Positions 1-64,000 of a stretch of DNA of 64,000 nucleotides are shown here, piece after piece; position 1 is the stretch's first letter; each line of letters starts with the position of its first letter. The notes under the pieces are model-generated. The model ran no database searches. It was not told the DNA's origin and worked only from the letters and a program-made list of their open reading frames with translations. The stretch lies in contig JANBVO010000016.1 of the NCBI GenBank assembly GCA_030052745.1, positions 372,001-436,000 of the forward strand, given 5' to 3'. The DNA is from Pleurostoma richardsiae. Taxonomy: Eukaryota > Ascomycota > Sordariomycetes > Calosphaeriales > Pleurostomataceae. A program made the translations under genes and the position numbers.

Positions 1-730
1 TGGACATGGCAGGCTGCAAGAACAGCCGGAAAGACACTCGTTAGAGCGCAGATATCAAGTAATTAGTGAGGAACTCATGGTGCCATGGTTCCTACCATGC
101 ATGGGCAGTATGGCCTTTTGCATTTTTAAAAAAATGAAGCTGCACTTTGCTATAAATGTAGCTGATAGTCCTGTAATCAGTTTGTTGTAAATAAACAGAC
201 ATGAACGAGGTGTATGACCTCTGGTGAATTGTGGATGTGAATGTTTACGTGCGGGCAGTACGGCCCTTGGTTTGTGGAGGCAAGATACTCAACATCCTAA
301 GGGCAAAGCGCGGTATGTCTCCCAATGCGATATAGGCTACGAGAACTGAAGGTGACTGATACCATTCTGACTGCACCGCGTCCAGTACAGATTCATCCTT
401 ATCTCCGGGTAGACGCTCCGTGGTTGTGACAGCACCTGGGTCCTGGGATATAGCAAACAACATTTGGTGGTGGCTAGGTTCGGTTCGGTTCGGTTCGGTT
501 CGGTTCGGGTAGACCTCAGGCCAATGGATTAGCCTCTTTCACCCACGACTTTCCTTTTCGGGAGGCATTCGCATTTGCCCCGAACTGTGGAGGCGGGACC
601 GGTCAGGAGCTTAACGCTTGAAGGTTGCAGGCTCGCCGTCATATTAAGCTGCATCTCAGCACATACGCGGAACTTTATACGTCATGTCATACACATAGAG
701 AATATTCGGGTGGATGCAGTGTCTCATCTC
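1..730. other. intergenic, no gene recognised
   Basis: I see no supported coding region before the monooxygenase. The short open frames here resemble no family I know. The only structure is a pentanucleotide repeat near 477-506, listed separately. The last 200 bases would be the promoter and 5' leader of the downstream gene. Confidence 0.6.
477..506. repeat. GGTTC pentanucleotide microsatellite, 6 copies
   Basis: Six perfect tandem copies of GGTTC run without interruption and end in GGG. They lie about 225 bp upstream of the FAD monooxygenase start codon, in its likely promoter. No function can be assigned. Copy number is likely to vary between strains. Confidence 0.95.
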
Positions 731-2075
731 ATGATGGAGGCTGGAAACGACGAGTTCCGCATCATCATCGTCGGCGGTGGTATCGCTGGTTTGGCAGCCG
801 TGAGTGTCCTTGAACATTGCTTAGGTACAAATTCCAGCTAATCATGTACGGCTACGGCAGGGTATTGCTCTTCGCGGTGCAAACAGGTCAATCACCATCC
901 TCGAACGCTCTCGTATGCTCAAGGAGACCGGCGCCCTGATCTCCCTGCAGCCCAATGCTAGCAAGATTGTCACTCAATGGGGACTGGATGTCTTCCTCAA
1001 ATCCGCGGAGCCGCTGGCTGACCGTGGTTTTCGTCTCTTCGACAAGGCTGGCCAAGTCGCCCGGGAGGTGCCGCTGAGCACCGACCAATTCGGAGCGGAC
1101 CGTGTCCTGTACCATCGACAGGATCTCCACTTCGCATTGCGAGACGCTGCCGTTAGCTGTGACCTGCCCGGAGCACCCGTCAAGATCATGACGGCAAGCC
1201 TCGTGGTGTCCTGCGACCCAGACAACGGACTGGTCACGCTTGATAGGGGAGAAACACTGGAAGCCGACCTTCTCATTGGGGCTGATGGGATCAAGTCAGT
1301 CACGCGCGCCGCCGTGCTAGGCAAGGAACTCAAAGCGACCCCCACCGGCATCTCAGCATACCGCATCCTGGTCCCAGCGCAGTCTCTGCGGGATATCGAG
1401 GGTGTGCCTGACAGCGTCAAGAACCCGGAACCGGCAATGACTTCGATGGTGGTAGGAGAGGACAAGCGTGTCATCATGGGTCCCGGCCGCGGGGGTAAGC
1501 TCTTCGGTATCGTGGCGCTGGTCCCTGATGACAAGATGCAAGAGAAACCCACCGACGAGTCCTGGGTCAGGCCGGGTTCCAAGAAGCGGCTGCTCGAAGC
1601 CTATGCCGACTTTCCAGCTTGGCTGCGAGCCATCTTCAACTCGGCACCGGATGAGGGGATTGGTCTCTGGCAACTACGTGACTTCAATCCGCTTCCGACC
1701 TGGGTCCGCGGGCGTACCATCATTATCGGGGACGCGGCGCACGCAATGCTACCGACACAGGGACAGGGCGCGAGTCAAAGCATCGAGGACGCAGAGGCAC
1801 TACAGGCTTTCTTCGCGAATGTGCAGGCTCGTCCCAGTAAAGGAGACGTACAGGAGGTGCTGGAGAAAGTCTTCAGGGCCAGGTACGAGAGAGTGAGCCT
1901 CATTCAGACATACAGCAGACAGCAGGCACAGGGCGGTACGGCAAAGGGGTCTATCGCAGTGAAATTGGATCCAGGGCAGTTCATGAGATATAACTGTGAG
2001 TACCATGGAGCCGCCAACTGGCTTGAAGAGCAGTCAAGGGAGCAGCAGTATGGGTCTATAGCAAGCCAAGCATAG
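731..2075 (+). CDS. FAD-dependent aromatic monooxygenase (salicylate hydroxylase-like)
   Basis: Two exons, 731-799 and 861-2075, joined in phase 0 over a 61-bp GTGAGT...CAG intron, give 427 residues, normal for single-component flavoprotein hydroxylases. The N-terminal FAD Rossmann motif is VGGGIAG (about residues 14-20). The DG motif is GADGIKSVTR (about 160), and the second FAD motif is IIIGDAAHAMLPTQGQGA (about 315). These are the three fingerprints of the PF01494 group, which hydroxylates phenolic rings with NAD(P)H and O2. The ATG at 731 is chosen because the Rossmann strand follows directly; an ATG-initiated frame starting at 915 would miss the FAD motif. The exact substrate cannot be read. 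The next gene downstream on the same strand is a Zn2Cys6 regulator, about 290 bp away. Salicylate, 6-hydroxynicotinate or another phenol are all possible. Confidence 0.9.
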
Positions 2076-2368
2076 AGTTGCCTAAGTACCCCATATTGTG
2101 TTCAAGTGTTCCTACCGACGTCCGTGACGGGATCCTTTTCCTGCCTCCTCCACATGCCGATGAGTCTAACAAGAGCAGACCGTTCCCAGCTCAGCTTAGC
2201 CCGAAGCGCTTCCCCGCAGAATCCTGGGGTAAACCCCGCATCAGATGTAATCCGAATTCGCTCGGGTCCCATTGGCATATTAGAAGACCGACTCTCCCGG
2301 CTCGCTGCTGCTCCTCCGGCAGCGAACCGAGCCAGATCCCCGGAAAAGTCAGCCCATACTGACACATT

Positions 2369-4940
2369 ATGAGCCGGCCGACCCCAGCCGAGAGCTCGCT
2401 CATGACCTCTGATGCAGCCGCGGCCCAGTCTTACGGAGCGACCGCACCAGCCACTGCTGGCCCCTCGGCTGCCGCTACGGAGCCTACGGGTTCTGCTGTC
2501 AGTGCGTCGTCCTCAAAGCGGATCCGTCTCAGCCTGGCTTGCAACCAGTGCCGCAAGCGCAAGGTCAGGTGCGATACCGAGATTCCTAAGTGCCGCAACT
2601 GCTGGCTGCGCGACGAGGAGTGTGAGACTACAGATCCCCGCTACCCGGAAGGTGGCCCGACCGTGCGCCGCTGGGCAACTAAGGACGGCCTCCTACCGGG
2701 TCAGAACCCGGCGGCCACCCACAGGAACCAGGCCTCAGTCCCGAAGCACAGCCCGACCGTGACTGCCACAGCAACAGTTCCATCGGATAGAGATCGCGCT
2801 GTCGCTGACAGAAGCCATGGAGGGATCAATGCACCCCGTCGCTGGAGCACGTCCGCCTCAATTTCGGCTGTGATGGAGGCTTCTGCGCAGCAGCGGGATG
2901 CTATCTCCGCCAGCCCTGCTAGTGCCGACAGCTCTGCTGCAACGGTGGCCATGTCCTGGGTGTCCAGGGGGTATCACCATAGCATAAGCGTAGGAGGCGG
3001 AGGCGCAAGCGCAGGCGAGGACAGCGTCAACGATGCCAACCCGGACCTTGTTGTCAACACAGACAGCAGCTCACATAGAGTGAAGGTATGTTTGTACCTT
3101 GGAAATGTTAATCTGCGTCTTCTGGTCACTGAGGGCTCACATAACCTGGACTTACATTAGTACATGGGCGGCAGTAGCCTCCAATGCTTGGCCCTCTTTG
3201 TTGATATCTATCTGAGGCGCAAAGGTCTGCCGATCATATCGTCAAACTTTCGGAATGGGATGCGTTATGTCGAGGAGTATCAGCTCTCACTGGCCACACC
3301 TATCCCTCCCTTGCCGGCACTCGAGCCACTACGGACCTATTTAGATACATTCTTTACGAGGGTATGGCCAGTTTACCCCGTCGTTGACCGCGCAAGCGTG
3401 GAGGCGGATATCCAGCACTTTCACCACCTGGAGTATTCTGCGCCAGCTGGCCTGCAGGCGAACCTAACCTCTGCACACATTCCTCAACTAGTTTCTATTT
3501 TCTCCATAATTGTTATTGCAGCAGATGAGGCTGCAGGCGAGATCACCGAGTTGGGTAATGCGTATCTCGACGCCGCATACAGCCTATTCGCACACCTGGT
3601 AGGCATGCCGTATCTAGCTAGTGTCCAAGCATTGATACTTCTTTCCGTTGCGCTGCGATCAAGATGCAAAGATGGCCAGAGTTGGCATATACTAGCGCAG
3701 GCAATTAGGATCGCGCATTCAATCGGACTGCACCGGTTCATCCGACCCTGGGCTAGCTCAACGTCTCTCGAGAACCTACCCGCCGGGTACCAGGTTGACT
3801 TGGGACTCCATGGGCGGGTATGGTGGTCCTGCTATGCCATGGAGAAGCTCATGGAGCTCGAGACCGGAAGACCCTCTGCAATCAATGACGAAGATATCGA
3901 CCAGGTCCTGCCACCCGCCCCCTCGCCGGCCGACAACCCAACCGACTTCTTCTCTTACTGGGTGAGATTGGCGAAAATTCTCAGCCAGATCAGCAAGCAC
4001 CTGTATAGGCAGAAGCCGGACTCTGCTTGGCAGCTCATGTCTGAGATCGGGAGTCTAGACCAGCAGCTTCAAGAATGGGCGAATGTCATGCCAGAGGGCA
4101 TAAAGCCAGGGCATGAGCTCTTCGCTAGCCATGGGCTTGGACAACAGCCATACCAGCAGCACGTATCAGGCTTTCTGTCTCTTCAGTACTATCAGGTATG
4201 TTGACGGATCCGTACAGTGCTACTCTGTAATCTCTTCTCAAAGAAGTTGACTGGAATTGATACCTGACGAGGCACAAATCACCCTCTTGCGTGCGTCACT
4301 CATCTTTCCGACATCGTCTTTCACTGATGAGGTGAAGCGATTGGGTCCCTCGTTGCCGTCGTACGTGCGCCTCCTGCAGTCTGAGAACATTTGCACTGGC
4401 GCCGCGCGCTCGACCGTCCGCCAGGTGCTCGAGCTCGACGACCACGGCATCCACTCGCGCATCTGGTCCGTTACGCAGCCGTTTCTTGCCGCCGTCGTCC
4501 TCGCCCTGCATATCGTCAAAAACCCGAGCAAGCGCCTGGTCCGGTCTGACCTTGAGCTTCTCATCACTGCTACCGAGCATCTCGAGGTGCAATTCCGCCG
4601 GGGCGGACAGCACCCCAGCTTCGTGCGCGGGTTCGAAACGCTTCGAGCGAGCGTTTCGGCTGCCGTCAGCTTGGAGCAGCAGCAGCAGCAGGGGTCGGTC
4701 AAGTCGACACCGCCAACGTCGGAGCAGCACAGGCCGGAGCTGGGAATGGCTGTGAGCGGACGGGATGCTGTGTCCCTGGTCGGGGACCAGTCTTTCCTGA
4801 TGCCTAGCCTCGCGATGCCGGATCTGACCTCATTCGAGATGGGCGAGGATATCCCGCTTGATGAGCTCTGGAGCGCGATAGGAACATATTCTTTCCTTGA
4901 GCCTTCCACGCTTGATGAGCCTCCTCTTCCAGGGCCGTAA
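2369..4940 (+). CDS. Zn2Cys6 transcription factor with fungal_trans domain
   Basis: Exons 2369-3085, 3161-4195 and 4272-4940 join in phase 0 to give 806 residues. The binuclear zinc cluster is at about residues 57-84, with the six cysteines in CNQCRKRKVRC and the following CRNC...EEC. A low-complexity Ala/Ser/Thr stretch precedes and follows it. The second exon has the middle homology region (PF04082), with blocks such as LHRFIRPWASS and HGRVWWSCYAMEKLMELETGRPSAI. The C-terminus has a Gln run and an acidic tail (EMGEDIPLDELW) that could activate transcription. It probably acts in the nucleus as a local regulator. Its closest neighbour is the upstream monooxygenase on the same strand, a plausible target. 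The targets are inference. Confidence 0.9.
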
Positions 4941-5498
4941 ATGGAAATACGTCGTGACAAACCGTCACGCAGTTATGATGTAACAGGTATATAACGCACA
5001 TAGGGCACCTCTTTCTCCGAAGAAATTTGTACAATCAGAGTGACGAAGGATCGTGATTAGAACGAGTTAAGGACTATGATGACGGCAACCCATGAGCAAT
5101 TATGGTACATGCCACGAGTGGAATGCATGTAGTGATGTTTTAGCCTCCGGACTTTTGTGTTCTGCTCTTGACATTGTCCTGCTATTTCAATATAAGTGAC
5201 GTGTCATGCGACTCATGCCAGCAGTCGCAAAGAAACAAGTATGTTACGCAGCATCCAGAGATCACGACGCTTATTTCGAGGATTCTCAGTTACGAGGATC
5301 CTGAGAGACGGAAGATGCGAAAATCATCGAATTTGTACCATTCTGCCAATACCACTGAATGAATGTCTGTACAACATGTTTAAAAAAAGCCAAAGGAAGG
5401 ACACAAGAGACACATAACGCTCATGCCGAAGCTGACCGGTCCTAGGGGTCTTGACGGAGGCTGACGCTGATCACCACTTCATAGCACCCGAAACGACC
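4941..5498. other. intergenic between convergent genes
   Basis: This 3' to 3' spacer lies between the Zn2Cys6 factor and the first MFS gene. I find no coding frame with family resemblance. It should hold both polyadenylation regions, but no single signal stands out. Confidence 0.55.
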
Positions 5499-7496
5499 CT
5501 ATGAATATGTCGGCTTCGTCTCGCTGGTCTGCACGGCGTACCGCGAGCAGAAGGCGCGGATCCTTGCGCTGAAGGTGTACACGAGTATTCCTATGGCGCC
5601 GAAGACGCCAGTCAGGATGCCATAGACGATAAAAGCACCGTCGTATCCCTTCAGACCAATGAAGGGCTGGACTGCGTACGACGTGCCGAAGCTGAGGATG
5701 CCGCGGCCGGCGCAGATGACGACGAGAGCGGGTCCGGATCTCGTGGGATAGGAGTCCAGCGCGTAGACAATCCCGGCCTGGTTGGCGCCGACGAAGGCGA
5801 AATAGTAGGCGTTGACGGCGAACACGATGGCGAACCAGTGCAGGCGGTACGGGTGCTGCGCCGCCTCGCCATAGAGGACGGCAGAGAGCACGCCGACCAG
5901 GATGGGAAACACAAGCGTCACGAGGCGATACTGCGGTTGATGGACGCCCCCGTTACGTCGGGCTAGGAGCTTGACCGCCCAGTCAGATCCCCAGCCAAGC
6001 GCCGGCAGCGCGACGAGCGACACTACAATCTGCCCCGTCATGGCGAACGAAATATTTTCCTGTGCCCAACTGTAAGGCACGGCACTGAGGATGTTACCGT
6101 ACGTCGTAGCCATGGCGACATTGACCCCGAGAGTCAGACCATTGAGAAGCTGGAGTAATAGTAAGTATACTTATGACAAGCAGAGCAAATTGAGCTGATG
6201 CTACTCACGAATGCCCAAAGTATGTCTGGGAATAAGATGATCGTGCACATGCGTCTCAATGTCCGGAAGCCTTCCTCCCAGTCAGGCTTGTTCACAAACA
6301 GGCGCATGTCAGACGCCAGAGTGCGCGGCTTGTAGTTGACCGAGTCAAGCTCGCGTACGTCGCGAGTGGAGAGACGCCGAGCTGTATATGACTCGTCCTG
6401 CTGGCCGTCTTCCCTGTCGCCGGCCGCGAACGTGCTAACCCTGGCGGCCTGGCCTTGGTACGCGGATAAAGGTCGGTCATATTTAGTTTCCGGCAGGAGA
6501 AAGATGCTGATGACCAAGACGAGAGCAGAGAGGCCAGCCCCGAGGCCGTACCAGCCTTCAGAGCCAATGCCCTTGCCGATATAGGATGTGAGCAGGGTGA
6601 AGATAGTTGTCAGGATGTTGCCGGCGGCGCTGAAGATCATCTGGTACTTGCCCCGCTCGTGTAGGAAGAACGTCTCCTGAACCATGAGGGGGCATAAGGC
6701 TTCACTCTGGCCGGCTGCTAGGCCCAGAATCATTCGTGATGCGAGATGCCACTCGTACGATTTCTGGGTTGCGCAGAGGATACATGCGACAACCAGTACG
6801 ACAGAGGACACCAAGAACACGGGGCGGCGGCCAACAGCAAGAGCGAGTGGCATTCCGAAAATATTTCCAATGCCCATGAAGAGTGTTGGATACGTCATGA
6901 GGTCTAGATGTTGGATCCCAGTTAGCTAAATAATGCATCACCTTGTAAGCTGCTTTAAAGAGTTGTGCTCACGCGTAATGTCTGCGACGGTTCGGCCCTC
7001 TGCGACATAGACGGGAATGAACGTGCCTAAGAGTGCACCCTAGTTCCAGATGAGAATTCACGATTGTCAGTTGGGTGCGATTGAGCACTCACTAGACCAC
7101 TGACCATGGTCAAGCCGACGCTACTGTACAAAGCAACAATGGCGAGGACGATCTAGGGATCTATGAGTCAGTCTGGATATGAAGACATAAGGTGTACATG
7201 GACTCACCAATTTCCTTAGTACGGAGAGATTCAAGGGGTCTATCTCTCGCGAATTAGCGCCATGATGATGGAGCGAGATCCCGGGTGAAAAGTCCGGAAC
7301 CCAACACATATGTACCTCTTGGATCCGGGCTGGGGGTAGGAATCAGATAAACAATATCACCGGGTCCTGAGAGGTTGACGTCTCCATCGAAGAACTCTGA
7401 CTCGACGTCTGCCGGCTTCAACAAATCAGGCTCCAAGGAGTGGTCGTCTACAATCTCAACATGGCGATGTGTTGTCTTATCGTAGTCTGAACCCAT
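5499..7496 (-). CDS. MFS transporter, multi-exon (paralogue of the 10.1-11.9 kb gene)
   Basis: Six exons in transcript order (7496-7316, 7239-7208, 7152-7093, 7039-6973, 6903-6209, 6149-5499) join in frame to give 561 residues. The N-terminus is a 60-residue hydrophilic cytosolic tail, followed by DPLNLSVLRKLIVLAIVAL at the first membrane helix. The MFS loop 2-3 signature appears as LALAVGRRPVFL. About 12 hydrophobic segments are visible, with a charged central loop (about residues 265-325). The same order and the same block (GRRPVFLVS) occur in the transporter at 10.1-11.9 kb, so the two are probably duplicates. They resemble fungal allantoate/drug-type MFS proteins of unknown substrate. The gene is densely interrupted at its 5' end (five introns in 1.3 kb), unlike its neighbours. 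Substrate and direction are unknown. Confidence 0.88.
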
Positions 7497-8181
7497 TTTA
7501 TTTTGGCAGCCGTCACGTCTATGATGGCGTCGAAAGAAAGAAGAGCAGCTTCCGAAAACTGGGCGAAGGTCTCTCGAGGATCGCCGGAATAGGGTGTTAG
7601 AAGGCGTTTTTGGCTATGCAACGATTTCGAAGGCCGTGAAAGAGTCCATGACGATGCTTTTGCATCTTATAGGCTGTACTGTCCGGGAAAATTCAACACG
7701 GGTCCCTTCCGAAATGTGCAGTCAAGTCGTCCGAAGGTTACAAGCCGAGCACGAGCCCTGGTTTGGTGCCCTTTCTCAGATTTGCGGGGTCCCCGGATTA
7801 CAGATGTAGTGTCATGCCAGAGCGTGGGGTCGGTTACTAACAACACGAGCCGAATTGGGGAAGACGACAAGCTGAACACTCGTGCAGACTTGCACTCCAA
7901 ATTTGGGGTGGAGGCTCGGCTCGGCTGGTGGCGGGGACTGAGGCGGACAGAAACTCGGGGAGTCAGAGTTGCGCAGAGCGAAGCCGTGTGAACATGACCA
8001 GGATCTTGCAACGCCGCCATTTTGGTTCGATCCGTTATAAAACAAATCCATCTTATTGACGCTTTATCTGGATACTTTCACGATTTTGTACATCATACCT
8101 TGGAGAATTATTGCAACCTATCCGTGTTTAAACTAACTAGACTATATACGAACGAACCTGGACGACAGAGTGACTACCTAG
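7497..8181. other. intergenic, no gene recognised
   Basis: The spacer between the MFS start and the PhyH stop, both on the - strand, holds the MFS promoter and the PhyH 3' end. Open frames occur on both strands but overlap one another and match no family. I see no repeat or RNA gene. Confidence 0.5.
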
Positions 8182-9414
8182 CTACGCCTTGATGTAAGGG
8201 ATTCCTGTGAGCTGGAACCCGCGGTCACTGAGGACCGGGTCGTTCAGCGGCCTGTCCCTCTGCACATGATCGGGCTTGCCATTGCGGATTGCCACGTTGG
8301 TTCCCGAATGCAGCGCATTGGGCCAGTGCGTGGTACCGACTCTCGCTGTCAAGTGGATCAGTTACTGTGAACTTAATAAAGGGAAGGACGTGGCGTTTCT
8401 CGTCTTACCCTCATAGGCGGCCTTTTTCCTCAAGAGATCCTCCTGGGACGCATCGCTCACAGGCATGTAGCAGGTATAAACCGCCATCCTGTCCTGTGTG
8501 CCAGTGGGCGCTAGGTTGTAGTGCGGAGTTCGGGAGTCCCCTGAAGCAAGGAGCACTGTTAGTGGCACGTCTGAAACAATATGTTCCATATGAATTGGCA
8601 TGGCGAATCGACTTACAGAGCAGCAAATCACCTGGCTCAGCTTCAATCTTGATCCATTTCAAGCCATGGTCCTTGAGCCACTGCATGCCTTTGTCTGTGT
8701 ATCCGTACCACTCCTTGGTCCACGCTGGAATCCTCTCCTCCTTTCCGCGCAGCTCGTCGTGAAACTGCTCGCTGAGGAGATGAGCGCCCTTGCAGACGAT
8801 GAGGCCGCCATCATTTGGTCCGTTTGGCATCAGGTTGACCAGGCCCTGGAGGCAGCGGAATCCAGGAGTCTCCGGATCCTGATCTTGGTGAGGCCAAGGG
8901 TTGTTGGCAGGAAGATTTGTGCGGTTGGCAAAGCCGTAGTTGATAGTGTCGAAGGACACGATTAGATCCTCTGTGCCATACACCTTCTCGAAAGCGCCGA
9001 CGACACCTGGCTCTGAACGTATAGCCCAGACAAAGTCCTCGTGACAGGCACCATATGGGAGGAGCATGCCCTTCTCATTGATAACTGGCAGCTTGTCCGG
9101 GTGTACCGTAGAGGGGTCATTACGGTCATAGCCAAGGCCGCTGTACAGTCGTGTAAGCCTTGTAGTCGCAGGAGTAGTGGGCAGAATGGGACATATTCAG
9201 ATACTTACAAGGACTCCGCAAGAGCATACATCTTGTCAGCATACTTCAAAGCCCTCTCCTGGGGGACTGCACCCTTGACAACAGCATAGCCGTCGCGAAT
9301 GAGGTCGTCGCGCCAGTCACCAAACTTCGGATCAGTCCCATCCACTTTCATGCGGTAGCCCGACACGGGAATTGTGAGAGTTGGGGTGCTAGTGGTAACT
9401 GTCTGGGTTGCCAT
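8182..9414 (-). CDS. phytanoyl-CoA dioxygenase (PhyH) family Fe(II)/2-oxoglutarate oxygenase
   Basis: Exons 9414-9209, 9140-8617, 8540-8409 and 8345-8182 join in frame to give 341 residues. The Fe(II) ligands are visible as the HxD pair in PWPHQDQDPE (about residue 145) and a distal histidine in NALHSGTNVAIRNG near the C-terminus, where PhyH proteins carry the third ligand and the 2-oxoglutarate-binding arginine. LMPNGPNDGGLIVCKGAH is the usual core strand before the distal histidine. The real C-terminus (GFQLTGIPYIKA) appears only once the third intron is removed. Fungal PhyH proteins hydroxylate or desaturate secondary metabolites and lipids; the substrate here is unknown. It lies between two related MFS genes and is divergent from the second, which suggests co-regulation. 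Confidence 0.9.
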
Positions 9415-10133
9415 GTTGTTCCGAAGATTGGCTTTGGGGTGTGGGGTGTGAATTCTGGAGGAATTGCCGTCGTCAACTGCCGCGTATATCGGTATGATTT
9501 AGCTAGGCGCTTTTAGAGTAGAGGAAGTCTGTTTGCTAGTTGGTGGCTGAACTGTTACATACTGCCTATCACCGGCAAGTCAAGATCAGTATCCGGGCTT
9601 ATTATAGAGCAGTCTTGCTCCGGCAATCTCCTTCAGTTCTAATCGTGCCGGAGTGCGCCGATTGGCAAACGTTCGTCGGCTCAGATCCGGGGCAAATCCG
9701 CGGGGGCGGGGCGATGAGAGATGCGGTTCGGACCCGAGGTTCGGTTCCGCCGTACTGATCTGCAATTGCGTTCCCCCCCCCCCCCCCTCCTCGGCTTTCA
9801 CCTTCCCTTGTCCCCTTTTGCTGGGCTCTGAGTCTATGGCTTTTACGGGGCACGGAGCACACGAAGTCTACTTCGAGTTCCTCTCGGTCCAAGGCACAGC
9901 GATCACCCGAGTCGAATCAGGGAAGATTGAGTGGAATGCCGGAGATCTGGGTGTGTCGTCTGAGCCCATGTGGAGCCGAACCCCGAGCCAAGTACCGAGC
10001 TTCTCTTATCACCTTTGCAAACCCATCCTGTCTGACTCTTTGACATGAACAAGCTCGAAACATTCGATTTATCCCCGTCACTGAAGCGGCATCGTCTGAT
10101 TCTATCAAATTACTCATTGGAAACTGGTTCATC
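9415..10133. promoter_or_regulatory. divergent promoter region between PhyH and second MFS gene
   Basis: About 720 bp separates the two start codons, so this is a shared 5' region. It contains a homopolymer C run (9773-9787). Frames predicted on both strands look like by-products of GC-rich sequence and resemble nothing. No specific operator can be named. Confidence 0.5.
9773..9787. repeat. poly-C homopolymer, 15 bases
   Basis: An uninterrupted run of 15 C's lies in the PhyH/MFS divergent promoter. Its length is both prone to sequencing error and a candidate for length polymorphism. Confidence 0.9.
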
Positions 10134-11932
10134 ATGACTGATGGGCATAAGTGCCGCGCCTCACGCGCAGAGGATGTAGAGGATGCCAAGTCCGCGTCTA
10201 ACGAGCCCTCAGAGTTCATGGAGGTCGCGAAGCCTGCCCATGAGCACATTGAGGGAGACGCGCTCTTGGTTGACAGAAGAGGTCACATCCGCCGATTGCC
10301 AGTTCCATCACAGAATCCCAACGACCCACTGAACTTTAAGATATGGGAGAAGACGGCTATCATCATCTGTTGCTGTTGGTTCTGTAAGTCGTCGCGGTTC
10401 TTCGCCTCATCCGCATCTTGAATCTAGGCTAAACAGATTTGTCTCTCGCAAGCGCTTCTGAGCCTTGCCCTTGCCGCTGGCCTGGGTCCTTTCCTGAGTG
10501 TCTTTGTTGAGATGTACACCCCTCATGGATACGACTCGAATCACATCGCCTTTCTGCTCACCATACCAAATCTGGCTATTGGACTTGGTAAGTTGTATGG
10601 GATACAAGCGACAGGAGTATAACTGACAAACGACCAGGTAACTACATTATTCTACCAGTGTCCCTTGCGATCGGACGCCGGCCTGTGTTCCTTGTCTCAA
10701 CCGTCATCCTGTTGGTAGCCACCATCGGCTCTGCCGTACAGAATGACTACAAGAGCCACTTGGCTACTCGCACCATCCAAGGCCTGGCTACAGGCGCATC
10801 AGAGTCGTTACTCCCTTTGATGCTGACCGAAGTCACGTTCCTGCATCAACGTGGGCAAGTCTTCGGCCTGTACTGGATGGTCCAAAGCGTTTTCAGCGGT
10901 CTCCTCAACCTGTCGAGCAGCTACATCAACTCCTCCTTGGGATGGCGTTGGTACTACTGGATATTCTCCATCGCTATTGGCGTCGGTCTCGTTCTTGCCG
11001 TCTTCTGCGCTTTCGAGACCCGCTTCAGTCGGCCTGCGACGAGTATCGACGGAACCGTGATCATCACCGACGAGTTCGGAGTGACCCACGTCCTTCCAGA
11101 TGATGAAGCTCAGGAGTATCTCGAGCAGATTGGTACCCAAGCACAGAGCGACACAGCAGATGTAGACACAGCACGGACTACATATCTCCAGAAAATCAAG
11201 CCGTGGTCCAAGCCGCATGCTAAACCTCTGCGCATGATAGCGCTTTCCTGGGCTCGCATGGCGCAGTGCCTAACCTCGCCGGCCATTCTATACGTCGTGT
11301 TGATCAGCTCCATCACGCTTGGTTGTGTAGTGGACATGTCTCTGACGTACGATGTGGTGCTCCAGGGAAAAGGTTGGGCGCCGAAGGATATCGGTCTGAT
11401 CAACCTCGGTGCTGTGATAGGTGCGATCATCGGCTCCATCTATTCTACTCTTCTCGGAGAACGCTTTATGGTTTTCATGGCACGGCGGAACCAAGGCGTT
11501 CACAAGCCCGAGCATCGTCTCATTGTCTTGGTTGTGCCCGCCCTGCTGGCCGTCGCCATGCTGCTCACCTACGGCTTTGCCGCTAGCGGGGACGCGTCGT
11601 GGTGGGGACCGGTGCTCGCTTACACGTTCTACAACGCGGCGTGGGTTACCGTTCTTATTGTTTCAACGACGTTTGCATCTGAGGCCACCCCAAAGCATCC
11701 GGGTCCGGCGCTGGTGATGGTTGTGGGAACCAAAAACATTGTCTCATTCGGGTTCACATACGGTCTAAATCCTCTGGTGGCGAAGGGGGGTTACTCCTAC
11801 GCGTTTGGGGTCTTAGCTGGTGTTCTCGGAGCTTGCTTCATTCTGGGCGTGCCTGTCTATTTGCTCAATCCGAAGTGGCGGTCATACACAGGGCGCATGG
11901 AAAAGCGTCGTGGCGTTGTATCAACTGACTAA
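10134..11932 (+). CDS. MFS transporter (paralogue of the 5.5-7.5 kb gene)
   Basis: Exons 10134-10383, 10453-10587 and 10638-11932 join in frame to give 559 residues. A hydrophilic N-terminus of about 70 residues is followed by NPNDPLNFKIWEKTAI at the first helix, the layout also seen in the gene at 5.5-7.5 kb. The loop 2-3 motif is SLAIGRRPVFLVSTV. A long polar loop (about residues 275-360, containing DDEAQEYLEQIG) separates the two six-helix halves. The second intron acceptor was chosen so that LLSLALAAGLGPFLSVF continues helix 1 in register with the paralogue. It has three exons against six in the paralogue, so the duplication is not recent or one copy has lost introns. It is a membrane carrier of unknown substrate, likely co-expressed with the divergent PhyH gene. 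Confidence 0.9.
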
Positions 11933-12198
11933 GGATAATGTATCGCGCTCAAGGAGTTTCTCAGCAGAGTGCTCCATATCTCTGTCATTGTCGTGGGTGG
12001 TAGGAGAGCAACAAGAATGTCGATACCATCCACACCTGTAGCGAACAACGCGGTAGTTTCACCCATACCAATGCGGTTGATATCAATCATTTGTATTCAG
12101 TATCACGTAGAAGGGAAGGATGTAGTGCTGAGACAGACTACGACGTTATCGGGACGCCCTGCTGTTCAGCCTGTAGGCTGGTTCGAAGTTATCAGAGC

Positions 12199-14760
12199 TT
12201 ATAGGGGCCAGAGCTCGACTGAAAAGGAATACTTCTTAGCTCCAGTCAGAACTTTCTTAGTCCGACCCAGTTCAAACACACCTGATGATGTTACGGGTGC
12301 TCTCACCGTCACCTGTAGGCTTTTGACGTTTTCGTCGACTTCCCAGTGGACCTCCAGATTGCCACCAAGAGCTGTCACCACCCTTGCAGATACGTGCTTC
12401 AACCCGAACGTCACGCCGACGTACGGATTCACGACCCAGTTCGCATATCCAAATCCTTGTACTCTTTCAGCTCCTTGGATGCCGGCTACCCAATCTGTAA
12501 GAAGATACGTAGGTGCTCCTCCCCATGGATGTGAAAGGCTGGTGAAGAGCCCCAGGCCGGGGGTACCATCTTGACTCACGTACTCCCAGCTTGCTCCTGT
12601 ATCCGTGCTCCTGTTATTGATCATTGGAGTCCACAATGTCTTGATAAGGTCGACTGCAGTAGTGACAGCACTAGGGGAATTGTGGGACATGATCCCCTCG
12701 AGTAGGAAGCCGTTTGTATTGGGGGAAATGTTGATTGTCGGGTCGGAGGAGTTGTCTTGCGTAGAGTCCTTGTAACCGGGACCGAGCCGGAGCGACGGAA
12801 GGGCAGACAGCAGACGTGCCGCCCTCGTTGCGTTCGCGGTACCAGAGGAGATGCAGAATCCAATACTGTTGACGGAGAAGTCGTTGGGATATTCCGGAGA
12901 GAGTGAGTAGACTCCCAATTCCTCATTCCAGAGCTTGGAATTAATGGCATCCATCAACTGTGCCGCGGTAGCCAAGTACTTAGTAGCCGCAGACCCGTCG
13001 CTGACGGCCGTCGCAACATCAACCAGCTTCTTTAATGCTTCGACAAAGGCGCAGTTGATTGCAGAGCCGCCATTTGAGGGACCCAGGAAAGCCTGGAATA
13101 CGGAGAGTAGGCCGGTTGTCGAGTTTATATTACTGACGAGCCACTCCACCGGACGCTGCCACTGTGACCAGGTCTCGTCTACAAATTCCAGGTCGTTGCT
13201 TCTACGCACGTAGTGTGCAAATGCTTGCAAGCCCAAGATCTGATAGTCGACAAGACCACCGGCGTAACCATCCTGACCTCTTGACGACCCCCCGTCGCCA
13301 AGAGAAAATACGTCTGAAGCCAAAGTGGGATCGTAGCCCATAGCGTACTCATAGGGCAGAAGTCCGAGCTCTGATTGCCACAACAGAATGGACTTGAGCG
13401 TGCTTCTGGCAAGGTCGAACCTCGACGTGCTCGTGGCGATAATGCGGGCAGTGTGCATAAAGTCGCCTAGCCATACCAGCCGGTCGAGGTTCGGACCGTC
13501 CAAGCACACGGCCCCGTAGTTAGCGTGCACTCCATATTCCCGAATTACTCCAGCATCAGAGGAATCCGTCATAGGATTCGTGTATAGTTGCGTTCCATTC
13601 GCCGTGTCGTAGGCGACGACGTTCTTGATGTAGCCCGCTTGGTCTTGCCAGCCGCCGAAACCAAACGAGCCTCCGGTCGGGATCGAACTGCCGCCCATGT
13701 AATAATCGCCTAATGAGACGTTGAATACCTGGATATTCCCAATCTAGACCCTAAGATTCGTGCCATCAAGGACAGTCTTCACCCTGTACTAGGTGCTTTC
13801 TTTGACGGTGAACGGTACGTCGAACGTACCCAGATTGTAGGAGGGGAGTGTGGTTTGGTTGACAAAGGAGTAGCCGTAGGCCAGGAGAATCGAGTTCCGT
13901 TGCATCAACGACGTGTTGGTGTTCATGTAGTGTTGCTCACCGGCAACGAGATCAAGCTGTATTCCTTCACTGGGATATCCAAGTGGAAATGCCTGATCGG
14001 AATGTAAGTGGCCTGTTTACCGATGAAATAAGGGCTAATACGTGCCACCGTCCAACCAATGCCACCTATTTCTATTTTGCTGTCAAATTCCAGGGTATAA
14101 TTGTCAAAGAAGGTTCCCGAAGAACTGACACCTGGCCTCATGCCTCTAACAAGAGCGCCATCCTCTACGTCTACTTCCCAAATCGCGCGCTGGCTTCCAG
14201 CTTCGAAGCACGCCACGCTCGCCGCTCTGGCCCCAAGCTGTCTGACGTTAATGAAAGAGCTGTCAGTGCGGAGAAATAAAGAAAAGAAAAAAAAAACGTC
14301 AACTCGCCTTCCAGATCCTATTCAGGACATCGTCGTTGGATTGGAAGCTACCTGGGAGGTTGTCTATATCGATCACGGGAACAGACGCAATAAATCCCAG
14401 CGAGGTGAAGGTAACACTGCCATTGGTGAGCAGGCGGATGGACTGCCACCTCTGGCCTCCCTGAAGTAGAAAAGGTTCGATACGCCCAGGCCCGGTAACT
14501 TCGGGCGTCTCGACACGGTAGGTGTTAGAGAGGCCAATAGTGAAGGGGTAAGGGCCGTCGGAAAAGGGGTGGTAGAGGGCTGAAAATTCTTCTGCATACT
14601 TGACCTCAATCTGAACCGGCGTAGTCACGATTCGACCTCAAAGAACGGGTAACCAGCAACCTCATGCCCGTAGTCCAAGGTCGCGTACGGAGTGGACTGG
14701 TTTAGATGAAACTTGCGAAATTGTCGCCCACACCGTGAAGGCTGAGATCCCAACGCAAGC
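12199..14760 (-). pseudogene. broken GH78 alpha-L-rhamnosidase-like gene
   Basis: A long frame at 13698-12199 gives the six-hairpin catalytic part: EYGVHANYGAVCLDGPNLDR, VWLGDFMHTARI, DGYAGGLVDYQILGLQ, GASWEYVSQDGTPGLGLFTS and the C-terminal beta domain. Upstream exons 14628-14308 and 14237-about 13960 carry the N-terminal part and join over an intron with a GC donor (GCGAGT). The reading is not continuous. The frame changes near 13960 and again near 14633, and two in-frame TAG codons lie at 13791-13789 and 13746-13744, inside sequence that still matches the family (NLGTFDVPFTV, then GNIQVFNVSLGDYY). The 5' end before 14760 is unclear and I see no signal peptide. Family members release rhamnose from plant glycosides such as flavonoid rutinosides. 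It is probably non-functional; base-calling errors are the alternative. Confidence 0.8.
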
Positions 14761-16795
14761 CCTGTAGGATAGAATACCGGGTCACTTCCCAGAGAGTTAG
14801 CCACGGCACTTTTGGCGGAATATAACAGTTAGAGACGGGAATACGTAACATACACCGGCGTCAAGCTCCGACTACCACTGTGGCCCCAGGGCCACATAGA
14901 GCCGCCGCTGGCATGAATGAGAAGCGGGAGCACCTGGACGGACGGAATGATGATTGATGACAAGTACATAATCAATACTCCTCGTGTTTATGCTCTATTC
15001 TGATAGCTTTATCGTAGCTGAGACCCAGTAGCCGGGAGCTGGATCGTTGGGTGCATCCTATATCTTGTCTCCGGTGGCTCACAGGAGCACTCGATTCTTT
15101 CTCTGTGACATGCCGAAGGCCGCGTTATCTTATTTTGCACCCCGCAGAGCACTACCTGCCCCTTTTGTACCAATCTCGGGTCAATTGGGCGCGCAACAAA
15201 CGCGGGGGTTGGACCGCAGTGGTGCCCAGGGATGCCCGGGTGTGGATTTAAGGCCACCCTCCGTGAGTACCGTGAGCATCACCCCGTGCTCAGCAACAGG
15301 GAGGATGACGCCTTGGCAGGCTGGCCCCGAATTTGCCTCTTTTGGAAGTTTCACCTTTGCCAGTTCTCACGCTGCTTGGTTGCACCGCCGTAGCGTTGTA
15401 ATCCGGGCCGATAGGGTTTCCTCGCATTCGCCCGCTTGGTTGTTCTCACGAACGCCCTGAGCATCGAGCCGGATGACACATCCTCGGTCCGGATAACCCT
15501 TCCTCGGCTCAAGTACCCCCACCAGCGAGCGATAATGTGGCAAATGCAGACGTAGTACGAGTGGTCGATGCCGTCGCCCGGGTCGTTGTGGCTAATAGTA
15601 ACTTGAATTCTAATTGACGAGGCACAATTTCGAGGGGTACTAAGGATTTCTAGGGCATGGATTATAATAATGAAAGGAAGGCAAGAGCTATCTACCCGTA
15701 ACATCCATGTTCATCGTCCGTCGTACGTTAAGACTGACCATGTCTCCCACGTACACCATAACAGCACACCTTTGCAAACAACTTTCCAGCTCCTGGAGAG
15801 AGACACGACAAGCGCGTCCCCCAGTGGACCAGCCGCTGCCCGTTCCCCCCTTCTTCCGGCGCAGCCACCCACTGGAGACGTACTCTGCACAGAGCGACAC
15901 TACCAGGCGCGTTCCCAGCGTTATGAGTGGACCGAGTCACTCATCGTCTAGTTCGAGCGGAAGCCTAGGGCAGTGATGAACAACAAGTGATAAGGACCAG
16001 GAGACTCCACTGTTGAAAGCAACACATAGGCCAGAAGTCAGAGGGGGGGACCTGGACGATAATGACAAAGACGATTTCAAAGGCGGAAAAGAGTCATCTA
16101 TCGGGCAGCAGGGAGAGCCAGATCTTTTCTTCTCGACTCGCTGAGAACATGGACCGACTTGACCTGTGTTTTCGCACCTTGGCCTGAACCATACTCTGCC
16201 CTGGCGACGCACATGACGAGAGTTTCTTCAGGTCATCTTTCGTATCTGAAGAAAGCCCGTGGTTCTCATGGCGAACTGGTTGATGTTATGAGATCAGTCG
16301 CAGTTAAAGGGCATGGGCTAAATGATAGGAACGTATCGACCACAGTTCGGCGAATGCGGTTGCGGAACGAGGCGGCTGTGATCATTCTATGCTTAGCGTA
16401 GTTTCATTACTGTCTTAGCTAGCTGGATTAGTGACGATAATCGTGTTGAGGTAGTCTAGGTTGTAGAGCCACTGAGGCGCAAGTGGTCATCGATTAATGA
16501 ATCGCCGGCGATGATGTTAGACTGGTGTAGAGGAAGAAAACACATCTGTCTTTACGTGCATCTCCCATAAGACCTGGAAATGTGTTGGCTTGAAAGATAA
16601 TCTCTTCTATCCAAACGCCTCCGAGGACTGAGCCCTGGGTCATTGTACTTTGGCATCGACTCAGTATTCCTCCACCTCACTGAATGTCTTATACGGGCGT
16701 GGCAGCGGGACGTCCAGCTTTCGACTGCGGTTCGGTCCGTAGATGTCGGCTTTCTAATTCGTATGCAGTCAACGGACTGTCAAAGTCAAATTTCC
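14761..16795. other. 2-kb gene-poor region
   Basis: I see no frame with recognisable family features on either strand. The lost 5' end of the GH78 gene may reach into the first few hundred bases, but nothing can be aligned by eye. The open frames around 15.0-15.5 and 15.7-16.2 kb overlap on opposite strands and lack coding character. Confidence 0.5.
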
Positions 16796-17638
16796 TTACA
16801 CAAAAAATGCCGTATCCCCACTCACTTTATCTGCAGGCATGTCTGGGGTTGGCATGAAGACGGCTTTACCATCGTCACCAAAGTACGCCAAATCCTGTGC
16901 ACGTTAGCTCGAGTGTCATTCTTCCATACCTGGAAGGGACCAACTGGACTATGGACAACACGCACCTTTTCAAACGCGACCTGGTTCTTCGAGGCGAACG
17001 TGATCCAGTTCTCGCTGTATGGAGCTCTCGCAACCTCGAGGCATCTGAAGTGCCAGATCTTCCACTCGCCGTCCTGCCTCAGGAAGTCGAGCCCGTACTG
17101 GCACCACACCCAGTGTGCCCAGACTCGTCTACCATCGACGTTCTTCTCTGCGGGTTCATAGAGGTCCTCGGGCATGGCACCGACATTCTTGAGTTCCGAT
17201 AGGCCGGACTCAACGCCCGCCATCAGCCAGAACCCCTTCGCTGTTTGCCCATCCTCCGCAATTTCAATGAGAGGCGTCGTCGTCTCGTGCAGAATGAGCT
17301 TGCCCTTTGGTGATGGACGCCCCGTATGGTACGCCATGACGCTGTCGTAGTCTGTGTATACGCCCACGTTGGTGTACTGAGCGTGGATGCCGGGCGTTCC
17401 ACGGGACACCCAGAGTGGCTTGATCTGTTCGTCCTGGAAGACGTTGTGAAGATGCATATACTTGCTGAAAACGTTCTCCACTGCGCCACGGTCGTATGCC
17501 TGGGTTGCAGAAAGCGATGTGAGTGACTGCAAACTTACGGGTAATAACCTGCGATAGGGTACTACTGACACGCTGGGCGAGTCGCTCAGCGGCGACGACG
17601 CGCAGTTCGAGATCGGTAATTGTATCTTGCGAGGACAT
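16796..17638 (-). CDS. SnoaL-like (NTF2-fold) protein
   Basis: Main exon 17499-16930 and last exon 16894-16796 join in phase 0 over an intron that restores a C-terminus ending FMPTPDMPADK and ten more residues. The first exon starts at 17638 (MSSQDTITDLELRVVAAERL). Its donor is ambiguous: either near 17549 (GTTATT) or near 17570 (GTCAGT) keeps the frame, giving 245-252 residues. Blocks such as AYDRGAVENVFSKYMHLHNVF, a pocket-forming middle (GVYTDYDSVMAYHTG) and GRRVWAHWVWCQYGLDFLRQ fit the SnoaL_4 group of small cyclase, dehydratase or isomerase folds. In fungal pathways such proteins often act on reactive polycyclic or aromatic intermediates. No specific reaction can be assigned. Confidence 0.78.
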
Positions 17639-18529
17639 TATACGATATCTTGCCAGTTTTGCCAAGAACTCTTGAATGTTGGAAGATCCTCACTTTGATG
17701 AGGTTGATTCCGGGGAAAGCAGTTCGAACGCACAGACGGTCTCTCAGCTCCTTCCATCGGCCCTTTATCAATACTCAAGAATGAGGGATGCGCGCTTCTT
17801 TCATGCCGTTGTAGAGGAGCCGGACCGAGGGTCAGCATCGAGGAGCAGGATCTAGTGTTCCCCCACCAACTTCTGCCTGTCTCGGCGAGGTCTACTCCAT
17901 ACGATGCCCTCTATACGATACCCGAACGCAATAGGCCAAGCAGAACTGCGGGTCGCTCGAAGCGACACAGGCTGATACCCTGCCAGACGCCTGAAAACCA
18001 CAAAAAAATTACGACATTGCGCACTCCACCCAAGTACTGATCAACCTGCCAGTTAGTGCAAAAAGCCTGGAGTACTACAGCCAGTACGATCAACTCGCAA
18101 TCAATACAAACTCCCGCAGGACGCCAGCGGAGATATCCTAGACCAAATCTGCTTGGTACTGGAGATATTGGGGCTAAGCTTCCCCGCAAGAGTCAGCCCC
18201 GACGAGGTGCTCATTCTCCACATCCCGGCCCTCGGGGCGCTGGGCGCTGTACCTCGAGGCCGCCGTCGACGAACGTCTGCCTACGAGGTGGACCTAAAAC
18301 CACAATGCCCTGAGTTTACGGTCTATCACTAACCTCTCTTGTAGACCACGGTATCAAAGCGGCTATGTTAAACTTTGACTGGCGATTTTGAAACAAGTTA
18401 TTAGAAAGAGCAGTGTGATAGCTAATCCGCGACGGCATTACTTTCGACATATATCCGTAGATAGCCTCACGGTCGCAGAATCACTATTTTAATGAAAGAA
18501 ACACCATCATTCCCGATCTAATATCTTGG
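17639..18529. other. intergenic, no gene recognised
   Basis: This is the 5' region of the SnoaL-like gene and the 3' region of the MFS pump. A CGGACCG heptamer at 17821-17827, about 180 bp upstream of the SnoaL start, matches the motif repeated near other regulators in this window. I see nothing else. Confidence 0.5.
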
Positions 18530-20245
18530 CTATAGTTTAACGTCGAATTTGTGTCCAGTCGAGTCCCTAAACGCATGCTGCTCAGCTGGGGCAACTGTGT
18601 CCGAACCTGTGCTTTGAGTCTCCGACCTGTCCTGTTTTTCCATCTTCTCGATGAATAAAGTCATGAACGTCATGAGGCCAGCCATAGCTGTGTAGAAGAT
18701 CCACATAATTCTCATCGCGGACGCATACTCTGTGGCAGAGCCGCGAGATTCCGCCTCCGTCGTGAGTTGACTTCCATGAAGGTCTTTCTGGAGCAGCACC
18801 GATCCGATGACAATAGACATAGAGCTGCTGAGGTTCCGAAGGAACATCGAAGCGGATGATGCCGCCGCGATGTCCCTCTGCGGGAGGTGACTCTGAAAGG
18901 CAATCATGGGACCCTGGAACAGCGGTCCGGCACCGAGGCCTGTCACGATCTGAAATATGATGATTTTGGCCCAGTTCGTCGTGGCGCCTAGATCAATAAA
19001 CAAGCCCGTTCCAATTGTCATCACTACTGCGCCGATCCAGGTGGGCAAGAGGTAGTCTCCAGTCTTCCTGACAAACCACCCGGCGCTCATGGTCGTGACT
19101 GAGAGAGGTAGTACGAGAGCGAAAAGAGACACACCGGAGATAATCGGGGAGAAGTGTAGGGCGACTTGGAAGTAAAGCGGCAGAAAGTAGTCGTAGGCGA
19201 TGAAGACAAAGCCATGGAAGCAGAGCACTGCGAACGAGGCGATGTTAGTGCGGCGCGAGAAGATCCTAGTGGGGGCCAAGGGGTTCTTCGCAAAGCTGTG
19301 CTCATAGAGCCCGAACAGAAGCAGGATGACGACACCAAAGACCAATAGACAAATAACCCTAACAGAGCTCCACGCTTCTCTCTCACCAGCTCCGGACTCC
19401 AGGCCGTATAGGAAGCATATTGTACCGCCAACGATCAAGAACGACCCAATCCAGTCGAGAGAGCTCAGTCCGGCGGCGACTGTTGTTCGCGGATTGTGAA
19501 TCTTGAGGGCTAGAAATAGCACGATGAGTGAGACTCCGTCAAAGGGCAGATTTATGAAGACTGCAATTATTCGTGGTGTCAGTGGAGAATGGCTGATTCG
19601 TAATGTTTATAAGGTGGTGCATCTGGTTGAAGGAACGGGGCTACACTCACAGCACCAGCGCCATGATAGCTTCTGCGTGAAGATGCCTCCTAGCACGGGA
19701 CCGAGACTGCTCGAGATCGCGTACACAATTCCCGTGAGGCCATAATACTTGGCCCTGTCTCTCAGTGGGAAGAGGTCGCTAATGACGATAGTCACGAGGA
19801 CTGTGCAACCGCCGCCGCCGAGACCCTGCACAATGCGGCCACCGATCAGCATTGGGACCGAGTTGGCGAGGCCCGAGATGAGGCTGCCGGCCAGGAATGC
19901 GCCGTTTGACAACATGATGATAGGCTTCCGGCCGAAGATGTCGGAGAGCTTGGCCCAAATGGCAACCGAGGACGTGTTGGCAAGCGTGTAGCAACTTCCT
20001 ATCCATGCGTACTCGGCGGCGCTGGCGTTAAGGTGGCGGGCCATTGTCGGTAATGCGGTAGATACGATGGTAACGTCCAAGGCGGAGAGGAACAAGGCGA
20101 GACATAATGAAAACATAACAACGCGACGCCGCACAGTGCCCATACTTGCAGCCGATCCTGGCACATTTTCGATCGCCGTGGCCCGGCCCTTTGACTCCTG
20201 GGACGGCTGTGGATTGGGGAGGACGCCTTTTACTTCCGTTGCCAT
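18530..20245 (-). CDS. MFS multidrug efflux transporter (DHA2/14-spanner type)
   Basis: Exons 20245-19651 and 19560-18530 join in frame to give 541 residues. The N-terminal half has motif C-like and loop signatures of the drug:H+ antiporter group: LDVTIVSTALPTMA in helix 1, WIGSCYTLANTSSVAIWAKL in helix 2, DIFGRKPI in loop 2-3 and GGRIVQGLGGGGCTVLV in helix 4. Length and helix count suggest 14 spans. Such pumps export toxic metabolites or drugs across the plasma membrane. An upstream in-frame ATG at 20554 exists, but the sequence between it and 20245 has no transporter character, so 20245 is preferred. It could serve as self-protection or export for the compound handled by neighbouring enzymes. 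Confidence 0.92.
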
Positions 20246-20705
20246 TGTACGCTGCAGAAAGCAGATGTAAGAGTATGGAGAGGCCTTGAGCGCGTTCACC
20301 AGGGGAACCTCATTTGATCTGTTTGAGTGGCAAGACGATTGAAAGAGTGGACTCGACGAAGAAAAAAAAGAAAAAGCGACAAGCCAAACCAAGAATCCAA
20401 GCACCTTCACATTGTTACAATCATGCAGGAATCCTCGGTTCGGTTCCCGTCCAGTCCTTCGGCTGGTCTTAGGACGCCCCGGCACCGGCGATAGTGCGGG
20501 GATGAACTCAAGGATCGCCGGCGATAAGCCTGCAGTGGGAGCAAGAGCACCCATTAAGGGACAGCGGAGATAATTAAGTTACAGCGGATCGACTCCCGTT
20601 GCACGGTATCAGCGCAGTGTTGTGGCATAAACAGGTTAAATTATTAGTACAAGACGCTCTTTTTGGATACTCTGAACAATTCCCTGTAATAGAGACAGAA
20701 GGATA
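20246..20705. other. intergenic, MFS promoter
   Basis: About 460 bp between the MFS start and the triosephosphate-isomerase-like stop, both on the - strand. It has short A-rich and T-rich tracts near 20360 and no recognisable site. Confidence 0.5.
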
Positions 20706-21479
20706 TTAGGCGTTAGCAACCTCCTGAACCGTCTTGAGAAATCGCTCTGGATCATGAGCGAATCTTGCCATGAACAGCCCATCAACTTGAGTCTTCAGCT
20801 GTTCGAACAAGCCCGGACCAGCACTGCCGCCGTACAGAACTCTTGTCGTTCCGCTCCGGCCCTGGACGCAGGGCAGCTGTTTGATGGCGGACACCACATC
20901 AAGGACGTGATCGCTTCCCGCAGGCTCAGCCGCGCCGATGGCCCAGACTGGCTCGTAGGCCAAAAGTATGTCTGCGACGGCCGGTACTGCGGCGATCACG
21001 GCTTCGACTTGCTGGCGGCATTCGTCCACGGCGATCTTAACAAGTCCTGGTGTCCTCTCTCCGATGCAAACTAGCGGTACCATGCCGTTTTTGACAACTG
21101 CTGCGGCCTTGAGCGCGACGACGGCATCCGTCTCTCCGAAGAGCCGGCGGCGCTCGGCATGGCCCACCTCCACGACACGGCAGCCCACCTCGGCGAGGAC
21201 CGTGGGCGAAATCTCACCGGTGTAAGCGCCGGTATCCTCGTGGAAGGTATCCTGTGAGCCTGGAAGTACGGGAAGCTTGGCGTCTCTGATTTGTTCGATG
21301 ACAGAAACCATGGTGATGGGGTCGGGAACGATGAAGATGTCGACCTGGTCTAGGAGCGTGGGCGCATTCGAGAGACGACGGAGCACGTCGGAAACATATG
21401 TCCGAGTCTTCTCGGCTGAGAAATACAGTTTCGTAGAGACACCGATGATGCGTCGGGCGGAACGCGGAGTGAGGGACAT
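20706..21479 (-). CDS. triosephosphate isomerase paralogue (EryH-like sugar-phosphate isomerase?)
   Basis: A single uninterrupted frame of 257 residues covers the whole TIM barrel. The catalytic lysine is in STKLYF (about residue 17), where ordinary enzymes have Asn-x-Lys; here Asn is Thr. The catalytic histidine is in VGHAERR (ordinary: GHSERR), and the catalytic glutamate in AYEPVWAIG. The flexible loop reads IGAAEPAGSDH instead of the usual GTGKTAT, and the phosphate loop is LYGGSAGPG. The triad is present, so an isomerase activity is likely, but the changed loop and flanks match the accessory TIM group used in tetrose catabolism (EryH/TpiA2 in alpha-proteobacteria) rather than the housekeeping glycolytic enzyme. 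It is intron-free, unlike most genes here. Confidence 0.85.
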   Translation of the reverse strand: MSLTPRSARRIIGVSTKLYFSAEKTRTYVSDVLRRLSNAPTLLDQVDIFIVPDPITMVSVIEQIRDAKLPVLPGSQDTFHEDTGAYTGEISPTVLAEVGCRVVEVGHAERRRLFGETDAVVALKAAAVVKNGMVPLVCIGERTPGLVKIAVDECRQQVEAVIAAVPAVADILLAYEPVWAIGAAEPAGSDHVLDVVSAIKQLPCVQGRSGTTRVLYGGSAGPGLFEQLKTQVDGLFMARFAHDPERFLKTVQEVANA

Positions 21480-22443
21480 TGTGACAGATCACCGCGCAGC
21501 TGAAGGCGAGGCAACTGGTTTCCGTCGAGTTGAGATTTTGCCAACAGCGATTGGCTTTTAGGGATTACTGAGGCTTCCCTGAGGGGCAATGGGGTTCCCC
21601 ACAAAAGTCACGAGCTACTTGTGTGTCTTTTACGATCTCACGTTAATTCGTTAGATCACTGCCCTAGGATCGTGATATTCTTAAGTTCTAGGACGCGCTC
21701 CCTTCCCAATTCGGTTCTGTTAACCGCCCATTAACCGCCCATCAACCACAATGATATTTGAACACACATTGCTACAATAAGTTGGGGCTTTCTTCTTAGA
21801 TTAGTGCATAGGCAGGTAGCCAAGTGCTGAAGTCGTAATAAGGACCATAGATATTAAAAGAAATTTCGATAAAAATTGTCAACCCTCCAAGGTTACAGAA
21901 TCTTTTAGGGCGTAAAGGGGTTAGGCCCCTCAATATGTCAATCGTAGCTCAAATACCCCAACCGCACAAGATGTGGCGATCTCCAATCTACTGGGATAAT
22001 CTTGCTGTTGCGTCGATAGTAAGGTCAGCTTGGACAGATATGGGGCAAATTATCTGTGCAGTAGGCTGTTGACTCCGACCCAGAGAACCGTGGGAGACAT
22101 GGATGGGACCTTGTGATGCTCGATTTGTGCGGACCAGGGCTTCTATGAAGTCGTTCTACCCCCAAAGACAAGCCTGGAGATCAGTGATGTCGCACATGCA
22201 TGTCTTTGACTTCAGTGGACACGTATGAAACCGTTTATTTCTACCTGCTGACTCTTGTATTCCTTCCTCATTGACGTCTAAGAAGAGACCGATATTCCTA
22301 CACCCTACCCTTGGCCTACAGGCAATGCCATCACGTTGTGTACGGCGCTAGGTGCTAGGCCAACTCTTCTCGCCCAGCCACCGACAGACACGCGTTGGTT
22401 CCCACACCGACTCAAATCATTCCCATACCGGTGTTCCAGCTCC
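21480..22443. other. intergenic, no gene recognised
   Basis: Nearly 1 kb between the isomerase start and the SDR stop. A more AT-rich stretch lies at about 21820-21900. Near 21720 there is a short tandem duplication (TTAACCGCCCA twice). No coding frame is supported. Confidence 0.5.
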
Positions 22444-23223
22444 TCAAACTGCTGACCAGCCACCATCGATAGGAATAGCTACACCGCTGATGTCTTGGCC
22501 GTCCTCGCTACAGAGGAAGCTTATCAGGCGCCCCAGTCTGTTGATGTCCGACGGGCCTGGGCTGAATTCACTCAACTTCGCAGTCATGTCCCATGCCAGG
22601 CCCATTCTGCTGACATCCAGGCCCTCCGTAATAGACGTCACCATCCCTCCCGGGCACACCGCATTACATCGGATCCCCTGTTTTGCATATATCGCGGCAG
22701 TATTCTTAGTGAGTCCGACCAGGCCCCACTTGCTGGCCGTATACGCGGAGCCGGATCCGCCGCCGCGAAGGCCAGCGATGGACGCGATGTTGACGATGCT
22801 GCCCCCTTTGAGGTTGTCCTTTCGGCCCTCACGCAGGAACTCTTGCACAGCAAGCCTGGTGAGGAGAAATGGCCCGGTCAGATTGATCCCCAGAACCTTG
22901 TGCCACAATGGGACATCATGCTCGCCAGCTCCTTGAAAACGGTCCATGATGCCGGCGCAGTTAACCAGCGCATCGACCTGGCCAAACTCGGAAATGGATC
23001 GCCCAAAGATAGCGCTGGCGGAACTCTCACTTGCGACGTCTGCTTCGATCGCGATGCATCTACCAAGGGATGACAGCTCCCTGGCTGTCGCCTGGAGTCG
23101 GTCGCTCGAGATGTCCACGAGACTGACTTGCGAGCCTTGGTTGAGGAATTCCGTGGCAATGGCCCTGCCTAGGCCAGCGGCTGCTCCAGTAACGATGACG
23201 GACCTCGCAGTGGTAGCAGCCAT
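22444..23223 (-). CDS. short-chain dehydrogenase/reductase (classical SDR)
   Basis: One exon of 259 residues. The NAD(P)-binding motif is TGAAAGLGRAIA (residues 12-23), followed by LVDIS at the end of beta-2, where Asp suggests NAD(H) preference. VNCAGI replaces the common NNAG. The catalytic Ser is in NIASIAGLRGG (about 150), and the YxxxK pair is YTASKWGLVGLT. The C-terminus (DISGVAIPIDGGWSAV) is the usual end of FabG-like SDRs. All catalytic positions are present, so it should oxidise an alcohol or reduce a ketone. It lies between the isomerase paralogue and a P450 on the same strand. With the isomerase it could act on a sugar or polyol; with the P450, on an oxidised metabolite. Confidence 0.92.
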   Translation of the reverse strand: MAATTARSVIVTGAAAGLGRAIATEFLNQGSQVSLVDISSDRLQATARELSSLGRCIAIEADVASESSASAIFGRSISEFGQVDALVNCAGIMDRFQGAGEHDVPLWHKVLGINLTGPFLLTRLAVQEFLREGRKDNLKGGSIVNIASIAGLRGGGSGSAYTASKWGLVGLTKNTAAIYAKQGIRCNAVCPGGMVTSITEGLDVSRMGLAWDMTAKLSEFSPGPSDINRLGRLISFLCSEDGQDISGVAIPIDGGWSAV

Positions 23224-23930
23224 TTTGGGAATAGAGTAATTATGGAAGAGAATTGCTGGGCAGAAGTCGAAGGATCAGGGCAGAGTTTGAGCGAGAAACG
23301 ATATGACCGGAGACCTGGTATGAGACTTCTTTATATTTATCAGCACAGACACGAGCCTCTCAAGTCTCGCCAGTTAGTGTACCGTCAGACCACTAGGAAC
23401 TCAATTCGATACACGAAGTGTACTTCCTACGGAGAGGACCTCAACCATCCCTGAGCTGTCGGTCAATTGCACAGACTACCTAGGCACCTAGGCAGGTAGC
23501 TCCAAGGCCACGCGCTAAGAAATCTCACGTTGTCACCTCTCCTAGACCCCCTAATTCGTTCGGGTACCTGTAAGAACCCGAGCCCGAATACACACCTGGT
23601 ACTCTGAAGATTGAAAATGTGAAAAAGGTGGTATGGGTACATCCTCGACGTCAAGTCACTAACTAGGTGTCTTGTAGCTAGACTAGGGGTTTATTCCGGG
23701 CGAAAATCCCATTAGATCGCCCTCTCGGTCTGCGCAAAAGAAGACCTGGCATAGGAGTCGAGTCGAAACCTATGCCTGCACCCTTCGTGAGAACACGCAC
23801 TTTCAGTAGTTTCGACGTGATGATTATTCTACTTCGCCTGGACGAAGAAAAGTAAAATGAACTAAAAAGGTAGAAGTATAAGTTGGAAGAAGTGAAGAGT
23901 ACGCTCAGCTGACCTCCCCCAGGCTGGCTG
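23224..23930. other. intergenic, no gene recognised
   Basis: About 700 bp with short CCTAGGCA-type palindromic words near 23480-23500 and no coding frame of known type. It is the SDR promoter plus the P450 3' end. Confidence 0.5.
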
Positions 23931-25764
23931 TCAAATAACGTCTATATCAAGCTCCACACGCTCTCGCCGTTGAATCAGGACCCGCACAGTAGGGCTCGAG
24001 TTGGCAAGGGTGCCGCTCATCACGGGCTGGATGTCCGTCCCTGGGACCAGCTTCCAGTCGTACTTCATGAGCAAGTGACACAGCGCAACTTTAACCTCGT
24101 TCGCCGCGAAGAAGCGGCCGGGGCACGCGTGCTCGCCATGCCCGAAGCCAAGGTGATCCGCGCTGGTGGCAACCAGCTGTGCCATGTTCTCCTTCCCGGA
24201 CTGCGCGCGTAGTTTCAAGAACCGATAGCCGTCCCACTCTGCGGGATTCTCGTATACGCTGGAGTCCCAGAGCCTACACGAATCCACGGCAACGCGCATG
24301 CCTTTCTTCAAGGAGAGACCATTAGACAACTCCAGGTTGCCTTGGACCTGGCGACGCATAGACACTGTGTAAAACAGCATCGGTAAGCACCAGCGTATAA
24401 CCTCGAAAGTAGGGCTTTTGGAGATTGTCACTTACCGATGCTACTAGGCTTCATCCGCTGTGACTCTTTGATCACGCTGTCTAAGAGTTTCATATTGTAC
24501 AACGCCGTCTTCTTCCAGCCATTGGCACGGAGTACGTTCACAATCTCATTGCGGAGCGCCTGGAATAGCGTGGGATGTTGGGCGAGGTCCAGCATGACCT
24601 GCTCGATCAGATCCGTGGTCGTGTGGATTGCCGCTAGCGATAGGATGAGTTGGAACGTGGCAGGGTCATAAGTTATACCTTTTGCCGCGGCCTCCTGGTC
24701 GGCCCAGTCAAGGGCATCGTCGAAGTAAGGAATCGTCTCACCAGATGCCGCAGCAGCCTCCCTTGCCTTGCGCCGGTCTTCAATGACCGGCAAAACGACC
24801 CGCCTCGACTCCTCGAGCTCAGCGCGGAGCTGCCTGCACTCTGGCAGGAACCAGTGCACAATCTTCCGTGAGGCGCGCGGATACATGCGCAGCTTTGTTG
24901 CGGCAATGAACATTGTGACACTGTACTTCTTGGTAATAGTGAGCCAGCTGTCGTCTCGGCACAGCTTGTTCCCGAGGAACACCCTCGAGGAGAGACGAGC
25001 GACCACATCTAAGAGAGCATCCTTCAGTCTGATCTCTCGCCACTCTGTATACCATCAGCTACCGGCGTTTTAAGAAACAGCCATCTGGGACGGACAGCCT
25101 TACTTACCCGTGGACTCGCCAAGGTTGACACTGAGGGCGACAGCTGCTTCCTCGGATAGAGGCTCCGTGACCTTAGCTATAGGCGCACCGCAAATTAGCT
25201 AATATCACCCAGCAGACAGACTGAAAGAATTGGACGCTACCGAGGAGTTTAGTCAACTGCTTCCGGGCCACAATCTGGAGAAGCTGATCGGCACTGCCGC
25301 CCAGCCCGGAAGGCTCGAACCCGGGAATGTCCCCGTGAAAGTCTGCATAGACAGCCGCTGCGAAGCTCAATCTTGGCTCATTTCGAATCTCGTCCGCAAA
25401 GTTTGGAGGCAGCACAACAATCTCGCCCAAGTCGGTGTTGATTCGAAAAGGTTGTTTCGGGTACAGAGCCCTGGCTTTTGCCAGCAACTCTCTGCTTGAT
25501 GTCACAAACAGGCGCTCGAGGAAGACAAGTCAGTCTACGTTGCGTGTTCCTCTCGATGATGACGCAAACCTTCATTTTCATCGCTGAATAGGGTGATGAG
25601 TTGACCGGGTTGATGATAGGCACATGCTTGATGCTAGATCCTGAGGAAGAGAATGCATATGTCACCAAGACAACCAAAAAGGTCACCAAGATGCAAGTAA
25701 GTGATTGAAATCCCTGAGTAGGCGTCCACCAATCCCACTCCTCCAAGAGAGTGCGCGAATCCAT
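23931..25764 (-). CDS. cytochrome P450 (ent-kaurene oxidase-like clade)
   Basis: Five exons (25764-25570, 25487-25241, 25176-25108, 25044-24436, 24364-23931) join in frame to give 517 residues. The N-terminus has one membrane anchor (LTCILVTFLVVLVTYAF). The K-helix ExxR is ESQR in DSVIKESQRMKP. The I-helix is around SLAAIHTTTDLIEQ. The heme-binding loop is FGHGEHACPGRFFA, with the cysteine ligand. FLGNKLCRDDSWL and HWFLPECRQLR are blocks typical of fungal P450s around ent-kaurene oxidase and meroterpenoid oxidases. It should be an ER-bound monooxygenase. The first acceptor (after GAGAG) is the least certain join; an upstream start at 25923 is possible but adds no P450-like sequence. A related P450 lies at 30.2-32.0 kb. 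Confidence 0.9.
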
Positions 25765-28700
25765 CGTGGTGACGATGTTAGGGCACACCAGCTTCCGCGA
25801 GAGGCTATGGTGTTCTTGGGTCAGAAGTGCCCACGGAGTATCGCTGAGAGAGGAGGAAGGAGATTCAGCGAGTATCCAGAGGTTACCAGCAGGTAAGGTA
25901 CGAAAGAGGCTAGAAAAAGCCACGCATTTATTCTCCGATGTCCACGGCTAAGTCGAAATCTCAGTAGATGCGACGCTGGTCAATCTATACAGTCTTCAAA
26001 TCAGTGCAGGCACAAGAACTTTTTAGGGATTTAGAGTGCCGTCCCACAACATGGTGGAAAGGGACGGCTCGGATACAGAGAGCATTGCCACCACACGAGG
26101 ATGGGTCACGGCATGTCTAGGATGATAAGCAGTATGATCAGGCCCAAGGGATAGATGTGCACCAGGACAGTCCGGCAAATACAGCAGCCGGTAGGTAAAC
26201 TGCACGCATAGTTGCAGCTGATGTGGGAACCGATTCAACGAAGACCGAAAGCGAGTATAAGAAACATGCAAGCCTTCGCGTACTGCTGCATTCGGAGATA
26301 ACAGGCTGACGAGGCTCCCAGTCTCTACATGCTAAGAGACTTCACCAGTCATAACGCGTGCTGCGGCTGGGTCTGTGAGGGTCAGGTAGTTTAGATTGTT
26401 CACTAAACAGCTAGCCAAATTGGCAGAAGTTCGATGTGGGGACTAAGGTCTAAGATCTGCTATGATCTATTCTACTGTGTACATCGCGTCGATGCCTGAT
26501 ATCGAGGTCCGATGGGGTTCTTCCTCGTACTCGTACAATGCCTCGTAAAGAATGCCGCAGATCTGCAGATCCTAGCTGCGCCCACCTGTAAACGCTGTAA
26601 TGCCGGCCCTGCATACCCTTACGCAACGCGCACAGGGGGCTGGGTAGCAGACGAAAAGTGGATTGCCGAGAATCACCGCGTCGACAAACGTGCGCTCTGG
26701 GACTGCATATCGCGGAGCCTCAGCCGATGGTGATGGCTTGTCGACATTGCCTGTCCTCAGCAGAGTATAAACAGCGGTGGGAAAGCTTCCATGGCCATGC
26801 AGTACCATACAATGTTGCGCATGTAGAGAGCAGTAGTCAGTGTACAGTATATCTCTTCCAAGCTCTCGGCTAGGTGCGTAAGTGTCTGAGGCGGCTCCTC
26901 TGTCCTGCCTGCCAGCGCCTGCCTACCAAGGCTGCCAAGTTGGAAGAGCTAGCGCTATCCCGCCTGGCCGCTTCACATCTCCACCACGCCCGGCGAAAAG
27001 AAAGATGGGCTTTGGAAATCCGGGCGTCACCGTGCGTGGAGATGCCACCACTATTCGGGTTTACGGAGGCAGAAGTGGGACTTGGGGGACATCTACCCCT
27101 GCAACCAAGTTACTCCTATAGGAAAGTAACATTATACTTGGGCAGCCAATTGGTCTGTGCAAGATCGCCGAAAGGGGCGTCGCTCCGTGACGACGTAAGA
27201 CTGGGGATCGGACCGGCGGCTCTGACTTGCCGGCATAAACTCCGTATGCAGTAGTTATGCTTTATGAGGTGCGGAAAATCCTCCCGTCTCATTCCGCCTG
27301 CCGAGATGCATCCGCCCACGGCCCATATCCGCTCCAGCAGCAGGTAGGTAGTCGGATTTTCCGTACGCTCAGATGATAGGGTATTGAATGCATTGATGAA
27401 GAAGAGAAGCACTCGGACTCTGCCAGATGCCCGTCCCCGAGACTTAGTTTCCACCAACGCGATTCGCTGCCCCCACGTCCAGCCACACCAACAGGGACGA
27501 GCATGCCATTTGCATTACCCTTTGATTGTGCCTATGAGCACCGGAGAGCTCTCCACGAAGACTCAGTCAAAATGACCGCGTGTTTTGCGCTCGTACAGAA
27601 CAGTACAGTATCTAAGGCGCCGATCTGTACAACTTCGACCAGACTACAGTCACGGTGAACGTGATCACTCGATCTATGATGATGCTGAGAGGCGTAGGAG
27701 ACAAAGACAGTACAACCTGGTATTTGAGGGTGGGTTTCGGTGATTGAAAGTGCGATTTAGGGACTCAGAAGTGGGTGCAGAAGGCTGGTACATCCCACCA
27801 TTCATTATGGTGAAGGAGCCTACCGCCTTTCCAACTAGTGCAGAGAAGCGAATATGTCAAACGACTAGGCCATCAAACCCTGCCGGCGACTGACATAGAC
27901 TGGATTCGGCATTTCGACATCCTGTCCGTCGTGCAAGGAACGCCTATTGAATGTCCGTGATCAACGGCCATGAGGGCCACCGATCCGCCGAGTCCGACCA
28001 GGATATCACGGTAACAGACCAAACGGGTCGGTAAGCGAGGGTGGGCAGATCAGGAATTGTGTCTGTTAGCCAGGTATGTTATGTCCGATTGCGTCCAGTG
28101 CAGTGTCGTCGATACCGGCGTACAATTTGAGGGAGGTGGTGACCATGAGCACCAGAGCTAGAGAGGTGATCAGGTGCAGACAAGCCATCTGCAAGCACAG
28201 TATAGACCAGGGGCTATCTGACTGGATACACTTGATTCCACAGGTAACTATGCCAACTATGTCCGAGTGCGTTGTGGAAACAGCGCCTTCAGTCCTGATG
28301 CGTCAGTCCTCGATTCCCTTGAATCACTCTCTGAAGCAATCGGGGTTGACAAGCTAAGATCCCAAAATGCAGCCGCGAACAATCACACAATCAAGAATGA
28401 TGATGATGCAGACAACCAAGTTCTGTGCTTGATCTTGCGAATGTGTCAAAGCCCAGAGAAGGGCCGTTGTTCCAAATTACTGGCGTTGCAGATGACTGAA
28501 ACATTGTCGTGCCTAGGAATCGTGTTCAATCCTTCTCGCCCCAGTATCTACAAGGGAACCACTGTTCCTGTGTCATGATGTTCCCGTCTGTATCTCCCGT
28601 AAAACACCACTGGGTGTCTCCCCACTCAAGGCATCCTGTAGCGTAATGCTTAGCGTTTGAAAATTACTGCACCTGTCGGAGTTGAGACATACCGCGTTGG

Positions 28701-28824
28701 TCGTCGACATAGATTTTCGAACCTCGCGCCACCTGATGTGCTAAGCACGCTGCGTAATCGTCCACCCGATAGCAGAATCTTGCAATGCCTTTTTGCGGCC
28801 ATGTAGGCTTGTCGTCTGGATCTT
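25765..28824. other. 3-kb region without recognisable genes
   Basis: Both strands were read. Open frames are short, overlap one another and resemble no family. One + strand frame at 28267-28578 (103 residues) is the longest with balanced composition, but I cannot place it. There is no terminal repeat, no transposon-like end and no RNA gene that I can see. The first few hundred bases would be the P450 promoter and the last hundred the VOC 3' end. Confidence 0.45.
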
Positions 28825-29751
28825 TTAGAGAGCCTTTGGCCGTTTCAAGTCAGTGACGGGTAGGCTATAGGGGTGGCGTCGCGGGCAACGGTCTGAGTTC
28901 GTACCGGGCTTGTGGCCAGTCAGTTCTAGGTGCATGCCACTTATGTCGCTTTCGGTTCGGAGGAAGGCCACTCCAGTGCCGTTTCCCATTTTGTAACCGA
29001 AAGCATCGTCCATCTGTTTCACGAAGTAGGCAAACCCTTTCGGTTCAAACCCGGCTTTTGGTCGAAAGTCGACGCCGACGTCATGCTCGAATCCGAACGA
29101 CTTGTAGAACTGAACCGTCTCCTCGAACTTGGAACAGTTGAGCATAAAATGGAGCCACTGTTTCTCGCCGAACGGTGGCGCTCTGACGTTGACTGGGTCG
29201 TAGGGAGAGCCCTTATCAATGGTTATGAGCTCAAGAAAGACTTGTTCAGGATCCAAGAGCAAAGCAGATGTTGTCTTCCCCCACCCACGGTTGATTGTGA
29301 TGGGGTCGTGCAACACCCTGACATGGGGGTAGTCCCGTTTGATACGGGCCACCTCGACGGCCACGTCTGCGACGAGGAGTGAAAACCCACGGGAACCTAT
29401 CTGATCGAAAGTGCCAGGCCACGCTGGCCCGCGCTTCAAGTTCTTCCACGAATTCACAATGACGTGCATATAGGGGTCCGCCGGCAAGCGCATGGCAGTG
29501 CTCTTGACAAGGTCCGACTTTTGCACGCCCCTAGCCAAATAGTATTCCTCGGGAACGTCTTGCTTGCGATATCAGCACTCGTCGCTGCCGTAAGCATTAG
29601 ACTAGGGTCTGGTCGGCTACCGACCTTCAGCAGCGTCATAGCCGGTATCAAGCACGAATCCAAAATCTTGGTAAAACTCTACCTGCGCCTCAACATCACT
29701 CACATTCTGTGTGACGGCAAACAATGCTGTGAGGGTCGACTGAGATGCCAT
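28825..29751 (-). CDS. two-domain VOC (glyoxalase/extradiol dioxygenase fold) protein
   Basis: Exons 29751-29625 and 29558-28825 join in frame to give 286 residues. The first beta-alpha-beta-beta-beta module starts at TLTALFAVTQNVSDVEAQVE (about residues 5-24), with FYQDFGFVLD. The second starts at EKQWLHFMLNCSKFEETVQF, with FYKSFGFEHDVG. This pair of modules is the VOC superfamily layout, whose members bind a metal and act as glyoxalases, ring-cleavage dioxygenases or resistance proteins. The C-terminus after HLELTGHKP is uncertain: the frame runs on for about 20 more residues of unusual composition, and a GTACGA donor there could shorten it. It shares a 424-bp divergent promoter with the second P450, suggesting a joint function. 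Confidence 0.82.
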
Positions 29752-30175
29752 TCTGGACTGTTGCTATGGACAATGCTCCTGTCTTTGATGTCCGAGTCTG
29801 GATCTGCTGAGCCTACTCGTGAGCTCTCATTTGTAGGTAGCGGGAAAACGAACTACAAAGAGGGGACTGTCAAGATGGGAAAATGGGGTAAAGTCCAATT
29901 GGCTCTTGGCTAGACCAGGTCCGTGTCAGCGAAATTCGACAAGCAGACGAGTCGAAATTCTACGACACACCCGGCCGATCATTCAAGCCACCGGCAGTTG
30001 TGGCTCCGCTCTCGTACAGGCGGCTTACCCCGAACCTTGTATAGCAGAGGGCCCAGGGCACACAAGGCGCCCTTAAAAGCACAATCTTTACAGCTTTCAC
30101 TTCCGGCTGCCCTAAGTAGCTCCCTCGAATGTCAACCGCCTCCATTCTTTCGTGTTTTCCGCGACTTTCGTGAAC
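29752..30175. promoter_or_regulatory. bidirectional promoter of VOC protein and P450
   Basis: The two start codons point away from each other across 424 bp, so both promoters lie here. A possible TATA-like stretch (TTGTATAGCAG) lies at about 30037, 140 bp before the P450 start. No regulator site can be named with confidence. Confidence 0.5.
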
Positions 30176-31994
30176 ATGGCGTGCCTAACCACTTTGAAGC
30201 ACTCCTTGACGTCCACACCCGCGACTCTGGCCTTCGCCGTTGTCACTGTTGCCGTGCTTGTTGGTATACGCTTCTACCTTGGCAGGCAAAAGTATCCAGA
30301 TGCCCCGACGCTGCGAATTTCGGAACGTCCGGGCAGTCTGGGCGTGCTAGACGACATGACGAGGGTCGTCACTGACATGGGGGGCATGCTGCAGATTGGC
30401 TGGGAGCAATACTCAAAGCATAATATCAATTACATTCTCAACACCTTTTCGGGCAAGCGGTTCGTGGTCGCCCCTAAATACTTCGAAGAGATACGTCGTG
30501 CTCCTGATACTCATGTGAGCAATCTGGCCTCGAACAATGAGGCAAGTCCCCCGACACTATTATGCACAGGCACGGGCTTTGTGGCTGACAAACGCCAGTT
30601 GATGCAACTTGGTCATACACTGCACAAGAGGCTGATGGTGGACCAATACCACTTTGATATACCGATCCGCAAATCTTTGACACAGAGCCTCGGTCCCAAA
30701 CTGCCAGACATAGTCGAGGAGGCGAAACTCAGCCTCCAGCAGTATATTGGCGAGTCTAAGGGTAGGATCCCCATTTGGGCCGCCTCCCACGATTATGAAG
30801 TCTGACTGGACACTGTTGAGTTAGACTGGACTCCACATCATATGCACGACCTGGCGTTCGATCTCGTCACACGCACCGCAAACCGGCTGCTGTTCGGTCC
30901 AGAGCTAGCACGTAACGAGGAGTTCCAAAAACTATCTATCGATTATACTACTATCATGTTTGGCGGTGCCGACATGATCCGCAACTACTGGGGGATTCTC
31001 AAGCCCATTGTCATGTGGCTGAAAACCGACATCTACCGCGCACAAGCTCTCGCCAGGCAGCACTTAGTGCCCCTTCTGAAAGCCCGCATCGCTCTGGAGG
31101 ATCGCTATGTTGCCGAGGGCCGCCAGGCAGAGTGGCAGAAGGTTAAGGCCGATGATACCATCCAATGGGTTTTAGATGTCACGCCGCCTGAGGAGCGCGA
31201 CCCGTACCGTCTGGTATATCGCATGCTACACATCAATATAGCCGCTGTCCACACGAGCAGCGTGACATTCATGGACACATTCCACTGCCTTTCCGTTCTT
31301 CCTGAGGTTCAAAGGGAACTGCGAGAAGAGATCGAGCAAGTATTCCGCAGGGAGGGTGGGTGGACCAAGCAGACCTTGACATACCTCGTCAAGATGGACA
31401 GCTTCATGACCGAGTCAATGAGACTCTGTGTTCACTCCGGCGGTAAGTTGAACTTTCTTCGTGTCCCTCAGAGCATAATTCTACTCGGTCGACGCGGACA
31501 GCTTACTGATCCTCACTGTGACTGTAGTGAAGATGGGACGGAAAACAATCAAGGACTGGGAGCTCAGTGACGGTACAAAGTTGCCTAAGGGCACATATCT
31601 CTTTGTCAATCATCTGCCCCTCGTTCTTGACCAGTCCAGCTTTGACCATCCCTTGGACTTTGACCCTTGGCGGATGTACAAGCTACGCCGAAAAGAGGGT
31701 CAGGCAAACCAGCACCAATTTGTCATGACCTCTCAAACAAACCTAACGTTTGGTCACGGCAAGCATGCTTGCCCGGGTCGTTTCTTCGCTGCAAATGAGA
31801 TCAAAGTCCTCCTAGCCCTCATTATAATGAAGTACGAGTTCCGTGCTGTCAATCTCCCCGGAGGTCTCAAGGATATCATCCCGGGGAGGTGGTACAACTT
31901 CTCTCGCAGTCCCATCAGCCATGCCATAATCGAGTTCCGGGACAGGAGCAATGAGATCTCTGCGGATTTGAAACCAATATTTACGGATATATAG
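30176..31994 (+). CDS. cytochrome P450 (ent-kaurene oxidase-like clade), second copy
   Basis: Exons 30176-30541, 30599-30761, 30825-31442 and 31528-31994 join to give 537 residues. The membrane anchor is LAFAVVTVAVLVGIRFYL (about 18-35). The ExxR is ESMR in FMTESMRLC, the I-helix lies around NIAAVHTSSVTFMDT, and the heme loop is FGHGKHACPGRFFA with the Cys ligand. The first intron is a GC-AG intron (GCAAGT donor, CTGAC branch-like site, CAG acceptor) of 57 nt. It has no stop and a length divisible by three, so an unspliced form would add 19 residues between NNE and LMQLG. The heme loop is almost the same as in the P450 at 24-26 kb, so the two are paralogues. The VOC gene is divergent from it. 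Confidence 0.9.
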
Positions 31995-32345
31995 GTATAG
32001 TCCTCAGCTCCGAGGGACTTTGCAGAATTGGATTGGGGCATACTTCCATGAGAAAGCAGTAGAAAGCTGTTGAGATTACGTCGGCTCTGGTATGTTAACG
32101 GACGCAGCCCCGGCATCACAGACTGTTCAGTTAGGTAGGTATTGCTACGAAAAAATGTCACATAATTTTCTCAATTTCCTGCTCAAACGGGACTGCGAAA
32201 AAGAAACACTGTCATTTGAGTACCTATACTGCCTAAATTGCAATCACTCATGCGTCCGACGTCTAAGCCGAAGCCTTGGTGTAGTGGCTCTGGACTTTGC
32301 GAACCATACCAATCCGCACGCGGTGCTATCCAGGGATGCTTGATG

Positions 32346-34351
32346 TCACCCATATAAACCTGCATCCTCAAAGGACTGCCCGATAAGACCATCTCTGTTG
32401 CTGAAACTATCACAGCCTAGCATGTCGAGATCAAAGGCCGCCTCCATCTGATCGTACAACCAGGATTCATGGGACGGAGGCACTATATTGGGATCTGATG
32501 GCTTGTTTGATGGGCTCGTGTGTCCTCGAAAAGGCGTGGAAGAAGTAGCGTCATGATGGCCGAGCCCGAGCTGGCCACACAAGGCTGCAGGTTGGGGTCC
32601 CATGCCACTATTGGCCGTATCCTGCCAGTCTCGAAGGGTGCGCGTGACGTCGCTACTTAATGAGCCGGATAACTGCAAGAAGTCAAGCTCTGTCAGGGCT
32701 GGATTTGCGTCTGACAGATTCGGGTACGCTTGGCCACGGACCTTGTAGCAGGGGCGTGTTAATGAGGTCGGACAAGATTTCTTCCTGGGAACCTGATCGA
32801 CGTCGTCTTTCCGAGTAACAACCCTCCATGGTGATGGGTCAAGTAGAGGCCGATGACAAGTTCTGCACGCAGAAGAACGGACACGCGGCATGAGCTCTGG
32901 GAAGCAAAGGGCGAAATCGGCTTTTGTTCTGAAATTCTGGATATCCTCAAGGACGTGTTCCAGTTCCCCACTAAGCTGTAGTTCAAAACCGTTCGGATCC
33001 AAGTTGAGCAGGGGCGAATCGAGTGTACTATTTTCTACCTCGAAGTTCTTCACCAACTGCACGATCAGCTTTTCTGGGTCGTACTGGTGCCAGGTAGCCA
33101 CAAGATATTCCCTCAAGTGAGGCCTAGTTCACGTTGGTTAGTATGAAGGCTTAATTCCCTCAATGTCAAGGATGAAGCGTGTCCCTACCAAACCAAGAAG
33201 TCTACAAATCCGGGATGTTCATGCGCCATTTGAGATTGCGTGGGCTTGAGCCATGTCGGTAATTTGTTGAGATTTTCCTCCGTGGGAAATGTCAAGAACT
33301 AGATAGGACAAAAAGGTCCTTTGTTAGGATGGCTGCTGCAAATGGACGACGTATCAGCAGCATCACTTACTATGAGGTACCGGTACTGGGCCCAAAACAT
33401 TGCGGTAAATTCCACCGCTGACCTGAAATAGCTTTTCCAATACCAGAGGCGAGCACAGGCGCACACCAGCACTGCACGCCGCTCATATTCTACTACCGTC
33501 GGGTCCTCTACCCTGTGTTGGGTATGCGCGGTGGGAGATGCCTCGGGAAGCTTTGTCCCGAGGCTAATGCTCAGGATTACTTTCTCATAGAAATCGGGCA
33601 TTATTATCAGCTGCTCAATCATTTCTGCCACTTCTACTTAGTATAGATTCTTGACCTGATTATAGACGGTGCATGAAGGGTAAAGCTTACCGACGGTGAG
33701 CGAGATAGGCGGTTTTTCCAGCTCGAACTGCTCTATCAAGAAAGCAAAGCTGGTGCGGGAGCTATGTGTCATCTTCCAGGCTATCATTGACTGAAGGAGC
33801 TCGTTCACCTCCAAATTGGCTGCTTTGTCCGCAGACTGGCTTCGTCTCGCAAGAGCCGCAGCCTCAGAAATCATTGATGGTCTCCCGATTGTAACTGTTG
33901 GGGCGATCATTGGATTTCTTTGCCCCTCGTTATCCGCAGCGGCATCAGGCCCAGAAGTACCCGGTACTTCAGCCCGTCCACCAGGGAGATCCTGCAGCCG
34001 CTGGGTTGAAGAGACATTCCATGATCCTGAACCCATGGCACTGGACTCTTCATTATCGCTTTCGTCGAGACACTCTTTGCTACAGAGATACATGGCCTCC
34101 ATCTTGGACTGATAGTGATTGAGCTTCGACCGGAGCATTTCGTTTTCCGCAAGGAGACGGTTGATGAGCGTTTCGTGCTCACCGCTGGCCAGCAGACGCA
34201 GCCTTTCCTCTAGCTCGGCCATGGTACGTCTGGCCTGCCCTCTGGTCCTGCGCTGGCTCAGTCTATCGGACTGACGCTTCTTCTCCAGCTGTTTGGGCGT
34301 GAGTCGCTTTTTCCAGCTCGAGGATGACCCGGGACCGCTGGTCTGGCTCAT
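32346..34351 (-). CDS. bZIP-type regulator with DUF3425 domain
   Basis: Exons 34351-33691, 33636-33371, 33298-33189 and 33123-32346 join in frame to give 604 residues. The basic region is KKRQSDRLSQRRTRGQARR (about 24-42), followed by a short zipper-like coil (LEERLRLLAS, then LLAENEMLRSKLNHYQ). The C-terminal half has the DUF3425 signature region PGFVDFLVW/PHLREYL, with the join between the two supplied by an intron. Such proteins are common in fungal secondary-metabolite and stress loci and act in the nucleus. The last exon is long (259 codons) and polar; a further small intron near 32880 cannot be excluded. It is the only regulator of this class in the window, and adjoins the second P450 tail to tail. 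Confidence 0.85.
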
Positions 34352-35164
34352 TGCGGGAATGGGGCAAGGGAACAGCGAATGAAATGTGGCAGCTGCAATG
34401 GTATATGCTCAGCAGGCTGTAACAGAGAAAGCGCCTCCTTTCATAGAATCGAACTAGGTCTGCGTAATTTGGGGCAATATCGAGTTGATGTATCCAGACA
34501 TCCAGACACCCGCTGGTGGACTAACTGTCAAGTGCCGGCCGGAAACGCGGGGTCGACGATGGATCTGGGGAAATGCCAACGAGGTTTGGAAACATGGGGA
34601 AAGAATTTGGGAACAAGGGAGGCCGATGGAGGCCGACATACCGAACTGTGCAAAACCCCTTTTTTAGATGTGCAACAGTCCAGCCTGCATCACCCACAAT
34701 GAAGTCACATAGATACACTCGCGGTGTGTTTTCCTGGACTGGATCTGGACCCTGCACTGTGGCGAATTACGGCGTCCACGGGAATTAGTCAAGGGCCGAA
34801 TGCGAGCTAGGATCCGGGCCCGAGAAGACTGGCATGGCTGGCTGCATAACTCGCTCGGGACGAAGGATTCCATGCCCTTATCCCCTCACAGGATTGAATG
34901 GCCCCCTCTCCTAGCATTCGCCCCACTCTACTCAACTCTGTCGTCTTCTCCGCCCACATGGCACCAAGAGATGGTGTTCACGATGACGGTCTACCGAAGG
35001 CCTACTTCTTATGCTGCCCGCACTCAACGTTGGAGCATACCGTACGATATAAAGCCGGATACAAAAATACAGCCCTTGCAGCACTCGTTAGGACTCTGTA
35101 CTGCGACCGACAGCGAAGTCAAGGCCCTGCAAGAGGTTCGAGAAAAATACGCTTGTAGCTTCCA
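34352..35164. other. intergenic, bZIP promoter
   Basis: About 800 bp upstream of the bZIP gene and downstream of the degraded hydrolase. Many overlapping short frames exist on both strands but none resembles a protein family. Confidence 0.5.
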
Positions 35165-36473
35165 AGTTCCTAACAGTCCAAAACATGTGAGGATAACCAA
35201 CGTAATGATCTCTCTTCACTCTCACTCTGTGGTTGTCTCAGCTTAGTTGTCCTAGGCCACTTTTTGCCGGTTAGTTCTCGACATACGTACCCGTGTCTTT
35301 TCAGTTCTTGCTCCATCAGCACGCCGTGGTCGCGCAGAATATCAGCTCCCGACGTGACCAGGTAGGTGGCGGGGAAACGTGGTAGAACGGGAGATAAGAG
35401 CACAGAAAATGCTGGGTCTTTGAGAGGAGCGCCGCTAGCACCTGAGAGAAGAAGAGACAACGTCAGTTGAGTGTTCACACGTCTTGAGAGACAGGTCTTG
35501 TCATTCTGTGCAACTAACCGAGTAGGATATTGAGGCTTTTGAGGTCGACTATTGGGCTATTTGCATTCTCCGATTGCGAGGTGAATCCAGCTTTTAGGTG
35601 CTCCGGAACGGCCTCTTCTCCAACGGTAAAGGGCGCGAGGGACAGAACTCCTTGCACAGGCAGGTGCTCTTTGAGCAACTCAGCCGCAGTAGACAGTGCC
35701 AGCTGTCCGCCAGCGGACGTCCCACACAAGATCACCCCACGTGGTTGGGAGCCTGCCATTCCGAGGTTGGTTTCCTGCAAAGCCTAGAGTTCCACGAAGT
35801 CAGTTTCCCGTCTCGCGGCCTTTTCCATACTCCAAGAACAAGATCAACAAATACCCATTTTGCAGCGGCCACGCAGTCTTCCAAGGAGGCGGGCCAGGGG
35901 TCTTCGGGTGCAAGCCTGTAGTCAACAGAGACAAAGAGCAGTCGCCCTTGCACGGCCATGTAGCGCACGAAATCTATCAATATATCAGCTGTATCGGTCT
36001 GGTACGGCCCCTAACGGGATACAACAAACCATCCTCCTGGTCAAGATCCCCAATGCACCAGCCGCCCCCGTCTGGACATCTGTGAGATCTGGAACAATAC
36101 TGCAACGCAGAAGAACTCACGAAAACTCAAAGCGAGTCAGTGTAAATAAGCCGCAAGGGAGAGGATCGGGAGCACCAACAACAGCGCCACATGGGCGTAG
36201 TCCCGAGCTTTAGTTGGCGTGTAAACCCTGACAGTTATCGGGTGAGGGCCGCTGATTGTCACGTCCTCTATGGGTCAATTCAGTAGTTGCGTTTCGGTCA
36301 GGGCATCGGATTGCGAAATACGTACTAACATCCACATCGTGGCTTTGCTTCGGGCTTGGGGTCGTTGGCGTGGTTACATTTCTCATTTGCTCTACGTTCT
36401 CCCCCCGAAGCGTTGGTCGAAATCCAAGGGCTGACTCCCAACGAAGCCATTCAGCAGCTAGCTCGAGTGGCAT
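35165..36473 (-). pseudogene. degraded alpha/beta hydrolase (HSL/fold-3 type)
   Basis: Recognisable pieces are, in order, an N-terminal segment from 36473 (MPLELAAEWLRWESALGF), an oxyanion-hole region near 36050 (GGGWCIGDLD), LLFVSVDYRLAPEDPWPASLEDC, the nucleophile elbow GTSAGGQLAL, and the acid region VTSGADILRDHGVLM. This is the HSL-family order for esterases and lipases. The oxyanion motif, normally HGGG, reads DGGG here, with no family-like strand before it. The C-terminal stretch that should carry the catalytic His (usually GxxHGF) reads ELTGKKWPRTTKL and has none. Exon joins cannot be made convincingly. I infer loss of function; a diverged, non-hydrolytic protein is the alternative. 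Confidence 0.65.
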
Positions 36474-37107
36474 TTTAAGAACCGACCCCTCCCCAGATAA
36501 ATTGTGCGATCGGACGACGATACAAGGCGGAACGGTGGGAGGGTAGTGCCGTAGTTGTCTGCTCTGGTGAGCCTCAGACGCACCAGCAATGCATGCTCAA
36601 TGTTAAATAAGGGTTTTTACTTAATTCGATAAGAAGTAGGAGGTAGGTGGGTATGATTTTGCCGGAATGCCCGTGGCTTCGGGGTATGCATGGACTACTC
36701 TTTAATGGCCCATTGCATAATGTCCGACTCGTACAGTTCGACACATCCCAGAAAAGAAGTCTGAGGCTTTACCAAAATCGCGCTAGTCAATGGAGTTTCG
36801 GCAATTTTCTGCACATTGCTCGAAGATATGCGGAAGCCTTTACTTAATCCCGACTGGCGGAGAACGCTTTGCTCGCGCGCGACACGGGACAACCGAGCTC
36901 AGACGGAGCTGTCACATAGCCCAAGTATCAGCTAATGAGACTCAGTTGGGGAACAGCCCTAGTCTGCGGTCCTCAAAATATGACATGTACAGTCCTATAC
37001 GAGACACTGGCATTGTGCGACACGGATTCAGGTGGCTACCGCGCTATAATTAAAGATGCGAGGACTACGCATGCCACGCAATAAGAAAGTCCAAAGTCTG
37101 GCTCAAT
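36474..37107. other. intergenic, no gene recognised
   Basis: About 630 bp between the 5' end of the hydrolase remnant and the stop of the acyl-CoA synthetase remnant. No coding frame, repeat or RNA gene is recognisable. Confidence 0.5.
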
Positions 37108-39041
37108 CTAAAGCTTGCCTCTGAACAAATCCCTTTCCATCTTTCTGAGCTCCGCCCTTTTAATCTTGCCACTTATCGTCCGGGGAAGGGCTAAAGAAGC
37201 GGCAAACTCAATGCGGCGTGGGTATTTATAAGGAGCCGTAACCTGTTTGCAGAAATCTTGGATCTCTCGTGCGAGAGCGTCTTTGTCTACACGACCAGCA
37301 TGGTCAGAGGTCAACACTATGAAGGCCTTCACAACTTCAAGTCTTTCAGGGTCGGGAGTTGCAACAACCGCCGACTCGACAACTGCAGGGTGCATTGCCA
37401 ACGTAGACTCAATCTCGAAGGGACCTGATGTGACGAGCGTCAACTAGGTAAGTGCATCCTTGAGAGAGTCAAACCTATTCTGTATCCGGCTGAGTTGATA
37501 ATATCGTCTGACCGACCAACGAACCAAAAATATCCGTCTCCATCCTTGACAGCCCTATCTCCAGTGACGTACCACTGCTTTCCGCCTGGACCAGCGACGG
37601 TGGGTCGCTCCACTTGCCCTTCCGGAGTTACATATCCGCGGAAGATTCCCCAGAAATGCTTGGATGTCTCCTCCATCAAGATAGCCAGGTCGCCCTCCTC
37701 GGCAACATCTGTTTCGTTCCCGCTTTCATCGATGGTCGCCAGGGTGACTCCTGGTATGGGCTTGCCCATGGATCCTGGCTTGATAATTGAGTTGGGACTA
37801 TTCCCACAGACCAGAACAACCTCGCTCTGACCGTAGCCGTCCCTGATCGTGATCCCACTTGTCATGCGCTGCCAGGCATCGAGTGCTTCCTCATCTAACG
37901 GCTCTCCCGCAGATACGCAATCCAGCAGTGCCATAGGTGGATATCTCTCGATGAAGATTTCGTGATCATTGGCGGTGAGCTGGCGGAATGCCGTTGGCGG
38001 TGCGCAGAGTGTCTCGATGGGATACTTGTGCAAGAGATGAAGTTGAGACGGGTTGAACGCGCCGCGATTATTATGTATAAACAACGTGGCGCCGCAGTTC
38101 CATGCCCCGAATACTGCCCAGCCTGCATTTGCTCATCCTAGGATCACTCGGGTAAGCTTTTGACAACAGGATCACAGGGCACGGTACACCTTTCATCTGC
38201 CTTGGTCTGACAGGTTCCAATAGACCTTTCCAGGCTTGAGCAAGAGCCAGCGCTTTCTAGTGGTAGTGTGAGCTACAAGTAGTTAGTTACATATTCAAGC
38301 ATTGCAATGTCCTCTCTCTCAAGAGAACGCTATCTAGGGGAATTATCTTGTTCCTACCTAAGGGATAAGAGATATGTGTATGCAGAACCATTTTAGGTAA
38401 ACCCGTCGTCCCAGACGTGAAGTAGATGAGACAGTCCTCGTCGGCTGTGGTATTGATTGAGGGCCACTCGGCTTCGGCAGGAACTTTAGCTAGCTCGGTC
38501 TCGAATGACAATGCTCCACAGAGCAAGTTTCCGTCAACTTGGATGGCGTGTTTGACATGAGGACATTGGCGCTTGATGTTGAGTATTTTCTTGACGGCGG
38601 CTTCGTCGCCGATGAACGCAGTGGCCCGCGAGGCTATGGCGCGATATTCGATGTCTTTCGCGGACAGTAAGGTGGTGCAGGGGCATAGGATGATGCCGGC
38701 TCTGATCGCGGCACACGCAATCTCCCACCTGGCTCATCGCTCAATTACTGTCTGGTTCCGACAAAGGTTGCCCTGCTTGATAGTACGTCCCATTGGGGAA
38801 GCCTTGGAAGGAGTACGAGCAGCCTATCGCCCTTCTTCAGACCCAAACTGTCCAACACAAATGACGCGGTGAGATTGTCGACTAAAATGTCCGAACGTCA
38901 AGATGCTTCCTCGGTGAGGCCGTGGGACACCCAGTGCATGGCAGCCAGCTCTGGGTGCTTCCGGGCCCAGTAATCTACTACATCTTCTGCGAAGTCGAAA
39001 TGCTCCGGCCGCTCGAGCACGTCGTGTTCTGAGTGTGCCAT
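37108..39041 (-). pseudogene. broken acyl-CoA synthetase (AMP-binding, medium-chain type)
   Basis: The gene starts at 39041 (MAHSEHDVLERPEHFDFAED) and all landmarks of the ANL superfamily follow in order: SLGLKKGDRLLVLLPRLPQW, the P-loop LIYFTSGTTGLPK, KPGKVYWNLSDQG, GYGQSEVVLVCG, the hinge GDGYFWFVGRSDDIINSAGY and the C-terminal lysine region [13 protein letters not shown]. The 5' part is out of frame at two places between about 38905 and 38840, splice joins near 38770 do not restore frame, and a stop lies in frame before the junction near 38200. Intact relatives activate medium-chain or aromatic acids to CoA thioesters. It faces the BVMO gene across a shared promoter, so the two may once have worked together. 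Sequence error is the alternative to decay. Confidence 0.78.
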
Positions 39042-39588
39042 AGCGCATTGCGATCAAACGTCGTATATTGGCTGCTTGCGTAGTACAGGCAGAGAATCGA
39101 TTGTCGCTGACATGTGTTCACTGTTGCAGCAAAGAGGCTTGGGACCAGAAGCTACGAAATCCCGGCACATTTTTTGCCGGCTCGCCGTTGGACGGTCCGG
39201 GGAATTACTCTGACTCGTACACATCGATACGAGAAAAGAGGGTAGGGTGAAGAACAGTAGCAACATGCGGTGATCCATACGAGTCGGTCATGGACGCGAC
39301 GGGCTTCCCCGGACCGAAACTGTGCGTTTCCGTGTGTTTTCACCCCCGCACTTTCCATGCCGTTTTACGAGTCGTAATATCTCGGTTGGTACGGTTGTTG
39401 GAGTACGACAGGCTACTGATTCGTTCTACAACGACAGGAACTCCGCTATGTCTAACTTGTAGACCATTTTCTGAAAAGTGCTAGCGTTGTCTTTCACATG
39501 CTTATACTAACTGAATGGCATAATTGTGAGAGACTCATGTCGGACATTGTCCTAGTTCAGAGAGAGGAAACCCCACAATCTCGCAGTC
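39042..39588. promoter_or_regulatory. divergent promoter with CGGTCCG/CGGACCG inverted heptamers
   Basis: 547 bp separates the start of the acyl-CoA synthetase remnant from the BVMO start. CGGTCCG lies at 39193-39199 and its reverse complement CGGACCG at 39310-39316. CGG/CCG triplets are the contact sites of Zn2Cys6 dimers, and the same heptamer is clustered near a Zn2Cys6 gene at 48.6-49.0 kb. Regulatory use is inference. Confidence 0.45.
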
Positions 39589-42251
39589 ATGGGTCAAAAC
39601 ACTCTAGATTCGACTTTGCCCCACGGGTTCAACACTGATGGTATCGACCTTCCTTATCATACCAATAGCGAGGGCTACGTCGTGCCAGATGTCACCTACA
39701 AGAGCTCCGAGAACCGGCGGATGCGCGTGGTAACCGTTGGAGCTGGTTACAGCGGTATACTGCTGGCGTACAGGATCCAGAAAGAGCTTGAAAACGTTGA
39801 GGTATACTCTTGTTTGTCAATACTAGGCGCCAGGCGATGCTGATTAGAGGCCTCAAGCATGTCATATACGAGAAAAACGGAGAAGTTGGGGGCGCGTGGG
39901 TAAGGATAATCTCTAGCTGTTTTCAGGCGTACTACCTCCAGACTGGCAATGTGCGCTTACCTTCGAAAGCTTGAAAACCGCTACCCAAACTGCGCCTGCG
40001 ATGTGCCGTCGCACTCATACGTGTATCCGTTCGCCTTGAATGCAAGTCATATCCGTCTGAGCGCCACGGAGGCTCCGTATTGACAAAATGAACAATATAG
40101 CCCGAGTGGCCAGAGTTTCACTCAAAGAGCGAGGACATATGGTGCTACTTGGACCGAGTCTGTCGGGTGTTCGGTCTCCGCAAATATATGAAGTTCAATC
40201 ATCGCGTTGCCGAGGCTGTGTGGGACGAGGTAGCAGGGAAATGGAATTTGAAGGTCGAGAAGGTCTTTATCGATGGAAGCATTGAGATAATTGAAGATAC
40301 TTGCGTGAGCGATCTGATTTATTTACTCATTCAGTGCGGGTTCCTGACTTTGCTTGTGTAGGATGTTCTCCTGCAGGCTGCTGGGCTCCTGAACAATCCG
40401 ATCTTGCCCAAGATTGATGGTTTGCAGGACTTCAAGGGCAGGGTGGTGCATACAGCACAGTGGCCTTCCAGCTTTGGAAAAGAGCAGTGGAAGGGTCTCA
40501 AAGTCGTGGTCCTGGGTGCAGGATCGAGCGCTGTGCAGACGGTACCGGGGATGCAACCGTACGTCGACGAGCTTCACGTCTTCGTGCGGAGCAAAACATG
40601 GCTTGCGTCGACTACGCCAGAGCCGGCAATTGTAAGGACATACTGTTGTTTCTCCCTCGTCTCTAAGAATCCGTTGCTGACGCGATATATAGACTGAATG
40701 TACCCGATCTCCTGCAGCGCTCTTGCTCAACTTGATCTGACAGGTAGCAGGGACTCCTGAGCAGCGTCGCGAGTTCCGCCTCCATCCAGAAAAGCTGGTG
40801 GCAGAAGCGAGGGTGCATGAATGTCCTGTCAACCGGATGTGGGCCTCCATGTTCAAAACGAGCCCCCTTCAAAAAGATGCAGTCAAGGTTGTCTCAACTC
40901 TCCTTGACGTAACCTACTCCACCATGTGAATCGGCCTGTAACTGACGGTGCTTCGTACAACAACGTTATAGGCGTCCTCAGAAAAGATGCGTCACTATTT
41001 AGGTCGTGAGGATCTTACGCAAGGCTTCATTCCTAATTTCAGCTACGGATGTCGACGCGTCTCTCCCGTAAGGAGCGGCTGGGCTTATTCGGGGTCCTGT
41101 CTCAGCTGACTTTTCTACAGGGTGTTAACTTCATGAAGGCTGTTGGGCAACCCAACGTTAAGTGCTACTTCACCCCAGTAACTCGCATTACTGCGCACTC
41201 CGTCATAGGGTTGGATGGCACCGAAGTGCAGTGCGATGCAATCGTGTTTGCTACGGGCTTCGACACCAGTTCGTACATTATTCTTCGTCCAGAGCTAACC
41301 AGCACTAATCGTTTCACCCATCTAGCTTTCCGGCCCCACTACAAGATCATCGGCCAGCATGGCGTGTCTCTTGCAGAGAAATGGAAGGACGTCCCGGAAG
41401 GATATCTAGGCGTGGGCTGCCCCGGATTTCCGAATTTCCTGATGTTCTTCGGTCCTGCGTGGCCCGTGTTTGCTGGATCTGTCACAGCTTCCTTGACAGC
41501 CGTGTCGACTCTAGCACTGGCTATGATCAGGAAAATCCAGACCGACGACATCAAATCCATAGCCCCGAAACAAGAGGTGACAGATGCGTTCAACATTCAC
41601 CAGCAAGCCATGCTACACGGAACCGTCTGGGAAGACGATTGTAGCAGTTGGTGTATGTGCTAGACTATTCTTGTACACTTTCGGCATGTACTTGCTGTGC
41701 ACGGAACCGCTGACGAGCTTGCTTCCTTATACAGATAAAGACAAGAACGGCCGCATCAATGCAATCTGGCCTGGGAGCGGACTGCACTTCCAGGAAGTCG
41801 TCTCGGAACCTCGGTGGGAGGATTACAATATAACATATAAGAACCAGGTATGATAGCCGCCCACTGTCGCGCAAGCTAGACGTGGAATCGCTTATAACAA
41901 CTCCTAAAGCACAACATGTGGGCTTTCCTCGGGAGAGGTTTCACTCGTCTTGAGCGTGATCCCGATGCGGACGTGGCGCCGTATATGAGCGTAGATGCAC
42001 TCGATCCCGCATGGTTCGATGAGTCAATTCCCTGGCGGCCACCCGTTGTTCACAACAAGGAATCGGCTCGACTCGCAACCGCGGAGGAACCGCCGCAGCA
42101 TATCAAGGCGGGACCCGATGAGAAAACAGCCGCCTTGGATGTAACGGGGCCGGATGGTTCTCGTTTTGACGTTTTTGCTGGCGCGACACTCGTTGACAAC
42201 GAGGAGATCGGCCAGCGAGTCAAATCTCAGAAGGTGCTGGTCACTAGGTAG
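39589..42251 (+). CDS. Baeyer-Villiger-type flavin monooxygenase
   Basis: Ten exons join in frame to give 675 residues: 39589-39801, 39858-39899, 39970-40041, 40101-40304, 40362-40631, 40744-40887, 40972-41067, 41121-41652, 41735-41847, 41910-42251. The first Rossmann motif is [12 protein letters not shown] (about 50), the BVMO fingerprint FxGxxxHxxxW is [12 protein letters not shown], and the NADPH Rossmann motif is [17 protein letters not shown] follows. The third intron has a GC donor (AAT|GCAAGT), needed to obtain FALN joined to [14 protein letters not shown]. The eighth exon stays open over a segment (about 41275-41325) that homologues seem to lack, so a small intron may be hidden there. 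The fungal family (stcW-like, 4-hydroxyacetophenone monooxygenase-like) inserts oxygen next to a ketone to give an ester or lactone. It looks intact, unlike its divergent neighbour. Confidence 0.9.
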
Positions 42252-43148
42252 GTTTTCAAACCATTGGGATGATTTTACTTTTAACCGGCCGGCGGCGGCG
42301 GCTCAAGATTGTTACGTGGAGGATACTACAGATGATCATGCAACTATTCTATTGCTAGTCAAGATTGTCTTACGCAACACGAGTCCCCTTGGTGTAAATG
42401 ATTTAGAATCCCACAACAGTGGAGATCCCGATGTTCTTACCGTGCGATGTTCGCAGGCAGTCTCCGATGTCAATCTGGGACAGACTCTCGTCTCGAGGTG
42501 ATCCGCTCCCATCCTGTATTACGGATAACGAGCCCTTCTTGCCTCTTTTCCGAAGCTTGTAGATGTGATAAGCAAACACACACGACAACCTGTTCTTGGA
42601 GTCAGTAATTGCAGCAAAAGCGTCTACTCCGGGACAGACAGACATGTCGTGTCGTCCACAGGGCTAATTGGAGAGAGCGAGATAACTACCGTATGGCGGC
42701 CCTCTGGACAGGGGCCAACGGCCTTGAATCCTGCTCATGTCTAGGCGGAGCATGTCTGGATCACAAGACGCGCATCAGACCTAATCATTTGATGGACGAC
42801 TCAAGCTAGCTGACTCGTTCATGCTGACTCGTTAGGTGGTCGCGCCACTGAGCGACTTGGGGGTTTACCCAGACATGGGGAAGAGACGGTTCATAGCGGC
42901 CCCCCCAACTTCGCACGTAGCTTTCGCAAAGTGAAACTGTCCGTTCCCTCGCGCACTTCCTTCTCTAGCTGAAGCAAAATTACTGTTAGGGGCACTGTCC
43001 CTGCATTCTTGCACCTGAAAACCCCACCTAACTCCGCACGGCTTCCGGCAAGGGGCAGATTCCGACAAAACGATCAAACTCGGGGACATCTTCATCACGT
43101 CTCATATCCGAAACGACACTCGTCCAGGAGGAAAGTCGGTCATTCAGA
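42252..43148. other. intergenic with an imperfect direct repeat
   Basis: About 900 bp between the BVMO stop and the Zn2Cys6 start. A GC-rich word of about 30 bp near 42900 (containing CAACTTCGCACG) recurs imperfectly near 43022 (TAACTCCGCACG). It is likely the promoter of the downstream regulator. No coding frame is supported. Confidence 0.45.
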
Positions 43149-45595
43149 ATGGAGAGCGATGCTCAAGTCAGTTTTACCAATAGCGAAGTTCTTTCGACGG
43201 CACAGACTCGAGCCTACCAACCTATCAGACGTATCAGTCAAGCATGCATACCATGCAGGTAGATGCCCCGAGGTAGCACGCCAGAGCTTGAAAGCACTGC
43301 GTATCTAACATCTATATCAGAAGAAAGAAAGCCCGATGCACCGGCGAGCGACCAAAGTGCGAAAACTGTGCCCGACTGTTGCGTGAATGCAAGTACGAAC
43401 GGCGCGGGTCTTTCACTCGGTCTGCGAGTCCTCTGACGAGCTCATCGATCAATAATGGTCTATCCATAGGCAATTCGGCGACCGTGAGACACCCTCCTGC
43501 CTTTGTTTCTCCTACTGGCAGACCTGCTGTTATTCCTACCAATACTAATCATCTGTGATGCAGCCGACAGTAAACACTCGACTCGGGCATATCGAAACAA
43601 GGCTGGCCGAGATTTCCTCCAGAGTCGAGCAGCTATTCGAACTCACCTGCCAGATCCAAACGACCACATACCATGCCGATTTTTCCCGGGCGGCCCCCTT
43701 GGCAGGTGGCGATCAAGATGGTGTGCACTCGCCCGTCGGGCTGTGGGGCGATTCAAGTTCCAACGGCGGAATGGGGGATCTCGCCGTAGGCTGCTTAGAG
43801 GACGACACTACACGCACACGTTGGCCGAGGTATGCTGGTTCCCGTGCCTGATAAACCCGGGAGTTACGTTAATGCAACTTGCCGTAGCGCCTCTTGGGCA
43901 ATCGCACGGGATGCAGTCCTGACAGCGGCAATAAGTGACTACTTCAAGTACTGCCATAACCAGCCGTATTCCTTCTTCCATGAGAAGACATTCCAGGAGC
44001 GCTTCAGAGAAGGCACCTTGACAGATACCGTGCTTTTTGCCGTCATGGCTAATGCACTTCGTTTTTCGACGCATGAGGTCGTTCAGGGGCGCGCACAGCT
44101 GCTGGCGGAGAGATATGCGAACATGGCATGGAAAGCCGTTGTCTCGGAGACTCTTTTTGGGCGGGCTAAGTCCAACTTAACGACGGTCCAGACAGTTGCT
44201 CTCCTGGCCATCTTTGATTTCACAGGTAGGAAGCCCATAGTGTTCACCTTTTGCCGCAGCGGACTGATTTGACGGTCTTAAAAAGGTGGTAGTGAGCGGC
44301 ATGCATCTGCTTGGGTCAAAATCGGGCTAGCCGTCCACATCGCCCAAGACCTCCGTTTGATGATGGATGACAGCAGCTCTTTCAACAATATCGAGATTGA
44401 AGAGCGTCGAAGGGTTTTCTGGTCATTATACTTACTAGACCGTCTTGCCTCCTGTGCGAGGGCAAGACCACCCGCTATCTTCGAGGCGAGCTGTCGACTG
44501 GCGTTGCCTTGCGATGAAGAAGCATGGAGAGCCGGTGAGCCATCCCAGAACCACAAACTCGAGCAGATCGCGTGCAAATATATGGCAACTGGCAACCACC
44601 CGGGACATTCTGCTATGGTAATCATCACGGCTTCTATCCTGAACCGCTGCGCTCAGTGTATGCTACAGGACTTCAGAGCCCCGAACTCAGATCCTCCTTG
44701 GCATAAGAATTCAGATTACTCTGCCATTTATTTCGACCTGCTATCACTGGAAGGTCTTTTCGATTCACAATCGGTGCAGGGAGCTCTCCGGACAAAATGC
44801 TATGCGGATACATCAAAAGTCGATCAAGTCACGGCTGGTCCGCTTGTCTTCTCACACACACTATTCTGCCTCTGCCATTGCCTGCTAAACCATCCATTCC
44901 TCTTCCGCCGAAGACTCGAGTCCTGTACACAAAGGGCTCCTACTACCTTTTTCCAGCGCGCATTGGATAACAGCCGTGAGTACTCCACAAGGCTGATACG
45001 CCTTCTACAAGAGGCGAAGACTGCAGGCTACACGATCTTGGCGTCGTTCTACGGCTATTGTATTGTAGTAGCGGGAACGATACATGCGCTGTACGCCTGC
45101 GTGCCAGACCCTGTCATACAAATTGACTCCTTGGGTTCACTGTCGCTTTGTCGTCAGCTGGTAGCCGATCTATCTCCTTTCTGGCCCAATCATGCCTCGC
45201 TGGTAATGTCCCCCGATCTCCTTTTCCTCCTTAACCTTCGCGGGATTAGATCTAACCCTAGACAGAGTCCCGCCCTAGAAAAGTTTACAGGCTGCGCCCA
45301 TCGTTTCAGGTGTCTCATTAGCACCACTGTAGATATAGAGCCGCTCAACCCAGAGGACACTGAACTGATGTGGTCTCTTCTTGACTACAGCACAATGTCA
45401 AACGCTCCCGTAGAGCATTTCCGAACAGACAATGGCGCGCTTGCTGCTGATATTGACGACGCTTGGCTAGGCAATCTGGTTGGTGTGTATGAAGTTGATC
45501 CTTGCCTTCCAAGCTTGTCCTTGGAAGGCGTCGAGACTGCCGGCGAAATAGGTGTTGTTCTGCCGGCAGATGCCCCGTTTCTCCATTTCCTCTGA
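43149..45595 (+). CDS. Zn2Cys6 transcription factor
   Basis: Exons 43149-43258, 43321-43483, 43561-43829, 43888-44225 and 44286-45595 join in frame to give 729 residues. The zinc cluster is split by the first intron: CIPCR at the end of exon 1, then RKKARC, CENC and LLREC, giving six cysteines (about 32-60). A short coiled coil follows (LGHIETRLAEISSRVEQL). The fungal_trans region begins around YFKYCHNQPYSFFHEKTF, with EIEERRRVFWSLYLLDRL in the typical core block. It acts in the nucleus. It converges tail to tail with another Zn2Cys6 gene; the 3' ends are about 160 bp apart. An upstream neighbour is the BVMO on the same strand. The start at 43149 is chosen because it is the ATG in frame with CIPCR. 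Confidence 0.88.
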
Positions 45596-45755
45596 ATATT
45601 GGTTTGCACCGTTAGCTACTGAAAGTTCCTGTGCGCGAAACGCAAACGTCATACATTTTTTTGGTCCGATAACGATGATGCAAACGCTGACTTTGGTGTG
45701 AAATATTTCCGTGATTTTAGACTGCGGATGTTGATCCTCTAATCATCGACGCTCA

Positions 45756-48371
45756 CTAGATGATGGTGTCGCATTTATCCTCGTCGCTGCCGACCGGAGT
45801 TCGCGCCGTCTCCGTGTTTTCTAGGAGCAACAGGAACGTGTCACTCCCATTATCAGAATTTTCTGTTTCAAAGTCCGACCATCGTCCATCATCGGCTACA
45901 CAGACGTCGCTCTGAGGCGTCCATGGCACCAAGCCTTGAACGCTCAAGTCGATGTCCAAGGCGGTTGAGCCCGAGAATCCGCTCGTCGTATCAAAACGTG
46001 AGCTGCTCGGTGCTGGAGAGCTAATCTGCGGTAGTTCCGTCTGCGTCTCCTCGTCGAAGGGGCATGTCTCCCAAGAGTGGCGTTCATGATCAGGGTCTGA
46101 AGCCTGCGGCTCGACATTCAAAATATCGTCGAGCGCAGGTGTCGTCTCTTTTAACGTTGGAAGCAGCTCGTTAACAAGCCGTTCCTCGACAGGTTTCTGG
46201 GCCACACCGTCTAGTGCGGAGCCGTAGACATGACTGCTCCTATCGTCTTGGCTGTTCCCTCGGCAGACAACATTAGCTAGGTACCTTGCTGCGAAGGCTG
46301 CGTCCATGTATATCTCGCCGAGTTCTGCCATCATTCTTAAGCACTGAGAAAATCCTTCTTGGGCTTTGCAGCGATGACTCGCCAATTGGCTCTTCAATCC
46401 GAGCATATATGTCACCATTGCAGTAAGAAGAACCGTGACACCCACGCTTGGAAAATAGCGTGCCAAATTCAGCTGAGCCAACTCCGTGGCCATTCTTGTC
46501 GCCTCCTTCGCGGCGTAGAAGGCTTGTAGGCGGGAGAACTCCTGTGCTGACGGAGATGCCAAGGACAGATGTGGCGACAAAGATGAGAGAAACTGTCGTC
46601 GGTGAAGCACGGCGACAACAGAGTGGTAGATCATGTGCAGCATATTACGGTGCAGTGCTATAGTCGAGCAGCCGTTCAGGGCATCCCGCTTCGTCAAGGA
46701 CTGATACTGACATGAAGTAGGTAACGCGGCCTTCCAAGTCTTCAGCTTAAAGTCGACCGTATCGGCCTCCTGTCAAGTATGTCAGCAATATCACAAGATG
46801 ATAAACCCCCCGATACTCACACGGCTTCTGGCTTTCAGTGCGTAGTTAATCAGGACGCAGAGCTTAGCTTGCTGTACACATATCTGGTTAAGCTTCTGTT
46901 GCATTTCGGGGTCACGGAGCAGCACACAGTCTGGGAGTAAGAGTCTGCTATCTTCGCCCAGAATGCAGACGTCTAGGTCCTTACTGTCTAGCAGCCGCGT
47001 GGTGAGGTCTTCTTCTTTAATTCTAATAGCTCGTGTCTCCCTCAAGGCTACTAACCCATCCCTCATGACACATGACCACCAGATCCTCCTTCGCAGCTTC
47101 AGCATGCGAGGAGTTAGAAGGCCGTTCGTGGATAGGTCGCTATGGAGGCCGATGTTCTTTGCGAGGGAAATTGCCACCCCAACCCAATGGGAAGAGTTCT
47201 TGTCGTGGTCGGGGCTCTCTTGCCAGTAGCTCATAAGCAGAATTGCTCGAACTAGGACAACATGGTCTGACTCGTAGTTAACATCATACAGAGTCTGGAG
47301 ACGGACGTCAGTATCCCTCCTCACTCCACTTTGGCAAGATCACACCCACCTTTGTTTTCTGGAAGAAGGCCCTCCGGGCCGCTTTTCTGTCTTGGTAACC
47401 CGCCTTCGCCAGGTCGTCTAGTCCCACAAATGCGCTCGACGCGAAAAGAATGGCTTGATAAAGGAGCAGGCTTATCTGTTCCTCGTATCCTTGTCTATGG
47501 CTGATGATGCTGAGGACATCATGAATGTCCATGATAGGTAGAACTGGATGAACATGCTCCACGTACGCTTGAACAAGGGCATTCTGGAGGGAGCTATCAG
47601 GGAATGTAAAACATCCCTTCGCCTGCAAATAACTGATGTCATCTTCGGCGATGTCACATGGGAAGGCTTTAATAAAAGGCGGTAGATATCTCGGGATGGT
47701 CGATTTTATCGAGCAACAGCAATCCCAATCGATTTCAGTTGCTTCGCCAAAGACCGCGGTGAAAGGTTGATGTTGATAAGACACATCTTCGTGGCTTGGA
47801 ATCACATCATCTATGCTGTCGTCATGGGACTGTTCTTCACAATCCTAGGTAAGCCTCTACCCTGTATTGTACGTACGTGCTCATCTGCCGTTGACAAAGA
47901 CTGGGTGGAACGGGCGAGAAGGCTTACGAGGAGAATAAGAACCATCGTTAGCTGAAATATTTGCCTTGCTTGCTGCAGCTGACAGGGTGGCCAAAAGTTT
48001 TCTAAGAGAGATCATATATGTCTTCGTTATTCATTCTGCCTCCGGCCCCAAAGATTTCTGGACTCTCCTCGACTTGGATGTGAGCCTGGAATGTCAAGGA
48101 AGCAGAGGACTGACCTGCGCCGCTTGCTTTCCGCGATGACACAAGGAATGCTGTCCCATCTGCAATTCCCGCAGGGTGTACCTGAGAAAGAAACGTCGCA
48201 CCGCACCTTACGGGTCCTACAAGACCGGCAGGCCCGTGGTGCTCGTCGTCTCTTCGCTCTAGGGCGGATAGTCATTGCCTCATCACCAATGTCGTTCGCG
48301 CAACTTTCGACTGCGCTCTCCACTGTCGGTATAAGAGTATTGACCGTCGGCTCCATGATGTTCTCTGACAT
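45756..48371 (-). CDS. Zn2Cys6 transcription factor (cutinase factor 1-beta-like architecture)
   Basis: Exon 1 (48371-48115) gives the zinc cluster: RACRSCRTRKVRC, then TPCGNC and IPC, with a long loop typical of the CTF1-beta/FarA-like group. Exon 2 ends near 47350, exon 3 is 47294-46821, and exon 4 is 46769-45756. Those later joins are in phase. The join between exons 1 and 2 is unresolved; a small exon probably lies between about 48000 and 47850. The fungal_trans domain covers PVLPIMDIHDV, LMSYWQESPDHDKNSSHWVGVA and RRRIWWSCVMRDGLVAL. The C-terminus is acidic. CTF1-beta and FarA relatives regulate lipid and cutin breakdown; here the role is unknown. Its promoter contains a cluster of CGGTCCG/CGGACCG words. 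Confidence 0.83.
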
Positions 48372-49367
48372 GGCCAGGCAGAAGCACGGTCACTTCAAAA
48401 ACCGACGAGGGTGATGTAGAGCCTCCGAGTTGCAGAAAACGTAATTCCCAAGAGGTCTGCTTTCCTTCCGGCTGTATATTTACACTCGGCCGTGGTCGTG
48501 GATAGAGATGATAGGGAACCGAAAATCATAAGGCAAAGGAACAACACGATTTCGAAGGTCAAAGAGGCATCGAATTCCCTTCACATTGGATCTTAGTCCA
48601 GCTAATAGCCACCTCCCATAAGCCGGTCCGGACCGTGTTGTATCCTACTCGAGTTCTCCCTTGCAAGGACCTGACCACTCCGATGGTGTCGGATGTCTGT
48701 CATCAAACTAGAGAATAGTTTCCTGCGAAGTCTCGTTGTACAGACAAAATATCAAACGGAGAAGAAGCAACCAGAAATGCCGTCTTCTTGCACGTACTCG
48801 GTAAGCCCCACAAATGCGGTCCGACCGGACCGTCGCCAAGACACCGACCCGCCTCCCTGAGCGATATGGTTTGCTGTTCATCATGCATTCACTAGTCTAG
48901 CGGCAGTCACCGAAGTTGAATCCCTCCTCCACCGCAGATACATTCTGCGCACGGGGTCGTTACGGACCGTTCAAACGATACGCGGCAGACGTCCACTCTG
49001 TCTTGAGGGTTATTTAAACATCTGCGGGTGTCTGTCCGACCTAGAGCTAGATCGTCTTCGGCATGACCGGCCCGAGCCTAGTAAAGCAGCAGTTGTTGTT
49101 CTAAATACTGTAGCGGACGAGATGCGCGCAGTACACGTAACAGTAATAATAATCTTCAAAGTGGCAAGTTCCGTATATTCTTTTACTTCGATTTCAAAGA
49201 TTTACATACAGTAAGGACTATAAAATTTAATGAAGAATTGGTTGAGATATTTGATATGAAGGTTGGGACTACAGAAAAGTAGTGTAGTGTTGAGGCAGGC
49301 CACATAATTATTAGGGGTTCAACTTACACGAATCGCTATTCCTTTTGGAACCCGTGAGCTAAGCATG
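48372..49367. promoter_or_regulatory. regulator promoter with CGG-N6-CCG and CGG-N10-CCG palindromes
   Basis: A perfect 12-bp palindrome CGGTCCGGACCG lies at 48624-48635. A second inverted repeat, CGGTCCG-AC-CGGACCG, lies at 48817-48832, and a single CGGACCG at 48963-48969. They sit 250-600 bp upstream of the Zn2Cys6 gene. Zn2Cys6 dimers bind inverted CGG triplets with a fixed spacer, so these are candidate self-regulation sites. The rest of the interval, which also contains the ALDH-like 3' end, has no coding frame that I can support; it becomes AT-rich at about 49130-49290. Confidence 0.5.
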
Positions 49368-51067
49368 CTATGCGTGCCATCGTGCCCGAGCGTAGTAGAC
49401 AAGCAAGCTAGCACAGGTCACCACGGTTGAGATGACAAGAATTCCACCCGTTATGACTCCCTGGTCAAAGAAACCAATGTCTCTTCCATTCTTGAGGCGC
49501 TTCACCTCGGGCAATCTCGCTCTCACTTCATCGTCAAGTTGCGCCAGCAGCAATGGCGTCGGCTCTAGAAGAATGCCGTCCAGGAGCTGAGACTGTCTTG
49601 GCGGCAACACGTACTGTGGTTTTGGCAAGGTGAAAAAGCTCAGGTCGTATGGAGTAGAGGAGCCTATATCGAGGGGTTTCTCTGCCGGCGCGACCGGGCT
49701 AACTGTAAGCTTCTGTTAGCGAGAAGGCGCTTAGAGTCGAAGACAGGATTAGAAATATGTCTTGCACGCACAGAGGAGAGCTATTGGCAGCTGATTTACA
49801 AAGCTGACGTCTGAGTCGAGGAACTGACACAAGTACTTGGCTGCCCCTAGTGTCCTCGTGAATACAAACGCTGCCGCTAAGCGGCCGAGACTACTCCATG
49901 TTAGTCTTGTGCAGGGGGGAAAGCATATGGGACGCTCGAGATATAGATTACCCGTTGGATAAGTTGATTGCGTCGTCCACGCTTGCCACCGCATGAAGTA
50001 CAAGACATCGTTCTCCTAACTTTGGCTGAGCCATTGCCGAGCTCCTGAGGCACGAAGCTATGTTAGCAAGCGGTTATCAAAGTCTAACGCGACACGGACT
50101 GACCTGTCGAGCAGTTCAACCACCGTTCCGTTGGCCGCCGAGGACACAAGTCTTGCTTGCCCACTGTTAATGGCTTCGTCGGCAAACCCGCCACTCACCT
50201 TCGCTCCGGCAGCCGCCATACGACCATTGGTAGCGAGCCGAATTGAACACTGAACTGCAGCGGCCAAGAAGTCCTTGAACACCCACTCGTTAACGAGGAT
50301 TAGGTCTGGCGCGTACGGCGATTTCCCACGAAGGCCGAACCGCGCTCCGACCAGCGCTTCTGCTGAGACGGTTAGGTCGGCGTCGCGCTCAACGACCGCG
50401 ACCACGCGAGCCTCGATAGGCGAAACGACATGGTTCGTTAGAGGTGGATCGGGAGACCCATTTTGGAGGACACGGACGTGCCGATGGTTAATGTCGGCAT
50501 CCGCGATCGCCTTGGCGGTGGTTGTGCAGATTATATTCTGGTCTAAGGCCTCTTCGACAAGTCCTAAGATGACCAATGGAGCCTTGAGCATAGTCTGCTC
50601 TACCTATATGATAGTTCAATGTAAGTTTTCGTCCAAGTACATACTCATCCCTAGCAGTGATCACTCCTTACCCGGATGATGACGCAGTTGCCCGCGGCGA
50701 TTGCAGGCGCCAGTGCAGAGATGAGTCCGAACAAGAATGCGTGCGTTGCCGGCTCAATAACGACAATGCCGACCGGCTCACAGGCACGCGGTGCATCGTT
50801 TCCATTTGCGATGGCGTATTCGGCGTCGAGATCGCGTTCCGGTTCGATCGAGTTATAGGTATCCGCTAGGCATCGGAGAGCAAGCCAGTATTCCGCTTTT
50901 ATCTCCGCCGGACGGTGCCCTGTATCCTCTCCGAGCACTTTCTGAATCTCCGCGGAATTATCGATCAGTTTATCATGTAGCCTTTTGAGCTGGGTCTTCC
51001 TGAAGAAAGGATTGTGAACTCTTCCGTCAATAGCGGCCGACCTGACTTTGGAAAATGGCTTGGCCAT
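49368..51067 (-). CDS. aldehyde dehydrogenase-like protein lacking the catalytic cysteine, C-terminal membrane anchor
   Basis: Exons 51067-50672, 50597-50104, 50044-49952, 49893-49772 and 49702-49368 join in frame to give 479 residues. ALDH blocks are CEPVGIVVIEPATHAFLFGL, the substrate tunnel region ALAPAIAAGNCVIIR, and C-terminal ASVDDAINLSNGSLGRLAA. At the active-site loop, where active ALDHs have GQxC, it reads GKSPYAPDLILVNEW, with no cysteine. This is the pattern of fungal MSC7-like ALDH homologues. The C-terminus has a hydrophobic segment (GGILVISTVVTCASLLVYYA, about 450-470) followed by RARWHA, which fits a tail anchor. Dehydrogenase activity is therefore doubtful; a binding, scaffold or altered role is possible. 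An earlier in-frame ATG at 51079 would add four residues. Confidence 0.85.
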
Positions 51068-51493
51068 GGTGGGCTGCAAAGCTCAGGCTTGATAGGGCGG
51101 CAATGAAGCTCCTCTCCTCCGTTTTGGTAGTATCCGCCTGCACGTTGCTTGAGCAATGTCAAACTGGAAAGGGTAACGTCGATCGGCTAGACATTGACCA
51201 CTCGTTTGTGTCTGGGTTCAGGGCGGGCTCACGGCTAACTACCCTCTCCGCACTGGAAAGGGGCAAGACAGGCTTATGTCCTCCACATCCCGAGCTAAAT
51301 AGGCTCCACGAAATAGTACCTGCATCCACATCCCGACACGTACGCCTCATTGCCCTAGTCCGCCATGGCGATCAAACTACGGTGTCTGGCTCATGGCTGG
51401 GAAAATGAGAAGACGTGTTTGATTCTGCCGGTTGCTCGCTACCACACTCAATACTCGTGACTTTATGACTACAGACCATACTGTGCACTCATC

Positions 51494-51796
51494 ATGTCTT
51501 CTACCGCCACGACGACTCGGCCCTCGACAGGACTTACTCTACAGGCTGTCCTCGCCGACTATGACTTACATCACTCCAGCGGCCCGGCTACGTCAACAGC
51601 CAGCAACGAGTCTGCAAGCCAGACGCGGAATCCTCCAGCAGGCTGGGACGACACACACCGTCGCGTCCCCGCTCACCGACCGACTAACAGGCAAAGAGAC
51701 CCGCTGGAGACACGCGTGTACACGAGCACAGCGGAGCAGATATTCATCTCCGTCATGTTCACGGGGGTCTTCATCAACTCGGTAAGTGTGCCCTAG
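51494..51796 (+). CDS. small hypothetical protein
   Basis: A 100-residue frame, Ser/Thr-rich at first (MSSTATTTRPSTGLTLQAVL), then polar, then a hydrophobic stretch EQIFISVMFTGVFINS followed by a GTAAGT-type donor. It may be the first exon of a longer gene whose remaining exons I cannot find, or a remnant. It matches no family I recognise. It starts about 430 bp upstream of, and divergent from, the ALDH-like gene. Confidence 0.35.
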   Translation: MSSTATTTRPSTGLTLQAVLADYDLHHSSGPATSTASNESASQTRNPPAGWDDTHRRVPAHRPTNRQRDPLETRVYTSTAEQIFISVMFTGVFINSVSVP

Positions 51797-52077
51797 CGTT
51801 TCCCAGTGATCAGCGACTGCGAGAAAGCTGGAGTGGGAAAGACTTTTTAGAGGTATTCGTACTAATCGATTCTACTCGCTAGACTGCCGCGAAGACATGG
51901 CACCGAACATTTGGGAGACTTAACGATAACATCTTTCGATATCGTATCGGAGGAGAGATGTGAGGTCGGGGTCCGTTGGTCTACTATGTATCTGGAAATA
52001 CCGATAGAACAACAGCTACTTCATTGAGCCTCCATGATTTGGAGATATCTAAGTGCCTGAACTGTGTCCTGCAAGTA

Positions 52078-52629
52078 TCAGGATGACTCTTTGACCCCTG
52101 CCATGTGGCCCAAGTCTTCCCTGATCTCCGCGCGGCCAATCGTGAGCGGTTGGACCGGCTGCAGGATATACAGCATTCTCGCCCACTCTGTCTGGCTGAT
52201 GTTCCTCCAGGCGTGCATAGTGGCACGCTGGATGCAGACGTCTCCACGCTTCAGCACCCTTGTCTCCCCAGAATCCAGGACTAGCTCGACCTCGCCCTCT
52301 AACACGACACCGTAGTCCAGGCTGACGGTGCGGTGCATCGGGGAGAGCTGGCCGGGCGGCATATCGACGTAGCGTAGCACCGTGCCGTCCGAGACGGTGA
52401 GACCGGGGGAGTCGCGCAGATACTTCTGGTAGACCTCTATGTCGGCGCCGTGCGAAATCTGGGTAGGGAACCCTCTTGTCACGTAGCACTGGGCGAAAGC
52501 GGCCACTTTGTCTGGTAGTTCGTAGAATGGCGCCTCGGCAGGGATTGAACTGTCCACTATGGCTCGACCCTGGTCATCGTGGGTGGTGATGAACCTTTTC
52601 GGGTGACTGAGCTTGCCCTGGAGAGCCAT
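52078..52629 (-). CDS. small single-domain cupin
   Basis: One exon of 183 residues. The cupin core is GTVLRYVDMPPGQLSPMHRT (about 93-112) and DYGVVLEGEVELVLDSG, then GDVCIQRATMHAWRN. The metal-binding histidines and glutamate of cupin motif 1 (G-x5-H-x-H) are only partly present: MHRT keeps one His. The second motif, RGDVCIQRATMHAW, keeps the His. So it may bind metal weakly or act as a binding protein, isomerase or decarboxylase-like helper. This form is common next to fungal aromatic and secondary-metabolite genes. It lies between the ALDH-like gene and the fumarylacetoacetase, and is divergent from the latter. Confidence 0.85.
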   Translation of the reverse strand: MALQGKLSHPKRFITTHDDQGRAIVDSSIPAEAPFYELPDKVAAFAQCYVTRGFPTQISHGADIEVYQKYLRDSPGLTVSDGTVLRYVDMPPGQLSPMHRTVSLDYGVVLEGEVELVLDSGETRVLKRGDVCIQRATMHAWRNISQTEWARMLYILQPVQPLTIGRAEIREDLGHMAGVKESS

Positions 52630-53075
52630 TGCTTTAGAAAATTCCTGTCAGCGAAACGAGAGGAACCAATAAGGACTTGACATCGACGTCTATCACGGAT
52701 AACTACCTAGGTTTGAAAACATGCTGGAAAGACGATATATTACGATTCAAGAGACCTGGTGAGGTCTCGTCTCCCCCGAGCAAGTTTCGTCGCACATCCG
52801 ACTCGACCGGGCCGGGATGTGGACAGGCCGCAGTGCTCCAGCCTTCGGAGCACACCCGGCTTAGCACTTCCACTAGAGCCGAGAGCTCTTGAGACTTTGT
52901 CGAAGGAGACTTGATACCGAGAATCTACGCCGGACTTTTTCTCGAGTAATGAAAAGGCTGTCCATCCATTCGGACGGACCGGTTATGGGTGTATGCTCGA
53001 GTGCTTCTCAGCACTGTCAGCGTGATCTCCGCCCTCAATCCTCCAAATCACCAAGTCCAGCCCGATCAAGTCCAA
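52630..53075. promoter_or_regulatory. divergent promoter of cupin and fumarylacetoacetase
   Basis: 446 bp lies between the two start codons. CGGACCG occurs at 52975-52981, about 95 bp before the hydrolase start, the same heptamer as in the regulator promoter at 48.6 kb. This supports, but does not prove, a shared regulator. Confidence 0.45.
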
Positions 53076-54472
53076 ATGGCGTCTTTAGCATGTGAAGGCC
53101 ACTTTTCGGATCGCAATATACCATTCGGAATTGCATGCTCAAAAACGCATCCAGAACGACAGGCCGTCACTCGCCTAGGGGATTCAGTCTTGTTCCTGAG
53201 CGACCTCGCCGCCCATGGTCTCTTCTCGAAGATAAAGGGTCTCCCAGACGGGGTGTTCTCCCACGACTTCCTGAACGCCTTTGCGGCTCTCGGCAGGTCT
53301 ATTTCCAGAGCCGTCAGGGAGGTGATCCAGGAGATATTTCGCAATGGCGGCCTTGGAGCGTTCCCGCAGGGCGCCGTTGAGGAACTCGACGCAGTGACTA
53401 TGCATCTTCCGGTCTACATAAGCGACTTCACAGGTAACGAAGCGACTCGTTGACACTCCAACTTCTGCGTACCCGAAGAAGGGAGTTGCCCTAATTAGAT
53501 ATAAGACTTCTCATGTAGCGTCGAGCACGTCAAAAACGCCGGTCGCATTATCATTGACGACGAACGGCCTCCCCCTGCATTCTTCAACTTTCCGATCGCG
53601 TACCAAGGGCGGGCTAGCTCCGTGGTCGTGTCGGGGACCCCAATCCAACGCCCAATGGGACAGTATCGAGATAAGACAACTTCGGGCGCACCAGTCGTGT
53701 TCGGACAGTCGAGGGCGGTAGACTACGAGCTTGAGTTTGCAGCTGTGGTTGGAAAACCTCTCGCCATGCGTCAGCGGCTGAAGGCCACCGAGGCCGACGA
53801 TCACATCTTTGGGTTCGTTGTGCTCAACGACTGGAGCGGTCAGTTGTCCCCACAACGTTTATTGCGATCTATCAGCCGCGGAGGAACAAAGAGTATAATC
53901 TAACGATGTACTGTCACTCAGCGCGAGATATTCAAGCCTTCGAGATGACGCCTCTTGGTCCCGCAAACGGCAAGAACCTAGGCACGACTATCTCGCCGTG
54001 GATCGTGACCCTCGACGCCCTAGAGCCATTCAGGCTCCCGAGTCCACCGCGCACCCTATCCGTACCTCCGCACCTTGACGACGGTGGAAACGGCGCCTAC
54101 GCCGTTCGCATGCAAGCCGAGGTTGTAGTGGGACACAACGCGACTGTCACGGGTGTCTCCCAAGTGCAGTGGCTCTACTGGACGATACGACAGATGGCAG
54201 CACACATTGCGAGTGCCGGTGCTTCGCTGCGGACCGGCGACCTCTTGGCGACCGGTACCGTCAGCGGTCCAGGAAAAGGGACGCATGGTTGCTTGCTCGA
54301 AGCTACCGAGGGCGGTACGTCGCCGGTCCGACTTGAGAACGGGAGTACGAGGGGTTATCTCGAGGACGGAGACGCCGTGAGAATGACAGCTGTTGCCGGC
54401 GATGGAAAGTCGAGTGTTGGCTGGGGCGAATGTGTCGGGCAGTTGCTTCCGGCCCAGCCATTCAACCAGTGA
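53076..54472 (+). CDS. fumarylacetoacetase (FAH family)
   Basis: Exons 53076-53433, 53506-53838 and 53922-54472 join in frame to give 413 residues, the usual FAH length. The acceptor at 53505 (ATAAG) is chosen because it gives ISDFT then DFSCSVEHVKNAG, the DYTDF-x-H metal and catalytic-His region. RASSVVVSGTPI, the YELE metal pair (AVDYELEFAAVVG) and NDWSARDIQ are all intact. Members cleave a carbon-carbon bond in fumarylacetoacetate or related acylpyruvates, the last step of homogentisate breakdown. Being separate from any homogentisate dioxygenase here, it may act on a different ring-cleavage product. It is divergent from the cupin gene. Confidence 0.93.
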
Positions 54473-54587
54473 TACCCGATTGTATATACACACACAGGAT
54501 AGACAGTACTGAATCCTCAGCTAACCGCAAACTTCTCCTAGTCTCTGCCACTAGACGCGGAACGCTGAACATTCCACGTGCCTGATG

Positions 54588-57525
54588 TTAGGCAAGCATT
54601 CCCGGGACAGACACACCGTTTTCAGACGCCTTCTGAAGCCCTCCTATAAGGTGGATAAGGTTATCGACGAGATGAGGACGGAAAGACTCTTCGTGGTTTC
54701 GACGCAGGATGTCCACTACAGTCGCCATCATCCTGTCTGGCTGGGAAAGATGGACATCTATGGACTGGTTGTCAAGCCCCGGCAGGCCGCGAATGCAAGG
54801 AGATCCGCCTCCAAACCGGATGAACCTCTGCACAGCAGTGTCATCAGGACCGTCCAAGCGAACCACCTGGGACTGTTCCGCAATTGCCGTAGCAGGACTA
54901 TGGAACGAAGCAGCCCGGTGCGTCGAGGGAGCAGCCAAGTCTGGTCCTTCCGCCAGCATGCCATACACCCACACCGCCAGGCTGGCGTGATACACAGTGA
55001 TTGCGTAAACTCCCCAGATTGACCCCTTCTGGAGGTGTTTTGCTGCGCGGAGAACCTGACCCCCGTGCCAGACGGCTCTCCTGGCCGACTCACCCTTCAC
55101 CCACTCGTTGATGGTCGGATAGACAAGGCGCGCCTGCTCGAGCCCGTCCATGCCGGCGAAGAGTTGGACCTCTTCGAAGGGCATGTGGAGGTGCATGTAG
55201 ATAAGCTCCAACCGCATAGTAATCTCATCGGCATAGGCACCATCCAAGTCGGCACTGATGCGGAAGTTGGCGAGGAGTCTCATGATCTCCTCGTGCCGGG
55301 ACCCCATGAGCAGCGCATTCCATCGCCGCGGTCCTGAACCGGCTCTCTGGAGCGATTCAAGCTGGATGTACTCCCATGAGAGCCGCCAGGCGCAGGACAA
55401 CAATGCAGAGCTTGAAATGCTGGTGTCGACGGTACTATTGTGGGCGAGGGAGCCTTCGGGGTCGTCGACGTAGTCGGCTAACGTGAGCGGTCGAGCCGAG
55501 GAAGAGTTCGCCCCGGTTAGGAAAGATGCTTTCCACTGGGTGGCGCTGACCGCGGACCACATCTCAGCCGAGTCAGGGATGGGAAGCTGGATCTCGGCAT
55601 ACGATATCAAAGGGTTGACAAGAAGAGCGATCGAAGAGTTGGTGTCGTGCTCGAGCACCCTGAAGGTGAGTCGCTTAAGGGACTCCTGGTCCACCCACCT
55701 CGTCCATGCACGCTGGAGTGATTCCTCGTCGTCATCATCGCTGGGCATGGCGACCTTCGAGTATCCTGATCGTTTCAGCCTCCCATCTCGTCTCATCATT
55801 GTCACTAGAGGCTGAAGGAAGCTCTCTGCAATCTCGACCTTTCTGTTATGACCGCTCCAAAGGCCGATCTCAAGGGTTATGAGGTAGGCTTGCCAGAGTT
55901 CTATGTCTCTGGTAAGAGAGTTATTCCGTTCCCACTGCGTGACACGTCAGTATATCCCGTTATTTAATCTGTGCGGAACTTGAGCTGCGGCATCATGAAC
56001 TCTTACGTGTTTAGGTATTGCAACTCGAAGGCACTCCTGAATGGCCAGGCCGAGTTTGGACAAGGCAGGGTCCGCTGTCAGAACCGCTCCGCCGGCGACC
56101 ATGGCAGCAAGAAGTTCTGGTCGCTTCCCATTGGGAGCAAAAGTCGCTGCGTGCAGGAAGCGGTCTGACCCCGCAAAAGGCGACGTCAAGAAGTACTGGA
56201 GCAGCGTGTCGAGCAACTCGGCTGTCGGGAATAATTCAACAGCCCTGGAGAGATCCTGTGAGTGGAGGCTTTGGATGACGGTGGTAAGGATCTTGTCACG
56301 GGCCGACAGGCTTAATCTCGCGCAGGTCACGCGCCTCCCGAGGGATATTCGAGACTCGGGAGACTCATGATCGCGAGACGTCGATGGCAAAGAGAGATTG
56401 TGCTCCTCGGCGGCGGCGTGATCTTGAACTCTGGGCCGGAACTTCCAGTAGTTCCCGAATACCTCCGTGCATATGGCCGCTGGCCTGCACGGATCCGGGG
56501 AATGGTCCTGCGGCACGTGGAACCCGGGATCTTGATGGGCTCTGCTGTCGAGTTCAAAAGGCAAGTTCGTGTTGTATGCCTCTAAGAAGCGTAGATCAAC
56601 ATCGTTTAACTCGAAACTCATACCCGCGTCAAAGTCGAGAGCTCCCATTGGTGTCCACTGTCCTTGCAGTGCTCCCAGATCTGGGAATTCTGTACCAGAA
56701 AAACTAGTTAGCTAGGTATTCTTCTGGGAAGCGACATAAAGCTGACGCATTTAGAATCATGTTAATAGATTCGAGAAACGTACCTAAGAATGGCTGGGTC
56801 TGTGGGAGAAGAGGTGTGAGCATGTTCGGAACCCTGCAGCTGTCTGACGGATCGCCATGGAACTCGTCTCCGTATGCGTCTTCAGGGAGCCTGGGCGGCG
56901 AGCCGCCGACCTCTTCCACCATCTCCGTATCAATGGTCGCAGGTGGTGTGATTGCCAGCTGTGCCGAACGATCCCAGAGGCAGTCAATGTCCTTTTCGGT
57001 GCAGCGCTGGCACGGTTTCTCTTCAGTGCAGCGCAAGTGATTTGAGGCGCATGCCTGACATGCCTGTGTCACTCGTCCAATGATAGACCCATCACGGAGG
57101 GATGGCGCGCGCCTAGTCTTTCCCACGTTCGGAGAATCGTGCGCCATTACATGTCTCTTCAAGAGGTCCCTGATCCATGCAGAAATAGCGCTTAGTTGTC
57201 ACATTCAACATAAGGTTGAGAGGGTACTTGACTCACGCTCTCCCGAATGCCTTGGGACATACATGACACTGGTATGTCTTCGTCCGGGTGTCTATTCAGT
57301 GCTGCTTTTCAATATTCTTCTCCCTGAGAAGGAATGGAAATGAAAGAAGGGAGCAGTGAGAAGGGTAGAGAAGAGAAATGGGAGGAGCTTACGCGATCGT
57401 ACATGGCGCGTGAGATGGTCGACCCTCTTGTATCGGCGTTTACAGGTGCCGCACTGGAAGAGTCCCGGCATCTCGTCTTGCGCGGGACTGGTAGCCGCAG
57501 GTGCGACATCACTTATCGACTCCAT
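54588..57525 (-). CDS. C2H2 + Zn2Cys6 hybrid transcription factor
   Basis: Exons 57525-57393, 57291-57237, 57169-56784, 56689-56007 and 55934-54588 join in frame to give 867 residues. Two C2H2 fingers are assembled across the first introns: FQCGTCKRRYKRVDHLTRH, linker, YQCHVCPKAFGRADLLKRH. A Zn2Cys6 cluster follows at once: QACQACASNHLRC, then PCQRC and DCLW. The C-terminal half has the fungal_trans region, with MRLELIYMHLHMPFEEVQLF near its end. The combination of fingers plus cluster in one protein is known in fungi but uncommon. It acts in the nucleus. It is tail to tail with the fumarylacetoacetase (115 bp) and divergent from the LigB gene, both plausible targets. Confidence 0.92.
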
Positions 57526-58326
57526 TCTGTGCGTAGGCTCTCATGTGCAAAGACAAGTCCTTGAGACTCAGGTTAGGTAGGATGAGACCGATCCACAAGG
57601 TTCCTCCCATGTGTTGTGTAGCGTTGAGAAGATGAGAACTAGGACGGCGCAGGATGGCTGTGGGGAAGGCGGGTGGGTGAGTGCGGGGCCCCGGAAATCC
57701 CACCCCATTCTGGGCTGACTATTCTCCGTAAAGAACGGGCACGCAGTGATAGGAAGAACCGCCTCTCACAGTGCTAAGGCGTGGCGTAGGCTAATTCCAA
57801 AGAGGGATGGCCGCCGTGCGGCCGTCTGGATATCCAAGCTCTATCTACGAGACAGCCATCTTACTAGTGCTATCACATCGCCATAGCTCCCCTCATAAGA
57901 AATCCCCCACTGCCTATTAGGACTCGAAGGCCTCGAGAGATCAGCAGTAAGGTGTCACCCATGACCTTTGACCCATTCGTTTCACTTACGTGCCTCTGTA
58001 ACACAAGTGAAGAGCGGAGCGCAGATGATCGACCGTGGTTTGACTGCCTTGAGCCGGCATTGGCCTGTGCTCTTCGGGTCCCTCCTCCACATCCCGAGTC
58101 TAAGTGGATGCGAGACAAAGATGATTAGCCGGCAAATCGATAGACAACGCGACAAAAGAAGGCTATAATCGGCATCTTCAGCTCACTGGGTCCTATTATT
58201 ACATGCAGCAATCGAACACTGAGATAAACCGTTGGACTATTGCGCAATGAGTATGTGTCACGCCGATGGTTCCCTCCAATCTTCCCAGCTAGGTCGCTCT
58301 GTTAACCCAAGGCTCTGAGCTGACAC
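57526..58326. promoter_or_regulatory. divergent promoter of hybrid regulator and LigB dioxygenase
   Basis: About 800 bp separates the two divergent start codons. I find no coding frame, repeat or clear operator. It is a reasonable place to look for sites of the adjacent regulator. Confidence 0.45.
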
Positions 58327-59297
58327 ATGTGCAAACCAGCGCCGTTGACGCCAGTCCACTTCTTTTCGCATGGCTCAACCATGATGCTGGGCGAGCCCTC
58401 GGAGTCTGCCGACTACTGGAAGAAGGCAGGCGAGGAGGCGTTAGCACATAAAATCAAAGGCGTGATTATGATGGTAATGAGCCAGTCCTAGGATCGCAAG
58501 AGCAGTAGTGGAAAGAGAGCAGTGGATAGGACCGTCTTGAGTCAGAGCTGACCATCTTATCAAAGGGTGCGCACTGGGATGCACTGGGTGACAGGATCGA
58601 AGTTGCCACAAACCCAAACCCCGGAAAGTCCCCTGTCGCCTACGTCCACCCATCGAAATATGTCGACTACAAGCTCAACCCAGACCTCAAGACCGCCGAC
58701 CGTTGCATCTCCATGCTCTCCAATGCCGGCTTCGACGTCACGGCAAATCCGACATTCGATTGGATACACGACACGTACCTGATACTGATCCGCATGTTCC
58801 CTAACGGCTGTCCGCCCACCGTGCTCATCTCGATGAACGCCCGGTTCGATCCTCACTACCACGTCAAGGTTGGAGCTACGCTACGGCCACTGAGAAAGGA
58901 CGGCTATTTGTTGATTGGCTCCGGAGGCGCCGTGCACAACCTGTACCGAAACGTCTGGACGCCTATGCTGCGGTACAGTGATAACTTTGCCCAAGAGAAG
59001 TCACCCGAGCCCTGGGCACTCGAGTTCCGCCAGGCCGTTGAGGATGCATTTGTTCATAATAGCGGTCCTAAGCTCCGGAGGGCTGTTACGCGACTTATGA
59101 AGCATCCGCTGTATCGGGAGGCACACGCTACCGACGATCATTTTATGGCGGCCATGTTTGTCGCTGGTGCCGCAGGGGATGAAGAGGATGAAGGGGTATC
59201 TGCCGAACTAAAGGCTGAGACGTGGGAATTGACCAATATGTGCAACAGCCAATTCACAATTGGCAACTGGCCGAGGACGTTGGCAACGGTGGCGTAA
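58327..59297 (+). CDS. LigB-type extradiol aromatic ring-opening dioxygenase
   Basis: Exons 58327-58473 and 58566-59297 join in phase 0 to give 292 residues. The start was found by reading back from the intron: MCKPAPLTPVHFFSHGST carries the two N-terminal iron-ligand histidines (HFFSH). GAHWDAL at the start of exon 2 carries a third, and NARFDPHYHVKVGATL with GSGGAVHNL gives the rest of the LigB/DODA (PF02900) active site. Members open a catechol or DOPA ring next to the diol with O2 and Fe(II). Fungal members are few-copy and include DOPA dioxygenase-like enzymes. It is divergent from the hybrid regulator and one gene away from the fumarylacetoacetase. Confidence 0.92.
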
Positions 59298-59476
59298 ACC
59301 ATGTACTAATTAGATACAGAGTTGTACCTTGGATCAGTAATCCTACATATCTGTATACACTGCAGCCCAGTTTGATGACCCAGATGAATATCTACATTGA
59401 CACTAACAATTCACATTCACGTCGTCAGCCTTAGCTGGTCATCCATTCTGTTGGCCGCAACAACGATCTATTGTTG

Positions 59477-62400
59477 CTAGTATAGAGACAGTCGCTCTAA
59501 GGGTCCTATGATGCTTCGTAATTCCTCCCTCCTCCCCTCCTCAACCATGCGTTGCATACCCTCTAGCCACGCTTCGGCTGAACCCTCACCTCCGCGTGCC
59601 TTGTCTCTATCCTGTTCTACTCTCTTCGTCCAAAAGTCGACCAACCTGCCGAATTTATCATATGGTAACTGTTCACTGAACATCGCCCAACTGTCCACCA
59701 CCCTCCTTGCCTCCACCTCGTTGATCTCAAACCATTCATCATGCTTCCCACCCTTTCCACCGTTCCTCGTCCGACACCTTCCGCACGGGGGGTGGGCCTC
59801 AACGTGTCGTACAGGTTGCAGCGTCGTGTGTACGAGCCTTTCAAGCCGCTCGGCCGCGCAGGGGACGCGTACGCGGAAGACCTCTGTGACAGGATGGCCG
59901 CAATCGGTTGCCCAGCGCGCGAGGCGGCGGTCGACGGGGTCAGGATGTAGCCAGGGCCGGGGCTTGACGACATCGTCTGTGTAGCCGATCTTGAGGAACC
60001 CGGGCGCGGAGGCGCGGGAGTAGGCATAGATGTAGCCGGGACGGCGATGTCTAGGTGAGACAGTCTGGGTGAGCAGGTTGAGGAGCCTTTTGAATCGTGG
60101 AAGGGGGTCGATCTGCGCATATGGGATAAAGGGATAGATTGGTCGAACGACCGGTATGGGAGACGGGCATGCAACGCTGTGATTCTGAATCTGAGACTCG
60201 TCCGCGTCGTCACTGATGTCGAGGAGGCTTAGCAGCTCCGTCGGAAATTCGTCCTGCTCTCCTTCCGTGCTCTCGGATGGAACGTCTGGCTGCTGCAAGT
60301 CCTGATGTTGAATTTGCACAGCCTCTTCATCCAAGCCATCTGTATCCCTCTGGCTACCTTCAACGCCATCTTCGTTGGCGCTGTGGTCCTCGTTGTCACC
60401 ACCCCGCTCGCTGCCCTCGTTGTCACCCCGTGTAACTCTTTCGCTTTCATCTTCACCGCCATCTGGGGAGGATTGAACGAGTACCGCCGGATCTCCTTCG
60501 TCATCATTATTGCTTACCGGGTCAATCACCACGAAAGAATCATGTCCAGGACTGTTATGTGAGGTGGGGGCTTCTAATTCCGGGCCGGGCTCTCGTGTCG
60601 ATACCGACCGCACCTCCGCATTGAGTGCTGAATTGGGTACAGGTTGTGCATGTTGTACAGCTTGTACATGTTGTACGGCTTGCTCGGGTTGCACGGGTTG
60701 TATAGGCGGCACGGGTGGTACAGGCAGTACAGGTTGTACAGGCAGTACAGATNNNNNNNNNNNNNNNNNNNNNNNNNNNNNNNNNNNNNNNNNNNNNNNN
60801 NNNNNNNNNNNNNNNNNNNNNNNNNNNNNNNNNNNNNNNNNNNNNNNNNNGTTGTACTGGTTGTACTGGTTGTACTGGTTGTACTGGTTGTACTGGTTGT
60901 ACTGGTTGTACTGGTTGTACTGGTTGTACTGGTTGTACCGGTTGTACTGGTTGTACTGGTTGTACGGGCTGTACGGGCTGTACGGGCTGTACAGGTTGTT
61001 GCACAGCTTGCACCGGTTGTACTTCTGGACAGTCTCCCGTCCCAGATTGACTCCTTCCCAGTAGCTCACCTCTAACATTGACAGGCCCCGGGGCAGTGTT
61101 CTCGGCGGAAGACTCGGCCGCGAGACCATGTGCGGTACTACGGGGTCGCGATAGAGGTATGTTCCTGTCGAGTGTTTGTAGCGCAACGCGATTAGTTGCC
61201 GAAGAGGTTTCCGGCTGAGCTAAGACATGTTGTTGGGCCAAGGCCGTTGTTGTGGTATTGGGGGTTGTGGAGGGGCCGACCGCCCCAGGATTGTGAGTCC
61301 CTTGTGGCACCGGACGGTGCTGGGTGGCGGTTGTCGATATATAGGATGGACCCGTGATATTCCCAGGAGGCGGACCCGGTAGATGATGCGCCGAGTTGAC
61401 AGCTGTTTGAGATGTGTGTGCTATGTTGCTACTGGACGCTCCCGGCTGCGTCACTTGATCGCGGTATACTGCGAACGTAGCCCTAGATGGCTGCGGCTGC
61501 TGATAGCTTGAGGATGGCAGTGGTTGTTGGTATTGTGACGCGGGCTGTGCTTGCTGATATTGCAGTACTGGCTGCGGTTGCTGATAATTTGAGACTGGCT
61601 GTTGTTGTTGGTATTGTGGCGTGGGTTGTGGTTGCTGATACTGTGGTACTGACTGTGGTTGTTGATGATTCGAGGTCGGCTGTGGTTGTTGGTATTGTGG
61701 TACTGCCTGCGGTTGCTGATAGTTTGGGGTGGCCTGTGGTTGGCTCTGTGGTGCTGGTTGCTGTTGTTGATAACTCGAAACTGGCAGCGGTTGTTGGTAT
61801 AGTGCTGATGGCTGCGGTGGCTGATAATTCGAAGTTGCTTGTGATTGGTATTGCGGTGCTGCCTGTGGCCGCTGGTAGTTTGAGACTGATTGTGGTTGTT
61901 GGTATTGTGCCGATGGCTGTGGTTGATGGTACTGCGGCGTGGGTTGTGCTTGCTGATATGGTGCCGCTGCCGGTGGTCGCTGGTACTGTGGTGTGGGCTG
62001 TGGCTGTTGATATTGTGATGCTGCCGGCACTTGCTGATCGTTCGAGACTGGTTGTGGTTGTTGGTATTGTGGCGCTGCCTGTGGTTGCTGGTAATTCGAG
62101 GTCGGTTGCGAATAGCTTTGTGACGATGGTTGTGGTTGCTGGTAATTCGGCGTTGGCTGTAGTTGTTGGTATTGTGACGATGGCTGTGGTTGTTGATACT
62201 GTAGCGCTGGCTGCGTATGCTGCTGAGCCCCTACACCAGAAGCGGAACCGGAAAGAGAGGACGAGTCGTAAACGAAGTCAGAAAGTGTCGAGTCCGGTGT
62301 GGCATGGTCACCATTATCATCATAACCTTCTCGGTCAGAGCCATCACTATCCGAATTGTCCCCCACATGCAGCTGCTGCTCAGCACGTACCTGCTGGAGG

Positions 62401-62864
62401 ATCAGCTCCCAGCATTGCATCGTCAAGCGTTCCGGCACAGTGTGGCATCTGGTATGATCGAGGCCATGTGCCTTGAGGTATTCGTCCCATAGCCTCTCGG
62501 TCCACTTCCGGTAAAAGCTACTAGCCTGCGTTTGGTGCCAGCCAGTGATGCCGCAGACAACGCAACGGGAGAGGTCCCTAAGCAGACTATCGGTTTGCGG
62601 AGAGGGGATGTCGTTGTGCAGCAACTGGTAGATCAAGATCGGTCGCTGAGACTGGTTGCCCCGGTTGATGGGTCTTGAACAGTGGGGTGCGTTATAAGCA
62701 TACGGAGCATACGCGAGGCAGCGATGCTCGGATGATATGCCGAAAAGACCGTATATGTGCTCCGCAGAGTAGAAGCGGCACCCCGGAGCAGCAGTGTTTT
62801 TTTGCAGGTAGGTGGAGGTCGACTCGGTCATATTTGAGTTGTCATGGTCTGTGACACTGGTCAC
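59477..62864 (-). CDS. repeat-rich GIY-YIG (T5orf172/DUF1766) protein, interrupted by assembly gap
   Basis: The N-terminal part (from 62864) has a Cys/His-containing region ([16 protein letters not shown] and [11 protein letters not shown]), an acidic stretch, then about 250 residues of QYQQPQP-type repeats, a Ser/Pro region, and VQP tripeptide repeats that run into the N's. After the gap another frame continues VQP repeats, an acidic linker, and a C-terminal domain [36 protein letters not shown] typical of T5orf172, a nuclease-fold domain. The frames on the two sides differ, so the written gap length is not the real one; the gene is likely whole in the genome. The function of fungal members is unknown; they are often numerous and variable. 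Confidence 0.85.
60645..61021. repeat. 9-bp minisatellite encoding VQP repeats, flanking the gap
   Basis: Tandem GTTGTACTG units on the + strand (CAGTACAAC on the coding strand) form near-perfect copies at 60851-60960 and degenerate copies on the other side. Read in the gene's frame they give Val-Gln-Pro. The repeat is the probable cause of the assembly gap, and its copy number is unknown. Confidence 0.92.
60753..60850. other. assembly gap (98 N)
   Basis: A run of N's lies within the minisatellite. Its stated length is not reliable, since the coding frames on either side do not agree across it. Confidence 0.99.
61480..62215. repeat. Gln/Pro-rich coding repeat (QYQQPQP type)
   Basis: Imperfect tandem coding repeats of about 10-14 residues, each with a core such as QYQQPQP or NYQQPQA, alternate with short variable spacers. 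They form a low-complexity linker in the GIY-YIG protein that could drive self-association. Copies differ at synonymous and non-synonymous sites, so the array is older than the minisatellite. Confidence 0.9.
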
Positions 62865-63463
62865 GCTCTTCTCAGGCGGATAATGGATGATAGAAGCTCT
62901 TCATGGTATCAAGACGGGCAGATCACTGGCCATTTGTAATACTGTCAGTCTCTGGTACCATCTGTTCTCGGGTCTCTTCCCTGGTATGGCCGACAGGGCG
63001 GCCTCTTCCCGGCCAAGAAGCCGGCATGTATCGCCTGCATCAAGCTTGTTCGGAAACAACCAACACGGTGTTTGAAAGGGTGTGGTAATGTAGAGTATTG
63101 GACAGGCCCCTTCTTTGCTGTCGTCCTCAGGCCACGGGATGTGGTTAAGCTAAGGATTGGGATTGTCTGCCTCGCGAAAAGAATGGCATGCTGTATGATT
63201 TGAACATGCTTCAACGGTATCGTACAATAGATATCTAGTAATGAATGCTATGTTATCTTTATTTCCTCGGGCTGCGTCTAACCAAATCCTTGGCCGAGCT
63301 CTACACATGGACAGTCACCTTTTAGCCGGCTTCTCGATGGCCATAGGTGATGAGACTCGCTCGAGCGCCGCGGGCGCAACCCGGCAACCCGGTCCAATCG
63401 ATTAGCACATTCATCACACCTATCGCGTCAGGCCCCTCCCGCTAGCCCGACGAATCATGCAGG
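62865..63463. other. intergenic, promoter side of GIY-YIG gene
   Basis: I find no recognisable coding frame. This is the 5' flank of the GIY-YIG gene, with the stop of an unassigned frame at the far edge. Confidence 0.5.
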
Positions 63464-63943
63464 CTATGCCTCGAGAATCTGCAGTTGGTTCCAGAACAGC
63501 CAGGATATGGGGTGGCTCAGTGCGGGTGTGATGGGTGATGCCTTGTATTGCGAGGCATTCTCGTCTCCGTTCCAGTTGGCAAGCGAGTGCGCGACCAATA
63601 GCAGTCTAAAATTAGACACCGAGCACCATTCAGATAACCCCCATGCGGGAGTGCGGAGATGCTGGGCCGTATCACGATGATGCTTGAGGGCTGAACTAGG
63701 TTGCATGCTGCGAACGACCGCCCGAGTGGGCCGGCCCGCAGTTATCCTCATAGAGCGAGTTCCTTTCGCCGATGCGGTTATCAATTCATTCTCTAAAGCT
63801 ATTCGGTTCAGCCGGCCAATTACTGTTTCATAGCTTGCATACCCGCAGCTGTCTTCTTTTAGCCATTCGCGGAGGACGCGCCCTACAGCTGTGATTGGCC
63901 TTCCAAATGGCCTGAAACGCAACAAGAAGTTACCGACATCCAT
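63464..63943 (-). CDS. unassigned frame of 159 residues
   Basis: An open frame begins MDVGNFLLRFRPFGRP and contains GYASYETVIGRLNRIALENE, which has even, protein-like composition, then becomes less ordered. I cannot place it in a family. It may be a real short gene, the edge of a larger one running past the window, or a remnant. No intron signals or partner domains help. Confidence 0.3.
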   Translation of the reverse strand: MDVGNFLLRFRPFGRPITAVGRVLREWLKEDSCGYASYETVIGRLNRIALENELITASAKGTRSMRITAGRPTRAVVRSMQPSSALKHHRDTAQHLRTPAWGLSEWCSVSNFRLLLVAHSLANWNGDENASQYKASPITPALSHPISWLFWNQLQILEA

Positions 63944-64000
63944 TTTCTGCAGGAGACCTGATGAATTAGAATGGTTCTAAGGAGAAAGAATTGGAGCAGG

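What the first reader, a model, noticed from the sequence alone, without database searches (positions are those of the whole stretch)
52078..59297. Candidate ring-cleavage set: LigB dioxygenase, fumarylacetoacetase, cupin and a hybrid regulator side by side
Within 7 kb lie an intact LigB extradiol dioxygenase, an intact fumarylacetoacetase, a cupin and a C2H2-Zn2Cys6 regulator, next to an ALDH-like protein. With the FAD phenol hydroxylase at 0.7-2.1 kb this gives hydroxylation, ring opening and C-C hydrolysis. Fungi mostly use intradiol or homogentisate routes, so an extradiol enzyme paired with FAH would be unusual. Gene identities are seen; the pathway is inference. I found no homogentisate dioxygenase or maleylacetoacetate isomerase in the window.
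Basis: partly seen in the sequence, partly recalled or inferred. Interest (0 to 1): 0.75.

Follow-up and report, generated by a model that had tools for sequence, protein, structure and literature searches.

The report
Fungal extradiol ring-cleavage gene cluster
A fungus carries three related copies of a gene set that probably breaks open aromatic rings by a route (extradiol cleavage) described as unresolved in fungi, and one copy has recruited an altered version of a tyrosine-breakdown enzyme.

Summary
The genes are real and open. LigB (292 aa), a fumarylacetoacetase-like hydrolase (413 aa), a 183-aa cupin and an 867-aa C2H2-Zn2Cys6 regulator lie at 52.0-59.3 kb of a Pleurostoma richardsiae contig. 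They belong to a true cluster: FAH-cupin, LigB-cupin and, less often, FAH-LigB linkage recurs in other fungi, and the same genome holds two more paralogous clusters (C116, C49) with LigB, cupin, regulator, ALDH-like protein, small orphan protein, S15/CocE hydrolase and FAD hydroxylase, but no FAH. The window's cluster runs past the window end, where relatives of the S15 hydrolase, FAD hydroxylase and ADC-like genes lie; the phenol hydroxylase at 0.8-2.1 kb is probably not its partner. The FAH branch keeps the metal and catalytic residues of fumarylacetoacetase but has replaced three substrate positions (Y128S, R142 lost, Y244M), so it probably hydrolyses a different dicarbonyl. The ALDH-like protein has Pro at the catalytic Cys position. 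Best reading: a regulated catabolic set of hydroxylation, extradiol opening and hydrolytic C-C cleavage; substrate unknown. Degradative clusters built on an aromatic ring-opening dioxygenase are a known kind in fungi; the meta-cleavage route is described in print as uncharacterised there. New variant of a known kind.

The parts
49749..51067 (-). ALDH-like protein (probable pseudoenzyme; Pro at the catalytic Cys position); C-terminal exon structure not resolved
   Evidence: PF00171 24.3 bits on the first exon (cut-off 23), 15.7 on the second; homologous to C116 and C49 copies, 35-40%; alignment of the C49 copy to solved ALDHs
51494..51962 (+). small orphan gene, 122 aa, exons 51494-51781 and 51883-51962, head-to-head with the ALDH-like gene
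   Evidence: three loci in the whole genome at E <= 0.001, one per cluster; no Pfam match in the A, B or C copy
52078..52629 (-). single-domain cupin, 183 aa
   Evidence: PF07883 36.5 bits; nearest solved chains 8x0u, 3es1; P0241 100%
53076..54472 (+). fumarylacetoacetase-like hydrolase, 413 aa, exons 53076-53433, 53506-53838, 53922-54472
   Evidence: PF01557; TIGR01266 371.5 bits against cut-off 375.3; pocket residues; AF2 model pLDDT 92.7, best match mouse FAH 1qco
54588..57525 (-). hybrid regulator, 867 aa: two C2H2 fingers, Zn2Cys6, Fungal_trans; exons 57525-57393, 57291-57237, 57169-56784, 56689-56007, 55934-54588
   Evidence: paralogs in clusters B and C
58327..59297 (+). LigB/DODA-type extradiol dioxygenase, 292 aa, exons 58327-58473 and 58566-59297
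   Evidence: PF02900 30.9 bits on the second exon; NF007914 80.9 bits; conserved His; fold of a close homolog
59477..61219 (-). unrelated T5orf172/MUG113-domain open frame with Q/P-rich repeats and a run of N, lying between LigB and the rest of cluster A

Best explanation
This is the left two thirds of a regulated gene cluster for opening and dismantling a hydroxylated aromatic ring. Shown: the genes, their open frames, their conserved grouping, the conserved LigB histidines, the kept catalytic and changed substrate residues of the FAH. Inferred: (1) the FAD hydroxylase just outside the window adds a hydroxyl to a phenolic acid or phenol; (2) LigB cleaves the resulting catechol or trihydroxybenzene beside a hydroxyl (extradiol); (3) the FAH-like enzyme, metal-dependent, hydrolyses a C-C bond of the resulting 1,3-dicarbonyl, one lacking the group that Arg142/Tyr128/Tyr244 hold in fumarylacetoacetase; (4) the ADC-like and S15/CocE proteins do a decarboxylation and an ester or C-C hydrolysis; (5) the cupin is an accessory enzyme such as an isomerase; (6) the C2H2-Zn2Cys6 protein switches the set on with its substrate. 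The ALDH-like and orphan proteins are conserved but cannot be assigned; a classical dehydrogenase step is unlikely.
For: Cluster A continues past the window end with an S15 hydrolase (69.5% to B's), FAD hydroxylase pieces (48-57% to B's) and an ADC-like gene (46%) (Pfam over the cut-off for S15 and ADC). Clusters B (C116) and C (C49) repeat LigB 69/68%, cupin 60/31%, regulator, ALDH-like, orphan, S15, FAD hydroxylase. The genome has PF06314 at 2 loci (A, B) and the orphan at 3 (A, B, C). Other fungi: FAH-cupin adjacent by locus tag in 6 of 6 sequentially tagged pairs, LigB-cupin 2-4 apart in 3 of 3, FAH-LigB 2-4 apart in 2 of 6. A Verticillium longisporum gene model fuses FAH (59%) and S15 (84%) sequence, so the two genes are adjacent there. 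LigB: H52, H117, H173, H241 in 121 of 121 (window plus 120 hits), H15 in 103 of 103 with a letter. FAH, 117 hits: metal and catalytic residues kept wherever a letter is present; Ser at 128 in 107 of 112 with a letter, no Arg at 142 in 117 of 117 (Leu, Val or Ile in 104), Met at 244 in 116 of 116 with a letter.
Against: No expression, substrate or enzyme data. Clusters B and C have no FAH-family match at all, so FAH is not essential to the core. FAH and LigB were on one contig in only 10 of 24 shared species names, and 166 to 16,033 tags apart in 4 of 6 tag-comparable pairs (one of these on a 2,352-base contig). The cluster A hydroxylase rests on homology: of five pieces scanned, four gave no FAD family and one gave PF01494 below the cut-off (14.2 against 22). 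With one C49 hydroxylase piece as query, the window's 0.8-2.1 kb hydroxylase scored best by E-value (9.7e-22, 35%) after the query itself, ahead of the intron-split copy beyond the window. LigB is well below the NCBIfam DOPA-dioxygenase cut-off (80.9 against 233), so its substrate is open; in its homolog's model the stretch 168-189, which holds one of the histidines, has pLDDT under 50. Cupin, ADC-like, ALDH-like and orphan proteins have no assigned reaction. A 5 kb stretch with an unrelated frame separates LigB from the S15 hydrolase in cluster A.
Confidence: 0.62

Rival explanations
1. A biosynthetic rather than catabolic cluster: LigB opens a ring to make a pyrone, betalain-like or other pigment or antifungal product, and FAH, ADC-like and cupin tailor it.
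For: LigB enzymes make betalamic acid and pyrone precursors in plants, and an Aspergillus DODA (which that paper places apart from its LigB proteins) gives a yellow product from L-DOPA (PMC12653660, passages). Hybrid regulators and FAD hydroxylases occur in metabolite clusters (general knowledge).
Against: No long synthase-like frame in the 30 kb fetched around cluster B or C (longest frame 597 aa, an S15 hydrolase), though most frames there were not scanned for domains. Several hydrolases and a C-C hydrolase fit breakdown better.
Confidence: 0.17
2. Detoxification only: LigB disarms a plant phenolic (such as a stilbenoid or catechin) and the other genes tidy up the product, without feeding central metabolism.
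For: EpCDO3, a class III extradiol enzyme of a spruce pathogen, has ring-cleaving activity in vitro; both scenarios are left open in PMC8896014 (passages).
Against: Several hydrolases and a decarboxylase-fold protein suggest onward breakdown; not tested.
Confidence: 0.15
3. A second homogentisate/tyrosine or gentisate module (FAH as fumarylacetoacetase or fumarylpyruvase, cupin as ring-cleaving dioxygenase).
For: FAH is close to the equivalog (371.5 against 375.3 bits); the Scedosporium gentisate cluster has a dioxygenase, FAH, monooxygenase and Zn2Cys6 factor (PMC8283699, passages).
Against: No HGD match on C45; HGD+FAH pairs elsewhere. No gentisate-dioxygenase match on C45; the cupin is a 183-aa single domain. 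Three substrate residues changed.
Confidence: 0.04
4. Unrelated neighbours by chance.
For: None found beyond the unrelated frame at 59.5-61.2 kb.
Against: Three clusters in one genome and conserved linkage in other species.
Confidence: 0.02

Closest known systems
ARD (aromatic ring-opening dioxygenase) class of fungal degradative gene clusters (Gluck-Thaler and Slot 2018, not held; seen through passages of PMC10735191)
   Same: A ring-opening dioxygenase clustered with other metabolic genes; said to be enriched in plant-symbiotic fungi and present in only some Trichoderma. That ARD means LigB-type is my reading of the name
   Different: The passages seen name no FAH, cupin, pseudo-ALDH, ADC-like or orphan set and no triplication; I could not read the original tables
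EpCDO3 / CDO3 class III extradiol dioxygenase of Ceratocystidaceae (PMC8896014)
   Same: LigB-domain extradiol enzyme similar to DOPA dioxygenase in ascomycetes
   Different: In the figure legend seen, CDO3 is flanked by genes such as DNA ligase 4 and 40S ribosomal protein S19, not by a catabolic set; no orthology test made here
Bacterial homoprotocatechuate pathway HpaD-HpaE-HpaG (recalled)
   Same: LigB-superfamily extradiol enzyme, ALDH and FAH-fold protein in one pathway
   Different: FAH here is of the long FAH type, HpaG-C 35 bits against 276.4; the ALDH-like protein has no catalytic Cys
2,4-dinitrotoluene/hydroxyquinol-type routes with extradiol enzyme then FAH-fold hydrolase (DntD-DntG; recalled)
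   Same: Logic: extradiol cleavage of a trihydroxybenzene gives a dicarbonyl that an FAH-fold enzyme splits
   Different: No sequence test made
Fumarylacetoacetase (TIGR01266; mouse FAH 1qco)
   Same: Fold, metal ligands, catalytic residues
   Different: Y128S, R142 lost, Y244M; score just under the equivalog cut-off

Membership tests
LigB/DODA-type class III extradiol dioxygenase | PF02900 above the curated cut-off | tested here: met
   30.9 bits against 26.3 on the second-exon frame alone
LigB/DODA-type class III extradiol dioxygenase | Metal-binding and acid-base histidines (roles recalled) | tested here: met
   H52, H117, H173, H241 in 121 of 121; H15 in 103 of 103 with a letter; alignment to YgiD
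LigB/DODA-type class III extradiol dioxygenase | DODA fold | tested here: met
   AF2 model of P0121 (88% identical), pLDDT 81.4 with 168-189 under 50; best PDB match 8in2 beet DODA, TM 0.75/0.81
4,5-DOPA dioxygenase equivalog (NF007914) | Score above cut-off | tested here: not met
   80.9 against 233 bits
Fumarylacetoacetase (TIGR01266) | Score above equivalog cut-off | tested here: not met
   371.5 against 375.3 bits
Fumarylacetoacetase (TIGR01266) | Metal ligands and catalytic residues (roles recalled) | tested here: met
   D126, H133, E199, E201, D233, R237, K253, E364 kept
Fumarylacetoacetase (TIGR01266) | Substrate residues Y128, R142, Q240, Y244, T350 (roles recalled) | tested here: not met
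   Y128S, R142I, Y244M; Q240 and T350 kept; mouse, C62 and C52 keep all five, C126 has F at 128
Homogentisate cluster | Homogentisate 1,2-dioxygenase in the set | tested here: not met
   No HgmA_C match on C45
Gentisate cluster | Gentisate 1,2-dioxygenase in the set | tested here: not met
   No TIGR02272 match on C45
HpaDEFG homoprotocatechuate pathway | Active semialdehyde dehydrogenase | tested here: not met
   Pro at the catalytic Cys position: C by alignment, A and B by the same motif
ARD degradative gene cluster | Ring-opening dioxygenase core gene in a cluster conserved between genomes | tested here: inconclusive
   conserved linkage found; the published pipeline, core sequence and cluster models were not available to run
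Active catabolic pathway | Co-induction by and growth on a substrate | not testable with these tools
   no expression data

The most novel reading that the evidence does not exclude
A complete fungal meta-cleavage pathway, unresolved in print, in which extradiol opening of a hydroxylated aromatic is followed by C-C hydrolysis by a new, substrate-shifted branch of fumarylacetoacetase; it is modular (FAH in one copy, S15 hydrolases in all three here) and has been triplicated in one fungus, with an ALDH-fold pseudoenzyme and a cluster-specific small protein as conserved, unexplained members.
Probability: 0.4. Interest if true: 0.65.

Novelty: new variant of a known kind. Interest (0 to 1): 0.5.

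Why it matters
[quoted passage not shown] In A. niger, deletion of 17 potential ring-cleavage genes, chosen by domains that include PF02900 (LigB), left growth on gallate intact (PMC10512348, passages), so the role of fungal LigB proteins is open. The recurring set named here supplies candidate downstream enzymes and a local regulator, so the question can be put to a test by overexpressing or deleting one gene.

Tried and rejected
Rejected, with some doubt: the 0.8-2.1 kb phenol hydroxylase as partner. It is 50 kb away, and the copy beyond the window end is nearer to the B/C hydroxylases piece by piece (47-57% on most pieces, 35% on one, against 34-47% for the window's). Against this, by E-value with one C49 piece it was the best match in the genome after the query itself. 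Rejected: housekeeping homogentisate role and gentisate role. Not found: a bacterial counterpart. A scan of genome contigs with the LigB alignment gave 7 pattern matches, none a relative; a scan with the cupin alignment gave 25 bacterial loci (some only 3-5 kb), and 0 of 25 held a LigB or FAH match to my profiles at E 0.001. Negative control: the more distant LigB loci C60, C79, C65 (10 kb each) showed no paralog of the cupin, regulator, FAH, ALDH-like or orphan genes at E 1e-5 and 28% identity; the C115 LigB was not examined. Led nowhere: paper searches for the gene combination and for identifiers (two papers already known, and chance hits).

Limits: neighbourhoods in other fungi were read from equal contig lengths and from locus tags, not from DNA. 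Of 120 listed rows each I entered 119 (FAH), 100 (LigB) and 56 (cupin); the rest, nearly all without a species name, were dropped before counting. Of 17 FAH-cupin tag pairs, 11 with non-sequential JGI-style numbers were set aside as uninformative. In one search, 117 of 120 FAH hits passed a length filter. The chance figure used 5 cupin loci; one search shows 6, recomputed.
Full report
Source. The window is C45:372001-436000 of a 39.4 Mb fungal assembly. The spliced FAH of the window is identical to 'Fumarylacetoacetase [Pleurostoma richardsiae]' on a contig of 712,699 bases, the length of C45.

Gene check. I rebuilt the genes by splice sites. LigB: 292 aa, one intron. FAH: 413 aa, three exons. 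Cupin: 183 aa, one exon. Regulator: 867 aa, five exons, with two C2H2 fingers (the first 21.4 bits, under the cut-off of 25.2; the second by eye), a Zn2Cys6 cluster and a Fungal_trans domain. Between the ALDH-like gene and the cupin lies a small gene of 122 aa.

Is it a cluster? Inside the genome: the close LigB paralogs lie on C116 (69%) and C49 (68%); cupin paralogs lie within 7 kb of both. All-against-all comparison of the fetched regions and Pfam show on C116: FAD hydroxylase, ADC-like, cupin, hybrid regulator, S15/PepX_C hydrolase, LigB, ALDH-like, orphan; on C49: S15 hydrolase, orphan, ALDH-like, FAD hydroxylase, LigB, hybrid regulator (Zn2Cys6 over, Fungal_trans under the cut-off), cupin, two more S15 hydrolases. 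ALDH-like and orphan are head-to-head in all three. Searching the genome with a C49 hydroxylase piece listed C45:439568-440007, beyond the window, among 31 matches; the window's own 0.8-2.1 kb hydroxylase ranked above it. Reading on, cluster A continues with an S15 hydrolase at C45:436270-438052 (69.5% to C116's), hydroxylase pieces at 438644-440160 (48-57% to C116's; Pfam itself gives no FAD family over its cut-off for them) and an ADC-like gene at 440091-441056. PF06314 occurs at 2 places in the genome, both in these clusters, and the orphan at 3, one in each. FAH is in cluster A only: no FAA_hydrolase match lies on C116 or C49.

In other fungi: from the listings, FAH and cupin share a contig length in 16 of 21 shared species names (Pleurostoma included), FAH and LigB in 10 of 24, LigB and cupin in 5 of 13 named plus one unnamed 9,643-base contig. 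Where locus tags are sequential, FAH and cupin are direct neighbours in 6 of 6, LigB and cupin 2-4 genes apart in 3 of 3, FAH and LigB 2-4 apart in 2 of 6 (the other four: 166, 4,783, 9,261 and 16,033 tags). A Verticillium longisporum model fuses FAH and S15 hydrolase sequence, so those two are adjacent there. The genera with near tags include Fusarium, Phialemonium, Lomentospora, Thyridium, Thermomyces, Verticillium, Malbranchea and Elasticomyces.

What the enzymes can do. LigB: the nearest solved relatives are plant DOPA dioxygenases and E. coli YgiD; five histidines are kept in the window protein and in all of the 120 listed hits that have a letter there; a model of the 88% homolog P0121 matches beet DODA best, though the stretch with one histidine is of low confidence. 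It should be a competent extradiol enzyme; the substrate is open. FAH: the model (pLDDT 92.7) matches mouse FAH (TM 0.90). In an alignment of 117 hits with mouse FAH and the genome's three paralogs, the metal ligands and catalytic residues are kept, but position 128 is Ser in 107 of 112 with a letter (Cys 4, Pro 1), 142 is never Arg in 117 (Leu 50, Val 32, Ile 22, others 13), and 244 is Met in 116 of 116 with a letter. The paralogs keep Tyr/Phe, Arg and Tyr; two of these lie beside homogentisate dioxygenase genes. That 128, 142 and 244 touch substrate in mouse FAH is recalled, from no call. So the chemistry is probably kept and the substrate changed. ALDH-like: the two aligned solved enzymes shown read GQTS (I take the Ser for a crystallographer's change of the catalytic Cys; recalled) where cluster C reads GRSP; A and B also have Pro in that motif. 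Cupin: nearest solved chains are single-domain cupins without a named reaction; bacterial relatives (25 loci) are not beside LigB or FAH in the DNA held.

Mechanism. Best supported: hydroxylation (FAD enzyme), extradiol opening (LigB), hydrolytic C-C cleavage (FAH-like, metal-dependent), with decarboxylase-fold and S15 hydrolase steps, under a local regulator. Only gene content, conservation and residues are shown; order, substrate and products are inference. A trihydroxybenzene would give a dicarbonyl suited to an FAH-fold enzyme, as in bacterial routes that I recall but did not test.

Against known kinds. Fungal degradative clusters built on an 'aromatic ring-opening dioxygenase' were defined before (passages of PMC10735191; the original paper is not held; that this means LigB-type is my reading). 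[quoted passage not shown] The A. [quoted passage not shown] None of the listings and passages that I looked at described this combination; the library is open-access papers only, and most listed papers were seen as listings alone. Hence a new variant of a known kind, of moderate interest because it makes an open question testable.

Noticed in passing
C116:16174-29192 (L033, L034) and C49:17111-34540 (L036, L037): Two further paralogous LigB clusters in the same genome, one on a 74 kb contig, one 17-35 kb from a contig end.
   Followed up: yes
window 51494-51962: 122-aa orphan gene whose only relatives found in the genome lie in the other two LigB clusters; the copies share a C-terminal Y-x-(I/V)-GGE tail.
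   Followed up: partly
window 59477-61219: T5orf172/MUG113-domain frame with Q/P-rich repeats and an N run, sitting inside cluster A between LigB and the S15 hydrolase; looks like an insertion.
   Followed up: partly
C45:441267-449000 (L049, L050): Beyond the ADC-like gene: a cytosine/uracil/allantoin-type permease, an isochorismatase/amidase stretch and a DAO-Rieske oxidoreductase, perhaps a separate catabolic set.
   Followed up: partly
C62:310.5-313.8 kb and C126:737.8-741.3 kb: Two homogentisate dioxygenase + FAH pairs, and HgmA_C matches at seven other loci: a large family in this fungus.
   Followed up: partly
C126:579.0-582.4 kb and C46:386.3-394.4 kb: Gentisate-dioxygenase-like and FAA_hydrolase matches lie close together: possible gentisate clusters elsewhere in the genome.
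   Followed up: no
window 58327-59297: No identical LigB protein appeared among the best 120 database hits, although the neighbouring FAH did, so the public annotation may have missed or mis-modelled this gene.
   Followed up: no
window 825-4201: FAD hydroxylase followed by a Zn2Cys6/Fungal_trans regulator: possibly its own small phenolic module.
   Followed up: no
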